From NCBI GenBank assembly GCA_012729835.1, contig JAAYCK010000072.1, positions 1 to 62,643 of the forward strand: a stretch of DNA of 62,643 nt. Direction: 5' to 3'. Numbering within the stretch: position 1 is the stretch's first letter; every line of letters starts with the position of its first letter. Both the position numbers and the translations under genes were made by a program. This document shows, piece by piece, positions 1 to 62,643 of this stretch. The notes under the pieces were generated by a model. The model ran no database searches and was not told the origin of the DNA. It was given only the letters and a program-made list of their open reading frames with translations. Source of the DNA: Syntrophomonadaceae bacterium. Lineage in GTDB: Bacteria; Bacillota; Syntrophomonadia; Syntrophomonadales; Syntrophomonadaceae.

Positions 1-205
1 GTGTGTCAATTCCCGTTTCATTGACTGCCTAATCAATATTCTCTCAACCTGAGATTTTTTGGGTGTTAATAACCACCACCCTTAGTTTAGTGCGGCCCGA
101 AAGTAGAAGTATTCATAACAATGACAACCAAGAGCTTTGCCACAATAATAAAGAATCCGCCCCTACAATTCGTTCACTCGGACACGGTCACATCCTCGCC
201 AAAAA

Positions 206-238
206 AATCTGTGTCAATCTGTGTTAATCTGTGGCAAT
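206..238. repeat. Three tandem 10-bp repeats over the end of the RND gene
   Basis: Three consecutive units of the form AATCTGTGKY lie here, starting at 206, 216 and 226. The stop codon of the RND gene (224-226, minus strand) falls inside the second/third unit, so the last codons of that gene are made of repeat sequence. The rest of 1-205 shows no gene that I can support. Confidence 0.7.
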
Positions 239-3200
239 AGTTTCCGTCTCCCCCGTAACCACGGTTTCCCCCGCCTCTTTGGCAGCTTTGCGCTTTTTCA
301 GCTTCCGGCCCCAGTCATCGAATATGCTGTAAACCACCGGTACCAGCACCAGGGTGATTACAGTCGAAACCAACAATCCGCCGATAATGACAATAGCCAG
401 CGGGGCCTCAGACTCGCCGCCCTCACCCAGACCCAGCGACATGGGGGCCATGGCCAGGATGGTGGCAAATGCGGTCATCAGGATCGGACGCAGCCTTACC
501 CGGCCGGCTTCGACAATCGCGGCATTCCTCTCCATGCCGCCGTGGCGGAGCTGCTGCAGGTAATCGATCAGAACTATAGCATTGGCCACCACGATACCAA
601 TCAACATGATGACGCCAATGAAAGCGTTGACGCTGAAACTGTTACCGGTCAGCAATAGACTCAGCACTACACCGATAAAGGCCGTGGGTACAGAAAACAT
701 AATTATGAAAGGTATAAAGAATGATTCATATAAAACCGCCATGACGGCATAGACCAGGATAATGGCCAGAAGCATAGCAGTGGCCAGGCTCATGAAGCTC
801 TCGATCATGTCCTCATTCTGTCCGCCGTACTGGATGCTGTAACCGGCCGGCAGGTTCATGCCTCCTACCCGGGCCTGGATATCCTTCATGACCGAGTTGA
901 GATCGCGGTTCAAGAGGTAGGCGTCTACTTCCGCTTCTCGCTGGCGGTTGACCCGGTTGATCTGCATGGGGCCAGGGGCGATTACAAAATCCGCCACCTG
1001 GGACAGTTTGATCACCGACCCTCTGCCGGTATTTATACTGATATTCTCCAGGTAACCGATGCTGTCATGACCTTCCTTAATATAGCGAACCCTTACATCC
1101 ACTTCCGTACCGCCCGACTTATAGCGAGTGGCCACCGTTCCATTGACCGCCGTCTTAACCTCGTTCGCGATCTGGGCTGGGCTCAAGCCATAGGTTGCCG
1201 CCCGGCGCCGGTCGATCTTCACCTGGATTTCCGGGTTGCCATCTTTCAAGGTGGAGGTTACTTCGCGGGTACCGGGTATAGTCCGTACTATATCCTCAAC
1301 CTGCTTGGACAACTGCTTAAGCACTGTCAGGTCATCACCCCGGACCCGAATCATAACCGGGGCCGTACTGCCACCCATTCCCGACGTCATGTCGGTGACA
1401 TTGACCTTGATCCGGGCACCTGGAATACTAGCCACCTTGTTTCTGATCTCTTCGGCTACCGTGTCGACACTGCGCTCCCGCTCGGTACGGGAAGGCAGCT
1501 TCACATAGATAGTAGCTTTCTCCGATTGGGTACCGCTGGTCAGTGACATATTATTATCGGCTCCGATACTGCAGAAGATGGTATCTACCTCGGGAACCTG
1601 CTGTAAATCTTTTTCGATTATATTTACTATACGATTGGTATCACTGAGCGGGTTACCCTTATCCGCTTCGACACTGATGGAGATCTCACCCGAATCCATG
1701 GCGGGCATAAACTCCGCTCCAATGAATGGGACCAGACAGGAAGCTCCTATCATCAGCAGGGTAACAACCCCTATGACTGTCCTGCGGTGGGATAATGACC
1801 ACTCCAGCCAAGTCTTATAGTATTCGCCCAGGTTGTCCATCCACTGGCCATAACGGTCAACCACGGCTCCGATACGCCCTTTCGAGGTCTCCGCCCGGCT
1901 CATCGCCTTGTCGGTCAGCATACGCGAAGACATCAAAGGCACCACCGTAAGGGAAACAAGCAGGGAGCAAAGGATAGCGAAGCTCACTGTCACCGCCATC
2001 GGTTTGAATATGACCGAGGCGATACCTTCAGTAACGAACATTACCGGCAGGAAAACCGCCAGTATGGTCATGGTGGAGGCTACGACCGCATTCCCCACCT
2101 GGCTCGCTCCGGTGATAGCCGCCTCGATGGGCGAAAGCCCCAGGAGTCTATGCCGGTAGATATTTTCAAATACCACTATGGAATCGTCTACCATGCGCCC
2201 GACGCCCAGAGCCAGACCACCCAGGGTAATAACGTTCAAGGTGTCATTATTATAATACATCAAGATAAATGTAGTGATTATCGACAGTGGAATAGCGGTA
2301 AAAATGATGAGGGTACTGCGGCCATTACGCAGGAAGAGGAATAGGATGAGCATGGCCAGCAAAGCACCCTCGATCAGGGTACGCTGGACCGAAACCAGGG
2401 TCTGGTTTATGTAGGTGGACTGGTCCATGACGATATCTACATCGAGATCCTGTCCCATTTCCTTTTCAATAGCTTCCATTTCAGCCGTGATAGATTCGCA
2501 GGCCTTAACCGTATTGGCGTCGCTCTGCTTCTGGCAGTGAATACCTACCGCTACCCCACCGTTTAGGCGGGTTATCTGGGTATCATCCACATATCCATCA
2601 GTAAGGACAGCGATATCTCCCAACAGCAGGGTAGCCCCGGTGCTGGTAGTTATGGCTACGTCCTTAATGTCTTCGACGGTTTGGAACTCTTGCAGATTGC
2701 GCAGGAAATATTCTCTCCCGCCGCTCTTCACCTGACCACTCGACATATTGAAGTTTTCCGCCGCCAGGGCCTGCGTGATCTGGGATATAGAAAGCCCGTT
2801 AGCCTCCAATTTGACCGGGTCCAGTTCTACCTTGATCTCCCGGGTTAACCCGCCGGTGATACTGACGGAAGCCACTTCAGGTATTCGTTCCAGCCTGGGT
2901 TTTATCTCATCTTCTGCGATACGCTGCAGCTGGGACATGCTGGTATTGCCTTTGGCCTGGATGCCCATCTGCACTATCGGCATCAGGTTGACATCCATCT
3001 TTAAGACCATCGGTTTGTCCACACCGTCTGGCAGGTACTTTTCCACCATGCTGGTCTTCTCGCGGATGTCGTTGATAGAGTTGCTCATGTCCGTGCCCCA
3101 GTTGAAACTGATCAGGATCATAGAATTACCAGGTGTGGAATAGGAGGCAATCTCCTTAACCCCGGATAGGGAGTTCAGCTGCCCTTCCAGCATCTTGGTC

Positions 3201-3385
3201 ACCTGTTCCACTTCCTCGGGGCCAGCGCCGGTATAGCTAGTCATTACCGCCGCATAGGGCAGTTTCATATCAGGATATAAGGCCAGCGGTAATTTTGAGA
3301 AGGTGAAAAAACCCAGTATCAGTATTACCGAGACCAGGATGGTCATGGTCACCGGCCGCTTGATGGAAAACCTGATAATACCCAT
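224..3385 (-). CDS. RND-family multidrug efflux transporter (HAE1/AcrB type)
   Basis: This is a full-length inner-membrane RND pump of 1053 residues, the usual size for the AcrB/SwrC family, which exports hydrophobic compounds using the proton gradient. A first membrane helix at about 12-31 is followed by a large extracytoplasmic loop to about 330, helices 2-6 to about 495, helix 7 at about 537-556, a second loop to about 860 and five more helices. The paired aspartates of the proton relay are at 400-401 (GRMVDDSIVVFEN). The lysine found in AcrB helix 10 is replaced in VVANAI (932-937), a substitution I associate with Gram-positive members. The start overlaps the stop of the upstream adaptor gene by one base (TAATG) and has a GGAGG site seven bases before it, so the two are co-translated. 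The substrate cannot be told from sequence. Confidence 0.95.
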   Translation of the reverse strand: MGIIRFSIKRPVTMTILVSVILILGFFTFSKLPLALYPDMKLPYAAVMTSYTGAGPEEVEQVTKMLEGQLNSLSGVKEIASYSTPGNSMILISFNWGTDMSNSINDIREKTSMVEKYLPDGVDKPMVLKMDVNLMPIVQMGIQAKGNTSMSQLQRIAEDEIKPRLERIPEVASVSITGGLTREIKVELDPVKLEANGLSISQITQALAAENFNMSSGQVKSGGREYFLRNLQEFQTVEDIKDVAITTSTGATLLLGDIAVLTDGYVDDTQITRLNGGVAVGIHCQKQSDANTVKACESITAEMEAIEKEMGQDLDVDIVMDQSTYINQTLVSVQRTLIEGALLAMLILFLFLRNGRSTLIIFTAIPLSIITTFILMYYNNDTLNVITLGGLALGVGRMVDDSIVVFENIYRHRLLGLSPIEAAITGASQVGNAVVASTMTILAVFLPVMFVTEGIASVIFKPMAVTVSFAILCSLLVSLTVVPLMSSRMLTDKAMSRAETSKGRIGAVVDRYGQWMDNLGEYYKTWLEWSLSHRRTVIGVVTLLMIGASCLVPFIGAEFMPAMDSGEISISVEADKGNPLSDTNRIVNIIEKDLQQVPEVDTIFCSIGADNNMSLTSGTQSEKATIYVKLPSRTERERSVDTVAEEIRNKVASIPGARIKVNVTDMTSGMGGSTAPVMIRVRGDDLTVLKQLSKQVEDIVRTIPGTREVTSTLKDGNPEIQVKIDRRRAATYGLSPAQIANEVKTAVNGTVATRYKSGGTEVDVRVRYIKEGHDSIGYLENISINTGRGSVIKLSQVADFVIAPGPMQINRVNRQREAEVDAYLLNRDLNSVMKDIQARVGGMNLPAGYSIQYGGQNEDMIESFMSLATAMLLAIILVYAVMAVLYESFFIPFIIMFSVPTAFIGVVLSLLLTGNSFSVNAFIGVIMLIGIVVANAIVLIDYLQQLRHGGMERNAAIVEAGRVRLRPILMTAFATILAMAPMSLGLGEGGESEAPLAIVIIGGLLVSTVITLVLVPVVYSIFDDWGRKLKKRKAAKEAGETVVTGETETIATD

Positions 3386-4563
3386 TACTTAACCTCCCCG
3401 GAAATCACTTTCACCAGGGTGTTCTTATTGACCAGGGTATTGCCCTTGGTTATTACCTTTTCACCCGCCTTCAGTCCGGAGGTGATTTCTGCGTACTGGT
3501 CATTTCTTACGCCCAGCTTCACTTCCCGCTCCTGAGCGCGGCTGTTCTTATCGACGATAAATACTACATTGGTATTATCCCGGGGAATAACTGCCTGCAC
3601 CGGGACTGCCAATACTTTGTTCTTAGCTTCGGTATAGACTACCACCTCGGCGTACATACCGGATTTTATCTTTCCGTCTTTATTGTCCAATACTACTTTG
3701 ACCCGGTAATTCCGCTTCACCGGATCCGGCATCATGGCCACGGTCGCTACCTTGCCCTTGAAGGGCTTGGCGCTGACCGGCCGTACATAAACCTCCACCC
3801 CGCTGCCAGCTTTTATATAGCTGATATCATTCTCGCTGACCATAACATCGGTCTCCAGGGTAGTGGTATCGCTCACCGATGCTGCTACACTGGTCGCTGC
3901 CGCCATGTCACCCAGAGCCAGATTGATACTGCCTACCACTCCATTTATCGGTGAGGTTATATTGCAGTGGGCCGCTGCGATCTGTACATCCTCCAGCTGT
4001 GCCTGGCTCAGAGCCACACTGGCATCAGCCGTACCGGCTATTGCTCCGTCATAAGCGGCCTGCATGGCTTCCATATCCTGTTTGGATACCGCACCTTGCT
4101 CATATAGTTGTTTGGTTCGCTCGTATTTGGCTTTCAATGCCTCCAAGTTAGCATCGGAAATCCTCTTACCAGCCAAAGCAGCAGCCAGTCCAGCTTCTGC
4201 CTGTTTGAGCTTTGCCTGGTAGTCACTACTGTCCAGAGTGACCAGTGTCTGACCAACGCTGACCTGATCTCCCGGTTGGGCCATTATTCCAGTAACCCGC
4301 AGGGGTGAGGCGATCTTCGGATATATGTACACTTCATTGGTGCCTCGCAGCGAGCCTCCATACCTCAAGGCCTGAGCCATGTCCAATTTTTGGGCTGTAG
4401 CCGCAATAATACTGAAAGCAGACTCCTTGACCTTCTCTTCCTCTTTACTGCAGCCAGATACCATTAAAGATAGAACTAATATCCCGAGCAACAAAATGCT
4501 GAGCACCTTAAAATGCCTCTGGTGTGTCCTGTATCCCGTTTGCTTCATCCCGTTCCCGTTCAC
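3385..4563 (-). CDS. HlyD/MFP-type efflux adaptor lipoprotein
   Basis: This is the adaptor subunit that partners the RND pump directly downstream. The N-terminus has a membrane segment ending in a lipobox, LMVSGC, with the lipidated cysteine at residue 38, so the protein should be anchored on the outer face of the cytoplasmic membrane. Residues about 70-105 and 195-225 look like the two halves of a barrel-sandwich (lipoyl-like) domain, separated by an alpha-helical hairpin at about 108-185 rich in Ala, Glu, Lys and Gln. The C-terminal 150 residues form the beta-barrel and membrane-proximal part (motifs such as GMYAEV and ITSGLKAGEKV). The start is GTG at 4563, with GGAGG seven bases upstream. 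It is the first gene of the pair and follows a strong promoter with a palindromic operator. Confidence 0.92.
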   Translation of the reverse strand: MNGNGMKQTGYRTHQRHFKVLSILLLGILVLSLMVSGCSKEEEKVKESAFSIIAATAQKLDMAQALRYGGSLRGTNEVYIYPKIASPLRVTGIMAQPGDQVSVGQTLVTLDSSDYQAKLKQAEAGLAAALAGKRISDANLEALKAKYERTKQLYEQGAVSKQDMEAMQAAYDGAIAGTADASVALSQAQLEDVQIAAAHCNITSPINGVVGSINLALGDMAAATSVAASVSDTTTLETDVMVSENDISYIKAGSGVEVYVRPVSAKPFKGKVATVAMMPDPVKRNYRVKVVLDNKDGKIKSGMYAEVVVYTEAKNKVLAVPVQAVIPRDNTNVVFIVDKNSRAQEREVKLGVRNDQYAEITSGLKAGEKVITKGNTLVNKNTLVKVISGEVK

Positions 4564-4616
4564 AATATTCCCTCCCGATGCTAATTGTCCGCTGTTATAC
4601 CAACCGGCCTAAACCC

Positions 4617-4634
4617 GACCGACCGGTTGGTCAG
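4617..4634. promoter_or_regulatory. Candidate TetR-type operator for the HlyD-RND operon
   Basis: The 16-base imperfect palindrome GACCGACCGGTTGGTC (14 of 16 positions symmetric) lies about 12 bases downstream of the -10 box, over the expected transcription start. On the minus strand it reads CTGACCAACCGGTC, which matches CTGACCGGCTGGTC-like sequence at the TolC-family promoter near 7803-7816. A further half-site CCAACCGG is at 4600-4607. Position and symmetry suggest a repressor site; the regulator gene is not in the window. Confidence 0.6.
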
Positions 4635-4645
4635 TTTATATGAGA

Positions 4646-4674
4646 ATTATAACCAGAAGTCTGTATGTGGTCAA
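4646..4674 (-). promoter_or_regulatory. Sigma-A promoter of the HlyD-RND operon
   Basis: On the minus strand TTGACC (4674-4669) is followed after exactly 17 bases by a perfect TATAAT (4651-4646). It points to the HlyD gene, whose GTG start is 83 bases downstream of the -10 box. Confidence 0.8.
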
Positions 4675-4742
4675 TAGCGTGGTGAAAAAATGGCCCTGCG
4701 GGCTAGCCCATTAAATCGTCATTGTTGCGAGAACGGGGGAAG

Positions 4743-4905
4743 ATTGCTTCGCTGCGCTCGCAATGACACAATACAGGATTGCCGCCCCGCCCTGTCATTA
4801 CTGCGAAAACTCCGAACCTATCATTGCGAGGAGCGTAAGCGACGCGGCAATCTATCCCTAGTCATATCGTTTTGGATTAGATTGCTTCGCTACGCTCGCA
4901 ATGAC
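4743..4905. repeat. Cluster of three short intergenic repeats (CATTGCGAGC...GCAAT type)
   Basis: Copies at 4743-4768 and 4880-4905 read ATTGCTTCGCT(G/A)CGCTCGC followed by AATGACA, and an inverted variant lies at 4821-4853 (TCATTGCGAGGAGCG...GCGGCAATCT). Each unit is itself partly self-complementary (GCGAGC/GCTCGC). Related copies recur at 60439-60466 and, degraded, near 60201-60228 and 61712-61735. The family lies only between genes here. It resembles the non-coding REP-like repeats common in Clostridia; there is no sign of coding capacity. Confidence 0.75.
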
Positions 4906-4922
4906 ACTTCGACTGCAGTGTA

Positions 4923-6524
4923 TTACTTGCCTATCTTAACCGTGGCCAGCAGGCCTTGTTCCAGTCTGTGACCGTCATTAAAGCGCAGGAAGGTATTGTC
5001 GACTACCAGCCAGTACTCTCCACTGTCTGGTTTTTTAACTGCTTGCATAGTTACTTTGCTGTTGCTGCTGGTAAATTGGACTGGTATGCGTTTTCCAGTG
5101 ATCGCATTAATCAATTGGATATTGGAATTGTTGAGGTAGCTGGTTTTGACACCCGCAAGAAAATCAAGGGCAAGGCCTTCTGGTTGCATCTTATATTCAT
5201 ACGCACCCTGGTACTTGTGGTCAGGGTAAAAGAACACCCATCCATTTTTGCGTTGTTCGTCGGAGAGTTCAGTCCATCCATTCTTAGCGTTACCCTGGTA
5301 GATATCATATCCGGTGCAACCCCGGATGATCTCATTCCAAGCCGGCCAAAACGCACTGTTGCGGGCCATGACCGGGTCTACGGTAATGGAAAAGCTGTCG
5401 GTATCGATCCTGATCAGATTGCCACTACCGGAATCGGAGGTGTTATGCAACAGCAATTCCGCTGCCTTTATAGCCTGATCATCGCTAACCTCAATATCAG
5501 GTTTTATCCCGATCTGGTTTATAGGCTTATCCAGGGGAGAATAAAAACGGGCAACGGTAAATTTCAGGCGATCTCCGTTATCCAACTCGAAGATCTGCTG
5601 CACCGTACCCTTACCATAGGTAGTATGCCCCAGTATGAGCGCACGTTGATGGTCCTTCATAGCTGCAGTGACGATCTCAGCAGCACTGGCACTGTTCTCA
5701 TTCACCAGCAGCACCAAAGGGCCTTCCACATATTGATCATCTAATGATCCGTTCAAGACCTCTATATTATTGCGCTCTTTAACGATAGCAGTCTCGCCCT
5801 CGCCGATAAAGAAGCCGGCTACCTGTAACCCGGTTTCCAGGAAGCCCCCCGGATTGTCTCTCAAATCAAGTATCCAGCTCTGGGCCTGCTTGTTCTTCAA
5901 TTCGCTAATGGCGGAACTCATCTCCGCGGCACTGCGGGAACCAAACTCATAGAGCTCAATTACGGCCACTTCCTTATTGAGCATTTCACCTTCCACACTG
6001 GGAAGGTCTATCTGCTTCCTGATCACCTTGCAATCGATCAGCTGGCCGTCACGCTTGATAGTTAAAACCACGGCGGTGCCTGCCGGTCCCTTGATATAGC
6101 CGGCCACCTGTTCTTTGGTCAATCCGGCCAGGGGATGGCTGCCAGCCTTCACTATAAGATCCCCCACCTTCAAGCCCACTTCTTCGGCGGGAGACCCAGA
6201 CACCAGGGCCATGACCTCAACCCCGTCCTTAACCGGATTGAAATAAACCCCTACACCGGTGAAAGTTCCGTTAAGCTGGTCCAATTCCTGTTGGAATTCT
6301 TCCTTAATGTAGTACTTGGCATAGGGGTCACCAAGAGACTTGAGCATCTCACTGACCGTTTTAGCGGTCATTACCTTTTCCGGTACCGGATCAACATAAT
6401 TTGTTTTGACGATCCGGTGTATTTCACCCATATCAGGCTGTTCGGCCAGTACTGGGCACACCGAGATCAAGCCAAGTGCCAAAATTATGAGAACACAGCT
6501 TAGCATTCTTTTTCTAACTGCCAT
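4923..6524 (-). CDS. S41-family C-terminal processing protease (CtpA-like) with C-terminal extension
   Basis: This is a secreted serine protease of the Tsp/CtpA family, which cleaves proteins near their C-termini outside the cytoplasm. From the chosen start it has 533 residues: a signal peptide to about residue 27, a PDZ domain at about 85-160, and the S41 catalytic domain at about 175-350. The catalytic pair appears to be Ser280 (in NENSASAAE) and Lys305 (in YGKGTVQ), with the supporting Gln309; the 25-residue Ser-Lys spacing matches the family. Residues about 385-533 are an extra C-terminal domain that I do not recognise. The start at 6524 is chosen over an upstream one at 6566 because GGAGG lies five bases before it and the signal peptide then begins properly. 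It follows the TolC-family gene after a terminator-like hairpin. Confidence 0.9.
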   Translation of the reverse strand: MAVRKRMLSCVLIILALGLISVCPVLAEQPDMGEIHRIVKTNYVDPVPEKVMTAKTVSEMLKSLGDPYAKYYIKEEFQQELDQLNGTFTGVGVYFNPVKDGVEVMALVSGSPAEEVGLKVGDLIVKAGSHPLAGLTKEQVAGYIKGPAGTAVVLTIKRDGQLIDCKVIRKQIDLPSVEGEMLNKEVAVIELYEFGSRSAAEMSSAISELKNKQAQSWILDLRDNPGGFLETGLQVAGFFIGEGETAIVKERNNIEVLNGSLDDQYVEGPLVLLVNENSASAAEIVTAAMKDHQRALILGHTTYGKGTVQQIFELDNGDRLKFTVARFYSPLDKPINQIGIKPDIEVSDDQAIKAAELLLHNTSDSGSGNLIRIDTDSFSITVDPVMARNSAFWPAWNEIIRGCTGYDIYQGNAKNGWTELSDEQRKNGWVFFYPDHKYQGAYEYKMQPEGLALDFLAGVKTSYLNNSNIQLINAITGKRIPVQFTSSNSKVTMQAVKKPDSGEYWLVVDNTFLRFNDGHRLEQGLLATVKIGK

Positions 6525-6577
6525 ACTTCCCTCCAAATCCCCATACTTAGTTCTGCCTAGCGACATTCAAATAACAA

Positions 6578-6611
6578 GCTGACACCTGGTACAACTTTAC
6601 CAGGTGTCAGC
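6578..6611 (-). terminator. Hairpin terminator after the TolC-family gene
   Basis: A perfect 14-bp inverted repeat (GCTGACACCTGGTA and its complement) with a six-base loop lies between the two genes. On the minus strand it is followed by TTGTTATTT, so it should end transcription coming from the TolC-family gene before the S41 gene. Confidence 0.75.
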
Positions 6612-6649
6612 ATTATTGGACCTTGATATAACATAGCAACAAAGACATT

Positions 6650-7753
6650 CTAATTTGATGCTGAGGCAACATAGGCCCATGGTTTCTCGAATGCCATTTC
6701 CAGATATTCATGATTATTTATGGTGCTATTCAGAGTTCTCTGGTAATCAGCCAAAAGCAGTTCTGCTGACATAACATCATACTTAGTGGCCATTCCCAAA
6801 TCGAACATAATCCGTTTTACCCGGACTGTTTCAGTCTGAGCCTTGACCTGCTGGCTGTAAATATCATAGGCGGCTTCTGATTGTTCAATGCCGTTGTACA
6901 GGCCATTGATCAGATCACGCATCTGGGTCCGGGTATCTGATGCAGTCAATTCAGCCTTCTTAGTATCAATTATTTGTGCTTCATACGGGGTGTTGCTGGC
7001 AGCATTCCACAAACTGGCCTGTAAATTGGCCAATTTTGCGCTTTGCTCCGCCAGCCATACCGTGGGGCACTGGTCCAGAATCCCGGATATCTTGGCGTCC
7101 GCGCTAGCTAATTTCAAGGCGCTATATGCTGGTTTTTCAGATAAGACCGGGCGCGAAGCGATCGGCAATCCCAACAGGCTATTGAAGGTCAAATAGGCCT
7201 TGTCCAGTGCCAGGTTGGCTCTATCCAACCCGGCTTTGGCCGCCTGATAACTGGCCTGGTAACCAATTAGTTGAGAAGAACTTACTATGCCCAGGTCGTA
7301 TGAGATTCGGTTATTGTTATATTGCATGAGGGTGGTGGCAACGTTTTGTTTAGCATATTCCTGGTCGGCTATCGCATTCAAGAGACTGTTATAATCCCTG
7401 ACGGCAGTGAGCACTACTCGGTCTTCTTCAACGGTCTTGGTTTTTACTGCCATTCTGGCACTTATGCTGGCGGAAACGGCACCGGTATAATAGGCATCCG
7501 CAGTAGGAGAATTACTGGGCGATGTCGGTATGTAAATAACTTTCAGGTCGGCAGCTTCCTGCACCTCATTAGCCCTTTCAACATTATAATCGGCAGTTTT
7601 TAGTGCAGTACTATTCTTCAGCGCCATGTTAACCGCCTGATTTACATCCAGAGTCAGGTTTTGGTCAGTGCTTCCGGCAGGTTGACCGGCATAGGCCGCC
7701 GGAGTTAAGGTAAGTAATATTAGCAATGTCGACACTATTATTCTCTTTAACAT
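6650..7753 (-). CDS. Short TolC-family (outer-membrane-efflux-like) secreted protein
   Basis: This protein of 367 residues has a signal peptide ending near AYA and long helical stretches typical of the TolC/OEP family: about 35-75, 110-205 and 260-355, with two related halves each ending in a motif of the type DLGIVSSSQLI or DLGMATKYDVM. It is clearly shorter than classical TolC (about 430-490), and the stretches that would carry the membrane-spanning beta strands look reduced. TolC-family proteins of Clostridia usually have no outer membrane to cross, so a wall or periplasmic-like adaptor role is possible. Two starts are available; the ATG at 7753 has GTGGGGA about nine bases upstream, while the one at 7762 abuts the same site. 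Its promoter shares an operator with the HlyD-RND pair, which suggests they form one efflux system. Confidence 0.8.
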   Translation of the reverse strand: MLKRIIVSTLLILLTLTPAAYAGQPAGSTDQNLTLDVNQAVNMALKNSTALKTADYNVERANEVQEAADLKVIYIPTSPSNSPTADAYYTGAVSASISARMAVKTKTVEEDRVVLTAVRDYNSLLNAIADQEYAKQNVATTLMQYNNNRISYDLGIVSSSQLIGYQASYQAAKAGLDRANLALDKAYLTFNSLLGLPIASRPVLSEKPAYSALKLASADAKISGILDQCPTVWLAEQSAKLANLQASLWNAASNTPYEAQIIDTKKAELTASDTRTQMRDLINGLYNGIEQSEAAYDIYSQQVKAQTETVRVKRIMFDLGMATKYDVMSAELLLADYQRTLNSTINNHEYLEMAFEKPWAYVASASN

Positions 7754-7788
7754 ATTAATCATTCCCCACTATTATTAGCTTTTCCATT

Positions 7789-7817
7789 ATTGTACTAGTA
7801 TCTGACCAGCCGGTCAA
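7789..7817 (-). promoter_or_regulatory. Promoter and overlapping TetR-type operator of the TolC-family gene
   Basis: On the minus strand TTGACC (7817-7812) is followed after 17 bases by TACAAT (7794-7789). The palindrome TGACCAGCCGGTCA (7803-7816) overlaps the -35 box and spacer and matches the operator downstream of the HlyD-RND promoter (shared core TGACC-R-CCGGTC). Binding there would block RNA polymerase. Confidence 0.75.
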
Positions 7818-7842
7818 CTTAATATTCACTGAAAATTAGAAG

Positions 7843-7868
7843 AGCCCCGGGTCAAAAGACCCGGGGCT
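7843..7868 (-). terminator. Strong hairpin terminator after the large stalk-domain protein gene
   Basis: AGCCCCGGGTC and its perfect complement form an 11-bp GC-rich stem with an AAAA loop, 21 bases beyond the stop codon at 7889. The minus-strand side is followed by TCTTCTAATTTT; the plus side by TTTTT, so it may work in both directions. Confidence 0.85.
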
Positions 7869-7888
7869 TTTTAGTTTGGTTTAAAGAA

Positions 7889-10138
7889 CTATTTGGAGAT
7901 CAGAACGGTCTGGCTGCCCGGATCCCAACCAACTACGAAGCCTAAGCCTTCTGCTACATAACGAGCAGGCAGCATGGTGCGGCCGTTGGAGATTTCAGGA
8001 GCTACGTCCATGGTCTGAGCTTCGCCATTGACAGTGATGGTGGTGCTGCCAATGGTCAGTTCGACTACATTGTCACCCTTGGTCATGGTAACTTTCTGAG
8101 TAGCATCGTCCCAAACGATTTCGGCATCGCTCAGGCCCAGAGCATAACCCAAGAAGCGGATCGGTACATAGGTGCGGCCAGCCTTGATATAAGGAGCAGC
8201 ATCCATGACCTTGGCAACGCCGTTCACTTCATAGATGTTGGAGCTGATCTTGAACTGGCCTACTGCAGCGCCAACAGTTCCCTGATCGGGAGCCGGGGTG
8301 ATGATGTTGGCAGCGATGACTTTGGCAGCAGTTCTTCTGTTGGTAATTGCAGACTGATCCAGAGCAGTTCCGCGAACGATCAGTTCCATGTCACCCTCGG
8401 GAACAGTGCGGTCTACGGTGAATTTGATATCAGAGATAACGATCTTGGAGATCTTGGTTCCCTGAGTACGAATCGGGATCTTCAACTCATGTTTGTTGTC
8501 GGCAATAACTACGGCAGTGCCGCGGGTAATAGTGCCCAGAGTCAGATCGCCTTCAGTTACCTTAACGGTAGGCATGGTAGCCCAGATAACGCCTAATGGA
8601 GCAGCTATATCGAGTTCAGCAGTTGCTCCAGCGTTGTCAGACTGGATAGCTTCAATAAAGTTCTCAGTGATGGTGATGTCGCCAGCAGACTGGTTCTGAA
8701 CACCTATCTTGAGGTCTTTCTTATCAGCAGAAGCAGTAATCGGAGCTACAGCATTGGCAACAGTAATCTTTTCGTTGATGCCGGCGCTGCCTGCGAACTG
8801 GATCTCTATGGGGCCGGTGAAATCAACAGCAACATCGATTTCAGCATTTTCCATCCATGCTTCGCCCTTGGTGGCGTTAGCAGTGATAGTACCGGTTACT
8901 TTGGCCGCATTAGTCGGGCTAATGGCAAAGTTGGCGATAGACAAGGTTCCAGCGCCATTCTTGGCGGCAAAGGTCGGAGCAGCATTCCATTCGCAGCCGT
9001 CGGGCAGGGTCATGGATACGCTACGGCCATTGGTCAGGCTGGTGGCAACATTTTCTTTCATGATAACCTTGGAAATTTCCTGCTCCTTCAAGCCGGCAAC
9101 AACCTTGGTTTCGGGTTTATCGACAGTGATGGCATAGCCATAGTCCACATAAGTACCAAGCTTGACTTCGCTCATGTTGGAGGCTACGTTGCCGGTAATG
9201 GTGGCAACAACATCGCCAAATGCAGCTTCATCAACATTGACATCAACAGCGGTAACCAGGGTAAAGGTATGTGCAATTGCAGGAGCAGAGGCTGCAGTTC
9301 TGGTAACCTTCATGGTTCTATTGCTGTCCTCGAAGGTAATGGTAAATGCATCAGTAACCAGCGCGCTGCTACCGGGGAAGTAACGAATGAGACTTCCAAC
9401 ATCCCAAGTAAAGCCCTTGGGCAGTTTTAATTTCATGTAGTCGTTTACGGCCCAAGCGTCAGCCGAATCTTCTCTGACATGGATCGGAATGTTGGTACCA
9501 GCAAGAGTGGTAGCATTCCATCCGGCATCTCCCCAGGTCATAGGATCAGTTCTCAGAACATCTACAGCACCAGCGGTGGTCTTACCAACAGCAACTATAG
9601 AGTCGGAGAAGTCACCCTGTAATTTAATGATAGTGGCGTTGATGGTGGCATCTGCACCACTGGGAACATAGGTATTGCTGAGAGAAATAGCGAATTTAGC
9701 ATCAGCATATGCTCCATCAGAATAAATATTCAACTGCAACTGGTTGTTGCTTAATGAGAACATCTGAGCTTCAATGTTGGCAGCACCGGTACCATAAGCA
9801 GCCGGGTAAGCATTTTCGTTATAAGTCGGCGCGGCGACAGTCCACATTTTATTAAGTAACGCGGCCTGGTCGGTACCGGGTGCAACAGCGACAGCACTGT
9901 TAACAATAAAGTCTTGTGGCAGCTTGATAACTGCTCTATGATAACCCTGGCTGATAACTCCAAAATCCAGGATTATGCTGCCCAAGGTCTGTCCGGCAGC
10001 CTTTGAGACTGTGGGGGTTCCAGAAGCAGATGCAGTAACAGCCAGAGCTGCCTGCGGAGCTACAAACACCGGTGCTAACAGTGCCAGGCACAAGCACAGG
10101 GTCATAACTATAGTTAAACTTTTATGCCTCTTTAGCAT
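7889..10138 (-). CDS. Large secreted protein with C-terminal copper-amine-oxidase-type stalk domain (S-layer-like)
   Basis: This protein of 749 residues has a clear signal peptide (MLKRHKSL... ending at ALA, about residue 33). The central 600 residues are beta-rich, Ala/Thr/Val-rich and low in Cys, like a surface-layer or fibre protein. The last 110 residues contain the stalk domain first named from copper amine oxidase, with two repeats: VPIRFLGYALG and, 60 residues later, LPARYVAEGLGF, each preceded by GRT. This domain is common on exported Clostridia proteins and does not itself imply oxidase activity; no catalytic copper-oxidase domain is present. GGAGG lies seven bases before the ATG. 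A consensus promoter about 260 bases upstream gives a long leader, and a strong terminator follows, so it is probably a highly expressed single gene. It could be the acceptor of the glycan made by the neighbouring locus (inference). Confidence 0.8.
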   Translation of the reverse strand: MLKRHKSLTIVMTLCLCLALLAPVFVAPQAALAVTASASGTPTVSKAAGQTLGSIILDFGVISQGYHRAVIKLPQDFIVNSAVAVAPGTDQAALLNKMWTVAAPTYNENAYPAAYGTGAANIEAQMFSLSNNQLQLNIYSDGAYADAKFAISLSNTYVPSGADATINATIIKLQGDFSDSIVAVGKTTAGAVDVLRTDPMTWGDAGWNATTLAGTNIPIHVREDSADAWAVNDYMKLKLPKGFTWDVGSLIRYFPGSSALVTDAFTITFEDSNRTMKVTRTAASAPAIAHTFTLVTAVDVNVDEAAFGDVVATITGNVASNMSEVKLGTYVDYGYAITVDKPETKVVAGLKEQEISKVIMKENVATSLTNGRSVSMTLPDGCEWNAAPTFAAKNGAGTLSIANFAISPTNAAKVTGTITANATKGEAWMENAEIDVAVDFTGPIEIQFAGSAGINEKITVANAVAPITASADKKDLKIGVQNQSAGDITITENFIEAIQSDNAGATAELDIAAPLGVIWATMPTVKVTEGDLTLGTITRGTAVVIADNKHELKIPIRTQGTKISKIVISDIKFTVDRTVPEGDMELIVRGTALDQSAITNRRTAAKVIAANIITPAPDQGTVGAAVGQFKISSNIYEVNGVAKVMDAAPYIKAGRTYVPIRFLGYALGLSDAEIVWDDATQKVTMTKGDNVVELTIGSTTITVNGEAQTMDVAPEISNGRTMLPARYVAEGLGFVVGWDPGSQTVLISK

Positions 10139-10400
10139 TCAATTTCCTCCTTAAAATAATAATGAATATTGTCTTTAGGTGATCAGCATTATGCTAAAAC
10201 TGGTTAAGTAAAGTATTCCCCCCCATCGGAAACGATTTTTAGATGCTCAAGGCCATGATTAACATAGCCTTATCTTTTTATGTGGACGTTTATTGGGCGG
10301 GTTTTGTTCCGAATATTTGTGTTTTGACTAAATTCCCTAGAATAAGCAACCAGTTTATACCGATTTTTTTAATACTGCCATTGCATTTTGCAGTTATCCC

Positions 10401-10428
10401 ATCATAAATTTTTGATTGGATCTGTCAA
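10401..10428 (-). promoter_or_regulatory. Sigma-A promoter of the large stalk-domain protein gene
   Basis: On the minus strand a perfect TTGACA (10428-10423) is followed after 16 bases by TATGAT (10406-10401). The transcript would begin near 10393, leaving a leader of about 255 bases. Confidence 0.7.
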
Positions 10429-10430
10429 GT

Positions 10431-10450
10431 CCGGAACATATACGTTCCGG
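10431..10450. promoter_or_regulatory. Perfect inverted repeat just upstream of a -35 box
   Basis: CCGGAAC and GTTCCGG flank a six-base spacer, immediately upstream of the TTGACA box; TGTCA/TGACA extends the symmetry outward. The place suits an activator or repressor site. It could instead be an RNA hairpin in a read-through transcript from the upstream gene. Confidence 0.45.
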
Positions 10451-10515
10451 TGACAACTCCAGAGGAGCTTTTCCCCAAGTCTTTCTAAAAAGCATACTGT
10501 TCAATACAAACAAAG

Positions 10516-10544
10516 GGAGGCTGTCCCAAAAGGGGCACCTCCCT
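10516..10544 (-). terminator. Terminator of the small stalk-domain gene
   Basis: GGGAGG...CCTCCC with further inner pairing around a TTTT loop forms an imperfect stem of about 11 bp, followed on the minus strand by TTTGTTTGTATT. It lies 50 bases beyond the stop codon at 10595. Confidence 0.7.
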
Positions 10545-10594
10545 CGATCATACTTTGTATATAACCATACAAAAATTCCAGGAATAAAAAAGCC

Positions 10595-11140
10595 TTATTT
10601 AATGGTTAGGTTTGCTGTGGCAGAATCCCATGTATAATCTATAACTTTCTGATTTTTCAGGCTGTATAAGGAAACCAATACAAAACCGTCTTTGTTAATA
10701 GTATTTATAGGAACAGTTCGTTTTCCGATAGCTATTTCCTTGGTGAGTGACATATAGGTTACATTATTCCATGGCGGGACATATTTGTAACGCAGCATTT
10801 CAACAACATTGCGGTATTCCATGTATAGTATGCCATCCTCGTACCAGTACGGCCAAGTAGTCGAATCACCATTAAACTTCATTAATTTTAACTGAGGCTG
10901 GGTCTGGTATGTAATACTAACCGTGTTGGTTTGCGGCAGCCACTTTACATCCGCGCCGAAGTTCTCAGAAATCACTCTCACGGGTACTAGTACACGCCCA
11001 TTGAGCATCTGCGGCGGTGTATCTGTCGATATAGTTTTACCATTGATAACTATGGAAATGTTGCTGGACGCTGTGGAAACCACAGCAAACAAGGTTATCA
11101 TCAGCGCCGCTACCAAACATGATGCAATAATTTTCTTCAA
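10595..11140 (-). CDS. Small secreted stalk-domain (copper-amine-oxidase N-terminal-like) protein
   Basis: This protein of 181 residues has a signal peptide (MKKIIASC..., cleavage near residue 24-26) and one stalk domain at about 28-75, recognised by VINGKTI, MLNGRVLVPVRVISENFGADVKW and NTVSI. The remaining 100 residues contain a second beta-rich segment (EYRNVVEMLRYKYVPP, LVSLYSLKNQKVIDYTWD) that looks like a diverged copy of the same fold. The start is TTG at 11140 with GGAGG seven bases upstream. A TATAAT-like box at 11173-11168 could be its -10, though the -35 is poor, and a terminator follows, so it seems to be transcribed alone. Function unknown beyond a likely surface role. Confidence 0.75.
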   Translation of the reverse strand: MKKIIASCLVAALMITLFAVVSTASSNISIVINGKTISTDTPPQMLNGRVLVPVRVISENFGADVKWLPQTNTVSITYQTQPQLKLMKFNGDSTTWPYWYEDGILYMEYRNVVEMLRYKYVPPWNNVTYMSLTKEIAIGKRTVPINTINKDGFVLVSLYSLKNQKVIDYTWDSATANLTIK

Positions 11141-11235
11141 ATCGATCCCTCCATCATAATAATAGGTATTATAAACCGATAATGGGTTATAAATATTAAT
11201 TATCCTTTATGATAAATACATCACCTCTTTAGATG

Positions 11236-13485
11236 CTATTGTTGATCCAAAAGCTGATGAGCCTGTAGAAGGTATCCCTTGGAATAATCGCTAAGCCCAT
11301 TCAACCTCATAGTGTTATTGGGGTCTATTATCTTTTTCTGCTTTTCGACCATGCTTTCCACCTTTATCAACTCTGTGGCCATTTCCCGGGCTTTATTATC
11401 ATTATTATTGTTCTTATAGAATTCCATACCTTTCCCAAGGGCCTGTGCATATAGGTCATATCCGAAGGCATCATAGGGATTAGTCTTTATGGCATATCTT
11501 GAAACCTTCAACATCCTGTCCAGGTTGCCTAAATTACTGATGCTTTTGATCAGAATGTTGTCTAAATCTGTATCGTATGGCCTCAATTCAAGAGCCTGGT
11601 CAATCAGATCTATGGTCTTTTGATAAATCTGGTTGGCAGCCATCGGGTCACTACCGGATAACGCCTTCCATTGCATAGAATAGGCATAAGACAATTTGGC
11701 TTTGTAGTTGGCATTGAGGCTGTCATAGCCGACCGCTTTCTCATAACCTCTCAGTGCCAAATCAAACTCACTGTTGACGGCGGCAGCATCCTTCGCCTTA
11801 GCCATGGCAACCATTGCATTATCGGCCTTCTCTGCGCTAAAGGCAGCAATTGCATAGGATGTACCGGCTATTAACATTACCAGGGAAATAACGATTGCCA
11901 ACCCCCCGTTGAATATGATCCTGGAACGGTTCAACTGAGCGGCTTTTGTTGGGTCGGTTATCCGGCCAGCTGAATCGACCAAAGCAAATAGTACCCATAG
12001 CAGGATACACATGGACCCCAGGGACAAATCAAAATCTATCGCGGCGTGCAAGCCCATAACTGTAGCTCCGCAAAACGTTACCCATATTAATATCCAACGT
12101 TCATTAGTTTCGGCGCCAGAGGCGGCAATCAACTGCCGGCGGATGCGGACCACCGTCCAGATCATAAGCAACCAAATACTCAAAAAGGCGATCAGTCCGA
12201 TAGTCCCGGCTTCGATCCATACCTGCAAAAAATGATTGTGGACCTCTGTCGCCCAGAACATTTTATCCTGATATTGATGATAAAGAGCATTCCATCCTCC
12301 AGCACCGGCCCCAACTATAGGATGATCCTTTACTATGGCCATGCCCCATCGCATCATATCATAACGGATCACGTAACTACTGTTACTACTGTTGCTGATA
12401 CCTTTGATTTCATCACTTATACTAGTCCCTGCCGGGTTTTTAAGACTTGTGAATACATTGTTGCCTTTAACCAGTATGTGCTGACCGTTCGTGCTTAGAT
12501 AATGATATCCGAACGATACGATCAAAAGTACAATTACTCCACTTATTAACATCGGCAGTGCTTTTGACTTGGTTTTCAGATAGGCCATTCCCTTCAAAAA
12601 AGCCAGTCCTAATCCTAAAAGTACTATTCCTATCAATAACGAAACAAGGGCTCGACCGTGTTGGTTGGTTGTGATCGCGGGATAAAACCAGGTGTATGTA
12701 GCAACCGCAGCCAACAATATGATCCCGAAGTTGTAAGCTGTTTTTAACCTGATGTTGGCTGGCATACCCACTAACAACAACAATGCACCAGCTGCCAGGA
12801 TCAACCATGCCCCTTTAGACAGGGTACAGAAAACGACCAGCAACATGATATACCCAATAATCAATAATACAATTTTCTGGTATAGCTTTTTCTGAAGGTT
12901 CAACAGGGCCAAGGCAATTAATATCAGAACACTGAGATAGTTAGCGGTAGCATTTGGGTATTGGAGTGTTGATAATATCGTATAATCTAGGTAGGCATCC
13001 TGGTAATGGACCCAGCCCACTGCCGCTAAGATACCGATCAATGCTACACCAAGGCCACTGGCTACTAAGATCTTGAGTACCTTATCATAGTCCCTAAAAT
13101 CCTTGACGATAGCGGTGACCATCCAGTAAATCATGAAATAATTCAATGCTTTCATAAAACCGTAAACAGCATCAGATATGTGCACTGCTCCGAACAAAGA
13201 TAGCAGATAAGCTCCGGCGTATGCTAATATGGCCCAGTCAAGCGGGGTATCAAGGAATCTATAATCCCTGGTTAAAAGTTTTCGGACCCATACCAATATA
13301 AAGATGATGGCAGTGATAACGTGGGTAACAAACATCTCCTCACTAAAGAACAAGCCCCGAAAATATGGCGGGTAAAAGATAAGTACAGCCAGCAATATAA
13401 AGGTAATAAGTGTTAAGTATTTGAGATTATCAGTATCGGCTGTTTTTTGTGTGCCGGTGTTTTTTTTTGAATTCTTTTTGACCAT
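11236..13485 (-). CDS. O-antigen ligase/polymerase-family membrane protein with C-terminal TPR region
   Basis: This protein of 749 residues has about a dozen hydrophobic helices between residues 22 and 545, with the large extracytoplasmic loop of the Wzy_C (O-antigen ligase) family at about 330-425. Family features include QYPNATANYL (175-184), GAGAGGWNALYHQYQ, and the histidines of VHNHFLQVW (His416 and His418). Residues about 565-740 are soluble, helical and TPR-like, outside the membrane. Relatives either join a finished glycan to a carrier or protein, or polymerise it; TPR-bearing members in Gram-positives are candidates for protein O-glycosylation ligases. The ATG has AGGGGA seven bases upstream. 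It stands between the sugar-synthesis genes and the S-layer-like proteins, which suits a role in attaching glycan to surface protein (inference). Confidence 0.82.
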   Translation of the reverse strand: MVKKNSKKNTGTQKTADTDNLKYLTLITFILLAVLIFYPPYFRGLFFSEEMFVTHVITAIIFILVWVRKLLTRDYRFLDTPLDWAILAYAGAYLLSLFGAVHISDAVYGFMKALNYFMIYWMVTAIVKDFRDYDKVLKILVASGLGVALIGILAAVGWVHYQDAYLDYTILSTLQYPNATANYLSVLILIALALLNLQKKLYQKIVLLIIGYIMLLVVFCTLSKGAWLILAAGALLLLVGMPANIRLKTAYNFGIILLAAVATYTWFYPAITTNQHGRALVSLLIGIVLLGLGLAFLKGMAYLKTKSKALPMLISGVIVLLIVSFGYHYLSTNGQHILVKGNNVFTSLKNPAGTSISDEIKGISNSSNSSYVIRYDMMRWGMAIVKDHPIVGAGAGGWNALYHQYQDKMFWATEVHNHFLQVWIEAGTIGLIAFLSIWLLMIWTVVRIRRQLIAASGAETNERWILIWVTFCGATVMGLHAAIDFDLSLGSMCILLWVLFALVDSAGRITDPTKAAQLNRSRIIFNGGLAIVISLVMLIAGTSYAIAAFSAEKADNAMVAMAKAKDAAAVNSEFDLALRGYEKAVGYDSLNANYKAKLSYAYSMQWKALSGSDPMAANQIYQKTIDLIDQALELRPYDTDLDNILIKSISNLGNLDRMLKVSRYAIKTNPYDAFGYDLYAQALGKGMEFYKNNNNDNKAREMATELIKVESMVEKQKKIIDPNNTMRLNGLSDYSKGYLLQAHQLLDQQ

Positions 13486-13651
13486 TAAACTATCCCCTAA
13501 ATAAAATCAGATTGTATCATATTCATATTCGATTAATATCCCTGATTTCCTGCACATAATGACTGGTGATTCATATACGGGACCAACAATCTATTCTTTA
13601 ACGGCGTTTAACCTCCCAGCCAATTATGGTGCATCCGTCTCTTTACTTTAA

Positions 13652-14791
13652 TCACTTGCTTTTTGTTGTAAAATCATTAAGAACGTTTAGTACATATAAC
13701 TGCTCCTGTTTATGCAACCCATAATACATAGGCAATCTAACCAGCTGCTCGCTTTTTTTAGTCGTATATCTGTCTATTCCATTAAACCTGCCATACTTGC
13801 TGCCCATTGTTGATGTATGCAGGGGTAAATAATGAAAAACTACACTGACACCGTTTTGTCCCATATAGGATATCAGGCGGGAGCGTTCCTCTAAATCTTT
13901 TACCTTTACATAGAACATATGGGCATTATGATAACAATCCGTCGGAACATATGGTATTTCGATAATTCCCTGTTCGGCAAAACTGACAAGATCATTATAA
14001 TAGCGCTGCCAGATAGCCATACGATCATTTTTTATTTCTTCAGCCATCTCCAACTGGGCATAAAGACAGGCCGCATTCAATTCACTGGGCAAATAGGACG
14101 AACCAATATCGACCCAGGTATATTTATCTACCTGGCCACGATAAAAAGCCGAACGGTTGGTGCCTTTCTCCCGGATAATCTCGGCCCGTCCTATAAAACG
14201 CTCATTATTGATTATCAAAGCCCCGCCTTCACCACAGGTATAATTTTTTGTTTCATGAAAACTGTAACATCCCATATCCCCGATCGTTCCCAGGTATCGA
14301 CCTTTATATCTGCTCATGACAGCCTGGGCGGCATCTTCGATAACCAGTAAATCATACCGATCAGCAATATCCATAATGGCATCCATTTCACAAGCCACCC
14401 CGGCATAATGGACCGGAACAATCACTCTGGTTTTTTCTGTAATAGCGTCCTCTACTAACCTTTCGTCCATATTCATAGTATCCGGACGAATATCAACAAA
14501 AACTATCTTTGCACCACGCAATACAAAAGCATTAGCCGTAGATACAAAGGTATATGAAGGCATTATTACTTCATCTCCGGGTTGGATATCTGCCAGGATA
14601 GCTGCCATCTCCAGGGCGTGAGTACATGAAGTAGTAAGCAGGGCTTTCTGACAGTTCAGGGTTTTCTCCATCCAATTATGGCATTTATGTGTAAATGCCC
14701 CATCTCCGCAGACTTTCAAATTTTTAATTACTTCATGTATATATTCGCTTTCTTTACCCGTAACCATTGGCTTGTTAAATGGGATTTTCAA
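13652..14791 (-). CDS. DegT/DnrJ sugar aminotransferase, WecE-like (dTDP-4-amino-4,6-dideoxygalactose transaminase)
   Basis: This PLP-dependent aminotransferase of 379 residues is the right length and sequence type for WecE/RffA, which converts dTDP-4-keto-6-deoxyglucose into dTDP-4-amino-4,6-dideoxygalactose. The PLP lysine is Lys182 (FHETKNYTCGEGG), and the cofactor-pairing aspartate is Asp153 in IEDAAQA. Its keto-sugar substrate can be made by rfbA and rfbB at 21.3-23.3 kb, and NeuD-like acyltransferases could acylate the product. The start is TTG, overlapping the stop of the upstream glycosyltransferase by four bases (TTGA), with GGAGG seven bases upstream. It is the last gene of the long minus-strand run. 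Confidence 0.88.
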   Translation of the reverse strand: MKIPFNKPMVTGKESEYIHEVIKNLKVCGDGAFTHKCHNWMEKTLNCQKALLTTSCTHALEMAAILADIQPGDEVIMPSYTFVSTANAFVLRGAKIVFVDIRPDTMNMDERLVEDAITEKTRVIVPVHYAGVACEMDAIMDIADRYDLLVIEDAAQAVMSRYKGRYLGTIGDMGCYSFHETKNYTCGEGGALIINNERFIGRAEIIREKGTNRSAFYRGQVDKYTWVDIGSSYLPSELNAACLYAQLEMAEEIKNDRMAIWQRYYNDLVSFAEQGIIEIPYVPTDCYHNAHMFYVKVKDLEERSRLISYMGQNGVSVVFHYLPLHTSTMGSKYGRFNGIDRYTTKKSEQLVRLPMYYGLHKQEQLYVLNVLNDFTTKSK

Positions 14792-15768
14792 AACAAATCC
14801 TCCGTTTGGGGTATGTTATCAGAAAGACTAATTATTTTTCCTTCAGCGTTTATCGTCTCCAAAATAACAAACTGAGGAATCCTATTCATGGTTATAAAGA
14901 TGCGGCCTATATACTCGCCGATCATTCCCAGCATCAGCATTACCATACCGCCAATAAATATCATTACGGCAATAATCGAAGTATAACCTGCCTGAATAGC
15001 CGGATTCATTATCTTATTTATTACAATAAAAACTCCAAATAAAAACCCGATTAGTGCCATTATGAAGCCCATAAAGGTAGAAACTCGGAGAGGTCTTACT
15101 GAAAAACTCGTAAATCCATTCAACCAAAGCAAAACCATCTTTTTAAATGTATAGCCTGATTCACCGGAGATCCGGGAACGATGTTCCATCTCGATATCTG
15201 CGATATTGTTCGTTATTTTCAAGATATACCCCAATAAATAAGGGAAGGAACTATGATATTCCTTAAGCGCCTCTGCTACAAAACGGCGCATGACAAAAAA
15301 CGAAGAAGTTTTTATATGCGAAGGTTTGCCTATAAGCATATTAGCCATTTTCTGGTTTAGGGCAGTCCCCATTTTTCGTATAAGCGAATAATGCTTATCT
15401 TTGAAAGAAGCATATACCACATCATAGCCGGTTTCCAGTTTATCTATCATGTTAAAGATCTCGACTACCGGATGTTCCCCATCATCATCCATAAAGACTA
15501 CGTATTCGCCTTTAATATAGTGCAATGCGGCCATTCTGGCCGCTTGCTGCCCAAAATTGCGGCTAAGACTGATGCCTATAATATCCTGGTCTTCAGAACA
15601 TAGTTCTCTTATCGCACCAATGGTATCGTCAGCAGAATAGTCATTGACCAGGATCAGCTGATACTGGCATTCTGGCCGTAATACAAACTCTCGCTTAATC
15701 TCGGCAACTACCAGTGGTATATTTTTTTCTGAATTAAAACATGGAATTATAAAAGTTACGATTTTCAT
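14788..15768 (-). CDS. GtrB/ArnC-like family 2 glycosyltransferase (polyprenyl-phosphate sugar synthase)
   Basis: This protein of 326 residues has an N-terminal GT-A domain (1-215) with the nucleotide-binding VNDYSADDT (41-49), the donor-site DDDGEHP (94-100) and the SLSRNFGQQAA motif typical of the DPM1/GtrB/ArnC group. Two membrane helices follow at about 228-250 and 262-284. Such enzymes move a sugar from a nucleotide donor to undecaprenyl phosphate on the cytoplasmic face. Coupled four-base overlaps with the radical SAM gene upstream and the WecE-like gene downstream tie all three together. The neighbouring split SMR pair (17.3-18.0 kb) would suit flipping the product, as ArnE/ArnF do for ArnC/ArnT systems (inference). 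Confidence 0.88.
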   Translation of the reverse strand: MKIVTFIIPCFNSEKNIPLVVAEIKREFVLRPECQYQLILVNDYSADDTIGAIRELCSEDQDIIGISLSRNFGQQAARMAALHYIKGEYVVFMDDDGEHPVVEIFNMIDKLETGYDVVYASFKDKHYSLIRKMGTALNQKMANMLIGKPSHIKTSSFFVMRRFVAEALKEYHSSFPYLLGYILKITNNIADIEMEHRSRISGESGYTFKKMVLLWLNGFTSFSVRPLRVSTFMGFIMALIGFLFGVFIVINKIMNPAIQAGYTSIIAVMIFIGGMVMLMLGMIGEYIGRIFITMNRIPQFVILETINAEGKIISLSDNIPQTEDLF

Positions 15769-16715
15769 TTATATACCTTCTCGACCTTATTACCTTTGTT
15801 GTCGTAATATTCTGCTCCGATTACCTGCCAATCCTTACAATCCTGGCAATATTTCGGCAGTTCATCAAATCTGTGCTGCAGATGCTTAAGAGTAAATTCC
15901 CTTCTCGGAGAATTCCAGATCTCCTTAATGCTTTTTTCCCTGACATTGCCGAAGGAACCATAAGCATTATAATCGACCCCACAGGTAACTACCTCTCCCT
16001 GCCAGGTGATGGGGCAGGTTGCTACGCCCCAACCACAGGCTACCCGATCAATATTATCCTGGATATTACTGCCTTTCTCTACCGCGCCCAACCAGGTAAC
16101 CCGGTCCCGGATCTTTAGGCAGACGCCCTGCTGTGTCCAAAACCGCTTGAACATCTCCAGCTCATGCTGGTTCTCACCCATAATTATGAATTGGACTTCG
16201 ATTGTTGGCTTAGCTAGCTGGTTGCTCTGAATTTTTCGGACCATATTAAGGACATTCTTGTAAACCTGTTCTTTGTTACCATTTAACCTGATCTTTTCGT
16301 AGGTTTCCTTAGAAAAACCATCGATTCCTAATACCATCCGGTCAAGACCAGATTCGATCAAAAGATCAGCCATTTCATCAGTCAACAACATACCGTTGGT
16401 GTTTATAATAACGTTTTCAAGCCCGCTATCCTTAGCATACTTGATCATGTAATAAAGTTTGTATTTAAGGAGCAAGGGTTCTCCATAGAAGGCCAGCCAA
16501 AACTCAGAGGATGGACTTTCTACTGCAACCTCATCCACAATTTTTTTGTACAGATTTATATCCATATTGCCTTTGGGTCGTGTAAGTTGGGAATGTCCGC
16601 ACTGAATACAGTTGTAATTGCAATATAACGTGGACTCGACTATGACACTGGGCGGAAAGTCGTGAAGCTTATAGTTTTTTTCAATATTTTTTAATCTTGT
16701 TGTGACATCAGTCAC
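15765..16715 (-). CDS. Radical SAM/SPASM-domain enzyme
   Basis: This protein of 316 residues has the radical SAM cluster CNYNCIQC (Cys32, Cys36, Cys39) and a SPASM-type C-terminal region with Cys227, Cys234, Cys245, Cys290 and Cys293 (the last two in CQDC). Such enzymes use S-adenosylmethionine and [4Fe-4S] clusters to abstract hydrogen from peptides, sugars or other small molecules. The substrate is unknown. In this setting a sugar dehydration, epimerisation or C-modification is more likely than peptide modification, because no small precursor peptide is seen nearby. The start is GTG at 16715 with GGAGG seven bases upstream. It overlaps the GtrB-like gene by four bases, which ties it to lipid-linked sugar synthesis. 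Confidence 0.85.
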   Translation of the reverse strand: MTDVTTRLKNIEKNYKLHDFPPSVIVESTLYCNYNCIQCGHSQLTRPKGNMDINLYKKIVDEVAVESPSSEFWLAFYGEPLLLKYKLYYMIKYAKDSGLENVIINTNGMLLTDEMADLLIESGLDRMVLGIDGFSKETYEKIRLNGNKEQVYKNVLNMVRKIQSNQLAKPTIEVQFIIMGENQHELEMFKRFWTQQGVCLKIRDRVTWLGAVEKGSNIQDNIDRVACGWGVATCPITWQGEVVTCGVDYNAYGSFGNVREKSIKEIWNSPRREFTLKHLQHRFDELPKYCQDCKDWQVIGAEYYDNKGNKVEKVYK

Positions 16716-16755
16716 TTTTGTCCCTCCATTCGCTCACTCATTGAGTCAGAATATC

Positions 16756-17304
16756 TCAGTTTATCGAACAGTCTCCCTGGGTCGTCTCTCTTTCGTAAAT
16801 AACCCTGGCTGGATTCCCAACTGAAACAGTCCAGGCAGGTATGTCTTTGCTAACAACCGATCCAGCACCGATAATGGCACCTTCACCAATAGTAATCCCC
16901 GGGAGAATCGTTGTGTTTCCTCCGATCCAGACATGGTTTTCAATTATTATACTTTGAGCAGTATTGGGCAATTTTATATCCGAATAATCATGAGTTGCTG
17001 AGAATAATGTTACATTAGGAGCCAGTACTACATGATCCCCAATCCTTATAGTGGCCTCTTTTACAAAAAAAGATGGGTAGATTCCGCATCCGCGGTTGAT
17101 ACTTGTATAATCGCCTATGCTAATTCTTCTTGGATATCGCCAATAAGTCTTATAATCAAGAAATGAAAGCTTGCCAAAATTATCAAACATCAGTCTTAAA
17201 ACCATATTTCGCAAGACCGGCGGCAGCAAATCAATAAAAAACAATACTATATTCCAAAGATATGAATAATGATTCATCAGAAATATTTTTTTTGCTCTTT
17301 TCAT
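16756..17304 (-). CDS. Left-handed beta-helix (hexapeptide) acyltransferase
   Basis: This protein of 182 residues has a hydrophobic N-terminal stretch (about 14-40) followed by hexapeptide repeats from about 60 to 168 (IGDYTS, IGDHVV, IENHVWIGGNTTILPG, IGEGAIIGAGSVV). His105 in FSATHDYSD is the expected catalytic base of this O-acetyltransferase family (NodL/WbbJ/maltose acetyltransferase type). It probably acetylates a hydroxyl or amino group of one of the sugars made here. It lies 12 bases after the small SMR gene and 40 bases before the radical SAM gene, in the same direction. Confidence 0.85.
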   Translation of the reverse strand: MKRAKKIFLMNHYSYLWNIVLFFIDLLPPVLRNMVLRLMFDNFGKLSFLDYKTYWRYPRRISIGDYTSINRGCGIYPSFFVKEATIRIGDHVVLAPNVTLFSATHDYSDIKLPNTAQSIIIENHVWIGGNTTILPGITIGEGAIIGAGSVVSKDIPAWTVSVGNPARVIYERETTQGDCSIN

Positions 17305-17316
17305 GCTTTTACCGCC

Positions 17317-17655
17317 TTAAATATTAAAAATAACGATTCCGATCATTATAAGCATAACCCCAAACACCTTGCCTTTGGTGGGATATTCCTTTAGAAAGAC
17401 CCAACTCAACAGCATCATAAAGACATAACCTGTACATTGAAGGATCGACCCCGTTTTCAGATCAATGCCCTTAAAAGCGATTATAGCTGTCAGCGATGTC
17501 AAACCCAATAAGAAATATCCGGTTAAAACCTCCAAGTTGATGTATTGCCGGAAAAAAGTTCTATAATGTTTATTCGCACTTATCTTCAGAATTATTTGAG
17601 CGCAGGAAGCGATAAATACTGAGCCCACAAACAGCCATATATATTTATCAAGCAT
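17317..17655 (-). CDS. Small four-helix transporter subunit, SMR/ArnE-ArnF-like (second half)
   Basis: This protein of 112 residues has four hydrophobic helices (about 4-22, 42-63, 68-88, 93-111) with the SMR/EamA-half pattern KGIDLKTGSIL and a closing helix after FLKEYPTKGKVFG. It overlaps the stop of the preceding 121-residue gene of the same fold by eight bases, so the pair is probably a heterodimer. The closest functional analogue I know is ArnE/ArnF, which flips aminoarabinose-phosphoundecaprenol. Drug export is the alternative, but the neighbours (a GtrB/ArnC-like transferase 1.5 kb downstream) favour a lipid-sugar substrate. Confidence 0.8.
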   Translation of the reverse strand: MLDKYIWLFVGSVFIASCAQIILKISANKHYRTFFRQYINLEVLTGYFLLGLTSLTAIIAFKGIDLKTGSILQCTGYVFMMLLSWVFLKEYPTKGKVFGVMLIMIGIVIFNI

Positions 17656-18013
17656 TTCTATGTACCATTACGACTCCAATCACTATGCATAGAATCCCCA
17701 ACAGATTGTTCAATGATATGTGCTCACCAAAAAATAAAATTGCCCAGATCAAGGTCCACACTACCTGTGTCCCTTTATTCGCATATGCTACAGATATCTC
17801 GTGCTTTTTGATAACCTGCTGCCATAAGACGGCATAAGCACCGAAGATCAATATCTCGATGCCAAACCATATCAAAAAAGAAGGTGAAAACAGCGGATAG
17901 GTCGATGCCTTTTTCGCAACGACCGTCGTAAAACTTAACACGACAATGGAAAACTGCAAAAACAAAATATTGATGGTTTTAGATGTCAAACGCCTCATGG
18001 TAAGTTCAGCCAT
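17648..18013 (-). CDS. Small four-helix transporter subunit, SMR/EamA-like (first half)
   Basis: This protein of 121 residues has four predicted helices. The third carries the signature AYANKGTQVVWTLIW, followed by FFGEHISL, the usual end of an EamA/SMR unit. The acidic residue in helix 1 that drug-exporting SMR proteins use (Glu14 of EmrE) has no obvious equivalent, which speaks for a non-drug substrate. It forms a translationally coupled pair with the 112-residue gene. It begins 32 bases after the phosphoesterase gene. Confidence 0.78.
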   Translation of the reverse strand: MAELTMRRLTSKTINILFLQFSIVVLSFTTVVAKKASTYPLFSPSFLIWFGIEILIFGAYAVLWQQVIKKHEISVAYANKGTQVVWTLIWAILFFGEHISLNNLLGILCIVIGVVMVHRNA

Positions 18014-18045
18014 AGAACAATTCCCTTTCCTTGTGGTGATACATG

Positions 18046-18714
18046 CTAGAATAAATGTTTTCTGATCCAGCTTCCATCAGCCCCGCTTTTTAATGCCAGA
18101 TCTACAACTCTAACCGGATCAAAATCCTGCCTGATCATCCGGCATTCTCTGCTTTCGGTATCAAAAACGACCACACATGCTTTTGCAGCTACATCCCTGG
18201 ACTGACCGACTGAACCGGGATTTATGAGTAATGGTCTGGAGTCAGGACGGATATAAGACCGATGGGTTTGAGCAAAGGTTATGACATCATAATTAAACCG
18301 GTCAAGAGCCGGTAATACCGTACTATCTTCGTAAATGTAATCATATAACGTATCAAAAGGGCTGCCATGAACGCATAGGAATGAATGCCCTCCTATGAAT
18401 CCTGCCCACATCAACGGAAGACCTTCGAGCCATTGGTAATTGATACGGCTTATGTTCTTCCTTGCATAATCGATGCCAAATTTTACGTGAGGAGAGAGAC
18501 CCTCCGGGCAACCATGCAACAGGAAGTGATCGTGATTCCCCAAAATGCTGATAGCTCCCAGACTGCGGACAAAATCGATGACTTCATTGACCTGGCAGTA
18601 ATAACCGACATAGTCTCCCAGGCAAATAACCTGGTCAACGCTCTCCAAAAGAGTTTGTAAGCTGGATAAGGCTTCATAATTGGCATGGATGTCGGCAATG
18701 ACAGCTACACGCAT
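18046..18714 (-). CDS. Calcineurin-like metallophosphoesterase (YfcE/MJ0936 type)
   Basis: This protein of 222 residues has the full set of dinuclear-metal motifs: Asp8 and His10 in IADIH, GDYVG at 33-37, GNHD at 59-62, the histidines of GGHSFLCVHGSP, and NPGSVGQSRD near residue 170. Such enzymes cleave phosphomonoesters or phosphodiesters in the cytoplasm. The substrate is unknown; its start overlaps the end of the epimerase gene by ten bases, so a sugar-phosphate or nucleotide-sugar role is plausible. It is not likely to be a general housekeeping enzyme, given the coupling on both sides. Confidence 0.85.
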   Translation of the reverse strand: MRVAVIADIHANYEALSSLQTLLESVDQVICLGDYVGYYCQVNEVIDFVRSLGAISILGNHDHFLLHGCPEGLSPHVKFGIDYARKNISRINYQWLEGLPLMWAGFIGGHSFLCVHGSPFDTLYDYIYEDSTVLPALDRFNYDVITFAQTHRSYIRPDSRPLLINPGSVGQSRDVAAKACVVVFDTESRECRMIRQDFDPVRVVDLALKSGADGSWIRKHLF

Positions 18715-19595
18715 AGATTTTTCCCTATGTACCTGATGGAGTCTTCAAGCGAATAAATTGGTTCATAGCCTATCATATCTGCGGCCTTGTTTATTGAAAT
18801 ATCCCAATTAAGCCCTTCTTCACGATCAGGAACATCTGAATACTTTATGTTTGATCTTGAGCCGAATAAACTTATACAGGCCTGTGCTAATTCGAGGTTG
18901 GAGATAGCCTGCTTCCCGGCAATGTTATAAACCCCGTGAACATCACTGATGATGAATCTTTCTACCGCTGTAGCTATGTCCCGAACATCGACGTAGTTCT
19001 GTTGACGGTTGCCCTTCCCTATAATGCTCAAAGGTTCGCCCGCCAGAGCCTGTTTTATAAACACCGGAAATATCCTGCCTCTATCCATTCTCGGGCCAAC
19101 CGGGGAAGTCAAGCGTAGAACTACGGTTCGCAAACCATTAATCTGTGCTATATTGCATAGGTGTTCACCGAATAGTTTTGAAGCGTGGTAGACTGTGTTG
19201 GGCTCAACCGGGTGTTCCTCGGTGATCGGAATCGTCCTGGGGGTACCTATCACTTGAATACTGGATGTATAAACCATAGTTTGGGTTTTCCAGAGCGCGG
19301 CCAGGCGCAAAATGTTTTGAGTCCCCAGACAATTAGTCATTATGGTACTCAAGTGATGGTTGTCATAATCGATCATGGCAGCAGTATGAACAATAACTTC
19401 ACATGGTTCAATCTTTTCAGCTATGTTATCAACTAAAGAAACAGACGATATATCCACACCTATCTCTTTTCCTAAAACATTGTCCTCATTTACTAAAGAA
19501 CGATCCAAGCCGATCACTTCCCAACCTTGTGCCGACAGCAATCTGGCAATTTCGCTCCCTACGTTTCCGTTGTGACCAGTAATCAAAACTCTCAT
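18705..19595 (-). CDS. NAD-dependent epimerase/dehydratase (extended SDR)
   Basis: This protein of 296 residues has the Rossmann motif GHNGNVG (7-13) and the catalytic Tyr136/Lys140 of YHASK, with Ser111/Ser112 upstream, so it should be an active nucleotide-sugar epimerase, dehydratase or reductase. The exact reaction cannot be read from these motifs. Its ATG shares one base with the stop of the ATP-grasp gene (TAATG), and its own end overlaps the phosphoesterase start, making a tightly coupled trio. Confidence 0.85.
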   Translation of the reverse strand: MRVLITGHNGNVGSEIARLLSAQGWEVIGLDRSLVNEDNVLGKEIGVDISSVSLVDNIAEKIEPCEVIVHTAAMIDYDNHHLSTIMTNCLGTQNILRLAALWKTQTMVYTSSIQVIGTPRTIPITEEHPVEPNTVYHASKLFGEHLCNIAQINGLRTVVLRLTSPVGPRMDRGRIFPVFIKQALAGEPLSIIGKGNRQQNYVDVRDIATAVERFIISDVHGVYNIAGKQAISNLELAQACISLFGSRSNIKYSDVPDREEGLNWDISINKAADMIGYEPIYSLEDSIRYIGKNLCV

Positions 19596-20653
19596 TATCT
19601 CAACCCGTAATCATCAATTTTTATTTGATAGCTCCCAGGGGACTGCAAATATCCGTTCCTTTTCAATAGCTCCGCTGCTTGAGAATCCACATACATTTCG
19701 TTCCAATAGCGCAGGATTGTACCTTCGGTAATCAGCGGAAAGTCATCTAACTCCTTACTCAGAACAAAATGCTTAAGAGCTGCTTCTACCTCGTTGAAGC
19801 CCAAATGGGCCCGTATAGGCGTAGTACCCGAAAAACGAAGGTTGATCTCAAAACATACCGGTTTCCCGTTAGAGACCCGCATCTGAATATTGCACGGGCC
19901 AGTGGGTTTCAGACAAGCAGCAATTCTGGAAGCTTCATGACGAATATCAGGGAAGTCCCCTACTTCCGCTCTGACCGTAGTGCCTTCCAACAGGTCTCTG
20001 CGCATAGTAATACTACCCTTCAACCTGCCGCTGCTATCGCAGAAACAACCGACTGTATATTCCAACTCCGTGCTCCCCAGGTACTCCTGCACAACATAAT
20101 CATTTTTCGCGCTTAAATACTCCAGATCTCTCTCGGACTCCACCAGGATGACTCCATGAGCCCCTTTGCCTCTCCTTGGCTTGGCTATGAGAGGGAAGCC
20201 ACAGCTCAGGACCAGGTTTTTCAAGGCATTATTATCCTCCGCAGCCGCATATTGCGGGTAATTGAATCCGTTTTTTTCCAGCCATCGGCAAGTTTCCAGT
20301 TTATCTATACTCATGCCCAATTGGTAGGGGCTGCTTACTACTGCTATAGCACCGGTATTGGCCCGGATCAACTCGGAATTTTGCGCTAAAATATCGAGTA
20401 CAGGCTCGACTCCGGATAATATGACGTCAACACATTCTTTATGACAGACATCTAACAACCAGTCAATAAATCGGGGATTATTGGCCAGAGGAGAAATATA
20501 AGCGGTATCGACCGTATACAGTCCGAAGGCCAGGTGACTGGTACATGCACCGATAACCCGGCAGTCGAGATTGCTGATAGCCAGCGATTTCAATATTCCC
20601 TGGCTTACATTGCCTCCTACTCCTAGAACCAGGACATTTAATGGATTTTTCAT
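19595..20653 (-). CDS. ATP-grasp ligase (CarB/PylC-like fold)
   Basis: This protein of 352 residues has an N-terminal Rossmann-like region beginning LVLGVGGNVSQG, then an ATP-grasp domain at about 115-300. Visible ATP and metal contacts are Lys158 (IAKPRRGKGAHGV), Glu190 (VVQEYLG) and the metal motif Glu269-x-Asn271-x-Arg273 (FEINLRFSG). Such ligases activate a carboxylate as an acyl phosphate and join it to an amine. In a surface-sugar locus it may attach an amino acid to an amino sugar or to a sugar acid (inference). It overlaps the NeuD-like gene by four bases and the epimerase gene by one. Confidence 0.82.
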   Translation of the reverse strand: MKNPLNVLVLGVGGNVSQGILKSLAISNLDCRVIGACTSHLAFGLYTVDTAYISPLANNPRFIDWLLDVCHKECVDVILSGVEPVLDILAQNSELIRANTGAIAVVSSPYQLGMSIDKLETCRWLEKNGFNYPQYAAAEDNNALKNLVLSCGFPLIAKPRRGKGAHGVILVESERDLEYLSAKNDYVVQEYLGSTELEYTVGCFCDSSGRLKGSITMRRDLLEGTTVRAEVGDFPDIRHEASRIAACLKPTGPCNIQMRVSNGKPVCFEINLRFSGTTPIRAHLGFNEVEAALKHFVLSKELDDFPLITEGTILRYWNEMYVDSQAAELLKRNGYLQSPGSYQIKIDDYGLR

Positions 20654-21309
20654 TTACTTACCCCATCTAGTCTATCTGTTCTCTTGATAACAGCAGGGTT
20701 ACCTGCCACCAGCGAATATGGAGAAACATCGGCTATTACAACTGCTCCCGCAGCTATTACCGAATATTCCCCGATTTTTACTTTATCAATAATTGTAGCG
20801 TTTGCACCAATAAACGCTCCTTCACCAACCATCACATAACCGGCAATGTTCGCTCCCGGTGCGATAAACGTATTATCCTGGATCACAGTATGATGCGATA
20901 TCATCGCTCCGATATTTACAAAACAGCACTCCCCAATGTTAACAAAATTATCGATTATTACTCCCTGGTTTATCATGGTTCCATTACCTATACTGGCTTT
21001 GTCAGATAGAATGGCATTGTCAGCAATAAACGAAACTATGTTAAACCCCATTTCTTTTATCTCTTTATATCTTCGGAATCTTGCGTACATGTCCTTATAG
21101 CCCACACAATAAAGTAAATCAAACAAAGCATCTTCTTGATGGACATATTTTTCTATTTTGTATTCGACACCTGGAAGAGTATCATCAAAAACATTCAATA
21201 TTTTTATTTCTTCCTTATCCAACAAGGGTTGAATCTGGGCAAATAGTTCTCCTTTCCCAAAAACACTTAATTGTTTAGCCTCAAATAAAGCCTGGTTTTT
21301 AATAATCAT
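20650..21309 (-). CDS. PglD/NeuD-family sugar acyltransferase
   Basis: This protein of 219 residues has an N-terminal Rossmann-like half (about 10-95), atypical in starting without the usual glycine-rich loop, and a hexapeptide beta-helix from about 97 to 205. His139-His140 (AMISHHTV) occupy the place of the catalytic histidine in PglD. Relatives N-acetylate UDP- or dTDP-4-amino sugars, or O-acetylate sialic acids. The nearest candidate substrate is the product of rfbA, rfbB and the WecE-like enzyme. It begins 12 bases after the rfbB gene and overlaps the ATP-grasp gene by four bases. Confidence 0.83.
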   Translation of the reverse strand: MIIKNQALFEAKQLSVFGKGELFAQIQPLLDKEEIKILNVFDDTLPGVEYKIEKYVHQEDALFDLLYCVGYKDMYARFRRYKEIKEMGFNIVSFIADNAILSDKASIGNGTMINQGVIIDNFVNIGECCFVNIGAMISHHTVIQDNTFIAPGANIAGYVMVGEGAFIGANATIIDKVKIGEYSVIAAGAVVIADVSPYSLVAGNPAVIKRTDRLDGVSK

Positions 21310-21321
21310 TATACAGATCCC

Positions 21322-22392
21322 TCATAATAATATCGGATTGCATTCTCTTTCATTTTCGTGATTGATATACCAATTTACGGTCTTAAACAGCCCATATAAG
21401 AGACTAGTCTCGGCTTTCCAACCCAGTGTTTTTATCAGTTTGGCGTTGTCTAAAGCATAGCGCTGGTCATGACCGGGACGGTCTTTCACAAAAGTTATCA
21501 AATCTTTGAACGAATCAAGTTTCAATTCCTGCTTGCGGTCACCAGCCAGATCATCTAATATCTCGCAAATTTTAAAAGCCATGCTGAGGTTGGTTTGTTC
21601 ATTATTTGCACCAATATTATAGCTTTCTCCAGCCTTTCCCTCATGAAAAACCAGGTCGATAGCACGACAATGATCCTCAACGTAGAGCCAATCCCTCACG
21701 TTTTTTCCATCCCCGTAAATAGGTATGGGCTGCCCGTTCAATGCCTTGCGAATTATCGTTGGAATTAGTTTTTCTGAGTGCTGCCTCGGCCCATAGTTGT
21801 TTGAAGAATTTGTAATAACGGTATTCATGCCATAGGTATGATGGTAACTCCTGACGATCATATCCGCGCTTGCCTTACTGGCGCTGTAAGGGCTGTTGGG
21901 CGCATATGGCGTTTCCTCCGTAAACAGCCCGTCAGAACCTAAACTACCGTATACTTCATCTGTAGATATATGATGAAAACGGCATTTCTCATAACCAGGT
22001 TTGTTCACATGGGGCGCGTCCATCCACCTTTCTCTGGCTACATCGATAAGTGTGTAGGTCCCGTGTATATTGGTATCAAAGAACACCCCTGGACTTTCAA
22101 TAGAGTTGTCGACATGAGACTCGGCAGCAAAATGGATAACCCCTTTTATGTCATATTCAGAAAAGAGATGATCCAGTAATTCACGATTAGTTATGTTTCC
22201 CCTGATGAACTTATGGTTGGGGTGCCCCGCTACTTCATCAAGATTGTTCAGGTCTCCGGCATAGCTCAAATTATCGAGATTGATAACTAGATAATCCGGG
22301 TATTTATCAATAAAATAGGGTATGAAGTTGGATCCGATGAAGCCAGCCCCTCCGGTAATTAATACAGTATGTTGTTGCTTCTTGTTATTCAT
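21322..22392 (-). CDS. rfbB: dTDP-glucose 4,6-dehydratase
   Basis: This protein of 356 residues is the usual length for RfbB/RmlB, which makes dTDP-4-keto-6-deoxy-glucose with bound NAD. It has the Rossmann motif GGAGFIG (14-20), the active-site Thr-Asp-Glu at 144-146 (HHISTDEVYGSLG) and catalytic Tyr169/Lys173 in YSASK. The sequence NSSNNYGPRQHSEKLIP is typical of the family. It follows rfbA in the same direction. No rfbC or rfbD for dTDP-rhamnose is next to it, so the keto sugar probably goes to amino sugars through the WecE-like enzyme instead. Confidence 0.95.
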   Translation of the reverse strand: MNNKKQQHTVLITGGAGFIGSNFIPYFIDKYPDYLVINLDNLSYAGDLNNLDEVAGHPNHKFIRGNITNRELLDHLFSEYDIKGVIHFAAESHVDNSIESPGVFFDTNIHGTYTLIDVARERWMDAPHVNKPGYEKCRFHHISTDEVYGSLGSDGLFTEETPYAPNSPYSASKASADMIVRSYHHTYGMNTVITNSSNNYGPRQHSEKLIPTIIRKALNGQPIPIYGDGKNVRDWLYVEDHCRAIDLVFHEGKAGESYNIGANNEQTNLSMAFKICEILDDLAGDRKQELKLDSFKDLITFVKDRPGHDQRYALDNAKLIKTLGWKAETSLLYGLFKTVNWYINHENERECNPILL

Positions 22393-22433
22393 AGCAAATA
22401 CCTTATGAGTAAGAATTATTGAATAGGCTTATT

Positions 22434-23318
22434 CTACGAGAGTTTAGGATTTTCGCTGTTAGCGATATCTAATAGATATTGCCCGTATTCATTCATAGTT
22501 AATTCTTTCGCTAATTCCATCAGTTGTTCCCGGCCAATATAACCCATATAATAAGAAATTTCTTCCAGACAGGCTACTTTAAAACCCTGCCGTTTCTCGA
22601 TAGTTTCAATAAACTGTGCTGCTTGCTGCAAGGAATCAAAGGTCCCAGTATCCAACCAGGCAAATCCGCGGCCCAACAACTCTACCCGGAGACAGTCTCT
22701 TTCCAGGTATACCTTGTTGATATCGGTTATTTCTAGTTCGCCCCGGGTAGATGGCTTTAGGCTCTTAGCTATATCCACCACCCTGTTATCATAAAAGTAA
22801 AGCCCGGTTACTGCAAAATCCGATTTCGGTTTTAAAGGCTTTTCTTCGATAGAAATAGCCTTCTTGTTTCTGTCAAATTCAACTACCCCAAAATGCTGGG
22901 GTTCTTTGACCCGGTAGGCAAAAATAGTAGCCCCATCAACGTTTTGCATTGCTCTTCGGAGTACAGGAGTAAAGCCCTGCCCATAAAAAATGTTGTCTCC
23001 CAGGATCATCGCTACTCTATTGCCTGCAATAAAGTCCTCGCCAATGATAAAAGCCTGTGCCAGTCCGTCTGGACGCGGCTGAGCTGCATATTTAATTGAC
23101 AGACCCAGCCTTTCTCCATCACCTAATAATTGTTCGAAGCGAGGTGTATCCTCGGGTGTAGAAATTATTAGTATTTCCCTGATACCTGACAGCATTAAAA
23201 CGGATAAAGGGTAATAAATCATTGGTTTGTTGTAAACCGGCAGCAACTGTTTAGATACCGTTTGTGTTATCGGATATAAACGTGTTCCTCTTCCCCCGGC
23301 AAGGATTATACCTTTCAA
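22434..23318 (-). CDS. rfbA: Glucose-1-phosphate thymidylyltransferase
   Basis: This enzyme makes dTDP-glucose from dTTP and glucose 1-phosphate. The nucleotide-binding GGRGTRLYP is at residues 8-16 when translation begins at the TTG at 23318; this start has GGAGTG about six bases upstream and gives the standard N-terminus (M)KGIILAGG and a length of 294, typical of RmlA. A longer frame open to 23405 adds 29 residues that do not belong to the family. Other family marks are [23 protein letters not shown] and [13 protein letters not shown]. It is followed 41 bases later by rfbB. Confidence 0.95.
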
Positions 23319-23430
23319 TTTTTCACTCCGTATTTTTATATAATTTGTTTTACATATTTCTCTAAAAAAATGCAGAATCCTCTTAAGATTCTGATAAGGC
23401 GGCAACGAAAATTAGGCAAACCTGGTATTT

Positions 23431-25650
23431 CTATGGGCCTATTCTTACAATCCCTGGTTTACCGTCAACTACATCAATAATAATCAATTTAGAAAATCCT
23501 TTTTTCAAAACTTTAGAATACACGATGTCGAGGCCTTGGTCCTGGCTGGTTTGCTTAGTTTTCCGGGTAGAATAACATCTATAACCATAGGTTGGCCTGA
23601 CATCCTTGCCGTGCTGGGGTAATCCATCGATCATAGCTATACCAGTCAACGCAGGTGCCAACAGAGGCTCAGCCATATCGGGCATGTTATCCAAGCCGAT
23701 CCAGTCTCCCCAGTAAAGCTTATTGGTTTGAGGTATGAACAGCAATGCATTTTTCTTTTCCGCAAGGGACTCATTTCCAAGAGTCAACAAAACCTCAACC
23801 AATTCATATCTTTTACTTTGCTCCAGTGCCTTCTGGGGGCCATTGATCAGTTGTTCCAATTGTACGGACAGGATATCTCGTTGTTCACCAGATAAAGTCA
23901 ATATAGTACCTATTTTTTTATCCTTGATAAAAGCAATATATGACTGATTGAATTCCTGTTTATTTTCATCTGCAATAGACTGCATAATATCATATCTTAG
24001 AATAATATTTTGAGCCAAAAAAGTAAGTGAACCCAGACAAGTATTATATATTACTGAACAAGCTACAATAACAATGACAATATTTCTTATAATCAACTTA
24101 GTTTGATTCGATTCTAGACTTACCGGGATCAAAGCCAAAACAAAACATAAAGCTACGTAGAATTGATGGATATTGAAATAATCTGCATTACCGGCACCAA
24201 GTTCCGCAATCAGCCCCGGCACTGCTCCAACCATACATAATACTAAAATGACTTCCATATCAAGTGTTTCTCGTTTTTTTATCGCTGCCCTGATCCCAAA
24301 TCCCGAGCTTTTCAACTGACCCAATCTTGTAATTATTAAAGCCAACGACCAGAAGTAATTTATCAATAAAAATCCCAAAACCCAGCAACTGCGTTTATTG
24401 TTAATTACGTAAGTCTTGATATACGCAAACATTTCGAATTGCATTTTGGAAGTTACCGGGAAACTTATTATATATACCAGAGCTAGAAATGCTACAGTCA
24501 ATAAGAACATGGCGGGGAGGAATTCTTTATATAACTTAAGCCTGAGTATCAAGTAAATGACCAGGACTACCAGCAATACCATTATCGATATCTGTAATAG
24601 CCCCAACCATACGATCATAAGCAGTAAGATCAACCCAAAACTAGATTTTTCAATAACTGACAGCTGTTTATCTTTAGATGATGTAAAAAACGATATTCCC
24701 AGTGCACATATATCAAAAAAAAATGCTATTCCCAAGCAATAGGATTCGCTGAAAAAAATGATATCGCCGAAAACACCCGAATCATACATAATTCTCCAGG
24801 GTACTATACCTATAAAGCCAGCCATCAGCACCAGCCAAAACACTATGCTTTTAAACGATTTCCCAGCGTCCATCGTATTGGTGTTATGTTTATAAATCTG
24901 TTTCAGATTAATGATAAAAAAAAGCATACTGCTAAATAAAAATGGAACGATAATCAGTTGGTAGGCCAAACTATAAAAATGATAAACACTGATGTTCAGC
25001 AGGTTGGATAGATAAGCAAACAACCAGTGGCTACCAAAATGATACTTTAACAAAGGTATACCGTCCAAACCCGTACTGGGAATACCATATGTCTGAATAT
25101 TGCCAGCAACCGCAGCATGAAACAGTGTATCGATATTGGAACTCACTATTATGCTTTCGGGGAATAAAGAACTGATGGAGCCTCTCGCCCAAACCTTGCT
25201 GGAGATCCAAACTGAAAAAATAAGTATCAGGATCAACCAGGTCAGAACCAATTTCAATTTGCAATATTTTAAATACACTGCCCAGCCAAATATAAAAAAA
25301 GCCAGGCCTAAAACCAAAAAGACCGGCAGCAGATCAAGGTTCAAAGTCATTTTTATAAAGCCGCACAACCCAGCCAGAAACAGACCAGACATAAAAACCA
25401 ATACATCGGAATACAGCCATGATTCTCGGATGGTTTTACCGCGATACATCCGGAAAACCCGAAGGGCAGAAGGCAGGAAAAGTATAAAATAGCTAAGCAG
25501 CAAGGTTCTGATAACCGGAGCCAAAAAGCTTTGTTCAAAGCCGATCCTGGATATAAAATATATACCAGCCAAAAAACTTGCGATCGCAGAAGAAAAGAGC
25601 GGTATTATCCGGCTTTCATTATCAAAAATGTCCAGTTCGAATCTTTGCAT
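23431..25650 (-). CDS. Large polytopic membrane protein, possible GT-C-type glycosyltransferase
   Basis: I do not recognise the family with certainty. The protein has 739 residues, with about 13 hydrophobic helices up to residue 550 and a soluble, probably extracytoplasmic C-terminal part of about 190 residues. After helix 5 or so comes a loop with SNIDTLFHAAVAGNIQ and LKYHFGSHWL; acidic and histidine residues in the first large outer loop are what GT-C enzymes (polyprenyl-phosphate sugar users) show, so a GT-C role is my best inference. The ATG has AAGGA eight bases upstream. It lies 112 bases before rfbA and is separated from the formyltransferase gene by a gap that carries a small plus-strand ORF. 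Confidence 0.6.
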   Translation of the reverse strand: MQRFELDIFDNESRIIPLFSSAIASFLAGIYFISRIGFEQSFLAPVIRTLLLSYFILFLPSALRVFRMYRGKTIRESWLYSDVLVFMSGLFLAGLCGFIKMTLNLDLLPVFLVLGLAFFIFGWAVYLKYCKLKLVLTWLILILIFSVWISSKVWARGSISSLFPESIIVSSNIDTLFHAAVAGNIQTYGIPSTGLDGIPLLKYHFGSHWLFAYLSNLLNISVYHFYSLAYQLIIVPFLFSSMLFFIINLKQIYKHNTNTMDAGKSFKSIVFWLVLMAGFIGIVPWRIMYDSGVFGDIIFFSESYCLGIAFFFDICALGISFFTSSKDKQLSVIEKSSFGLILLLMIVWLGLLQISIMVLLVVLVIYLILRLKLYKEFLPAMFLLTVAFLALVYIISFPVTSKMQFEMFAYIKTYVINNKRSCWVLGFLLINYFWSLALIITRLGQLKSSGFGIRAAIKKRETLDMEVILVLCMVGAVPGLIAELGAGNADYFNIHQFYVALCFVLALIPVSLESNQTKLIIRNIVIVIVACSVIYNTCLGSLTFLAQNIILRYDIMQSIADENKQEFNQSYIAFIKDKKIGTILTLSGEQRDILSVQLEQLINGPQKALEQSKRYELVEVLLTLGNESLAEKKNALLFIPQTNKLYWGDWIGLDNMPDMAEPLLAPALTGIAMIDGLPQHGKDVRPTYGYRCYSTRKTKQTSQDQGLDIVYSKVLKKGFSKLIIIDVVDGKPGIVRIGP

Positions 25651-25785
25651 GCTCCAAATCCTTTGTTCTTTTCCAATAGGATTTCATTCCGATCCTGTCT
25701 TACCAGGTTGGTTTTACTGGGTAACGTATAACTTTTCTCTGACATGGTCATATTAGAAGCAAAATTGTTTAGAAGAGGATACAAC

Positions 25786-25893
25786 ATGAATAATGAATTA
25801 AATGCTGCCAGAGGAATAGTTCTGGGGCTGGTATTAGCCTTACCTCTCTGGGTATTGATCATCTGGTTGATCAGTAAACTGCTGCCTTTATAG
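25786..25893 (+). CDS. Possible 35-residue single-helix membrane peptide on the plus strand
   Basis: An ATG at 25786, preceded by AGAAGAGGAT with five bases spacing, opens a frame of 35 codons ending at TAG (25891-25893). The peptide begins MNNELNAARG and continues as one uninterrupted hydrophobic helix of about 20 residues with two tryptophans, then a short SKLLPL end. It is the only supported plus-strand gene in the window and it sits exactly in the 254-base gap between two minus-strand genes, ending 11 bases before the formyltransferase stop. No clear promoter is visible. An overlapping minus-strand frame (25605-25862) intrudes into the next gene and looks spurious. Confidence 0.42.
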   Translation: MNNELNAARGIVLGLVLALPLWVLIIWLISKLLPL

Positions 25894-25904
25894 GATTGCT
25901 CCAG

Positions 25905-26750
25905 TTATGATTGTTCGCTCTCTTCCCATTGATAATCAATTGCTTCGTAAAATCCGTTCGCCAGTTTCAAACTTTCCGTTTTTTTATTACTCACAGTACC
26001 TTGTCCTATACTACCGCTCCAGATACGCAGTATCTTGCCGTTTGCTTGCCAAAAGGCACCGGGATAGGGATGAGTGGTGGCACGTACCAATCTGTCCGTT
26101 TCCTCAACCGTCATGGTTGGAAGGATCAATCCATCATCCGGGGTGCGCCCCGGCCATATAGATGCTCGGGAATCATCCTGGGGAACCAGTATGACAGTAC
26201 CATTGAGCAGGTCAGACCATGCTGCCCGGATCAATTTGATGTGTGCTTCATTTACTTTATCATATAATGTTGTCGCGGTTTCATCATTAGAAATTACTAT
26301 ATGGTGCTGAGCAATGATAGGACCGGTGTCAACACCTTCGTCTAATTTAAACAATGTCACACCGGTTTCATCCAAACCTTTTATTATTGCCCAGGGAATA
26401 GCAGCGCGTCCCCTTCCTGTCGGCAATAAAGTCGGATGCATGCCCAAAGCGCCAAGACGTGGAGCCTCAAGTACCTCCTTTTGCGCGATTTGCGACCAGC
26501 CGATTATGAACAACCAGTCAATAGCCATATCTTTTAACATCTGTATAACTTCTGGTTCGTTGATACTTTTAATTTTTATAACTGGGATGTCCTTGGTTTG
26601 ACAAAAATCATCAACATAGATCCGACCAGATTTCTCAGGGGCCAATTCATCCCGTAATGTTATAACGAGGTCTAACTTGCCCCCGGCGGCATATATTTCC
26701 TGCATGCAGCTTAATCCAAGCTGAACACAGGTGCAAAAAGCTGTTTTCAT
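25905..26750 (-). CDS. Formyltransferase-family protein (Fmt-like, probable sugar N-formyltransferase)
   Basis: This protein of 281 residues has the Fmt-type catalytic core: HPTLLPTGRGRAAIPWAI with the catalytic histidine at 105, and DEGVDTGPI with the conserved aspartate near 141. These enzymes use N10-formyl-tetrahydrofolate. The asparagine that normally lies two residues before the histidine (NxH) is Gly103 here, a variant I recall in sugar-locus members with the HPTxLPxGRGRA pattern. Residues 200-275 form a C-terminal domain unlike the tRNA-binding domain of true Fmt. It follows a PglC-like transferase and a PIG-L deacetylase, which suggests deacetylation then N-formylation of a sugar. 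GAGGTG lies upstream of the ATG. Genuine Met-tRNA formyltransferase is unlikely. Confidence 0.8.
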   Translation of the reverse strand: MKTAFCTCVQLGLSCMQEIYAAGGKLDLVITLRDELAPEKSGRIYVDDFCQTKDIPVIKIKSINEPEVIQMLKDMAIDWLFIIGWSQIAQKEVLEAPRLGALGMHPTLLPTGRGRAAIPWAIIKGLDETGVTLFKLDEGVDTGPIIAQHHIVISNDETATTLYDKVNEAHIKLIRAAWSDLLNGTVILVPQDDSRASIWPGRTPDDGLILPTMTVEETDRLVRATTHPYPGAFWQANGKILRIWSGSIGQGTVSNKKTESLKLANGFYEAIDYQWEESEQS

Positions 26751-26759
26751 CAGATCACC

Positions 26760-27326
26760 TCAATAAGTTGGTGGCCGTCTCATTAAATAGGAAAAGGTCT
26801 TCATGATGATATAAATATCCAAGGTAAAGCTGATGTTTGCAGCATAGTTTTTATCCCATCTGACCTTTTCAGCTTCCGGCATTCCGTCATAGGAGTTGAC
26901 TTGCGCTAAACCAGTCAGCCCCGGTTTGCAGTTCAACACCCCTGCGTCCCTTCTAAGTTCATTCAATTCAACTTGGGTAGTCATGGCGGGTCTTGGCCCG
27001 ACTACACTCATATCGCCGCGCAGTATATTGTACAGCTGCGGTATCTCATCTATATTCGTTCTGCGAATAATTTTACCTACTCGGGTTATTCTCAGAGAAC
27101 CAGCTTTAGCTGAAGGAATATTAGCGCTGTTGGTTGGCATGCTTCTGAATTTATGCAATACAAATTCTCTGCCGTTTTTTCCTACTCGCGGTTGTTTAAA
27201 GATCACCGGGGTTCTGTCTTCAATGTATATAGACATAGCAGTTACCAGAAATACCGGTGATAGTATAATCAGAACACAGGTTGAAGATATGATATCGAAC
27301 AATCGCTTAAGATAACATTTATACAT
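26760..27326 (-). CDS. PglC-like monotopic phosphoglycosyl transferase (initiating sugar transferase)
   Basis: This small enzyme of 188 residues transfers a sugar phosphate from a UDP-sugar to undecaprenyl phosphate, starting a glycan chain. It has a re-entrant N-terminal hydrophobic helix (about 8-32), the KFRSM motif (59-63) and the catalytic Asp93-Glu94 dyad in RRTNIDEIPQLYN, followed by GDMSVVGPRPA and KPGLTGLAQV. Length and motifs match the minimal PglC type rather than the larger WbaP type with extra membrane helices. It sits between the PIG-L and formyltransferase genes with gaps of only 6 and 9 bases. Confidence 0.92.
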   Translation of the reverse strand: MYKCYLKRLFDIISSTCVLIILSPVFLVTAMSIYIEDRTPVIFKQPRVGKNGREFVLHKFRSMPTNSANIPSAKAGSLRITRVGKIIRRTNIDEIPQLYNILRGDMSVVGPRPAMTTQVELNELRRDAGVLNCKPGLTGLAQVNSYDGMPEAEKVRWDKNYAANISFTLDIYIIMKTFSYLMRRPPTY

Positions 27327-27332
27327 AGCCGA

Positions 27333-28025
27333 TTAAAAATCTCCTGTCCTGATTTGCCGAAAAGCCGTCTGTAATGCTTCTGCATAACGGAGTCCTGCCT
27401 GGGAACCGCGGTAGGCCGCCAGGCCCTTAATCGTCTCCTCGCTGCGGGGATGGGGATATTCTCTGGTTATCCCCTCATATATCTTTAATGCTTGAATTTT
27501 CTTGTCAATAAACCCTTCACCGACTTCCAGGAAACTATCCGGTTTAAATCCAAACTGGTTATCGGAAAAAGCCCAGTCAGTAGAGGACAATATCTCCATA
27601 TAAAAAAGAGACTTCAATGGCACTATGTTGTCTTTACGCTGAAATAGCCTGGCCGCCGCCTGACAGGCTAGAGAGGTTTGCAGATGATCATTGTTAAGAT
27701 CACTGGGATGGTGGGTAATTATCACATCAGGCATGAATTCTTCTATGGCCTCTTCAATAAACCGAACCAACTCTAGGTGTGGTATTACATTAAACTCAAT
27801 ATTAGGAAATGATCCTAAAACCAGACCCTTGACTCCCAAAAAATTATTGGCTTGTTCGATATTGTGCACCAATACATCTTGCTCGGGCTTGTTTCTTCTG
27901 GCTTCAACAGTACCTGAGAGGATGCAAGTATAGATGTCTGTCCCCTGCTCGGCAAGCATGGCAACAGAGGCTCCAAAGCCGAGAACCTCATCATCGGGAT
28001 GTGCAACAACTAATAATATCGGCAT
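27333..28025 (-). CDS. PIG-L/LmbE-family N-deacetylase
   Basis: From the chosen start this protein has 230 residues. The zinc-binding motif HPDDE is at 9-13, with the second metal histidine in HHPSDLNNDH near 108-117. PIG-L enzymes remove acetyl groups from N-acetyl sugars, often when lipid-linked. The start at 28025 (MPILLVVAHPDDE) is preferred because GGGGA lies eight bases before it and the gene then no longer overlaps its upstream neighbour; a longer frame from 28112 adds 29 unrelated residues. With the adjacent phosphoglycosyl transferase and formyltransferase it forms a compact deacetylate-and-formylate set. Confidence 0.87.
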   Translation of the reverse strand: MPILLVVAHPDDEVLGFGASVAMLAEQGTDIYTCILSGTVEARRNKPEQDVLVHNIEQANNFLGVKGLVLGSFPNIEFNVIPHLELVRFIEEAIEEFMPDVIITHHPSDLNNDHLQTSLACQAAARLFQRKDNIVPLKSLFYMEILSSTDWAFSDNQFGFKPDSFLEVGEGFIDKKIQALKIYEGITREYPHPRSEETIKGLAAYRGSQAGLRYAEALQTAFRQIRTGDF

Positions 28026-28051
28026 TATATCAATCCCCATCGTAAATTGTT

Positions 28052-29245
28052 TTATGAGAGCAATTTCCTTTTTCTCAATAAGGTCTGCCGGTGCTCCAGC
28101 ATTTTTTGCCAAAAATTACGCTGTTCAAACTTTTCCCTGACAAAGTCGATACCGTTTTTTCTGTATTCTTGGATAGTTTCCGGACTTTCGCGCAAACGTT
28201 TCAAAGCCAGGTACATGGCCTTGTAATCATGTACGGAAAAAAGCAGTCCGGTTTTTTCGTGGAGTATAGCCTCGCGCGGACCCGAAATATCAGAAGAAAT
28301 TACCGGTACCCCTATGGCTTGAGCTTCGATCAATACCTGCCCGAAACCTTCGCGATAGCTGGGCAGTACCATCACATCCATGGCCGCCAAATATTTTTCT
28401 GGTTGGTTTTGATGACCTAACTGTACGATTCTTGGAAAGGTATTAAGATAATCGCGGGTTTCCTGCGATAATGTATCTCCCTCCAGCGGACCTACAATCA
28501 ACAAATAAATGTCCGGATCGTTTTCTGCCATTTCAATAAAAGCCTGCACCAGCTCATTTATCCCTTTGTCCCGTGTGATTCTGCCTAGATAGCCAAAAAC
28601 GAAGCCATCATCAGGTAGGTTTAATTCTGACCGAATCTCTTTCCTGAATTCGATTCGTTTTTCAGGATCGAACCTGGTCATGTCGACCCCATTTGCACTG
28701 CCATTGTATACTACTGTCCCTTTATCGGGAGGATATAATCCTTGCTTTATCGCAAAGCGAAGATTGCCAAAACTATCCGGGGCGATATCGGTGCTACAGT
28801 AACAGCATAGTTTCTCCAGGAGTTTAAACATGCATCGCATTGGCCCGGTAAAGCCGACAAATCTAATACCCCACTGACAATAAAGGCGTACCGGTATCCT
28901 GGTCATGGCTCCGGCGACCGACCCCAATAATGCTGCTTTAGGGGTACAATACTGAACGATATCGAAATCTGTCTTTCTAAAAAAGCTCCATATTTTAAAG
29001 AAAGCTTTAAGAGTAGATATTGGGCCTACATTGCGCTCCAAGTGCACCGGATGATACATTAGTTCCTGGGGGCAGTCCCTGGCAAATTCAGGATCGTAAT
29101 CACAAATAAGAGTTATTTCAAAGCCATTCTGAGAGAGAAATACCAATTGGTCAACTAAAAAGACCCGCATGGTAAAAGGTATCGTAGTCATCACACACAT
29201 CTTAACGGTTGCTTTACTGCTCATTCTTATGATATTATCCATCAT
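28052..29245 (-). CDS. GT4-family glycosyltransferase (GT-B fold)
   Basis: This retaining glycosyltransferase of 397 residues has two Rossmann-like halves; the donor-binding half includes FGYLGRITRDKGINEL (217-232) and the E-x7-E pair Glu299/Glu307 in REGFGQVLIEAQAIGVPVI. It is probably cytoplasmic and adds one sugar during repeat-unit assembly. The start overlaps the end of the upstream epimerase by four bases (ATGA); two ATG codons are adjacent (29245 and 29242), and either is possible. Residues 1-15 before KMCVMTTIPFTMR look like extra sequence. Confidence 0.88.
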   Translation of the reverse strand: MMDNIIRMSSKATVKMCVMTTIPFTMRVFLVDQLVFLSQNGFEITLICDYDPEFARDCPQELMYHPVHLERNVGPISTLKAFFKIWSFFRKTDFDIVQYCTPKAALLGSVAGAMTRIPVRLYCQWGIRFVGFTGPMRCMFKLLEKLCCYCSTDIAPDSFGNLRFAIKQGLYPPDKGTVVYNGSANGVDMTRFDPEKRIEFRKEIRSELNLPDDGFVFGYLGRITRDKGINELVQAFIEMAENDPDIYLLIVGPLEGDTLSQETRDYLNTFPRIVQLGHQNQPEKYLAAMDVMVLPSYREGFGQVLIEAQAIGVPVISSDISGPREAILHEKTGLLFSVHDYKAMYLALKRLRESPETIQEYRKNGIDFVREKFEQRNFWQKMLEHRQTLLRKRKLLS

Positions 29246-30222
29246 AACAATCCTTGCTTTATGTAATCATGGCACAGGATCTTAACATAATCCTCTATCG
29301 GGTGCAAAGGTTGGTAACCTAGTTTGGATACGATCCGGTCCTGGGAAAAAACCCGCTTATCGGTAAGGGCCTGAAAACGTGACAATGTTAAAGGTATCCG
29401 CCTTCCGCTGACAAATGATAAAGCGGAACCACAAATAGCAGCCATAAAAGCCAATCCATATGGAATACTCCCAATCTCACCAGATTGACCGGTAGTCTCC
29501 AACCTGACGATGTTTGCCATATCCCGAAAACCTATAGGATTATTGCTAATAAAGATGCCTCCGTTGGGAATGGCATCACTGTTCAACATGTGCATTACTC
29601 GAACCACTTCATTCACGTGTATCAGATTGTGCAGCCCATTGCCAATATTCCTGTACCATCCGCGTTTTATAGTTCTGAACATTTGGAGAATGCTGTCCTG
29701 ATTCTCCGCTCGCCCTGTTCCGATAATGGTAGTTGGTCTCAGAATCTGCGCCTTGAGCCCTCGTTTTATACCATCAAGAACTATCTTTTCAGCCTCATAT
29801 TTACTCTGTTCATATTTATTATAGGGATTACATGCCGTATTTTCATCAATCAAATGGTCTTTGGTTTTACCCACCACACCTGCACTGGATAAATGGATCA
29901 ATCGGCATCCTCTGACCAAGGCTGCTTCGACCATCCGGCGGGTCCCCTCTACGTTGACCGCCTGCATCTGTTCTTCGTTCAAAATCACTCCCGCACAGTG
30001 ATATATAGTAGTAACCTCTTCCGGCATATCTATTTTGTTGGTCAGGTCGCCATAAACTACCTTGAGGCGGTTCGGATAACTATTATTTATTTTCTCCAAA
30101 ACATCAGACTGATTTTTCCTTGTCAAAGCAATTACATCTGCATCGTTTTCTAAAAGGCTCGCCAGAATATGTCTGCCAACAAAACCAGTAGCACCTGTTA
30201 AGAAAATCAAGTCTTTATCCAT
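29242..30222 (-). CDS. NAD-dependent epimerase/dehydratase family protein
   Basis: This extended SDR of 326 residues has GATGFVG (about 10-16) and YEQSK (Tyr138/Lys142 in the frame that starts one codon earlier). Ser113-Ser114 precede them. It resembles 4-ketoreductases and epimerases acting on nucleotide- or lipid-linked amino sugars, such as those that work with PglC-type transferases, but the exact reaction is open. The ATG at 30222 has GGGGGA eight bases upstream; a TTG directly before it is less well placed. It is coupled to the following glycosyltransferase gene. Confidence 0.83.
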   Translation of the reverse strand: MDKDLIFLTGATGFVGRHILASLLENDADVIALTRKNQSDVLEKINNSYPNRLKVVYGDLTNKIDMPEEVTTIYHCAGVILNEEQMQAVNVEGTRRMVEAALVRGCRLIHLSSAGVVGKTKDHLIDENTACNPYNKYEQSKYEAEKIVLDGIKRGLKAQILRPTTIIGTGRAENQDSILQMFRTIKRGWYRNIGNGLHNLIHVNEVVRVMHMLNSDAIPNGGIFISNNPIGFRDMANIVRLETTGQSGEIGSIPYGLAFMAAICGSALSFVSGRRIPLTLSRFQALTDKRVFSQDRIVSKLGYQPLHPIEDYVKILCHDYIKQGLL

Positions 30223-30258
30223 CAAAATAATCCCCCGAGTTGATCAAATAAGCATTGT

Positions 30259-31689
30259 TTATACCGATTCTATTGTCTCAGAGTCCAAAGGTATCTTGGT
30301 CTTGACAGTAAAACCCTTTAGTACATAAAAAGCCAGCTGATTGATTATCAATAAGATGATCATTTTACTGAACCTGTCCATGAAGTTATCAATTCCCAAG
30401 TTCCTTACCCAAATATAGTTAGCATAGCAGAAGAGTAATCCATATACATTGCTCCAGGCAGTTCCCCGCACAGTAAAGAGGGATACCAGCCGGGCTAGAA
30501 GGTAGCTGAACAGAAAAATAAATACAGTACTCCATATCCCGAATAATTGCCATGAGATACCAAACATTCCCCATTCATAACCGATGTAATTATCACCCTG
30601 CATTTCAGGAATTACAAGCCATAGCATTGAATAGGCGTATTCGTGGTACATGATATTACCAAACGGTTTCCCGGGAATAATTCTATTAACTGAAGAAATA
30701 ATCGTTGTTTTCCAGTTAATTATATTACTGATATCATGTCTGGGCGGAAACATAGCTGCGTATAATGGTTCGACCAGGGACAATCTATAAGACAATCCGG
30801 AACTTGCCGCTAAAACATTGTCATAGCTGGTTGATACATAATCATTATAGGAGATACTGCTGTTGAACCATTGCTTATCTCGCAAATAGGTCGAATACTG
30901 TATCGTGAATAATAGCAAAACCAGCAATAAGGGAATGATAAATATTTGTCTCATTCGAATGGGTATCTTCGCATCTCCGTAAAAGTATAACAAACTACAC
31001 AGATATATGATGAATGCCTCAAAAATACCTGCCCTGCTTCCAGTAAAAGTACAATATACAGCAAAGAGAATCAGTATAAGCAGGGTCCATTTATGTCCGT
31101 TCCTGGTCCTGATGGCAAAGGCGATAGCCATAAATGTAAAAACATTGATATTGCACAATATCGCCAGATATCGGTATACCGGATTTAAATTTTCACCGCT
31201 GCCAGTTGCTCCGACATATCCAAATGAATAATACATAAGCAACTGCATTAAAACACATATAACAAACAGTATAAAATAAAAATTTCGGAAAGAAACCGAA
31301 GTATTATCCGACTGGCAGCTGGACTTTTTCGTGCCAATTATGGTTCCCAGGAAACTCAAAACCGTTAGTGTTAGTATCGTGCAGATAACGGTGTGAAAGC
31401 TATCGTAAGTGATCCATGAAAAGAAAAGAAAACTGATCGGAACAAAGATAAGGAACATCAATCTTAACTGAAAGAAGATGATCAGCATAAAAACGATCAG
31501 ATTCAATAGCGGAGCTTTTGATGCGAAGAATTTCAGGAAAAAGTAAAGAACGGCAACAAAGACCATAATGCCAACAAAACCGGCAAAATCAATATACGGA
31601 TGGACGAAATCATTAGTAAGATATCCCATTATACTTATTGCGGCAATAATCACTATGAACAACATCAGTATACGGGATATTCTTACCAT
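30259..31689 (-). CDS. Wzy-like O-antigen/capsule polymerase (polytopic membrane protein)
   Basis: This protein of 476 residues has about 11-12 predicted membrane helices spread over its whole length, with one long outer loop at about 265-375. It contains a TGSRAGIFEAFIIY stretch and no soluble domain, the usual picture for a Wzy polymerase that joins repeat units outside the membrane. Wzy proteins share little sequence, so the call rests on topology and on the place between glycosyltransferase genes. The GT2 gene ends three bases before its start. Confidence 0.7.
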   Translation of the reverse strand: MVRISRILMLFIVIIAAISIMGYLTNDFVHPYIDFAGFVGIMVFVAVLYFFLKFFASKAPLLNLIVFMLIIFFQLRLMFLIFVPISFLFFSWITYDSFHTVICTILTLTVLSFLGTIIGTKKSSCQSDNTSVSFRNFYFILFVICVLMQLLMYYSFGYVGATGSGENLNPVYRYLAILCNINVFTFMAIAFAIRTRNGHKWTLLILILFAVYCTFTGSRAGIFEAFIIYLCSLLYFYGDAKIPIRMRQIFIIPLLLVLLLFTIQYSTYLRDKQWFNSSISYNDYVSTSYDNVLAASSGLSYRLSLVEPLYAAMFPPRHDISNIINWKTTIISSVNRIIPGKPFGNIMYHEYAYSMLWLVIPEMQGDNYIGYEWGMFGISWQLFGIWSTVFIFLFSYLLARLVSLFTVRGTAWSNVYGLLFCYANYIWVRNLGIDNFMDRFSKMIILLIINQLAFYVLKGFTVKTKIPLDSETIESV

Positions 31690-31692
31690 AAA

Positions 31693-32616
31693 TTAATAAC
31701 TCCTTAAGTGATGGGCCAAACTCCATAAAGCCGGAGAATAACTGGCCCAGTACAAAAGATAATATTTAAGATTACTGAATCGATATTCTTTCAACAGTGC
31801 TGCAGCTTGTTTGAATTCATGTATCTGTACCAGATACACAGCTTTATAATAGGCAATTTTAGCCAGGGCTAGTTGTCTTTGTTTTTTGCTGCTGTTAGGG
31901 ATGAGTACCCCCAGCGCATCTAATTTTTTAAATGTATATTCCATTTCCGGGCCCCATAAATCAACGGTTTTATTGGTTAGAGAACCCCGAGACTGGCGAT
32001 AATAGACGAGTTTTTCCGGTTGACATGCAGCTGGACCACAGGCCAAAAGCCGCATGGCAAGATTGTTATCCTCAGCAAACTTCAGTAGCGGGTCGAAATA
32101 TGGTTTATCGATCATTCCTAGAGCATCTCGCCTGATCATAAGAGTAGGGATATTGATCTCGTAATTAGCCAGATTTATTCCAAACAGGTTTCCGTATTTA
32201 TAAGCAAGATCTCTTTTTCCGGTGATTTTACTATTCTCATTGATAAAATAGCACCCTGAATAGGTAAGGAGTGCATCGGGATGCTTATCTAAGAATACTA
32301 CCTGCTTCTTCAATTTAGCAGAATCCCATAGATCGTCGGTATCTAAAAAGCAAATATACTTCCCCTGGCAGTAATCCAGGCCGAAATCACGTGCTTCTCC
32401 AAGAGACATATGGTGCGGGGTCATGATGTAGTTGACCCTCTCATCATGCCGGTATTGGCTAATCATCTTTGAACTGTTATCCGTAGAACAATTATCTACA
32501 AATACTAATTGCCAATTCTGCCAGGTTTGCTTGAACAAACTATCCAGGGTTTCCTGGAGAAATCGTTCACTATTATAGCAATTCATCAGGATCGATACAC
32601 TTACAGCTTCTGACAT
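31693..32616 (-). CDS. GT2-family glycosyltransferase
   Basis: This protein of 307 residues has a GT-A domain: SILMNCYNSERFLQETLDSL at the start, VDNCSTDNS (40-48) for the nucleotide, and the metal-binding LDTDDLW (91-97). The acceptor half includes ARDFGLD and EDNNLAMRLL, where the aspartate of the ED pair would be the catalytic base. There are no membrane helices. It presumably adds one sugar of the repeat unit. It is followed three bases later by the polymerase gene. Confidence 0.88.
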   Translation of the reverse strand: MSEAVSVSILMNCYNSERFLQETLDSLFKQTWQNWQLVFVDNCSTDNSSKMISQYRHDERVNYIMTPHHMSLGEARDFGLDYCQGKYICFLDTDDLWDSAKLKKQVVFLDKHPDALLTYSGCYFINENSKITGKRDLAYKYGNLFGINLANYEINIPTLMIRRDALGMIDKPYFDPLLKFAEDNNLAMRLLACGPAACQPEKLVYYRQSRGSLTNKTVDLWGPEMEYTFKKLDALGVLIPNSSKKQRQLALAKIAYYKAVYLVQIHEFKQAAALLKEYRFSNLKYYLLYWASYSPALWSLAHHLRSY

Positions 32617-32639
32617 TTCTAAGCCTCTTTATATATATA

Positions 32640-33089
32640 TTAGCCGTGCCTCAATGACCAATCATAAGGTATCGATCGGTCAAAAGGATCTAAACGCTCG
32701 ATTTCCTTCGGATCATGAGGAATCGAAGAACAATTGGCAACTATGGCCATCTCGCTGCCTATACCTTTAAACCCATTCCAAACCAGCGGTGGTATAGTAA
32801 CCAAGCAATAGTTGTCAGGCCCCAGTACTATTTCTTGGATCTCGCCTCTGGTAGGACTCTTTTCCCGATCATCATACAATACGAATTTTATATGTCCATG
32901 GGGCACCGCATAGTTCAATATCATTCTCTTGTGTATATGCCAACCCTTTATTACCCCCGGATAGACGCAGGAAAAATATATCTCGCCAAATTGCTGAAAA
33001 TTTTCATCATCACAACGCAGCATATGCATTATCTTCCCTCTTTCGTCGAGGATCTGTTTTAAAGGTTTGATTATTACCCCGTCGATCAA
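32640..33089 (-). CDS. RmlC-like cupin, sugar 3,5-epimerase family
   Basis: This protein of 149 residues is shorter than RmlC (about 180) but shows the same cupin core: GVIKGWHIHKRM with His51 at the place of the RmlC catalytic histidine and His53 close by, HGHIKFVLYD, and IPPLVWNGFKGIG. Members of this short group act on CDP- or dTDP-4-keto-6-deoxy sugars as epimerases or isomerases. It overlaps the end of rfbG by four bases (start TTG, GGAGG about ten bases upstream), so CDP-4-keto-6-deoxyglucose is its likely substrate. Confidence 0.75.
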   Translation of the reverse strand: MIDGVIIKPLKQILDERGKIMHMLRCDDENFQQFGEIYFSCVYPGVIKGWHIHKRMILNYAVPHGHIKFVLYDDREKSPTRGEIQEIVLGPDNYCLVTIPPLVWNGFKGIGSEMAIVANCSSIPHDPKEIERLDPFDRSIPYDWSLRHG

Positions 33090-34174
33090 TGTCTGGCAAC
33101 CTCCTTATCTTGTTGCGTTTTCCAATATTCATCGATATGTTGTCTGCTCAAATCCAGGATATTTTTCCCATCCTGATATCCTTTGTACCATTCTACCGTT
33201 TTATAGACCGTCCGCTCGAAGTCCCACCCAGGGTTCCACCCCAGAACATAATTGGCCTTGTCACTATTTAAGTGCAGTAAGCCGGCTTCATGCGATGCAT
33301 TGGCCTCTTTGTTTTCGGTAATGATGCCTTCTCCCCAATACTGCACTATTTTATCGGCCAGGCAGCGAACATTTCGCACCGATTCAGCGGTAGGCCCGAA
33401 ATTCCAAGACCCTGAGAAGGATTTAGGATCTTCGTATAACCGAGCTGCCAGCATCAGGTAGCCGAAAAGCGGCTCGAGAACATGCTGCCAGGGACGAGTG
33501 GCTCGCGGATTTCTTAATACTATCGGCTCCCGATCCATCAATGCTTTCATGCTGTCGGGCACTATACGATCCTGGGCCCAATCTCCCCCACCGATGACAT
33601 TCCCGGCTCTTACGCTTGCCGCACCGAACCCCACCCGATCATTTAGATACGCACTCATATATGAAGAAAAGACCAGTTCTGCCGCAGCCTTGGAAGCGCT
33701 GTAGGGATCGTGTCCACCTAATTCATCATTCTCACGGTATCCCCATATCCATTCCTTGTTTTTATAACATTTGTCGGAAGTAATGTAGATCAAGGCTTTC
33801 ACTTCCGGACAGTTCCTGATCGCTTCCAAAACATTCACTGAACCTGATATATTGGTGTCGAAGGTCAGTTTGGGTTCCTCATAAGAATACCTGACCAGTG
33901 GCTGGGCTGCCAGGTGGAATACGATCTGCGGCTTGAAGTCACCGACAGCATTTTTCAATTGATCATAGTCACGAATATCACCATTTATATGGTTTATGAG
34001 TTTATCAAGTCCTAAAAGAATGAAGTGATCGTTTTCTCTTTCCGGTGGTAAGGCAAACCCCCGTACTTCAGCTCCCATCTGCGTTAGCCACAAACTAAGC
34101 CATGAGCCCTTAAATCCTGTATCACCGGTAATGAATACCCTTTTCCCTCTGAACACATCTTCAAACATCAGCAT
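33086..34174 (-). CDS. rfbG: CDP-glucose 4,6-dehydratase
   Basis: This protein has 362 residues from the chosen start. It converts CDP-glucose to CDP-4-keto-6-deoxyglucose. It shows the RfbG hallmarks GDTGFKGSWLSLWL near the N-terminus, YSASK as the catalytic Tyr/Lys pair, and AGNVIGGGDWAQDRIVPD. The ATG at 34174 (or the one two codons later at 34168) is preferred over a frame start at 34213, because AGGGG lies just upstream and the overlap with rfbF disappears. It lies directly after rfbF, the usual order, and is coupled to the cupin gene downstream. Confidence 0.93.
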   Translation of the reverse strand: MLMFEDVFRGKRVFITGDTGFKGSWLSLWLTQMGAEVRGFALPPERENDHFILLGLDKLINHINGDIRDYDQLKNAVGDFKPQIVFHLAAQPLVRYSYEEPKLTFDTNISGSVNVLEAIRNCPEVKALIYITSDKCYKNKEWIWGYRENDELGGHDPYSASKAAAELVFSSYMSAYLNDRVGFGAASVRAGNVIGGGDWAQDRIVPDSMKALMDREPIVLRNPRATRPWQHVLEPLFGYLMLAARLYEDPKSFSGSWNFGPTAESVRNVRCLADKIVQYWGEGIITENKEANASHEAGLLHLNSDKANYVLGWNPGWDFERTVYKTVEWYKGYQDGKNILDLSRQHIDEYWKTQQDKEVARH

Positions 34175-34181
34175 GTAACCC

Positions 34182-34973
34182 CTAGTTTTTATCCCATACC
34201 TTCCAGAAGGCATTATTGGAATTCCACAGTTTATTTAAATACTCCATATCGCGATATGTATCCATACACTGCCATTGTCCACTATGTTCAAATACCATCA
34301 ATTCTCCCTCTGAAGCCAGCTTTTCCAGCGGACCGAATTCAAAATCACAATCTTCTGCTTCAGTCACATAGTCCAGTATCTTTCGATTAAAAATGAAGAA
34401 ACCTCCATTGATAAGTCCGGTAGATGTCTGTGGTTTTTCTGCGAACAATACCGCCTGGCCATTCTCAACCACCAGTTCACCAAAGAGCGAGGGTGGTCTT
34501 ACCCCGGTTACCGTCCCTATCTTACCATGCGACAAATGAAACTTCATAAGTTCATCAATATTAACGTCGCAAACTCCGTCACCATAAGTGAGCATGAAAA
34601 CATCGCTGTCGATATATTTAGCAGCTCTTTTCAATCGGCCGCCCTTAAGGGTATTGAGACCAGTATCGGCAAGAGTAACTTTCCAGTCATGTTCGATACC
34701 GCTGTCATGGATATGTATAGATTTATTCCTGCTCAAATCAATGGTGAAATCATTATTCAGAACTTCGTAGTCGTAAAAATACTTTTTGATCATTTCACCT
34801 TTGTATCCCAGGCATAAGACAAATTCATTGTAACCATAATGCGAGTATATTTTCATTATGTGCCATAAGATCGGTTTATCTCCTATGTTGACCATGGGTT
34901 TAGGCCGATAATCAGTTTCCTCTTTAAGCCTGGTCCCCATACCCCCACTAAAAATAACAACTTTGGGCTTCAT
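34182..34973 (-). CDS. rfbF: Glucose-1-phosphate cytidylyltransferase
   Basis: This protein of 263 residues is typical of RfbF, which makes CDP-glucose from CTP and glucose 1-phosphate, the entry step to CDP-dideoxy and CDP-amino sugars. Visible family marks are IFSGGMGTRLKEETDYRPKP at the nucleotide site, KPILWHIMKIYSHYG, TYGDGVCDVN and NGGFFIFNR. It starts two bases after the DegT aminotransferase gene and is followed by rfbG, so the three form one pathway unit. Confidence 0.94.
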   Translation of the reverse strand: MKPKVVIFSGGMGTRLKEETDYRPKPMVNIGDKPILWHIMKIYSHYGYNEFVLCLGYKGEMIKKYFYDYEVLNNDFTIDLSRNKSIHIHDSGIEHDWKVTLADTGLNTLKGGRLKRAAKYIDSDVFMLTYGDGVCDVNIDELMKFHLSHGKIGTVTGVRPPSLFGELVVENGQAVLFAEKPQTSTGLINGGFFIFNRKILDYVTEAEDCDFEFGPLEKLASEGELMVFEHSGQWQCMDTYRDMEYLNKLWNSNNAFWKVWDKN

Positions 34974-34975
34974 AT

Positions 34976-36076
34976 TTATCCCCTTCCATTAAAAAACTCC
35001 TGTATTCTTACAATAACCTCATCCACATCATTGTCGGTCATTCGACAGTGCAACGGAATCGTTAATATCTCGTCATACGCTTTTTCGGTTGCTGGCAGGC
35101 TATACCCGCTATTATAGTAAGGATGGAGATGATTGGGAATGTAATTGAGACCAGTTTCTATTTCATGGTCGCGTAGGAAACTCATCAATCCATTTCGTAG
35201 TCCATCTTTTACTAGGATAACAAATACGTGAGGGGCGACCTCATTGTAATTAGTTCTTAATAGCCCTATCCCAGGTATGTTTTGAAATGCTTGTACATAT
35301 TTCCTGCATATTTCTCTGCGCCTATCGACAAAGCTATTCAATTTCTTTAATTGAGCAAGGCCAATCGCTGCATTAATATTACTCATATGATACCTAAAGC
35401 CCTGCTCACTGACCTCATATTGCCAGCGCTCCCCACCCGGCTTCCGTTCTATACCCAGGGTCCTTTTTACCCTCAGAACCTCAGCATACTCAGTATCCTG
35501 GCATATGACGGCACCGCCTTCACCGCAGCTTATATTCTTAATAGAATCAAAACTAAAACAACTTATATCGCCAAAGCCTCCGACTTTTTTTCCCTGGTAT
35601 TCCGATCCCAGAGCGTGCGCAGCATCTTCAATTATTCTAATACCATGCTCTGCCTTTAGAGCAAGCAATTTATCCATATCACAGGGATTCCCCGCATAAT
35701 GTACAGGCATTATCGCTCTGGTCCTGGATGTAATCCTTTTTTTTACATCATCTATATCTATCAATAAGGTATCGGGGTATACGTCGCAGGAAACTGGTTT
35801 TGCTCCAGTAGCACTTACGGCTTGAAAGGATGCGACAAATGTCAAAGAGGGTACTATAACTTCGTCTCCCGGTCCAATGCCTAGTGCATCCATCGCCAGA
35901 TGCAGAGCATTTGTGCCATTATTAACCGCGACAGCATTGGCTACCCCCAGATATTGCTTAAGAGCCTCTTCAAACTGTTCCACCTTGTAGGCATGTCCAA
36001 AATAGCCGTATTCAAATGCTTCTTTTACCTCTTGAAGCTCTTCTTCTCCAAGACATCCCTGGGAAACTTTGATCAT
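34976..36076 (-). CDS. DegT/DnrJ/EryC1-family sugar aminotransferase next to the CDP-glucose genes
   Basis: This PLP enzyme of 366 residues has the internal-aldimine lysine Lys180 (FSFDSIKNISCGEGG) and the cofactor aspartate Asp151 (IEDAAHALG). RfbH (CDP-4-keto-6-deoxyglucose 3-dehydrase), the usual neighbour of rfbF-rfbG, has histidine in place of this lysine and is about 437 residues long; neither fits, so this gene should transfer an amino group. The likely substrate is CDP-4-keto-6-deoxy-hexose, giving a CDP-4-amino-4,6-dideoxy sugar (inference). The start ATG lies 27 bases after the methyltransferase gene. Confidence 0.87.
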   Translation of the reverse strand: MIKVSQGCLGEEELQEVKEAFEYGYFGHAYKVEQFEEALKQYLGVANAVAVNNGTNALHLAMDALGIGPGDEVIVPSLTFVASFQAVSATGAKPVSCDVYPDTLLIDIDDVKKRITSRTRAIMPVHYAGNPCDMDKLLALKAEHGIRIIEDAAHALGSEYQGKKVGGFGDISCFSFDSIKNISCGEGGAVICQDTEYAEVLRVKRTLGIERKPGGERWQYEVSEQGFRYHMSNINAAIGLAQLKKLNSFVDRRREICRKYVQAFQNIPGIGLLRTNYNEVAPHVFVILVKDGLRNGLMSFLRDHEIETGLNYIPNHLHPYYNSGYSLPATEKAYDEILTIPLHCRMTDNDVDEVIVRIQEFFNGRG

Positions 36077-36103
36077 TTCAAATTCATCTCTTTCCTTTGT
36101 AAT

Positions 36104-36901
36104 CTATTCAATACTTTTTTCTAAAACTATTTCTTGATAGATTGCCTTTTTAATAGATAATACAAAACAGAAAATTGTTATAGCTTTAATTAGTTTAAGA
36201 TTTTCATCCCTATAGCATTGGCCAAATTCCGTAAAACCTGCTTTCTCAGCCAATGCTGTATGTAAACTGCAGCTTCTCGCCCAACCCCATTTTACACCCC
36301 GCGGAAAGTTTAATAGGTGCTTGATAAATGTCTTTGTTTTATAAACAATGGGATTAGGACAGCGGGGATCCCAGATAATAAGCTTACCGCCCTTTTTTAA
36401 AATCCTTGAACAATTTTTTAAAACTTCTTTATAAGTTGGCAAGTCAAAAACATAACTTACTATAGACATATAAATCAGGTCATAGCTATCCGCAGGTAAA
36501 TCACTAAAATCGTTCGTAATCCATTCTTTTATACTTATTTGACTTTTAATATATTCAAAGGACTCAGCCTGACACTCCTGCAATTCAATATCGTAGCCAT
36601 CAATGATAAGTGGCAACTCAATCAGCCCTAGCCCCGCTCCTATTGATAATACTTTAATTCTTTTATATTTCGATAACTCATCTATCTTCTGCTTGAGTAA
36701 TAATGTCATTTGTTCTTTTTTAATTTTCCAGTCCGAATCAATAACATAATTATTATCCTTCAACTGAATATAAAACTCATTATAAAAATGATGGGCCGCC
36801 ACATCATCCGGATTTAGGTCCAGTTTCTGGGCAATATCAGTAAGTGAAATATTATTCCACTCTGTTTGGAATAACTCCAGTTGATAGACGCATTTTAGCA
36901 T
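36104..36901 (-). CDS. Class I SAM-dependent methyltransferase
   Basis: This protein has 265 residues from the ATG at 36901. It has a Rossmann-fold motif I LSIGAGLGLIELPL (91-104 in the longer frame), an acidic motif II region (IELQECQ), and YMSIVSYVFDL / RILKKGGKLIIWDPRCP as motifs IV-V. It probably methylates a sugar or another small molecule in this locus. An upstream TTG at 36919 overlaps the stop of the previous gene (TTGA) but has no ribosome-binding site; the ATG has GGGTG seven bases before it. Its last 40 residues are hydrophobic and basic and may touch the membrane. Confidence 0.78.
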   Translation of the reverse strand: MLKCVYQLELFQTEWNNISLTDIAQKLDLNPDDVAAHHFYNEFYIQLKDNNYVIDSDWKIKKEQMTLLLKQKIDELSKYKRIKVLSIGAGLGLIELPLIIDGYDIELQECQAESFEYIKSQISIKEWITNDFSDLPADSYDLIYMSIVSYVFDLPTYKEVLKNCSRILKKGGKLIIWDPRCPNPIVYKTKTFIKHLLNFPRGVKWGWARSCSLHTALAEKAGFTEFGQCYRDENLKLIKAITIFCFVLSIKKAIYQEIVLEKSIE

Positions 36902-36915
36902 TTGAATACACCCAA

Positions 36916-38673
36916 TCAATTTTCTAGTTTTAAAAATCTTCTTACCGTAACTTCATTTATCGGCTCGAAATAAATGTCTCTTATTGACCGACCTAACTCT
37001 TTGTAATTGCTCACAGTTTCATTATCACGTTTGGAATAATGAACCAGGGCTTCTTTCAAATCGTCAGCTGTATAACACATTCGCCATATGTCTTGAGTTA
37101 TCGCTTCCGGGATATATTTGTAAGTAATACCAAAGGCATTTGCTATTACAATAACGGGAGTTCCCTTTGCAATCGTCTCTAAACAAACACTAGAACTTGA
37201 TGAAATAACGATATCAGTTTTTGCAACCAAAACATCAAATGTCTCGGATGCAAACTGGAACACCCCCGGCCAAGTGACCCCAAAAGCCTGTTTGGTTTTT
37301 TCGATACTATTCGTAGGATGAGTTTTAATATGAAATATAAAATTTTCCGGCAATTCAGATGTGATCACATCAAGCATTTTCAGTATCCCGATTGCCTCAT
37401 CCATGAAGTATGGCAGAGCAACCAGCACTCGAAAAACACCAGGGTCATATGTTGATTCATATACATTCCAAAGATGCTTGAAACGCAGAGCCGGGGCAAC
37501 AGTTACTTCCAGCGACGGACAAAATGTCTTTACTACATCCCTGAATCCATTTCCCATTACTGCAACTTCTTTTGGTATAACGCTATTTCTCTTTTCTTGT
37601 TCGGTTGGGTAAACACTCAAATAATGATCCGGATGAGGAAGCAGTTGAAAGCCGACCAGCGGGGTATCCGGATACCATTTTCTGAATCCAGCATTAAAAC
37701 CATGGTCTATCACCTGGTTTTCAAACCAGTTTACGATCAATGCGAAACGTACATTTTCCTTATTCAGTCTCATGACAAATCGGTATTTCAAAAGAGCTTC
37801 AAATGAGGCTTGAGAAACTGAATCTAAATGGTTCTGATCTTTCAGCAGGTCATCAATTTCCATTCCCAAAAAATCCGGTGGGTTTTTAATGAATTTTTTC
37901 GTTCTAAAAACATGGGTAAAAGCATAAAAATAGTCTGACGGTTTCAGATAGTCCTCTCTAACAAGAAAATGTTCGTTCGACATCCTCATATTCTTAAACA
38001 TGGACTGGTAATCATCTATTTGGTAATAAGTTGGAGCAAAATATATCCGGTTACATTCAGTTTCTGTTAGGTACTCCCTCAAATGGGGGTAATACCTGTC
38101 GGTAAATTTCTGATTAACGAAGCTGTTCTCAATAACAAAATTATCCAGCAATATTACCGGTTCGTTGGTATCGTGTTCGTATGTACTGTACTTCTTTGAG
38201 GCTCTGGCACAAATATTCTGTCGAATCGATGTAAAAACAAAGTATAGTACAGAAACTAAAGAATTCCGTTTCATTTGTGTTTTTATTCTATTGACCAAAC
38301 CGTTTAAGGTATCTGTCTTATATTCAACGGAACATGAATAGCTATTTACCCGTAACATTCTTAATATGGCCTTTTTTAAGGGTTGGGAATCAACTACAAT
38401 ACGGTCGATTTTGACTCCCTCTTTAATCAAGTGCTTCACCAAATACAACTTGCAGCAATTGGCGTAAAGGTTGCTTGCCTGACTGTTTCTGCTCCCGATA
38501 TTACCTGTCCACCAGTCAATATCCTTTTCATGTTTACTTCCCAGAAACTGAGTATACTCTACAAATGCCCCCCGTATATTATGAGCCACATCATCTAATA
38601 AACGGCTTATACCAGCGTTCATTACTGTCAGGTCTAATACTTCAAAGCTTTGACTTAAATAATCAGTGCTCAT
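36916..38673 (-). CDS. Putative surface-carbohydrate transferase, perhaps the LIC13510-like (TIGR04326) family
   Basis: This protein of 585 residues is not clearly identifiable from memory. Its overall build (a conserved IDWWTGNIGSRN segment near 52-63, FENQ at 317-320, KTHPT at 450-454, and SSSSSVCLETIAKGTPVIV at 491-509) resembles large surface-carbohydrate proteins of Leptospira-type O-antigen loci. The C-terminal third looks like the sugar-nucleotide half of a GT-B enzyme of the KpsS/CDP-glycerol-transferase kind. No membrane helix or signal peptide is evident. It may use one of the CMP- or CDP-sugars made nearby (inference). The epimerase gene ends 13 bases upstream. Confidence 0.5.
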   Translation of the reverse strand: MSTDYLSQSFEVLDLTVMNAGISRLLDDVAHNIRGAFVEYTQFLGSKHEKDIDWWTGNIGSRNSQASNLYANCCKLYLVKHLIKEGVKIDRIVVDSQPLKKAILRMLRVNSYSCSVEYKTDTLNGLVNRIKTQMKRNSLVSVLYFVFTSIRQNICARASKKYSTYEHDTNEPVILLDNFVIENSFVNQKFTDRYYPHLREYLTETECNRIYFAPTYYQIDDYQSMFKNMRMSNEHFLVREDYLKPSDYFYAFTHVFRTKKFIKNPPDFLGMEIDDLLKDQNHLDSVSQASFEALLKYRFVMRLNKENVRFALIVNWFENQVIDHGFNAGFRKWYPDTPLVGFQLLPHPDHYLSVYPTEQEKRNSVIPKEVAVMGNGFRDVVKTFCPSLEVTVAPALRFKHLWNVYESTYDPGVFRVLVALPYFMDEAIGILKMLDVITSELPENFIFHIKTHPTNSIEKTKQAFGVTWPGVFQFASETFDVLVAKTDIVISSSSSVCLETIAKGTPVIVIANAFGITYKYIPEAITQDIWRMCYTADDLKEALVHYSKRDNETVSNYKELGRSIRDIYFEPINEVTVRRFLKLEN

Positions 38674-38686
38674 TGCTTTACTCCAT

Positions 38687-39565
38687 TTAACCCGGCATTT
38701 GGTTTTTTCTATCCATTTCTATAAGGCATTCCAATAAGCCCTGTCCCATATCGACATACAGGTGGTTTACCAGCTTAGAACCTATTTTCGGTGTATAAGA
38801 ATACGGAGTATAGGCATAATGATCTTCATTCTTCTGGTTGCCGAAGTTTATCTGCAGATCTTTACCCAGGATTTCTTTGATCATAAATAACATATCTTTA
38901 AAACGCATAGTATGATGTCCACTGAGAATAATATGTTGATTGCTGTATTCATCGCCAAGAATATCCACGCTAAGGCGGGATGCATCGCGTACGTGTATGT
39001 AATCCCTCATTTCTTCTCCGGTACCGGAGCAATTAATGTCGGAAGTCTCCAGAGCCTGTTTGATGTACCTGTAAATACTGTTACTTGCATCTGCCCGCGG
39101 TCCATACAATGTTCCATAGCGAAGGATAGTATAATCCAAACCATATCGTCTCTGAAACTCTTCGATATAGAGCTCGGAAGCCTGTTTACTGCAGCGGTAA
39201 AATCCTCCCTTTTGGCTGTACACATAAATGGTGCTGGCATAAACATATCGTTGTATGTTCGCCGCCAGACATGCTTCCATAATGTTCAGGTTGCCCTTTA
39301 TATTTAGTTCAACAGTTTTAAGCGGCTTGGTGGTTGCATCATCCAAATCGGCAATACCGGCAAAGTTAAATACGTAATTACAGCCTGCCACCGCTTTCCT
39401 GACCTGTTCTGAATCAAGAATATCGCCTACTACCATCTGTTGGTCATTCATCAGATAAGGTGAAGCAACAAGATCATAGATGATTACATCATATCCCCGG
39501 TTACTTAGTTCGTCAGCTACATGACTTCCCAAAAAACCTGACCCGCCAAATACAATTGCCTTCAC
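38687..39565 (-). CDS. NAD-dependent epimerase/dehydratase (nucleotide-sugar SDR)
   Basis: This extended SDR of 292 residues has GGSGFLGSH (7-15), Ser111 in YASTIYVYS and Tyr123/Lys127 in YRCSK. It resembles UDP-glucose 4-epimerase relatives but is shorter and lacks a recognisable substrate signature. The start is GTG at 39565 with GGAG nine bases upstream. It follows the HAD phosphatase gene after 33 bases. Confidence 0.84.
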   Translation of the reverse strand: MKAIVFGGSGFLGSHVADELSNRGYDVIIYDLVASPYLMNDQQMVVGDILDSEQVRKAVAGCNYVFNFAGIADLDDATTKPLKTVELNIKGNLNIMEACLAANIQRYVYASTIYVYSQKGGFYRCSKQASELYIEEFQRRYGLDYTILRYGTLYGPRADASNSIYRYIKQALETSDINCSGTGEEMRDYIHVRDASRLSVDILGDEYSNQHIILSGHHTMRFKDMLFMIKEILGKDLQINFGNQKNEDHYAYTPYSYTPKIGSKLVNHLYVDMGQGLLECLIEMDRKNQMPG

Positions 39566-39598
39566 AAAAATCTTCTCCTATCCCTAAATAGTGATAAT

Positions 39599-40240
39599 TT
39601 ACGATATGGTATCAAATACCTCTGCAAATTCCCTTAGATCACCAACTCTATATTCGCTCTGGTTCAACTCATTGCCATCCTGGTGTATCCGTGCAACAAA
39701 ACAGACCCCGGTGTTTTGAGCAGCAAGCCAATCACTTTCAGCATCGCCCACGAAAATAACTCTATCAGGCCTTAACTCATATCTGTTCAATAAATCACCG
39801 ATGATCTCTGTCTTGCTTCCTGGGGTACCGTGAATTTCCGTGAAATAATCCTTCAATCGCCTTTTCTCAACTATATACTCAAGTTCTTTTTGGGGAGTCC
39901 CCGAAGCAATGAACAACGGATACGCCATATGGTTCTTTTCAATAAACTCGAAGGCACCGGGCACATAGGGGGCTTTAAGAACTTCATCCATAACTATTGA
40001 GGTAAAGTCCTCGCCAAGCTTAGTCTCCTGGTCGTCTGATAAAGGCAAACCAAGGATCTTGTCATAAATATGACGGAATTTCACATAACGTGATATCCCC
40101 ATGTTACTGATATGATAGTCCACAATCTCTGAAACCTTGTCTGGATAGTCTTTCCCAAATAGTATCGCAAAGGCTCTGGTCTTTATATCAGCTGATTCCA
40201 ATATAACTCCATCAAAATCGAATATAATAGCTTCAATCAC
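39599..40240 (-). CDS. HAD-superfamily phosphatase (PGP/beta-PGM type)
   Basis: With the GTG start at 40240 this protein has 213 residues. The nucleophile motif is FDFDGVI (Asp8, Asp10), with motif II in IASGTP, the motif III lysine of GSKTEII, and motif IV in FVGDAESDW. A helical cap occupies about 18-90. The GTG overlaps the stop of the preceding gene by four bases (GTGA) and has GGGGGT seven bases upstream; a start at 40264 would only add a poor N-terminus. It likely dephosphorylates a sugar or sugar-acid phosphate of this pathway (inference). Confidence 0.85.
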   Translation of the reverse strand: MIEAIIFDFDGVILESADIKTRAFAILFGKDYPDKVSEIVDYHISNMGISRYVKFRHIYDKILGLPLSDDQETKLGEDFTSIVMDEVLKAPYVPGAFEFIEKNHMAYPLFIASGTPQKELEYIVEKRRLKDYFTEIHGTPGSKTEIIGDLLNRYELRPDRVIFVGDAESDWLAAQNTGVCFVARIHQDGNELNQSEYRVGDLREFAEVFDTIS

Positions 40241-40902
40241 TCGAATACCCCCAGAATGGTACATGGAGAACTGTCTATTTCATCAAATCGCAAAGGGACT
40301 ACCCATACCTGCTCCAGCTTTTTGGGATAATATGACAAAAACATATCTTCCACCAGGACTATTGGATCCCCAACTCCATCCGGGTCTAAAAACGCCTTAT
40401 GAGCGAGCCTGCCGACTTCCCTGTTTCGAAATGATGAAACTGAAATAAAATCAAATCCGACTGCCCTAACATTAGGTCGTTCTTTTCTGAGCCAAAGACC
40501 TATTTCAGGATCCAATCCAGGGTTCTGGAGGCAATATATCTCTTGTCCACGGTATTTCGCCCAACCGGAATTTAGTATTAAAAAATCGGTATTGTTCTCA
40601 ACACTTACCGATAAGTCTTTCATTGCAATTATTTGACCAGGTTGGGCACTTAGATTAATGATTTGGGGATTATTGAAAAACCAAAAACTTGCTTCGTATT
40701 GTTCTACTCTCTTGCCATTCTGAAAAAAATGTGCCGGACAATCCACATGGGTACCCCAATGATTCTCCATCCCTACACGAAAGACATTGCACGAATCCCC
40801 GCTAGATATAGCTTTGACCGGCAGTATTTCTAGGACTTCCTCCATCGATCCGTAAACCGGGATTCTTTTTTTTAATGCATAAGATAGATATTCAATACGC
40901 AT
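40237..40902 (-). CDS. Cyclase-family hydrolase (kynurenine-formamidase fold)
   Basis: This protein of 221 residues has the metal-binding motif NHWGTHVDCPAHFF (His48, His52, Asp54, His58) of the KynB/cyclase superfamily, which hydrolyses or lactonises amides and esters. No tryptophan-degradation genes are present, so formylkynurenine is an unlikely substrate; a deformylation, lactone opening or ring closure of a sugar acid is possible (inference). It shares one base with the stop of the 2-hydroxyacid dehydrogenase gene (TAATG) and is coupled to the HAD gene by GTGA, so all three should act on one intermediate. Confidence 0.82.
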   Translation of the reverse strand: MRIEYLSYALKKRIPVYGSMEEVLEILPVKAISSGDSCNVFRVGMENHWGTHVDCPAHFFQNGKRVEQYEASFWFFNNPQIINLSAQPGQIIAMKDLSVSVENNTDFLILNSGWAKYRGQEIYCLQNPGLDPEIGLWLRKERPNVRAVGFDFISVSSFRNREVGRLAHKAFLDPDGVGDPIVLVEDMFLSYYPKKLEQVWVVPLRFDEIDSSPCTILGVFE

Positions 40903-41846
40903 TATTCATTGTACTCCACAACAAATTGGCAAGGCTCTCCCTTTAAGACCTTGATACAATTATCAATCGCCAATAATTCGGTTTGACGCCTGGAACCAAT
41001 GGTAAAACTGCTGGCATGAGGCGTTAATAGAGTATTATCCAACTCGATGAGGGGACCGTAATAAGGTTCTTCTGCAAAAACATCACAGCAATAATAACTC
41101 TGGGGATGCTGCTTAAGGTATGTGTAAGCGGCATCTTCATTCACGATGCCACCGCGTGCGGTATTTACAATGGTTACCGGCCTTTCCATCTGTTCAAATT
41201 CCATATGTGATAACCAGTTGAGGGTATCGTCTTTAAGAGGAATATGAAAAGATATTATATCCGCCTGATCCAGTATTTCTTTTTTGCTTACAAATTCCAA
41301 GCCCATCGCATGCGCAGTAGCCAGATCGGGTGAAATGTCATGCAATAATACCCTGCAATTGAACGGCTTAAGTAGATTTGCTAATCTCTTGCCTATTCTT
41401 CCAAATCCAATGATTCCTACTGTTGCATCCATCAACCTTAATGAAAACGACCTTTTCCATATGTTATTTTTTATCATACGGTCATAGTTCAGCAAGCGTC
41501 TGCTACCTGCCATGATCATGCCGAAGGCCATCTCCGCAGTTGAATCTGTAGGGCCAAATGGAGTCCAGGTCGTTACAATACCATGCTCTCTAAAGAAATC
41601 AATATCAATATTATTTAACCCCACACCCAGGCGTGAAATCACCTTTAAAGAATTGGTTTTCTCAACAATGGTCTTATTTACTGTTTTGGTCCCGATGAGA
41701 AGGCCATCATAACAGCCATTGGAAAGCTCCATTTCAATTTCTTGTGCTGTAGGGTCATATCCCCAAATATTCGAAACAAATTCGATTCCTTCAACACTTC
41801 TGATATCCGTTAGAAAGGGATAAACAGCAACTAACACCTTTTTCAT
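40902..41846 (-). CDS. D-2-hydroxyacid dehydrogenase (PGDH/lactate-dehydrogenase-like)
   Basis: This NAD(P)-dependent enzyme of 314 residues interconverts 2-keto and D-2-hydroxy acids. It shows the cofactor loop GFGRIG (147-152) and the catalytic residues Arg231 (NTARGG), Glu260 (DVFAEEP) and His277 (LTPHAS). Length fits the short hydroxyacid dehydrogenase group without an ACT domain, so serine synthesis is unlikely. The first gene of a coupled trio with the cyclase and HAD genes, it may reduce or oxidise a keto-acid related to the nearby pyruvate-aldolase product (inference). Confidence 0.88.
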   Translation of the reverse strand: MKKVLVAVYPFLTDIRSVEGIEFVSNIWGYDPTAQEIEMELSNGCYDGLLIGTKTVNKTIVEKTNSLKVISRLGVGLNNIDIDFFREHGIVTTWTPFGPTDSTAEMAFGMIMAGSRRLLNYDRMIKNNIWKRSFSLRLMDATVGIIGFGRIGKRLANLLKPFNCRVLLHDISPDLATAHAMGLEFVSKKEILDQADIISFHIPLKDDTLNWLSHMEFEQMERPVTIVNTARGGIVNEDAAYTYLKQHPQSYYCCDVFAEEPYYGPLIELDNTLLTPHASSFTIGSRRQTELLAIDNCIKVLKGEPCQFVVEYNE

Positions 41847-41864
41847 CGATTTCAGACCTTTCTA

Positions 41865-42476
41865 TCAGTTCGTATCACTAACTGCTCTAGTGCCAATAAT
41901 TTTGCCGGGCACCCCGGCTACGATAGAAAGCGGCGGAATATCGTTAGTAACTACACACCCCGCACCTATTACACAACCATAGCCGATGTTTACATCCGGT
42001 AAGATGACTGCATTGGCAGCAATCCATACATCGTTGCCAATGATTATTTCCCCGCCCCGATGACCTTGATCTCGAATTGGTATATCAAGTCTGGAAAATA
42101 CATGATCGCTTGACCTTATAGTAACATTTCTCGCAAGTAGAACATTATCGCCAATAATAATGGATCCATTTTCAGAAGCATCAATCATACAATTTTTATT
42201 GGCGCTAAACCTATTACCAATTTGTATTTTTCCACCGTTTATAGCATACATATCAATGTTGGCGCCCAACACTGCATTATTTCCGACTGAAATATTTCCG
42301 GGTTCTCCGCAAAAGAAACCAGTACGTACAATCAGTTTATCGCCACATTTTTTAAAATGTTTTCTCCAAAAAAGGTAACGAACATAGGCTCCAATATTAC
42401 CCGGAATATTCCTGATAAAAATTACCTGATACCATTCTGCAAATTCATTTAATACAATTTTTATTAACTTATTCAT
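41865..42476 (-). CDS. Hexapeptide O-acyltransferase (maltose/galactoside acetyltransferase-like)
   Basis: This protein of 203 residues has a left-handed beta-helix from about 60 to 190 (VGNNAVLGANID, IGDNVLLARNVTIRSSDH, IGNDVWIAANAVILPDVNIG). His127 or so in SSDHVF is the expected catalytic histidine. Typical donors are acetyl-CoA. It lies between the KdsB-like gene and the 2-hydroxyacid dehydrogenase gene. It is one of two such enzymes around the KdsB-like gene, so both may modify the same ulosonic acid (inference). Confidence 0.85.
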   Translation of the reverse strand: MNKLIKIVLNEFAEWYQVIFIRNIPGNIGAYVRYLFWRKHFKKCGDKLIVRTGFFCGEPGNISVGNNAVLGANIDMYAINGGKIQIGNRFSANKNCMIDASENGSIIIGDNVLLARNVTIRSSDHVFSRLDIPIRDQGHRGGEIIIGNDVWIAANAVILPDVNIGYGCVIGAGCVVTNDIPPLSIVAGVPGKIIGTRAVSDTN

Positions 42477-42509
42477 AGTTTTCTTTGTATCCCCAATCTA
42501 AAAAATCAA

Positions 42510-43283
42510 TTATTTACTACTATATTGAGTTAACAATTGATCATATTTCATTAGCATCTCTACTTTCTTAAGGTCTTCCTCTGTGTCAACACTATATGTA
42601 TCATATTGGGTCTCAATCATTTTAACTCTGTACCCATTTTCTAATAGACGCAGCATATCAACTGATTCAACTATCTCTAATGGGCTCTGCGGCATATCAT
42701 TGAATTTGATTAAAAACTCTCTTCGAAAGGGAATCAAACAAACCTGCTTATTCATAGGCACTTCGGTCGCTCCCTTTTTCCAGGACGGAATGGGTTCCCT
42801 TGAAAAATAGAGGGCATTGCCGCTCAAGTCCACTACCACTTTCACCTCATTGGGGTCATCGTGTTCTTCTCGTGTTTTAATGGGAGCCATCAGGTTTACG
42901 ACTTGAACACTATCATCATCCAGCATCGGCTGCACTGCAGCATCAATCATCTCAGGGAACAGCATCGGCTCATCTCCCTGGATCATCATTAGAATGTCTA
43001 TTTTTTTCCCGGTATTCTTCTCAATGGTCAGCATTGCTTCGGCGCATCGATCACTGGCTCTTTCATGAGCATCGCTGGTCATTATGGCTTTCCCGCCAAT
43101 GCTCTCTATATAAGCAGCTATTTCCTCGTCACAGGTGGCAACATATACATCATCCAAACATTTGCTAAGTTTGCTTCGGAAATAAACATGTCCGATCATG
43201 GGAATTTCCAGAATCCTGGCCATCGGTTTTCCCGGGAACCTTGAAGAAGCCATCCTGGCGGGTATAATTCCTACAATATGCAT
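42510..43283 (-). CDS. KdsB-like CMP-3-deoxy-ulosonate cytidylyltransferase
   Basis: This protein of 257 residues activates a 3-deoxy-2-keto sugar acid with CTP. It shows IIPARMASSRFPGKPM (6-21), IQGDEPMLFPEMID (101-114) and a HERASDR loop (73-79) where classical KdsB has a HxSGTDR loop that contacts Kdo. That change, and the lack of any lipid A, KdsA or WaaA gene in the window, suggests a substrate other than lipopolysaccharide Kdo. Its ATG is six bases after the upstream acyltransferase gene. I leave the symbol empty because the substrate is uncertain. Confidence 0.85.
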   Translation of the reverse strand: MHIVGIIPARMASSRFPGKPMARILEIPMIGHVYFRSKLSKCLDDVYVATCDEEIAAYIESIGGKAIMTSDAHERASDRCAEAMLTIEKNTGKKIDILMMIQGDEPMLFPEMIDAAVQPMLDDDSVQVVNLMAPIKTREEHDDPNEVKVVVDLSGNALYFSREPIPSWKKGATEVPMNKQVCLIPFRREFLIKFNDMPQSPLEIVESVDMLRLLENGYRVKMIETQYDTYSVDTEEDLKKVEMLMKYDQLLTQYSSK

Positions 43284-43288
43284 ATATA

Positions 43289-43951
43289 CTACTCTCCTTT
43301 GTCCAGGACCTTGATGATCCTGGCATAATTTCCACCGGCGACAACGTTGGGCGGGATGTCATTTACCACAACGCTTCCCGCGGCAATAACCGAATTATCT
43401 CCTATCCTTACTCCCTTTAGGATAATGCATCTGCTGCCTATCCATACATTCTTGCCGATGACTACATCGGCGTCATTTTCAAAGGCAGGATTCATTGTCC
43501 GATTCTCAGGGGGCCATAATGCATGAAAATCCGAATCTATTATCATTGAGTTAGGAGCAATCATAGTCCCTTCACCAACAGTGATTTGTTTGGATCTGGC
43601 TACTATAGAAGTTCCATTCAGATCGACATTATTTTCGATTACTATTTTAGCATCCGGTGTACAAGTCTTGAGCTTAGTAGGGGCATATATGGAACTAGCT
43701 GTACATCGCTGAGATGATGATACTATACTTACATTCTGGCCAAGGCTGATCTGACTTTTGGGAAAACGTGATAAATGGATAGTCCCGAAACAACGAACGT
43801 TATTTGAAATATTGATACCACAGATGCATGCTTTCAAATACAACATAGTTGTCCCGATAAACCCTGAGACATAGTGCTGTAGTCTTATGTAAGTATAGCT
43901 CAGCATGTCACGAAACGACAAACTGCTTAATTTTCTAAAAAATTCCTTCAT
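43289..43951 (-). CDS. Hexapeptide acyltransferase (WbbJ/CatB-like)
   Basis: This protein of 220 residues has a beta-helix from about 45 to 205, with MIIDSDFHALWPP carrying the expected catalytic histidine, and VIGKNVWIGSRCIILKGVRIG / SVIAAGSVV as the coils near the C-terminus. It starts six bases after the aldolase gene and ends five bases before the KdsB-like gene. The two hexapeptide genes around KdsB suggest regiospecific O- or N-acylations of the product. Confidence 0.85.
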   Translation of the reverse strand: MKEFFRKLSSLSFRDMLSYTYIRLQHYVSGFIGTTMLYLKACICGINISNNVRCFGTIHLSRFPKSQISLGQNVSIVSSSQRCTASSIYAPTKLKTCTPDAKIVIENNVDLNGTSIVARSKQITVGEGTMIAPNSMIIDSDFHALWPPENRTMNPAFENDADVVIGKNVWIGSRCIILKGVRIGDNSVIAAGSVVVNDIPPNVVAGGNYARIIKVLDKGE

Positions 43952-43957
43952 AGCGTT

Positions 43958-44713
43958 TTACCTTGATTTTGCTATTGTCTCACGGCATTTGCCTCCCAGG
44001 TACAAGGTGTCTAAACCGACGGCAATAAATGTATATCCCTTATCCTTATATGAATTTGTCAATTCGGGATCAGGTTGAACTACGTGAAAGCCCATCGCTT
44101 TTTTTAACCGCTTAGAAACCTTTTCATATTGCTGTAGGGCATCAAGCACCTCTGGCCTATTAAATTCACCAGGATAGCCCAGAGACCCTGACAGGTCATA
44201 CGGACCGATAATCGAGCCATCTACCCCCGGAGTAGACAGAATCTCCTCTAATCGTTCAATCGCCTTTATGTGTTCGATTTGCACTATGGCGACACTGTTA
44301 TCAGCCAGCCAGCTCTTATATTCTTCAAAACCAAATCCATATTGTTGAGCCCTCGCCAGACCTACGCCCCTGAAACCCTTTGGCGGATACTGCACTGCCC
44401 CTACTGCCCGTTCAGCGTCTTGACGACTATTTACCATTGGAACTATGACCCCATGAGACCCAGCATCCATTACCCTCTTGATCAAATAGGGATCATTGTC
44501 TCCTACTCTAACTAAAGGAACGCTGCCATTCATCTCTATGGTCCGAATCATTTCCTGAGCCTGATTGAGTTCAATAACGCTGTGTTCCATATCGATAGTC
44601 AACCAATCGAACCCAGATTTAGCCATTATTTCAGCTATAGATGTATGGCCAAGGGTTATCCATGAACCCAGCGAAAACTCATCTCGTAGTAATCTATCTT
44701 TTAAATCGATCAT
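43958..44713 (-). CDS. HpcH/HpaI-family class II pyruvate aldolase
   Basis: This TIM-barrel aldolase of 251 residues condenses pyruvate with an aldehyde to a 4-hydroxy-2-keto acid, or the reverse. The metal and catalytic residues are in place: His44 in DMEHS, Arg69 in VRVGDND, Glu147 in VQIEH and Asp173 in GPYDLSG. The usual substrate pocket T after QVE is His148 here. In a catabolic setting such enzymes split 2-keto-3-deoxy sugar acids; next to a KdsB-like CMP transferase, forming a 3-deoxy-ulosonate from pyruvate and a sugar aldehyde is attractive (inference). The ATG overlaps the flippase stop by four bases (ATGA). Confidence 0.88.
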   Translation of the reverse strand: MIDLKDRLLRDEFSLGSWITLGHTSIAEIMAKSGFDWLTIDMEHSVIELNQAQEMIRTIEMNGSVPLVRVGDNDPYLIKRVMDAGSHGVIVPMVNSRQDAERAVGAVQYPPKGFRGVGLARAQQYGFGFEEYKSWLADNSVAIVQIEHIKAIERLEEILSTPGVDGSIIGPYDLSGSLGYPGEFNRPEVLDALQQYEKVSKRLKKAMGFHVVQPDPELTNSYKDKGYTFIAVGLDTLYLGGKCRETIAKSR

Positions 44714-46275
44714 TTTACTCTTCTCCTATTATTTATAGAATGTTTAATAACAGCAATGTCTTCATGCTTTATCCCAAAAATACGAGGGAACTTATATGCC
44801 ACCAGTATGATTATTAAAGTATATAGAAACCCGGTTAAGAGAAAATTAGCTATTACAAAATCGTTCATCCAGTTCATCTGGTTGACTAATGCAGTAGTGA
44901 TCCATGCAATTGTCAATATGCAACCTACACTTATGATTTGATGTCCCAGGTAACGCCAGTAGTTCAAGCCGAGGAATTTAGAATTATAGTAAAGTTGGGC
45001 ATTGACCCAAAAGAACTGCAACCCGACCATTTTGACCGCCAAACCAACGGCCCCTGTATCTAATCCAAATCTATCTGCCGGAGCAATCAGGAAATAGGTA
45101 ATGGGTATCCCGATGGTCATGAAATAGATCCCAATGTTTCTGAATAGCTTTGTTTGTCCATTAGCAAAAAAAACTGAACCGCTTAATTGCCCATATGTCT
45201 GATGGATCGGATAAAATGCCATTATCATTACTGCTAAAACAGCTTCTTTATACTGACCACCTCCAAAAAGATATACCACATTGGCTGATTGAACAGCAAT
45301 AAAGCATGAAAAATAAGCGGCAACAGAATATAACATGGGTATATATCTACGGAAATAATAAGCCATCTGGCTTATGTCCTTATTGTCATAAGCGATAGAG
45401 AACTCTCTCATGAGTAAGGGAGTCATGGCACTGGTAAAAAGAAAACAAACGGCGCCAATTTGATAAGACAGACTGTAAAAGCCTTGTTGCTCACTTCCAG
45501 CAAATTGCTGCAAAAACCATCGATCAAGGATCCCTATAACCACGCCTGCAAGAGCGTAGAGAAGCAGAGGCGCACTGTATTCGTAAAACTCATGAATGTA
45601 TTTCTTAGCATGTTCTCTGGTGATCGTATATTGTCCTTTAAGGGCAAAATCACTATTCTTGATTACTGCTGCAAAGGCCAAACCTAAGAAACCAATAATA
45701 ATAAAGTTGTAATAAAAGAAATTAGCCAAATCTAGCTTATGACACAGATAAAGCACTACAATCATAGCAAGGCCTAATATCTTTTGGATAATTCGAGCAA
45801 TCTCTGAAGGAACAGTTAAACCATAAGCATCAGTAATTTTGTTCAGGGTTTGACTAAACCAGGTAAATATTCCCCATCCTGCACCTAGATAAATGTAAAA
45901 AATAGTCTGTCCTGGCCAAATACTATTGATTTGACCTGTTTGATGAACTATTAGTACAAATAATAGGGTCATTATAGATGCTAAGATTGAAAAATAGAGA
46001 TAAAAAACTACCAACCCATACTCTCTTGGTCTCTGTGAGAGCTTAGTGTAGAATGCAGTTGAGGTCCCCATGTCAATGAAACCGATGATCTGATTAAAGA
46101 AATTAGTTATAAAATTAAAATCGCCATAAGCTCTGGGGCCTAGCCCACGGGGAATTATGGCCTGAGTTATCAGATTAACAAACAGGCCCACTAAATTGGT
46201 GGATAATTTGAAGGCATATCTTCTGCCCAATGAGCTATTCCCGCTCTCATCCCGCAATGACTTTAGAAAACTCAT
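44710..46275 (-). CDS. Wzx-type oligosaccharide flippase (MOP superfamily)
   Basis: This protein has 521 residues from the chosen ATG and about 12-14 membrane helices over its length, with a PST/MATE-like organisation; it probably flips undecaprenyl-linked repeat units to the outer face. A TTG at 46308 would add 11 residues but has no ribosome-binding site, while the ATG at 46275 has GGGA eight bases upstream. It still overlaps the end of the preceding transferase gene by 29 bases. There is one flippase gene of this type in the window, so it likely serves the repeat unit that the nearby Wzy polymerises. Confidence 0.83.
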   Translation of the reverse strand: MSFLKSLRDESGNSSLGRRYAFKLSTNLVGLFVNLITQAIIPRGLGPRAYGDFNFITNFFNQIIGFIDMGTSTAFYTKLSQRPREYGLVVFYLYFSILASIMTLLFVLIVHQTGQINSIWPGQTIFYIYLGAGWGIFTWFSQTLNKITDAYGLTVPSEIARIIQKILGLAMIVVLYLCHKLDLANFFYYNFIIIGFLGLAFAAVIKNSDFALKGQYTITREHAKKYIHEFYEYSAPLLLYALAGVVIGILDRWFLQQFAGSEQQGFYSLSYQIGAVCFLFTSAMTPLLMREFSIAYDNKDISQMAYYFRRYIPMLYSVAAYFSCFIAVQSANVVYLFGGGQYKEAVLAVMIMAFYPIHQTYGQLSGSVFFANGQTKLFRNIGIYFMTIGIPITYFLIAPADRFGLDTGAVGLAVKMVGLQFFWVNAQLYYNSKFLGLNYWRYLGHQIISVGCILTIAWITTALVNQMNWMNDFVIANFLLTGFLYTLIIILVAYKFPRIFGIKHEDIAVIKHSINNRRRVK

Positions 46276-48013
46276 AAATCCATTCCCGAAGTGGTCCAAC
46301 CCGTGCAAATCGTTCGCAAAATCTCGACCGTACCTTCTGCAGTTCAGGGTTATTCCACCATGATTCTATATCAAAATATATTTGATTTACAGTATGTGCG
46401 GCAGATTCTGGAGTCTTATAAAGAATTCCAACTCTAATAAGTTCATCAAAAAACGGCATAGCCTCTGGTCTAATATAATGAGTCTCGAAATCCCAAAAAA
46501 GAATGGTTGGCTTATTACTGGCTAAAACCTCAAGAAACGTCGTAGCCGTATTATCACAGATTACCAGCCGGCATTGTTCCAAACGCTTTCTGAAGGGGAT
46601 CTCCCAACTATCCATAATAACCTCCAGTTTAGCATCACTCCACCTATCTGCGTACTCCCAACCGAAGTCGTTAATATAGCCTCTGATATGCAATGCATCG
46701 CGGATATTTTTATCGAGCCCGGCTGCAAATCTTATCTGCCATTCTATATAGGTAGATACCTCGTGTGGGAGAATTGGTGTAAAGCGCAAGAAATAGCGCG
46801 GCCAAATATTTGATACAAAAAGTATGTCTTTCAATTGATTATCCGCTTGTAAGTCCTTGATATCATTCAATTTGAGAGCGGCCATCGGTATAATCTTGTT
46901 GTTAAATCCTTCTCTATCCCATCCCCAGGTAAAGTATTTATCTACAATGGAAAGCTCATAGTCTTCTTGATGTAAATTGGCATTTATACCATACATACCA
47001 CCATGCTGCCCACCCAATAATGCTACCCCTTTTTCTCTGGCATCAGCTGCCCATATCTTAAACGTTTCGTCAAAGTACCAGGAAGTACCACTAAAAATGG
47101 CTTTGACATTCGAATATTTGCGGAATTTCTTTTTAGATGCCAAGTATAATGTTTGATATCCCTCTAAAAAACAAAACGGGATATCCTGGGGTATCAATTT
47201 GACCAGGATTCGTACAAATTCATCCTCGGTATCGATCTTCATATCGGATAATTCAGCACGCATCGTTAGGTTAGTGACCAGCTCATCCATTGGCAACTGT
47301 TCATCGAACCCCAGTGCAAGCTTTGATTTAAACCGTACTTTTAACCGAAATTCATCAGACTTTGAAAAATAAGAACTTTGCATGTACATACCATTGTTAG
47401 CTTTACCGTCCAACAATTTGTACCACAGCATCTTGATTGATTTACTTAAGCTATTATTAACCTGTGGTATTTGCCTTTTTTCTGGTGATGCAATGCCTCT
47501 TTCAGGTAAAATCTTACCTTCTAGTTTTAGCATCCGGCTTATGATCTGTAGATTGTAAGTATCATTAATGATACGAACCACAAAATCCTCAGTGTCTGAA
47601 GGGATTATATAATCTTTTTCGGACAGCAATATAGTGGTATATTGAGGATATATTTCGGTAATTGATTTCAATCTCAGAAATTTATCATAAACATTAGCTG
47701 CATAATGAAATAACCAAACACCGAGGACGATCCGCCAATATCTCTTGCTCCTATCGACCCCATGGATTATATTTAGCTTACTTCCGACAATTTCAAGAAT
47801 ATCTTCATAAACTTTATTTAAATACTGATTGCCTGCATTTATCTTATCCAAGCTGCTCCACGGGTTAGGCAAGAAAGAATACTCTAACGTTTCCCAAAAT
47901 GCCCGACGCGAAAACCGGTTGCACCACTCACCCATAAATAATAAAGGTTTTGAAGTATCCCAGAATTCCTCAAGTGCAGTAGTTGCTAAGAAAACTTCGT
48001 CTTTATTACTCAC
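46247..48013 (-). CDS. LIC12162-family (TIGR04331) putative surface-sugar transferase
   Basis: This protein of 588 residues begins FLATTALEEFWDTSKP with LFMGEWCNRFSR nearby, the hallmark I recall for the LIC12162 family found in Leptospira-type and other O-antigen loci. Further marks are GGQHGGMYG (334-342) and CDNTATTFLEVLASNKP (486-502), reminiscent of capsule and glycerophosphate transferases with a GT-B fold. No membrane helix is visible. The family's reaction is unknown; its place after the CMP-sugar module suggests transfer of a nonulosonate-like sugar (inference). The start is GTG; GGGGAG lies 14 bases upstream, further than usual, so the start is not certain. Confidence 0.68.
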   Translation of the reverse strand: MSNKDEVFLATTALEEFWDTSKPLLFMGEWCNRFSRRAFWETLEYSFLPNPWSSLDKINAGNQYLNKVYEDILEIVGSKLNIIHGVDRSKRYWRIVLGVWLFHYAANVYDKFLRLKSITEIYPQYTTILLSEKDYIIPSDTEDFVVRIINDTYNLQIISRMLKLEGKILPERGIASPEKRQIPQVNNSLSKSIKMLWYKLLDGKANNGMYMQSSYFSKSDEFRLKVRFKSKLALGFDEQLPMDELVTNLTMRAELSDMKIDTEDEFVRILVKLIPQDIPFCFLEGYQTLYLASKKKFRKYSNVKAIFSGTSWYFDETFKIWAADAREKGVALLGGQHGGMYGINANLHQEDYELSIVDKYFTWGWDREGFNNKIIPMAALKLNDIKDLQADNQLKDILFVSNIWPRYFLRFTPILPHEVSTYIEWQIRFAAGLDKNIRDALHIRGYINDFGWEYADRWSDAKLEVIMDSWEIPFRKRLEQCRLVICDNTATTFLEVLASNKPTILFWDFETHYIRPEAMPFFDELIRVGILYKTPESAAHTVNQIYFDIESWWNNPELQKVRSRFCERFARVGPLREWIYEFSKVIAG

Positions 48014-48060
48014 TTATATGCAATAATCTCCCCTCTGTACTCGAAAGTATTATGAAGCTT

Positions 48061-48906
48061 CTACCAAACGGTCCTTCCCCCGTCAATAACCAGATTGATT
48101 CCAGTCATATAAGAAGAAGCATCTGAAACCAGGAATAGAACTGCCGCCTGATATTCATCTTTCTCAGCCATTCTTCCCATCGGTATAAGGTTAGTCAATT
48201 TCTTAACAAACGCATCGGGCTGATTGTTATAAACACCACCTGGTGAAAGAGAATTAACCCTGATATTTTTCTCTGCCCAATATGTTGCCAGATATTTAGT
48301 CAAACCCAGCAGACCATGTTTGATGACAGAATAAGTGACCGGCTTTACCGGTTGCATTTCCGGCGCTATTCCCTCCTGCCGGTATATTCTCTGGTCGGGG
48401 GCAATAACGCCTAGATCAGAGGCTATATTCAGGATGACCCCACCGCCGCCTTTAGCCATCTCCGCACCGAATACCTGACAGCAAAGAAAAGCCCCTGTCA
48501 GCCCTACGGCTATCTCTTTATCCCATTGTTCCAGGATAAAGTTTTCGAAACGTGAATTTTCCTTTAGGTCATCGGTTGTACTCATCTTGGGATTCATGGC
48601 AGCATTATTGATAAGTATGTTTATCTTCCCGAGCTCTTTATAAGATTCTTTTTGTAACGCTTCAAGTTCATCTATGGATGTTATATCAACTGTTTTCCCT
48701 ATAATTCGTACATTAGGGCAGGAGGCTTGAATACTTTTTACCGACTCAGCTAGCAAGCCTGTGTCAACATCTATCAGGATACAATTGGCGCCAGCACCAG
48801 CCAGTGCCTCAGCATGCTGCCGCCCTAAAAGGCCTGCCCCACCGGTTATTATTGCAGTTTTCCCAGATAGATCAAACTTCTTCATAACATTAGACTGGAT
48901 ATCCAA
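48061..48906 (-). CDS. SDR-family oxidoreductase, PtmA-like
   Basis: With the TTG start at 48906 this protein has 281 residues. It has TGGAGLLG for NAD(P) binding, NNAAM, an Asn-Ile-Ala-Ser catalytic serine region and YSVIK as the Tyr/Lys pair. Inserted sequence before the Tyr (QRIYRQEGIAPEM region) is what I recall from PtmA of legionaminic acid clusters. GGAAGAGGTG lies eight bases before the TTG, and using this start removes the overlap with the upstream SDR gene, whereas an ATG at 48957 has no site and would overlap. It probably reduces or oxidises a sugar intermediate of the adjacent ulosonate module. Confidence 0.85.
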   Translation of the reverse strand: MDIQSNVMKKFDLSGKTAIITGGAGLLGRQHAEALAGAGANCILIDVDTGLLAESVKSIQASCPNVRIIGKTVDITSIDELEALQKESYKELGKINILINNAAMNPKMSTTDDLKENSRFENFILEQWDKEIAVGLTGAFLCCQVFGAEMAKGGGGVILNIASDLGVIAPDQRIYRQEGIAPEMQPVKPVTYSVIKHGLLGLTKYLATYWAEKNIRVNSLSPGGVYNNQPDAFVKKLTNLIPMGRMAEKDEYQAAVLFLVSDASSYMTGINLVIDGGRTVW

Positions 48907-48914
48907 CTTCGGTA

Positions 48915-48924
48915 CACCTCTTCC
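48915..48924 (-). promoter_or_regulatory. Ribosome-binding site fixing the TTG start of the PtmA-like SDR
   Basis: GGAAGAGGTG on the minus strand with an 8-base spacer to TTG (48906). No such site precedes the other candidate starts at 48957 and 48885. Confidence 0.75.
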
Positions 48925-48931
48925 TTTAGTT

Positions 48932-49708
48932 CTAATATCTTTTGGTTTGACCACCATCGACTACTAAAGTTGCCCCAGTAGTAAAGGAAGACCTCTCACT
49001 AGCCAGGAAGACTACAGCATCTGCAATCTCTTCCGGTTTAGCGAACCTGGCCAGGGGCACTTCTTTTTCTATAAAACCCTTAGTTCCTTCCGGATCGTTA
49101 TTATATATCTCTTCCCACCTGCCGCCCGGGAAGAACACATTTCCGGGCATTACACAATTGATCCTAACTCCATAGCTGGCCATATCAACTGAAATGTTCT
49201 TATTTAAATTCAACAGCGCGGACTTGGCAGCAGAATAGCCATACGGAGCACCTGATCTTTCCACTGCAGTTATAGATGATATCAATATTATGCTTCCATA
49301 GCGTTGATCTTTAAAGATCTGGGCAAAATCGTCAAGTAAACCTACCGTACTCAACAGGTTGATATTTAAGAATCTTTCCCATTCATCAACACTAAGTTTA
49401 TTTTCAACCGTTGCTTTGCCATTTCCCAGATTTGATACCAGGATATCGAGCTTTCCATACTTATTGACTATATAATCGCGGAGTTGTCCTCTTTTTTCCC
49501 GAATTAATAGATCTGCGGCGAAATAATCGATCATAGCGGAAGGATACAGCTTGGCTAAGTCCTGTGCTGTCCCGGCAAGCCTCAGCTCATCCTTGTCGTT
49601 TATAACAACGTGGCATCCCTCCCGCAGAAACCCTTCAGCAATTGCTTTCCCGATTCCTGATCCTGATGCCGTTATCAATACCAGTTTGTCTTTTATCCCC
49701 AGATCCAA
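48932..49708 (-). CDS. SDR-family oxidoreductase
   Basis: This classical SDR of 258 residues has TASGSGIG (13-20), Ser144-Ser145 and Tyr158/Lys162 in YSAAK. The usual NNAG segment is replaced by SNLGNG (92-97), a mild variation. The C-terminal DGGQ ending is typical. The start is TTG with GGAG eight bases upstream; the aminotransferase gene ends 11 bases before. Two different SDRs in a row suggest consecutive redox steps, such as oxidation to a keto group and later reduction with other stereochemistry (inference). Confidence 0.85.
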   Translation of the reverse strand: MDLGIKDKLVLITASGSGIGKAIAEGFLREGCHVVINDKDELRLAGTAQDLAKLYPSAMIDYFAADLLIREKRGQLRDYIVNKYGKLDILVSNLGNGKATVENKLSVDEWERFLNINLLSTVGLLDDFAQIFKDQRYGSIILISSITAVERSGAPYGYSAAKSALLNLNKNISVDMASYGVRINCVMPGNVFFPGGRWEEIYNNDPEGTKGFIEKEVPLARFAKPEEIADAVVFLASERSSFTTGATLVVDGGQTKRY

Positions 49709-49719
49709 ATATCTTTCTC

Positions 49720-50703
49720 CTATTTTTTAGTCTTAAATGAGTATGGGGTCGGGGCTGAAGAAGCCTCGCTCTTGGCCTCATTACTCCATTTCTTGATCTG
49801 AGCCTCTATATCCAGGCCGACATTCTTGCTCCAGGTGTCCAACAATAATCGTGTTAATGGGCCCATAGTTCCTTGACCAATTTTAACAGCATTCAAGGTA
49901 GTGACCGGCAGTAAGCAAAATGGTGTGCCGGTCATAAAAGCCTCATCTGCCATCATAACGTCATAAACTTCAATGTTTTTCTCTACCCATTCCAAACCTA
50001 ACTCGTCACACAACTCAAAAATATATGCCCGACTGATACCGCGCAGAATATTACGCGGTTCAGGAGTTATTACCACCCCGTCTTTAACGATAAAGAAATT
50101 ATCCCCGGTCCCCTCTGCAACAAATCCGTCGGGATCGAGCAGTAATGCCCAGTTATTTTCCCCTGCATAATTGGACACCTCGATATTTGCCATCAGGTAA
50201 TGGATGCGGCTTCTATTCTTGACTTTAGGATCCAGTAGTGACGCCGGAATAGTACGCTGGGACGGGATTACCGCATTGATACCGCTGTCAAATAGTACCC
50301 CCATCCCCGATACAGTCCACCGCAGCGGAAAATCGGCAATGATCACGTTAGCTCCCTGCTGAGCCCCTACTACACCCTGATAGATACCTAATAAGCCCCG
50401 GGTAACGTCGATCATGATACGATGTTCATCATCTGCGGCAAAAAAAGGTTCGTTGGCTTCTATAGTTTCATAAACATGGGATTCCATCTCATCCATACTC
50501 ATCTCCACCGGGATCCTTAAATACTTGATACCCGAATACAACCTCTCAAGATGTTCCCTTAATCTGAACTGTTTTTTGTTGAAAGAACGGGTCATCTCGA
50601 AAACCATATCACCGAACATTAGCGCCGAATCGTATATGGAGATCCGAGCATTCTCCTCCGGAACAAAAACCCCGTTCATGTAAACTACTCTTCCACTTCT
50701 CAC
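49720..50703 (-). CDS. Class IV (fold-type IV) PLP aminotransferase
   Basis: This protein of 327 residues belongs to the branched-chain/D-amino-acid aminotransferase superfamily. The PLP lysine is Lys162 (VKNRSRIHYL), placed the same number of residues before an alanine-rich helix as in D-amino acid transaminase, and Glu197 in VAEGTGDN is the ring-nitrogen contact. The C-terminal extension (310-327) is basic and unusual. Amino-acid, not sugar, aminotransferases are known in this fold, so a keto-acid or amino-acid building block for the glycan is likely (inference). The start is GTG with AAGGAG eight bases upstream. It is followed 11 bases later by the first SDR. Confidence 0.84.
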   Translation of the reverse strand: MRSGRVVYMNGVFVPEENARISIYDSALMFGDMVFEMTRSFNKKQFRLREHLERLYSGIKYLRIPVEMSMDEMESHVYETIEANEPFFAADDEHRIMIDVTRGLLGIYQGVVGAQQGANVIIADFPLRWTVSGMGVLFDSGINAVIPSQRTIPASLLDPKVKNRSRIHYLMANIEVSNYAGENNWALLLDPDGFVAEGTGDNFFIVKDGVVITPEPRNILRGISRAYIFELCDELGLEWVEKNIEVYDVMMADEAFMTGTPFCLLPVTTLNAVKIGQGTMGPLTRLLLDTWSKNVGLDIEAQIKKWSNEAKSEASSAPTPYSFKTKK

Positions 50704-50726
50704 TTCGCCATCTCCTTAATCTTTAA

Positions 50727-51407
50727 TTATATGATTAGGTCCTTAAATGTCTGAAAAAGTATTTCCATTAATTTGATATCATCCCGGTTATCGATCTCAA
50801 AGGTCTGCCAGAATTCCATTAAATAGACCCCGATTTTCCCGCCCATCCGGTTTCCCTGAGCCAGGATTTCGGGTTTAAACAAATAAAAAGAACCGTTTTC
50901 AACATACTGAGATTTACGGTCCTGGCGCCTTCCACGATTAAGATAGTCATAGTTGAAGCTTTTTAATTGCCCCTCTTGATCTAGATCCCAAATCAGGAAA
51001 TCATCTAACATGGCACCCGAAAAGGCTGAATCCCACTTCTCCTCCCGAAATTGTCTTATAGCCTTGCTTAAATCATCAGGTTTACGAAGGGGAGACGTAG
51101 CCTGGAGCATGATAACCAGCTCGACATCATTGCCTATTACTGACAAGGCATGCTCTATGGCCGATTCGGAGGAAGCCGTATCTCCTGCGATATCAGCCGG
51201 CCTTACGATCGTTGAGGCACCAAATTCTTTGGCGATATCCAATATCTCATTAGAATCTGAAGTGAGATAGACTTCATCGATTTCCGGGGTGTGTTTGGCT
51301 TGAAGTATTGACCAGGCAATAAGGGGTTTCCCACAAAAATCCATTATATTCTTCCCTGGGATGCCTTTAGAACCGCCCCGTGCCGGAATAATTGCAATCG
51401 TCTTCAT
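50727..51407 (-). CDS. NeuA-like CMP-nonulosonate (acylneuraminate) cytidylyltransferase
   Basis: This protein of 226 residues activates a sialic-acid-like 3-deoxy-ulosonic acid with CTP. It shows IIPARGGSKGIPGKN (6-20) and MLQATSPLR near residue 103, the standard signature of NeuA, PseF and LegF. The length fits the bacterial single-domain type. GAGGAT lies seven bases before the ATG, and only three bases separate it from the TIM-barrel gene. Together with the NeuB-like synthase it defines a nonulosonate-type pathway; which acid is made cannot be told. Confidence 0.9.
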   Translation of the reverse strand: MKTIAIIPARGGSKGIPGKNIMDFCGKPLIAWSILQAKHTPEIDEVYLTSDSNEILDIAKEFGASTIVRPADIAGDTASSESAIEHALSVIGNDVELVIMLQATSPLRKPDDLSKAIRQFREEKWDSAFSGAMLDDFLIWDLDQEGQLKSFNYDYLNRGRRQDRKSQYVENGSFYLFKPEILAQGNRMGGKIGVYLMEFWQTFEIDNRDDIKLMEILFQTFKDLII

Positions 51408-51410
51408 AAA

Positions 51411-52259
51411 TTATCCTCTTTCTGTGATGTATTTCTCCAAACGGGGTTTAACCCACGCAAGTTGTCTCTTAAAGACCTCAACCCCTTCGTCATCACGAAA
51501 AGCCTGCATTATAAACGGGCCATTGTATTTAACCCGGGCCAGGCAATTGAAAAATGTATCAAAGTCAGTATCACCCGAACCTAATTCGACCGACCCCCCG
51601 CCTAGCTTCCGGTCTTTGATGTGTACATCTGAAATATACTCACCATAGGCAGCCAGCTCTTCATCCGGTTTATAACCCAGGGAAGCACTGTTTCCCGTAT
51701 CGTAATTCACCTTAATGGCCGGCGATTTGATCTGACCCAACAAACGTGCAAAAGACTCAGGCCCCAGATCGGTTTCCAGAGATATATTCATATGATTTTT
51801 TTCAGCAAGGCTAATCAGCTGAGCGGTGTTTTTGACAAACTCATCGAAAAATGCGGGGTTGCCTTCCAGACTTGATTGATCCACGCAGGGGATAACAATG
51901 TCGGTGGCATTTAAAACTGCACCATTGATGATCAGTTTTTTCAGGACTTCTTGGCTGTTGGCGATATTGGCCGTCGTATTATTATGAAATGACGCTTCCA
52001 TGAAGTAATCAGCACAAATGGTTTTGACCTTTACCCCCGTTTTCTCCATAACAGCTTTGATTTCATTCAATCCTTCAGTTGTAAGCAGAGGATTATCTTG
52101 ATAATCGTTGTAATCTAATATAAATTCGATCAGGTCCAATCCCAAATCACGGGCAATCAAGAATTCGTCCTGCCAGTATCCTATTGGATGCGCTTGATAA
52201 CGCCCCTTGAATTTTGGTAATAGCCTTCCTTGTATAACTCCTATTTCGTATGTATTCAT
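51411..52259 (-). CDS. Xylose-isomerase-like TIM-barrel protein (sugar-phosphate isomerase/epimerase fold)
   Basis: From the chosen start this protein has 282 residues. It begins YEIGVIQGRLLPK, which I recall from TIM-barrel proteins next to sialic-acid-synthase homologues, and has conserved acidic and histidine residues expected for a metal site (SLETDLG, NYDTGNS, DVHIKD). Function unproven; isomerisation or epimerisation of a sugar or sugar acid is the usual guess. The ATG at 52259 has GGAGAG seven bases upstream; the frame could be opened at 52280, but that would place the ribosome-binding site inside the gene. Confidence 0.82.
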   Translation of the reverse strand: MNTYEIGVIQGRLLPKFKGRYQAHPIGYWQDEFLIARDLGLDLIEFILDYNDYQDNPLLTTEGLNEIKAVMEKTGVKVKTICADYFMEASFHNNTTANIANSQEVLKKLIINGAVLNATDIVIPCVDQSSLEGNPAFFDEFVKNTAQLISLAEKNHMNISLETDLGPESFARLLGQIKSPAIKVNYDTGNSASLGYKPDEELAAYGEYISDVHIKDRKLGGGSVELGSGDTDFDTFFNCLARVKYNGPFIMQAFRDDEGVEVFKRQLAWVKPRLEKYITERG

Positions 52260-52272
52260 AACAACTCTCCAA

Positions 52273-52890
52273 TCATTCAATTAGAAAAATTGAGCTGGTT
52301 TCAACAGTGTCAGAATCAACCGTAGTCGCTTCGCTATGTCCAATCAAAGTAAAAGGAACAAAATCAATGAATTCTTTCAAAGAGGTAAAGTATTCCCGGC
52401 CGTATTGTTGATGCCCCTTGTAGAAAACCAGGTTATTCAAAAAATACTTGCCCTTCATATTTTTACTCATCTTTTCAAAAATCAAATTTATGTCATCAAG
52501 AATATACCATACAATTTCTGCGAACAAGACCGCATCGTAATCCTTATAATTATCAATGTTCTGAACCTGGTCTACGGCAAAGTCAAGATGCGGAAAATTG
52601 GTTTTTGCCTTGGATATTGCAGTTTCTGAGATATCTATCCCCCTAACACTGACACTTCCTATATCAGATATCATTTTAGTATAATATCCAAGCCCACAGC
52701 CAAATTCAACTACTGAATTGATCCCGAATCGTTTAATGTTCAGCAATGAGATCAACCGGGAATACGAATATTGATTGTTCTGCTCTTCGCTTTGATGCCA
52801 GGGATCGTCAAAATTCTGATACATTTCTTCGAATTGACCAACAAACCTGCCATCTTTGATCACATAATCCTGATATCTATTAGACTTCAT
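52273..52890 (-). CDS. Class I SAM-dependent methyltransferase
   Basis: This protein of 205 residues has FDDPWHQSEEQ near residue 27, then motif I VVEFGCGLGYYTKMIS (60-75), and an acidic residue ending strand 2 (RGIDIS). The DPWhQ segment is seen in N- or O-methyltransferases of nodulation and surface-sugar loci. It could methylate an amino or hydroxyl group on the ulosonic acid (inference). GGGGGA lies seven bases before the ATG. It lies between the KdsC-GmhA fusion and the TIM-barrel genes. Confidence 0.82.
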   Translation of the reverse strand: MKSNRYQDYVIKDGRFVGQFEEMYQNFDDPWHQSEEQNNQYSYSRLISLLNIKRFGINSVVEFGCGLGYYTKMISDIGSVSVRGIDISETAISKAKTNFPHLDFAVDQVQNIDNYKDYDAVLFAEIVWYILDDINLIFEKMSKNMKGKYFLNNLVFYKGHQQYGREYFTSLKEFIDFVPFTLIGHSEATTVDSDTVETSSIFLIE

Positions 52891-52914
52891 TTTAAATCCC
52901 CCGTTATAGAATAA

Positions 52915-53994
52915 TTAAAGTATAGCCCGTTCCACCAATTCACATATCAAATGGCCAACCAGAATATGCCCCTCCTGAATACGGGGAGTGAGTCTGGACG
53001 GGACCTTGATTGTGATATCGGCAACTTTCTCTATATCAGTTGCAGAATGACCCCCGGTCATGGCTACAGTGATCATGTCTCTGGCTTTAGCTGCTCTTAA
53101 TGCCTTGATAACATTGACCGAATTACCGCTGGTAGTCAGACCAATCAATACGTCTCCTGCCCGCCCCCTGGCTTCGACCTGACGTGAAAAGACCTGATCG
53201 AATACGTAGTCATTCGCGATGGCAGTGAGTGAAGATGTATTGGTAGTTAACGCTTCAGCACTCAATGCCTGCCGGTCATGATAGAATCTGCTCACCAACT
53301 CGGTGGCCAGATGCTGAGCATCAGATGCACTACCCCCATTGCCGCAGAACAAAACCTGATTGCCCGCTTTTAACGCATCAACAATGATATTTGATACATT
53401 CATCACTGTTGACTTTAGCTGCTGGTCCATTAACATTGCATCTATCATTTGATAATGTTGATTTAAAATTTCATCTACTGACAAACAATCTGATATATCA
53501 ATAGCATTCATCGGTGGGACTTCCGACTCCCGTCTATTGCTATCAAGAATATATAAAATAGCCTCACGGACGGCACCATCTCCACCCTTTCTCGATAGAA
53601 CATGATCTGAAATCATTTTCGTATCATCAGTAGCATTGGCAGGACACATCCCAAGACCCGCAAGTTTTATCACTGCCTGATCGTGGTAGCTATCCCCAAC
53701 ATAGGCCAAGCTTTCAGGATGCATTCCTAGTTCCGATAGTATACTTTCAACAGTACCCTTTTTGTCTTTGCACCCTTTTACAAATACATCGGGCTCAAAA
53801 CGATGGTCGAAATACTCCACGATCGATCCATCTTCACCGCTTATAAAACCAACTTTCAAACCCTCTCGTTTGGCTTTAAAAACAGCATCGATATCCTGAA
53901 AATCAATCTGTTTAGATTGTTTTCCACTTTCATCAATACTTACTTTTCCATTAGTCATAACGCCATCGATGTCCAATAGCAATACTTTGATCAT
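52915..53994 (-). CDS. Fusion of a KdsC-type HAD phosphatase and a GmhA-type SIS isomerase
   Basis: This protein of 359 residues joins two enzymes. Residues 1-155 are a KdsC/HAD-IIIC phosphatase: LLDIDGV with Asp8/Asp10, GDSYHD (100-105) and the KGG loop (136-138). Residues 165-359 are a SIS domain of the phosphoheptose isomerase GmhA: CGNGGSASDAQH (217-228), TTSGNS (287-292), and the metal/active-site set His228, Glu232, Gln340 and His348, with spacings matching GmhA as I recall them. KdsC-like enzymes dephosphorylate 3-deoxy-ulosonate phosphates; GmhA converts sedoheptulose 7-phosphate to an aldoheptose 7-phosphate. It starts ten bases after the NeuB-like gene. No GmhB, HldE or HldD is present, so the ADP/GDP-heptose route is not supported. 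Confidence 0.88.
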   Translation of the reverse strand: MIKVLLLDIDGVMTNGKVSIDESGKQSKQIDFQDIDAVFKAKREGLKVGFISGEDGSIVEYFDHRFEPDVFVKGCKDKKGTVESILSELGMHPESLAYVGDSYHDQAVIKLAGLGMCPANATDDTKMISDHVLSRKGGDGAVREAILYILDSNRRESEVPPMNAIDISDCLSVDEILNQHYQMIDAMLMDQQLKSTVMNVSNIIVDALKAGNQVLFCGNGGSASDAQHLATELVSRFYHDRQALSAEALTTNTSSLTAIANDYVFDQVFSRQVEARGRAGDVLIGLTTSGNSVNVIKALRAAKARDMITVAMTGGHSATDIEKVADITIKVPSRLTPRIQEGHILVGHLICELVERAIL

Positions 53995-54004
53995 TTTTTA
54001 TTTC

Positions 54005-54844
54005 CTAATATCCTCTTAGTTTTTTTCTTACGGTTAGCTCAGCCTCAGTAAGAAATTTTTCTCCGTTTCCATGCGCAGCCTCTACAGTTCTTATATCAGT
54101 AACCAATCTTTTAAACTCTTCAACCTCGACTGATGCCGCCTGGTCAGACCCATACATGGTCCTATCCAGCGTAATATGTCTTTCGATCGAAGTGGCCCCC
54201 ATGGCAACTGCAGCTACAGATACGATACGGCCAACCTCATGTCCGCTGTATCCGACAGGTAGGTTATAGCGTTCTTTCAACGTCCATATCATCTTTAGAT
54301 TGGCATCTTCGTTTTTCATGGGGTAGGTACTATTACAATGCATCAATTCAATGGGACAATCATGCTTGCGAAATATTTCGGTGGCTGCATCGATCTCGGC
54401 ATAGTCACTCATGCCCGTGGAGACGAAAGTATATTTCTTCTCCTTGGCAACCATATTCAATATCTCAGGATTGGTCAGCATAGCAGAAGCGATTTTGTTG
54501 TATTTTAAATCATATTTTTGTAAGAACTCCTGGCTAGCTGCGTCCCAGGCAGAAGCAAACCAGTAAATGCCCTTGGAAGCACAATATTTGTCGATTTCAT
54601 TGTATTCTTTTTCTCCAAATTCCAGGCCTTCCTTTTGCTCCCGCTGAGTTGTTCCCCATGGGCTTTCGCGAGGCGAATCCAACAACTCTTGGGTGTAGAC
54701 CAGATCGATAGTTCGCTTTTGGAATTTAACTGCATCACAACCGGCATATATTGCTCCGTCGATCAGTTCTTTACAGATCTTCATATCGCCATTGTGATTA
54801 ATCCCTATCTCCGCAATAACGAAAACGTTTCCTGCCAAAATCAA
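54005..54844 (-). CDS. NeuB-family ulosonate synthase lacking the SAF domain
   Basis: This PEP-dependent condensing enzyme of 279 residues joins PEP with an aldose to make a 3-deoxy-2-keto acid. The TIM barrel is complete: Glu12 in AEIGINHNG, FQKRT, FVSTGMSD, and the two metal histidines His202 (YSGHEVG) and His223 (ERHITLDR), 21 residues apart as in meningococcal NeuB. It ends at KKLRGY, where classical NeuB (about 340-350 residues) continues into the antifreeze-like SAF domain that recognises the N-acetyl group of the sugar. Its loss suggests a substrate without a 2-acetamido group. The start is TTG, overlapped by an AAAGGA site 5 bases upstream. It begins the module and is followed at once by the KdsC-GmhA fusion. 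Confidence 0.88.
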   Translation of the reverse strand: MILAGNVFVIAEIGINHNGDMKICKELIDGAIYAGCDAVKFQKRTIDLVYTQELLDSPRESPWGTTQREQKEGLEFGEKEYNEIDKYCASKGIYWFASAWDAASQEFLQKYDLKYNKIASAMLTNPEILNMVAKEKKYTFVSTGMSDYAEIDAATEIFRKHDCPIELMHCNSTYPMKNEDANLKMIWTLKERYNLPVGYSGHEVGRIVSVAAVAMGATSIERHITLDRTMYGSDQAASVEVEEFKRLVTDIRTVEAAHGNGEKFLTEAELTVRKKLRGY

Positions 54845-54962
54845 TCATTCCTTTCATTTTAAAACCTTATCAAAAGCTGGTCATCGTATGATCTCTTATT
54901 CAAACCTTAAATTCTGTAGTCTAATTCGTACCTCCTATATTAGAGATTGGTTTAGTTATAAT

Positions 54963-56855
54963 TCAGGCAATAGTATTATTCTTTGTATTATTAATCGGGG
55001 ATGAATCTGTTGTTTCAATTGCTTCGGTTCCTGGATTGTTAGTCTGTTGCCTGAATTCGGGCAAAATCCTGCTGATCAAATCAATAATGTCACTGGTATG
55101 AGCAAAGGCATTACGAGCAAAAAGAGAATCCACCGCATCTATAATACCTTGAACAGGCTGATTTTCTTTGTGTGATATGTATATCCGGTCGTTTCGGGTA
55201 GCTGCCATCTGTTCCCTGGTACTAAACAACTCCTCATATAGTTTTTCACCCGGCCTGATGCCAGAATAAGTGATTTTAATATCGCGATCAGGTTCGTGAC
55301 CGTGAAGACGAATAAGATCTTTGGCCAGGTCGACTATTTTTACCGGTTCACCCATATCCAGAACGAAGACTTCACCTCCGCTGGCCATTGCTCCAGCCTG
55401 GATTACCAACTGTACTGCCTCAGGTATTGTCATGAAATAACGAGTCATGTCTGGATGGGTCACCGTCACCGGTCCTCCGACAGCAATTTGCCTTTCAAAG
55501 GTGGGGATAACACTGCCTCGGCTGCCCAGAACATTGCCAAATCTCACGGCAGCATAACGTGTCTCGCTATTCTGGTTATAGTCCTGGATGATCATCTCGG
55601 CGATTCGCTTAGTAGCTCCCATTACACTGCTGGGATTGACTGCTTTGTCAGTAGAAATCAGAATAAAGACTTCTACCTTGAATCTGTCAGCCATTTCAGC
55701 TACGTTCCTGGAGCCTAGAACATTGTTTTTAACCGCTTCACCCGGATTTTTTTCCATCATAGGTACATGCTTATGGGCCGCAGCATGGAAAACAACCTGG
55801 GGGGTATACCGGCTGAAACTTTGCTGCAGTCTAATGCGGTCTTTCACATCACATATCTCAGTTATTATCTCTATGTCCGGATATGAGGCTTGGAGCTCGT
55901 TGTCGATATCAAATAGGTTATTCTCATTGTTCTCCACCAGAACTATCCGTTTGGGTCGGTAGGAACATATCTGACGACACAATTCCGAGCCTATGGAACC
56001 ACCTGCGCCTGTGATCAATACTATTTTGTCGGTAAGATATAAGGCGATTTCATCAAGGTTCAGCCTGATTGGTTCCCTCCTCAGCAAATCCTCCAGTTCG
56101 ATATCGCGGATTTTTTTACTATCGTTTAGTAGTTGTCCTCCCCCTTGGAAAATTCTCAATTTAGCCGGTGTATCATGGCATATCTCGATAACCTCCCGGA
56201 TGGTTCGTCCGCTGGCAGAAGGTATGGCTATTATTATCTCTTCTATATCATGTTGCTCCACAATCTGGGGTATCCGATAACGATTACCTAAAACGGGTAT
56301 TCCATAAAGGGTCTGTTTTTGCTTCTGTTTGCTGTCATCTACAAAACCAACTGGCTGCAGGTTGAGAAATGGGTTGTTGACGAGTTCCCGCGCTACCATT
56401 GCTCCGGCATCGCCAGCTCCAACAACCAATGTACGTTTGGCTATGCTATTAACATCATTTATAACGAAATCGCGCAGGATACGCCAACCGAGGCGTGAAC
56501 CACCAATGAAGCCGCAGGCCAAAATCCAGGACATCACATATACGCTGCGTGGTAGATTGGAAAGAGGCATAGTATATATGAGCAGAACCACCAGCAATTG
56601 AGAGGTAGTCACCGCCTTAAGTATCCCATATAACTCACCCAGGCTGGCGTACTGCCACATGCGATTGTAAAGGCGAAAGAGATAGAGGCATGCGATTGTG
56701 ATGACCGTGTACCAAGGGATCAACCTGATGAATGCCTGCATGAAGTTTTCCGGAATGGGTCCGTCAAAGCGCAGTAAAAGAGACAGATAGATGGATAGGT
56801 TGACCAGCACACTATCGAAGAATAGTAATAATGTTATTCTTATCCAGTAATTCAT
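54963..56855 (-). CDS. FlaA1/CapD/PglF-type membrane nucleotide-sugar 4,6-dehydratase
   Basis: This protein of 630 residues has four membrane helices at about 5-130, a first Rossmann domain (about 140-270; VVGAGDAG at 145-152) and a catalytic SDR domain (about 275-580; TGAGGSIGSE at 282-291). The catalytic tyrosine of most SDRs is replaced by Met412 in MGATK (Lys416), the known mark of the PglF/WbpM inverting or non-inverting dehydratases that make UDP-4-keto-6-deoxy-HexNAc. Its product could feed the PglC-like transferase at 26.8 kb or other enzymes. AGAGGT is placed upstream of the ATG. Confidence 0.93.
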   Translation of the reverse strand: MNYWIRITLLLFFDSVLVNLSIYLSLLLRFDGPIPENFMQAFIRLIPWYTVITIACLYLFRLYNRMWQYASLGELYGILKAVTTSQLLVVLLIYTMPLSNLPRSVYVMSWILACGFIGGSRLGWRILRDFVINDVNSIAKRTLVVGAGDAGAMVARELVNNPFLNLQPVGFVDDSKQKQKQTLYGIPVLGNRYRIPQIVEQHDIEEIIIAIPSASGRTIREVIEICHDTPAKLRIFQGGGQLLNDSKKIRDIELEDLLRREPIRLNLDEIALYLTDKIVLITGAGGSIGSELCRQICSYRPKRIVLVENNENNLFDIDNELQASYPDIEIITEICDVKDRIRLQQSFSRYTPQVVFHAAAHKHVPMMEKNPGEAVKNNVLGSRNVAEMADRFKVEVFILISTDKAVNPSSVMGATKRIAEMIIQDYNQNSETRYAAVRFGNVLGSRGSVIPTFERQIAVGGPVTVTHPDMTRYFMTIPEAVQLVIQAGAMASGGEVFVLDMGEPVKIVDLAKDLIRLHGHEPDRDIKITYSGIRPGEKLYEELFSTREQMAATRNDRIYISHKENQPVQGIIDAVDSLFARNAFAHTSDIIDLISRILPEFRQQTNNPGTEAIETTDSSPINNTKNNTIA

Positions 56856-56922
56856 ATATACCTCTAACTAAACAGCATTTTTTGACTATTTACAATGTGC
56901 CTCTCCAATGAGCACATTTTAC

Positions 56923-57903
56923 TCAAGCGGATACCCCGGACTCATCTTCATCAGTGTTTCTAATGTATTCAACCAATAAAACACCAGAGATACTAACAAA
57001 TAGACCCAGAACACAGGCAATAGCCAGGTTCAATATCTTATTTGGCTTCGCCGGGGTTTCGGGTACTGTTGCAGCCGACAGCACCACCATGTGATCACCC
57101 GATTTACATAGAGCCTGTCGTACCTTTAGCTCCATGATTTTTGAATTATATGAATCTAGAATATCCTGGTAGCGCTGAATCTTATCTTCAAGCTTTCTTA
57201 CCTCGATAGAGGCAGGTTGGTCTGTACGGGCAGCCCCGCCTTGGTATTCTTCCAGATCAGCTTTAGCTTTTACCATGTCAGCCTGAGCCTCTGCCAGTTG
57301 AGCCTCAAGCGCCTGGTCCAACTTATCCATTTGATTCTTATTAAACTCATAGATATAAGTACTCGCTTCCTTGACCAAGGCATTGGCTATCTTGGCAGCA
57401 AGTTCAGGATCGCTGTTACGTACAGATACTTCAATTATGTTAGTATCGACCGTTCCATTTTTTCGTAGTCCAGCTGAAATTTTGTCTCTCAGTTTTTCAG
57501 GTTTCAACCGTTTAAGGTTTAAGCTTGTAATAGTCCTCTTTAAAACATAATCACTGGTTATCATTTCCTTATAAAGGGTATAGTCGATTTGGTTTAACCG
57601 CACAAGGTTGTCCATATTATCCAGCAGTTTTTGACGGTCGGTAAAGTCATTACCGTTTTGATTATTTACCACATATGTCATATTCCCCGGCAAACCTATC
57701 TCATTTGAGGTTACCGGAGCTACCACGGCTTTGGCTTCGAAGATGGGAGTTACAAAATAATAGCTATATATGCCGCTGATAAGCATAACTATGATCGTTA
57801 CCGATAATATTGTTTTTTTCCACTTCCCCATGGTTTTTAACAGATTGCGAAAGTCGATCTCTTCGGAATTATAAAAGGGTTCGGGCGGTCTTTGCTGTCC
57901 CAT
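56923..57903 (-). CDS. Wzz/YveK-type polysaccharide chain-length determinant
   Basis: This protein has 326 residues from the ATG at 57903. It has a membrane helix at about 30-50, a long extracytoplasmic stretch with coiled-coil character (about 185-265), and a second helix near 295-315 preceded by PETPAKPNKILN, the proline-rich Wzz motif. Wzz proteins set the length of polymerised glycan; no kinase domain is fused, unlike some Wzc. GAGGTA lies nine bases before this ATG, whereas a GTG at 57918 has no such site. Confidence 0.87.
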   Translation of the reverse strand: MGQQRPPEPFYNSEEIDFRNLLKTMGKWKKTILSVTIIVMLISGIYSYYFVTPIFEAKAVVAPVTSNEIGLPGNMTYVVNNQNGNDFTDRQKLLDNMDNLVRLNQIDYTLYKEMITSDYVLKRTITSLNLKRLKPEKLRDKISAGLRKNGTVDTNIIEVSVRNSDPELAAKIANALVKEASTYIYEFNKNQMDKLDQALEAQLAEAQADMVKAKADLEEYQGGAARTDQPASIEVRKLEDKIQRYQDILDSYNSKIMELKVRQALCKSGDHMVVLSAATVPETPAKPNKILNLAIACVLGLFVSISGVLLVEYIRNTDEDESGVSA

Positions 57904-58103
57904 TCTTATGTACCTCACATTATATTCTTATTAATTTTAATATCTATAAACTGCTTAGTGGATATCAGGAGGGGTTTAACATATTTTCTCGAGTCAAAAA
58001 AGGCCTCCGATTTTGCCGAAATATTCCATACAATCGGTTAAAGTTCGACAAGTTGTCTATCTAATCCTGCTTATTTTTCTTTGAGAAAGAATTATTAATT
58101 TGT

Positions 58104-60131
58104 CTATTTTTTGATATAGTCTATGATCCCCTCCGCAATCCCCTGTGCCGCCTGATTACGGAAAACATCCGACATCAATAGTTGCTGTTCATCAGGATTG
58201 CTGACGAAAACTGTTTCTATAAGTATTGAAGGCATCCGGGTGTTCCGTAAAACTGAAAAATTTGCCGTTTTTACACCTCGATTGGGACGTTGGATCTTAT
58301 TGGCAAGAGATTTATGAACAATACCCGCCAGGTTCCGGCGTTCATCCTGTATCATGAACAGATCCGGGACTTCCATCGGGGCATAATAATAGGTCTCCGT
58401 CCCTTGCTTGGTGTTATCGGCATTGGCATTGTTATGGATAGATACAAACATCCCGGCATTTAACCTATTTGCCATGGCTGCTCTGGGTTCCAGATCCAGA
58501 TAGCTGTCCGAGGTACGGGTATACTCTACCTGGATGCCCTTTTGCTTCAAAAGGTCCCCAACTTTCAGTGCAATGTCCAGGTTGACATCCTTCTCATTTA
58601 TCTGCCCGCCCCGCGCTCCGGGGTCTTTTCCGCCGTGACCTGGGTCCAGCACCACCAGGTTGTTATTGCGCGCTTTAATATCGTTCTTGCCCACCAGCAT
58701 GATATTCAAAGCCGTTCCGTTGTTGGTCAGACCGGTGGTGTATTTGCCCAATCCGGGAACCTTGATAGTGATGGTAACACCGCTTCCAGCGCTGCTCTTC
58801 TGCAACTGCACCATTTGGACCAGGCAGTCGTCAAACTCATATTCATTGCGGGCACTGCCCTGCTCAATGTTTTTCAACTCAAGTATTATGTTGTCATCCT
58901 GACGTCGATGAACATATTTGACCGGTGTAGCAGTGGTGATCACTACCCGATCCCCGGTATCACCGAACTCTCTCTGTTCTACGCCCTGAATCGAATTGAG
59001 AATAGTCAGTACTTCGGTCTTCCCACCGTCCTCGCTGGAGGTCTTGGAGACCGTAGTATCCGGAAATTCCATCTCTATTCTGGCCACATCGTCTTTACTG
59101 GTGGCTCGGACCTTCACCGAGCCTTTGCCCAGCAGTTCTTCAAAATAGTTGAGCCCTTCGATATGATGGTCAGCAAAATCATATACTACCTTGTCGTCAT
59201 CGGAGTCGATCTCACCCTTTAGTACACTCCCCGATCTCATAAAGATCTTGATACCATTCTCATCCCGGGTGCGGGAGAGTTTGATGACGCCGGCGGGGAT
59301 CTTGGTATCATTTACATAGGCTTCTTCAGCGCCCTTAGCCGTGCTCTGGGTATCTTCAGCATCCTTGGGATCACCGACCGGTTTGACTGCGGCGGGTGAA
59401 GAACTGTCGGCGTTAGCTTTATTCTCCTGGACCAGGCGGGAAGCAATATACCCCGTTTTGCCGCTGGAAAGACGGATCTTGCACCAGTCACCCTGCTGGC
59501 CCAGATTCGGACATACTGCCCCCTGGTTCAATATGGTCAATTTGGTGCTGCTGCTGTCAGGTGAGACCCGAACATTGGCCGGGCCGGAAATAACTGTGAC
59601 ATAGGGAGCCGAAGCTGAAACCACGGTATTGCCAACCGGTGCATCAGGTGACGCTTCTCCGTATTTTTTAACATAATCAGATAATATGTAAGCATCCAAT
59701 CCGCTGGCAGTCTTGATGCGGTACCAATTGCCCTTGATATCGACTACTGTCAGTATATCCCCCTTGCGCACCTGCCCTACCTTGCTGTACCCGGTGTCCG
59801 GTCCGCTACGGAGGTTGACCACTGTAGCGGTGACCTGGAGCTGATACTTGCCACTGGACGTTGGCTGACTTCCTGTACTGATAAACCGGGTGGTTACCCA
59901 CCCTTTCAGGCTGCCATATTGGATTTGCTGCCAGTCTCCCTTGGTCTCTAGTATAGTTACGCCGGTTCCCTTGGTCAGAGTCTTCAGTATGCTGTAATTG
60001 GTGCCAGGTCCTGAACGCACATTTACTCCGTTGTCATTGATCGTACCCATCCCAGCCAGGACGGATGTTGCAGATACTAAGCCAATAATAAGGATTAGGC
60101 TGCTGAATATTATTAATCTTATGTATCGCAA
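58104..60131 (-). CDS. Secreted N-acetylmuramoyl-L-alanine amidase with three SH3 domains and an AMIN domain
   Basis: This protein of 675 residues has a signal peptide (1-26), three SH3b wall-binding domains (about 30-85, 98-155, 176-235), an AMIN-like beta region (about 280-480) and a C-terminal Amidase_3 domain (about 490-673). The zinc ligands are His499 (LDPGHGG), Glu513 (INEKD) and His566 (VSIHNN), and the catalytic glutamate is Glu639 (ILIETVF). It cuts the amide bond between MurNAc and the peptide in peptidoglycan. The start is TTG with GAGGTG just upstream. Its insertion among glycan genes suggests wall remodelling for polymer anchoring (inference). Confidence 0.93.
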   Translation of the reverse strand: MRYIRLIIFSSLILIIGLVSATSVLAGMGTINDNGVNVRSGPGTNYSILKTLTKGTGVTILETKGDWQQIQYGSLKGWVTTRFISTGSQPTSSGKYQLQVTATVVNLRSGPDTGYSKVGQVRKGDILTVVDIKGNWYRIKTASGLDAYILSDYVKKYGEASPDAPVGNTVVSASAPYVTVISGPANVRVSPDSSSTKLTILNQGAVCPNLGQQGDWCKIRLSSGKTGYIASRLVQENKANADSSSPAAVKPVGDPKDAEDTQSTAKGAEEAYVNDTKIPAGVIKLSRTRDENGIKIFMRSGSVLKGEIDSDDDKVVYDFADHHIEGLNYFEELLGKGSVKVRATSKDDVARIEMEFPDTTVSKTSSEDGGKTEVLTILNSIQGVEQREFGDTGDRVVITTATPVKYVHRRQDDNIILELKNIEQGSARNEYEFDDCLVQMVQLQKSSAGSGVTITIKVPGLGKYTTGLTNNGTALNIMLVGKNDIKARNNNLVVLDPGHGGKDPGARGGQINEKDVNLDIALKVGDLLKQKGIQVEYTRTSDSYLDLEPRAAMANRLNAGMFVSIHNNANADNTKQGTETYYYAPMEVPDLFMIQDERRNLAGIVHKSLANKIQRPNRGVKTANFSVLRNTRMPSILIETVFVSNPDEQQLLMSDVFRNQAAQGIAEGIIDYIKK

Positions 60132-60501
60132 GTTTTCACCTCAAATATTAGGATTGTTTGGCTAGAGTTCAATAATCTTCTGGCAATATACCCGCATACA
60201 GATTGCCATACTTCGCTCGCAATTATCACGGGTATTTAACCCACCAAGATGAACGAAAGGCGATAGACTATTTTTCATTTACACAACAATAACCGGGGGA
60301 AGCTTGCCGCGTCCCTGGCACTCAGTATATTATTAATTTTTTAAGCAATGCTTAATAAACCATTTTATATTTTTATTCTCTGAGTGCCGGGGCCTCGCAA
60401 TGACAAGGCGGGGCGCCGGAGCAGCAATCCTATATTGTGTCATTGCGAGCGCAGCGCGGCAATCTTCCAGGTTTTCTGCAACAATGACATGTTTCGTTAT
60501 T
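60132..60501. other. Gene-free stretch with intergenic repeats
   Basis: About 370 bases between the LCP and amidase genes. They carry a copy of the repeat family at 60439-60466 (TGTCATTGCGAGCGCAGCG...GCAATC), an oppositely oriented partial copy near 60394-60405 (CTCGCAATGACA), and a worn copy near 60201-60228. No gene, RNA or clear promoter is visible. The repeats could form hairpins that end the LCP transcript. Confidence 0.65.
60439..60466. repeat. Copy of the intergenic CATTGCGAGC repeat family
   Basis: It matches the copies at 4743-4905 over its length, including the CATTGCGAGC and GCAATC ends. The wide separation within the window (more than 55 kb) shows it is a dispersed family. Confidence 0.7.
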
Positions 60502-61581
60502 TTATAGATATCCCTCGGCTCCGGTAGCATCAGCCTCCGGTATTGGGTATTCGCCGTTATGACCGGGGCTGGGGAGCTGTGATCTATCTAACTCGTCAGG
60601 GGGGGATTCTTCCTCGCCGGTATCCGCTGCCGGATCTTGATGAATCACATCGGTTTGGGTCATATGTTGCTGTACTACCGCTACAGTCTTGCCGGCAAAC
60701 AGGTCGTCCAGCAGTGCTCCAGCTTCATCTTTATCCGCCTGCCAATAACTGGCTACCAGAGTGCCATTGTCGTCGCGAACGTCATAGAAGTTGCCGGGCA
60801 GGGTTTGGGCAATCACCGAATCACTGTCAAACCCCGGAGCCCAACTGGCCAAGCGCAGTGCATCAGTGATCTCCATATCGGTATCGACATATTGGCCTAG
60901 TTGTTTGATGAGGGCAGGCAAGCGTGGTATAGTCCTGGCCTGTAAAGCCTGCTCCGCCAGGGCCTTAATAAATTGCTGCTGAGCAGCAGTTCGCTGGATA
61001 TCCGCTTGAACATAATCGCGAAAACGAACAAAAGCCAAGGCCTGGCGTCCATTTAAATGCTGTTTGCCTGCTTTAAGATCGATGTCCTCCGCTGGTTTAT
61101 ACATTCGGCAGGGAACATCAACCGTTACGCCGCCCAGAGTATCTACTATCTTTTTAAACCCTGCGAAATCCATTTCCACATAATAATCGACATTGGTATC
61201 CAGCATTTTCTCCACAAGCTTTACCGACATTTGCGGACCGAATACATAGTTTGCTGCACAGATCTTATCTATCCCCAGCTTGTAATCGTCGATCTTAGTA
61301 TCCCGGGGAATGGATATAACCGCCACCTTGCCTAGTTCCGGATCGATGGATACCAGTATCATCACATCCGAGCGCGAATGCTCCTCACCGGGACGGCGGT
61401 CAACTCCCAGGACCAGAATGTTGGTCCGGTTCCCTTCAATTACTGCATCCGGATCATCTTTGGGTTCTTTACCTGCCGGTTGGTGATAAAATATAGCGGT
61501 AATGCCAGTACCCAACGCAAAAAAAATACCGAATGCCAGTCCGGCAATAAACATTTTCTTTATAAATGGATGCTTAAACAT
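60502..61581 (-). CDS. LytR-CpsA-Psr (LCP) family wall-polymer ligase
   Basis: From the ATG at 61581 this protein has 359 residues. It has an N-terminal membrane anchor (about 9-31) and an outer LCP domain with LGVDRRP (58-64), the SRSDVMIL segment (69-76) including Arg70 and Asp72, SIPRDT (90-95), and ALAFVRFR as the last core motif. LCP proteins move undecaprenyl-linked polymers onto peptidoglycan or, in some, onto proteins. The last 60 residues are acidic and proline-rich, probably disordered. AGGAGG lies eight bases before the chosen ATG; a longer frame from 61608 would add nine residues without a site. Confidence 0.92.
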   Translation of the reverse strand: MFKHPFIKKMFIAGLAFGIFFALGTGITAIFYHQPAGKEPKDDPDAVIEGNRTNILVLGVDRRPGEEHSRSDVMILVSIDPELGKVAVISIPRDTKIDDYKLGIDKICAANYVFGPQMSVKLVEKMLDTNVDYYVEMDFAGFKKIVDTLGGVTVDVPCRMYKPAEDIDLKAGKQHLNGRQALAFVRFRDYVQADIQRTAAQQQFIKALAEQALQARTIPRLPALIKQLGQYVDTDMEITDALRLASWAPGFDSDSVIAQTLPGNFYDVRDDNGTLVASYWQADKDEAGALLDDLFAGKTVAVVQQHMTQTDVIHQDPAADTGEEESPPDELDRSQLPSPGHNGEYPIPEADATGAEGYL

Positions 61582-61744
61582 CGTATATACCTCCTGGATG
61601 TGGGGCACGTTAATGGACGCAGATTGTAATTTTTGATTATAAATTCTTAATTTTTAATTAAGGTATGCACCCAAGGGGTGCAATTATTGGTAACGCTGTT
61701 TTTTAACTAAGATTGTTCGCTACGCTCGTTATTACTATTGCCGC

Positions 61745-62643
61745 TTAGCTGACAACCTGTTTTTGTTCTTCCGGCCCGATAGTGTAATCAACCGAGGTTT
61801 CACCTGTTACCAGGCCGATCCGGTCAGCGCCTACCACTACCAGGATCAGCAGCAAAATAAGCCCCAGGTTGGCCATGGGGTTGTTGATAAAACTCAGGGT
61901 AATAGCCACGGCACTGAATAATGAACTTACCCCATATATAATAAGTACACTGCGGCGATGGCTCATACCCAGGGCCATAAGCCGGTGGTGCAGGTGATCA
62001 CGGTCAGGTAAAAAGATCGGGTTCTTGTTATAAACCCGCCTGATAATGGCAAAGAAGGTGTCAAAAATGGGTATACCCAATATAACTATAGGCAACAGCA
62101 GGGAAATCAGCGCTGCGCTTTTTGCCGTACCCATTATGGCCAGACACCCCAGAACGAAGCCCAGGAAGTTGGAGCCGGAATCACCCATGAAGGTACGAGC
62201 GGGGTGGAAGTTATAGGGCAGAAACCCCAGCAGAGCTCCCACCAGAGTGAAGGAAACCAGGGCAATAAAGGGCTGCCCTTTGACAAGGCCGATTATTCCC
62301 ATGGTTATAGCGGCAATGGCTGATACTCCTCCAGCCAGTCCGTCCAAGCCATCAATAAGATTGATGGCATTGGTTATACCTACTATCCATAAGAGGGTCA
62401 CCGGTATGGCAAAGTAGCCCAAATGCAGCCAACCATCAAAGGGGTTGGCGACAAAATGTACTACTACCCCGCAATAGATGGCTATTGAAGCAGCGGCTAT
62501 CTGTCCCAGCAGTTTGACCTTCGGGCTGAGTTGATAAATATCATCAGCCAGACCAACCATAAAAATGATTAGCCCCCCAAAGAGCACTCCTCGGAAGGGG
62601 CCTCCCGTCTGACCCTTCATGGTTAAAACCAGCATTACCAGCA
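61745..62643 (-). CDS. WecA/TagO-type polyprenyl-phosphate GlcNAc-1-phosphate transferase (N-terminus cut by window edge)
   Basis: The visible 298 codons are the C-terminal part of an integral-membrane enzyme that makes undecaprenyl-PP-GlcNAc, the first lipid intermediate for many wall polymers. The open frame runs past the end of the window; the first Met (62635) is internal, since the family has about 60 more residues. Motifs are GLADDIYQL for the metal, NAINLIDGLDGLAGG, GDSGSNFLGFVLG and RDHLHHRL. About eight helices remain. An acidic, soluble tail ends the protein. A repeat-like stretch (61712-61735) follows before the LCP gene. Confidence 0.93.
   Translation of the reverse strand, partial: LVMLVLTMKGQTGGPFRGVLFGGLIIFMVGLADDIYQLSPKVKLLGQIAAASIAIYCGVVVHFVANPFDGWLHLGYFAIPVTLLWIVGITNAINLIDGLDGLAGGVSAIAAITMGIIGLVKGQPFIALVSFTLVGALLGFLPYNFHPARTFMGDSGSNFLGFVLGCLAIMGTAKSAALISLLLPIVILGIPIFDTFFAIIRRVYNKNPIFLPDRDHLHHRLMALGMSHRRSVLIIYGVSSLFSAVAITLSFINNPMANLGLILLLILVVVGADRIGLVTGETSVDYTIGPEEQKQVVS

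Follow-up and report, generated by a model that had tools for sequence, protein, structure and literature searches.

A recurrent gene cassette pairing a pyruvate-type aldolase with a KdsB-like transferase points to an undescribed route to an acidic cell-surface sugar

Results and discussion

A gene cassette in the stretch of DNA analysed here (the window, 62,643 nucleotides, a single contig from a Syntrophomonas-family genome that is 99% complete) points to an undescribed route to an acidic sugar for cell-surface polysaccharides. On balance, we favour the reading that its genes provide both synthesis and CMP activation of an acidic 2-keto sugar destined for surface polysaccharide, with no PEP-dependent synthase involved. 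A wider proposal, which we consider evenly poised, is of a CMP-sugar-acid system found in both bacteria and archaea: a class II pyruvate-type aldolase makes an ulosonic acid other than Kdo, a KdsB-derived transferase activates it, and in some lineages the supply module is exchanged for an oxidative one. To our knowledge, the biosynthetic CMP-ulosonate pathways (Kdo, sialic, legionaminic and pseudaminic acids) all build the sugar with PEP-dependent synthases. If the wider proposal holds, CMP-ulosonates would be available to organisms with neither LPS nor a PEP-dependent Kdo synthase. Were an aldolase-based or oxidative alternative widespread, one or more new acidic sugars would be added to those known from surface glycans in archaea, CPR and Gram-positive bacteria, many 'Kdo cytidylyltransferase' annotations in Kdo-less organisms would need correcting and a ready enzyme set for CMP-sugar production would be at hand. 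Our literature search returned no relevant account of the cassette, of heptulosaric or pentulosonic acid biosynthesis, or of HpcH together with a cytidylyltransferase.

Organisation of the locus

Six ORFs lie head to tail on the minus strand between positions 40237 and 44713. In order, they encode an HpcH/HpaI-family class II pyruvate-type aldolase (43958..44713; PF03328), a hexapeptide acyltransferase (43289..43951; PF00132), a KdsB-like CMP transferase with an altered sugar pocket (42510..43283; PF02348, 161.9 bits), a second hexapeptide acyltransferase (41865..42476; PF00132), a phosphoglycerate-dehydrogenase-like D-2-hydroxyacid dehydrogenase (40902..41846; PF02826/PF00389) and a kynurenine formamidase-like, cyclase-fold metal hydrolase with an intact HWGTHVDCPAHF motif (40237..40902; PF04199, 76.9 bits). 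This row and its families had been proposed in the first-pass annotation, and the ORFs and profile matches agree with it. Because the intergenic gaps are only -1 to 33 nt, the six ORFs resemble a single operon.

The gene unit extends beyond position 40237, still on the minus strand, into a beta-PGM-like HAD phosphatase (39599..40264; PF13419), whose true start probably lies inside the overlap with the cyclase, an extended SDR resembling nucleotide-sugar epimerases (38687..39565; PF01370, 142 bits) and a 585-aa TIGR04326-like surface-carbohydrate protein (36916..38673), assigned to GT-B from its AF2 model and GT-B matches. Directly upstream of the aldolase, on the same strand, is a flippase-like membrane protein (44710..46308), assigned from sequence and sharing 68% identity with its counterpart in S. 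wolfei subsp. methylbutyratica.

A KdsB-like protein with an altered sugar pocket

The KdsB-like protein retains the KdsB/KpsU fold and the CTP-site motifs, which are invariant in the clade alignment. Its AF2 model (pLDDT 94.5) matched KpsU bound to CMP-Kdo (1gqc) with a TM-score of 0.88 and an E-value of 3e-26. The fold (TM 0.86-0.88 to KpsU), the Mg aspartates and the CTP-site motif GIIPARM.SSRFPGKP are shared with KdsB/KpsU CMP-Kdo synthetases, at ~35-38% identity. The cassette protein differs from them in its sugar-pocket motifs, in its linkage to an aldolase and in its hosts, which mostly lack KdsA.

The Kdo-binding loop, already singled out as altered in the first-pass annotation, reads HERASDR versus HxxGTDR in canonical KdsB. 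Further pocket changes are KHxGxY to KQVCxIPF, ESLEQLR to ESVDMLR and IPY to IPS. A motif table showed that these rewritten motifs have changed in concert and are common to nearly all members of what is a distinct clade of its own; in nine other KdsB sequences of the phylum that were compared, HxxGTDR, KH.G.Y and ESLEQLR are canonical. Since the Kdo pocket is changed throughout the clade, the activated sugar is probably not Kdo. The protein meets the subfamily models PRK13368 and PRK05450.1-5 and misses the equivalogs TIGR00466 (151.9 bits against a cut-off of 155.2) and PRK05450.1-1 (181.8 against 281).

A search for a second, canonical KdsB in the genome returned, as the other CTP_transf_3 matches above cut-off, only a PseF/NeuA-like protein upstream, an SpsF-like protein (contig C108) and GlmU (C113). 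Plasmid records contained no KdsB of the cassette clade, only canonical ones at ~40% identity, and viral contigs only distant KdsBs (33-38% identity). We also considered that the KdsB-like enzyme might activate a phosphonate, but the cassette neighbours inspected included no recognisable phosphonate gene.

The aldolase

The aldolase scored 122.7 bits against PF03328, where the gathering cut-off is 25 bits. It had been credited with a complete metal site, and this is borne out: the HpaI residues W18, D41, H44, R69, E147 and D173 are all kept, with E147 and D173 as the Glu/Asp metal ligands and H44 and R69 as the catalytic His and Arg (residue roles in HpcH/HpaI aldolases, PMC8560999). Whilst these features are shared with the PF03328 aldolases HpaI, GarL and RhmA, the cassette aldolase is located in surface-polysaccharide islands and falls far under their equivalog cut-offs (196 vs 369, 175 vs 407 and 160 vs 441 bits, respectively). 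Compared with 27 other aldolases of the phylum it forms its own clade (support 99), with the signatures RGVGLARAQxYG and QIEHI.

Conservation of the cassette across genomes

Scanning genomes for relatives of the KdsB-like protein gave 253, of which the best 80 span roughly 20 phyla, archaea and CPR bacteria among them. Complete loci, those flanked by 6 kb or more on each side, numbered 47. The D-2-hydroxyacid dehydrogenase was the most constant partner (41/47), alongside the aldolase (40/47), the SDR family (37/47) and the HAD phosphatase (30/47). The two hexapeptide acyltransferases highlighted in the first-pass annotation are indeed present in the window, but they are local additions outside the recurrent core, found in a minority of loci.

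As a rule, 0-64 nt separate the aldolase gene from the KdsB gene downstream of it, with that gap and the same strand in 42/60 cases. Moreover, the two genes are adjacent in all three phylum genomes carrying the cassette KdsB clade, versus 0/40 with other KdsBs. The pairing is more than chance or a local accident. Loci with an SIS isomerase replace those with the HAD phosphatase (Fisher p 0.004): variant A loci carry the HAD enzyme, and some variant B loci an SIS isomerase plus an Inositol_P-family phosphatase.

A minority variant of the same KdsB clade has no aldolase and carries oxidative enzymes instead. Nine aldolase-less loci encode a fusion of a GT2 with a zinc alcohol/glucose dehydrogenase (PF08240, PF16912), accompanied by the cyclase and the dehydrogenase; the fusion occurs in 0/61 aldolase loci versus 9/20 others (p 6e-7). 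Here the 2-hydroxyacid dehydrogenase is a divergent subtype. Fourteen genomes with the KdsB clade but an aldolase-less locus were checked, most of them incomplete MAGs, and in 11 the aldolase was found nowhere. This counts against the proposed pathway, as does the mainly catabolic, retro-aldol role known for HpaI-family aldolases.

Absence of KdsA and the place of PEP-dependent synthases

The view that KdsA and lipid A genes are missing nearby can be widened to the genome for KdsA and LpxC: whole-genome searches found no KdsA above cut-off and no LpxC. All four PF00793 matches are DAHP synthases. The possibility raised earlier that KdsA elsewhere supplies Kdo is therefore excluded for this genome. 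Across 20 cassette genomes tested, a true KdsA was above cut-off in four, and in none of the three of 99% completeness. Most hosts tested have no KdsA beside the cassette KdsB, the kind of co-occurrence for which a scan had been suggested.

The same island does contain a PEP-dependent NeuB-type synthase (54005-54844), a KdsC/GmhA fusion and a PseF/NeuA-like CMP transferase (50727-51407), 6-10 kb upstream. NeuB-type genes accompany only a minority of cassette loci (16 by cluster count), and neither KdsA nor a NeuB synthase is a constant partner.

Proposed pathway

In a first step, the class II aldolase would join an aldehyde to pyruvate, or possibly to hydroxypyruvate, and so form a 4-hydroxy-2-oxo (ulosonic) acid. 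In vitro, pyruvate addition to small hydroxyaldehydes is known for HpaI-family aldolases (PMC7610986). The HAD phosphatase of variant A may prepare or dephosphorylate the acid, a task that at some variant B loci could fall to the SIS isomerase and Inositol_P-family phosphatase, by analogy with KdsD and KdsC serving KdsA. The KdsB-like enzyme, with its CMP-transferase fold and active-site motifs, would then couple the anomeric hydroxyl of the acid to CMP. Finally, the dehydrogenase and SDR may modify either the acid or its CMP-activated form, and the GT-B protein encoded next to the SDR would transfer the sugar.

This GT-B protein is a candidate user of the CMP-sugar. Its model (pLDDT 90.5) has a GT-B fold in residues 171-585 and an HP motif (H452-P453), with R397 and H452 invariant; the HP motif is common to Kdo and some sialic transferases (PMC10148158). 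The beta-Kdo transferases GT99, GT107 and GT140 are likewise GT-B-type with this motif, but the protein has no sequence match to any solved structure. A specific match to Kdo transferases was sought, and the structure search gave only generic GT-B neighbours, with those three families absent among the matches listed.

Like the KdsD-KdsA-KdsC-KdsB pathway, the predicted route combines C-C bond formation on pyruvate carbons, a phosphatase, CMP activation and, in variant B, an SIS isomerase. It differs in that a pyruvate-type aldolase replaces PEP-dependent KdsA, a dehydrogenase and an SDR are added and the product is probably not Kdo. With the NeuB/NeuA-type nonulosonate pathways it would share a surface-glycan precursor, a 2-keto sugar acid activated with CMP, but it has no NeuB synthase and its CMP transferase is of KdsB, not NeuA/PseF, type.

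A simple pyruvate aldol route leaves the near-constant 2-hydroxyacid dehydrogenase unexplained. The original suggestion that an aldolase product is activated with CMP is partly supported, by the conserved pair of distinct clades, the changed pocket and the lack of KdsA in most hosts tested; the aldolase product is a predicted substrate of the KdsB-like enzyme. Judged from gene content, the aldolase is one supply route and not the defining element, because the dehydrogenase is at least as constant and the aldolase-free variant carries oxidative enzymes.

Alternative explanations

Alternatively, the dehydrogenase might make the ulosonate from an aldonate, by sugar dehydrogenation, lactone opening by the cyclase and C2 oxidation, with the KdsB-like enzyme activating the 2-ketoaldonate and the aldolase supplying or trimming the precursor or doing another job. 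The constancy of the dehydrogenase, the fusion-bearing aldolase-free loci and the presence of a 2-ketogluconate reductase among its closest solved structures favour this. However, a tightly linked, catalytically intact aldolase is retained in most complete loci, the dehydrogenase of aldolase-free loci is divergent, and NAD-dependent oxidation of an aldonate at C2 is energetically uphill. We consider an oxidative origin unlikely.

Less probable still is that the aldolase draws on a hydroxypyruvate donor formed from 3-phosphoglycerate by the dehydrogenase and HAD phosphatase; the ulosonate would then be 3-hydroxy, not 3-deoxy. The dehydrogenase is indeed nearest to phosphoglycerate and glyoxylate/hydroxypyruvate dehydrogenases (closest PDB entry 1wwk, a PGDH), HAD genes are frequent, and in a screen of 571 class II aldolases, 19 accepted hydroxypyruvate (PMC7610986). 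Against this, the HAD gene is usually missing from loci of the SIS variant, and aldolase-free loci that keep the dehydrogenase are left unexplained.

We think it very doubtful that the sugar activated by the KdsB-like enzyme comes from the NeuB-type synthase upstream, with the aldolase as a NanA-like salvage or retro-aldol enzyme: the synthase and its companions share the island, and NeuB homologues occur at some other cassette loci, but this gene already has its own PseF/NeuA-like transferase and such genes are far rarer than the aldolase, present in 85% of complete loci. Finally, that the protein is an ordinary KdsB, fed with Kdo by salvage or by a KdsA encoded elsewhere, as the fold and the NCBIfam subfamily name 3-deoxy-manno-octulosonate cytidylyltransferase would have it, is scarcely credible given a genome without KdsA or LpxC, the changed pocket and the missed equivalogs.

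An aldolase and a KdsB-like transferase form a conserved cassette

The window is the entire contig C54 of a 3.13-Mb genome (99% complete) whose family also contains Syntrophomonas wolfei subsp. methylbutyratica (G134, to which locus L079 corresponds). All genes of interest lie on the minus strand within a long polysaccharide island. Pfam and NCBIfam profiles provided the family assignments. From upstream, the order is a flippase, an aldolase (44713-43958), a hexapeptide transferase, the KdsB-like transferase (43283-42510), a second hexapeptide transferase, a D-2-hydroxyacid dehydrogenase (41846-40902) and a cyclase-fold hydrolase (40902-40237), followed by a HAD phosphatase, an SDR, a 585-aa protein (36916-38673) and a methyltransferase, with intergenic gaps of -28 to 33 nt. 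A CDP-glucose branch, comprising glucose-1-phosphate cytidylyltransferase, CDP-glucose 4,6-dehydratase and a DegT aminotransferase, lies downstream of the cassette (33086-36076).

When the aldolase and the KdsB-like protein were searched separately against 398 genomes of the phylum, both returned the same top three genomes, in all of which the two genes are adjacent or nearly so. They were together in none of the other 40 phylum genomes with a KdsB relative (Fisher p = 8e-5). When the scan was widened to one genome per species, the KdsB-like protein had 253 relatives. The top 80 loci share 57-72% identity and span about 20 phyla, among them Methanoregula, Omnitrophota, CPR bacteria, Bacteroidota, a Phormidium isolate, SAR86 and a cultured Syntrophomonas. 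Flanks of 6 kb or more on both sides were available for 47 loci, in which the partners were the dehydrogenase (41), aldolase (40), SDR family (37), HAD (30) and cyclase (13); in 42 of 60 cases the aldolase and KdsB genes were co-directional and 0-64 nt apart. The cassette is real and widely spread. No prior description was found in the open-access literature, and as far as could be checked the gene combination is new.

The aldolase belongs to PF03328 (122.7 bits) and retains the HpaI-type metal ligands E147 and D173 and catalytic residues H44 and R69 (roles as given in PMC8560999). Its scores fall well short of the equivalog cut-offs for HpaI, GarL and RhmA. The 29 cassette aldolases sampled form one clade (support 99), to which none of the 27 other phylum aldolases compared belongs.

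The cassette is probably distinct from Kdo and nonulosonate synthesis

The predicted model of the KdsB-like protein (pLDDT 94.5) aligns structurally with CMP-Kdo-bound KpsU (1gqc, TM 0.88). Three sugar-side motifs of canonical KdsB, which we take to line the Kdo pocket, are altered: HxxGTDR to HERASDR, KHxGxYxY to KQVCxIPFRR and ESLEQLR to ESVDMLR. Of 82 clade sequences almost all carry these changes, and none of the nine canonical sequences used for comparison does. At a guess, the additional arginine in HER may bind another acid group. In a quick tree, the cassette KdsBs are separated from the canonical ones, which form a single clade (support 100, branch 1.61). A further KdsB paralogue, distinguished by a DVRRASDR loop and placed on its own tree branch, occurs in two loci already carrying the cassette (L114:12999-13739 and L132:18106-18849).

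The first-pass annotation had proposed that an aldolase-made 3-deoxy-2-keto acid, activated by CMP, would be an alternative to PEP-dependent synthases. The objection that it raised itself, a KdsA encoded elsewhere, does not apply here, since none was found in the window's own genome: the four proteins that match PF00793 are DAHP synthases, lie next to aromatic amino-acid genes and do not come near the KdsA cut-off. LpxC was not found in this genome either. Across 20 cassette genomes tested, only four contained a true KdsA and seven LpxC; completeness is 99% for the three Bacillota genomes, but many others are MAGs of unknown completeness and therefore single absences among them weigh little. 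The cassette resembles the Kdo pathway in its logic and its KdsB homologue. However, it fails every test on motifs, KdsB equivalog score and KdsA, and so should not be classed as Kdo synthesis.

Unlike nonulosonate pathways, the cassette has no NeuB synthase; a PseF/NeuA-like transferase already serves the NeuB-type route that lies upstream in this island. This separate ulosonate-type route (50727-54844) encodes a short NeuB-like synthase (279 aa), a KDN-9-phosphatase/KdsC-like HAD fused to a GmhA-like isomerase, a TIM-barrel sugar isomerase and the CMP transferase, then a class IV aminotransferase (49720-50703). Related NeuB and aminotransferase genes adjoin the cassette in L107 and L113. A second glycosylation island on contig C108 of the same genome (L011, 11274-16043) encodes, as read from sequence, an SpsF-like cytidylyltransferase-family protein, an aminotransferase, a GNAT acetyltransferase and a NeuB-like synthase.

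Locus variants and the source of the ulosonate

We lean slightly towards a route in which the aldolase product is activated by the KdsB-like enzyme and then transferred. The aldolase would add pyruvate or hydroxypyruvate to an aldehyde; a screen of 571 family members found 19 that accept hydroxypyruvate (PMC7610986). The KdsB-like enzyme would convert the resulting 2-keto acid to a CMP-ulosonate, and the 585-aa neighbour would transfer the sugar. This neighbour has a GT-B fold and an HP motif; Kdo transferases and some transferases of CMP-sialic acid are reported to have the HP motif (PMC10148158). The weak point of the aldolase route is the near-constant dehydrogenase, which could supply hydroxypyruvate to the aldolase or form the ulosonate by oxidising an aldonate.

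Three arrangements were found. Variant A, the window type, carries the aldolase, KdsB-like, dehydrogenase, SDR and HAD genes and often the cyclase. Variant B combines the aldolase and KdsB-like genes with a Gfo/Idh oxidoreductase, SIS isomerase and dehydrogenase, sometimes with an Inositol_P-family or DHQ-synthase-like protein. SIS and HAD seldom share a locus (p = 0.004), and Gfo occurs only alongside SIS (9/9, p = 8e-10). Variant C comprises the KdsB-like gene, a divergent dehydrogenase, usually the cyclase, and a GT2 fused to a zinc alcohol/glucose-dehydrogenase domain; no aldolase was found in the locus, nor usually in the genome. The fusion (about 620 aa) was present in 0 of 61 aldolase loci vs 9 of 20 loci lacking the aldolase (p = 6e-7); in these nine it neighbours a KdsB of the cassette clade (L091, L097, L098, L105, L106, L111, L142, L153 and L154). 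The p-values for the variants assume independent loci, which related loci are not. Variant C suggests that the dehydrogenase makes the ulosonate from an aldonate, an oxidative origin that we consider unlikely for the cassette.

In several SIS-variant cassettes a 3-dehydroquinate-synthase-like protein adjoins a short SDR (L089:5638-6723, L130:10338-11411, L146:4896-5999 and L149:4171-5256), possibly representing a cyclitol or sedoheptulose-derived branch.
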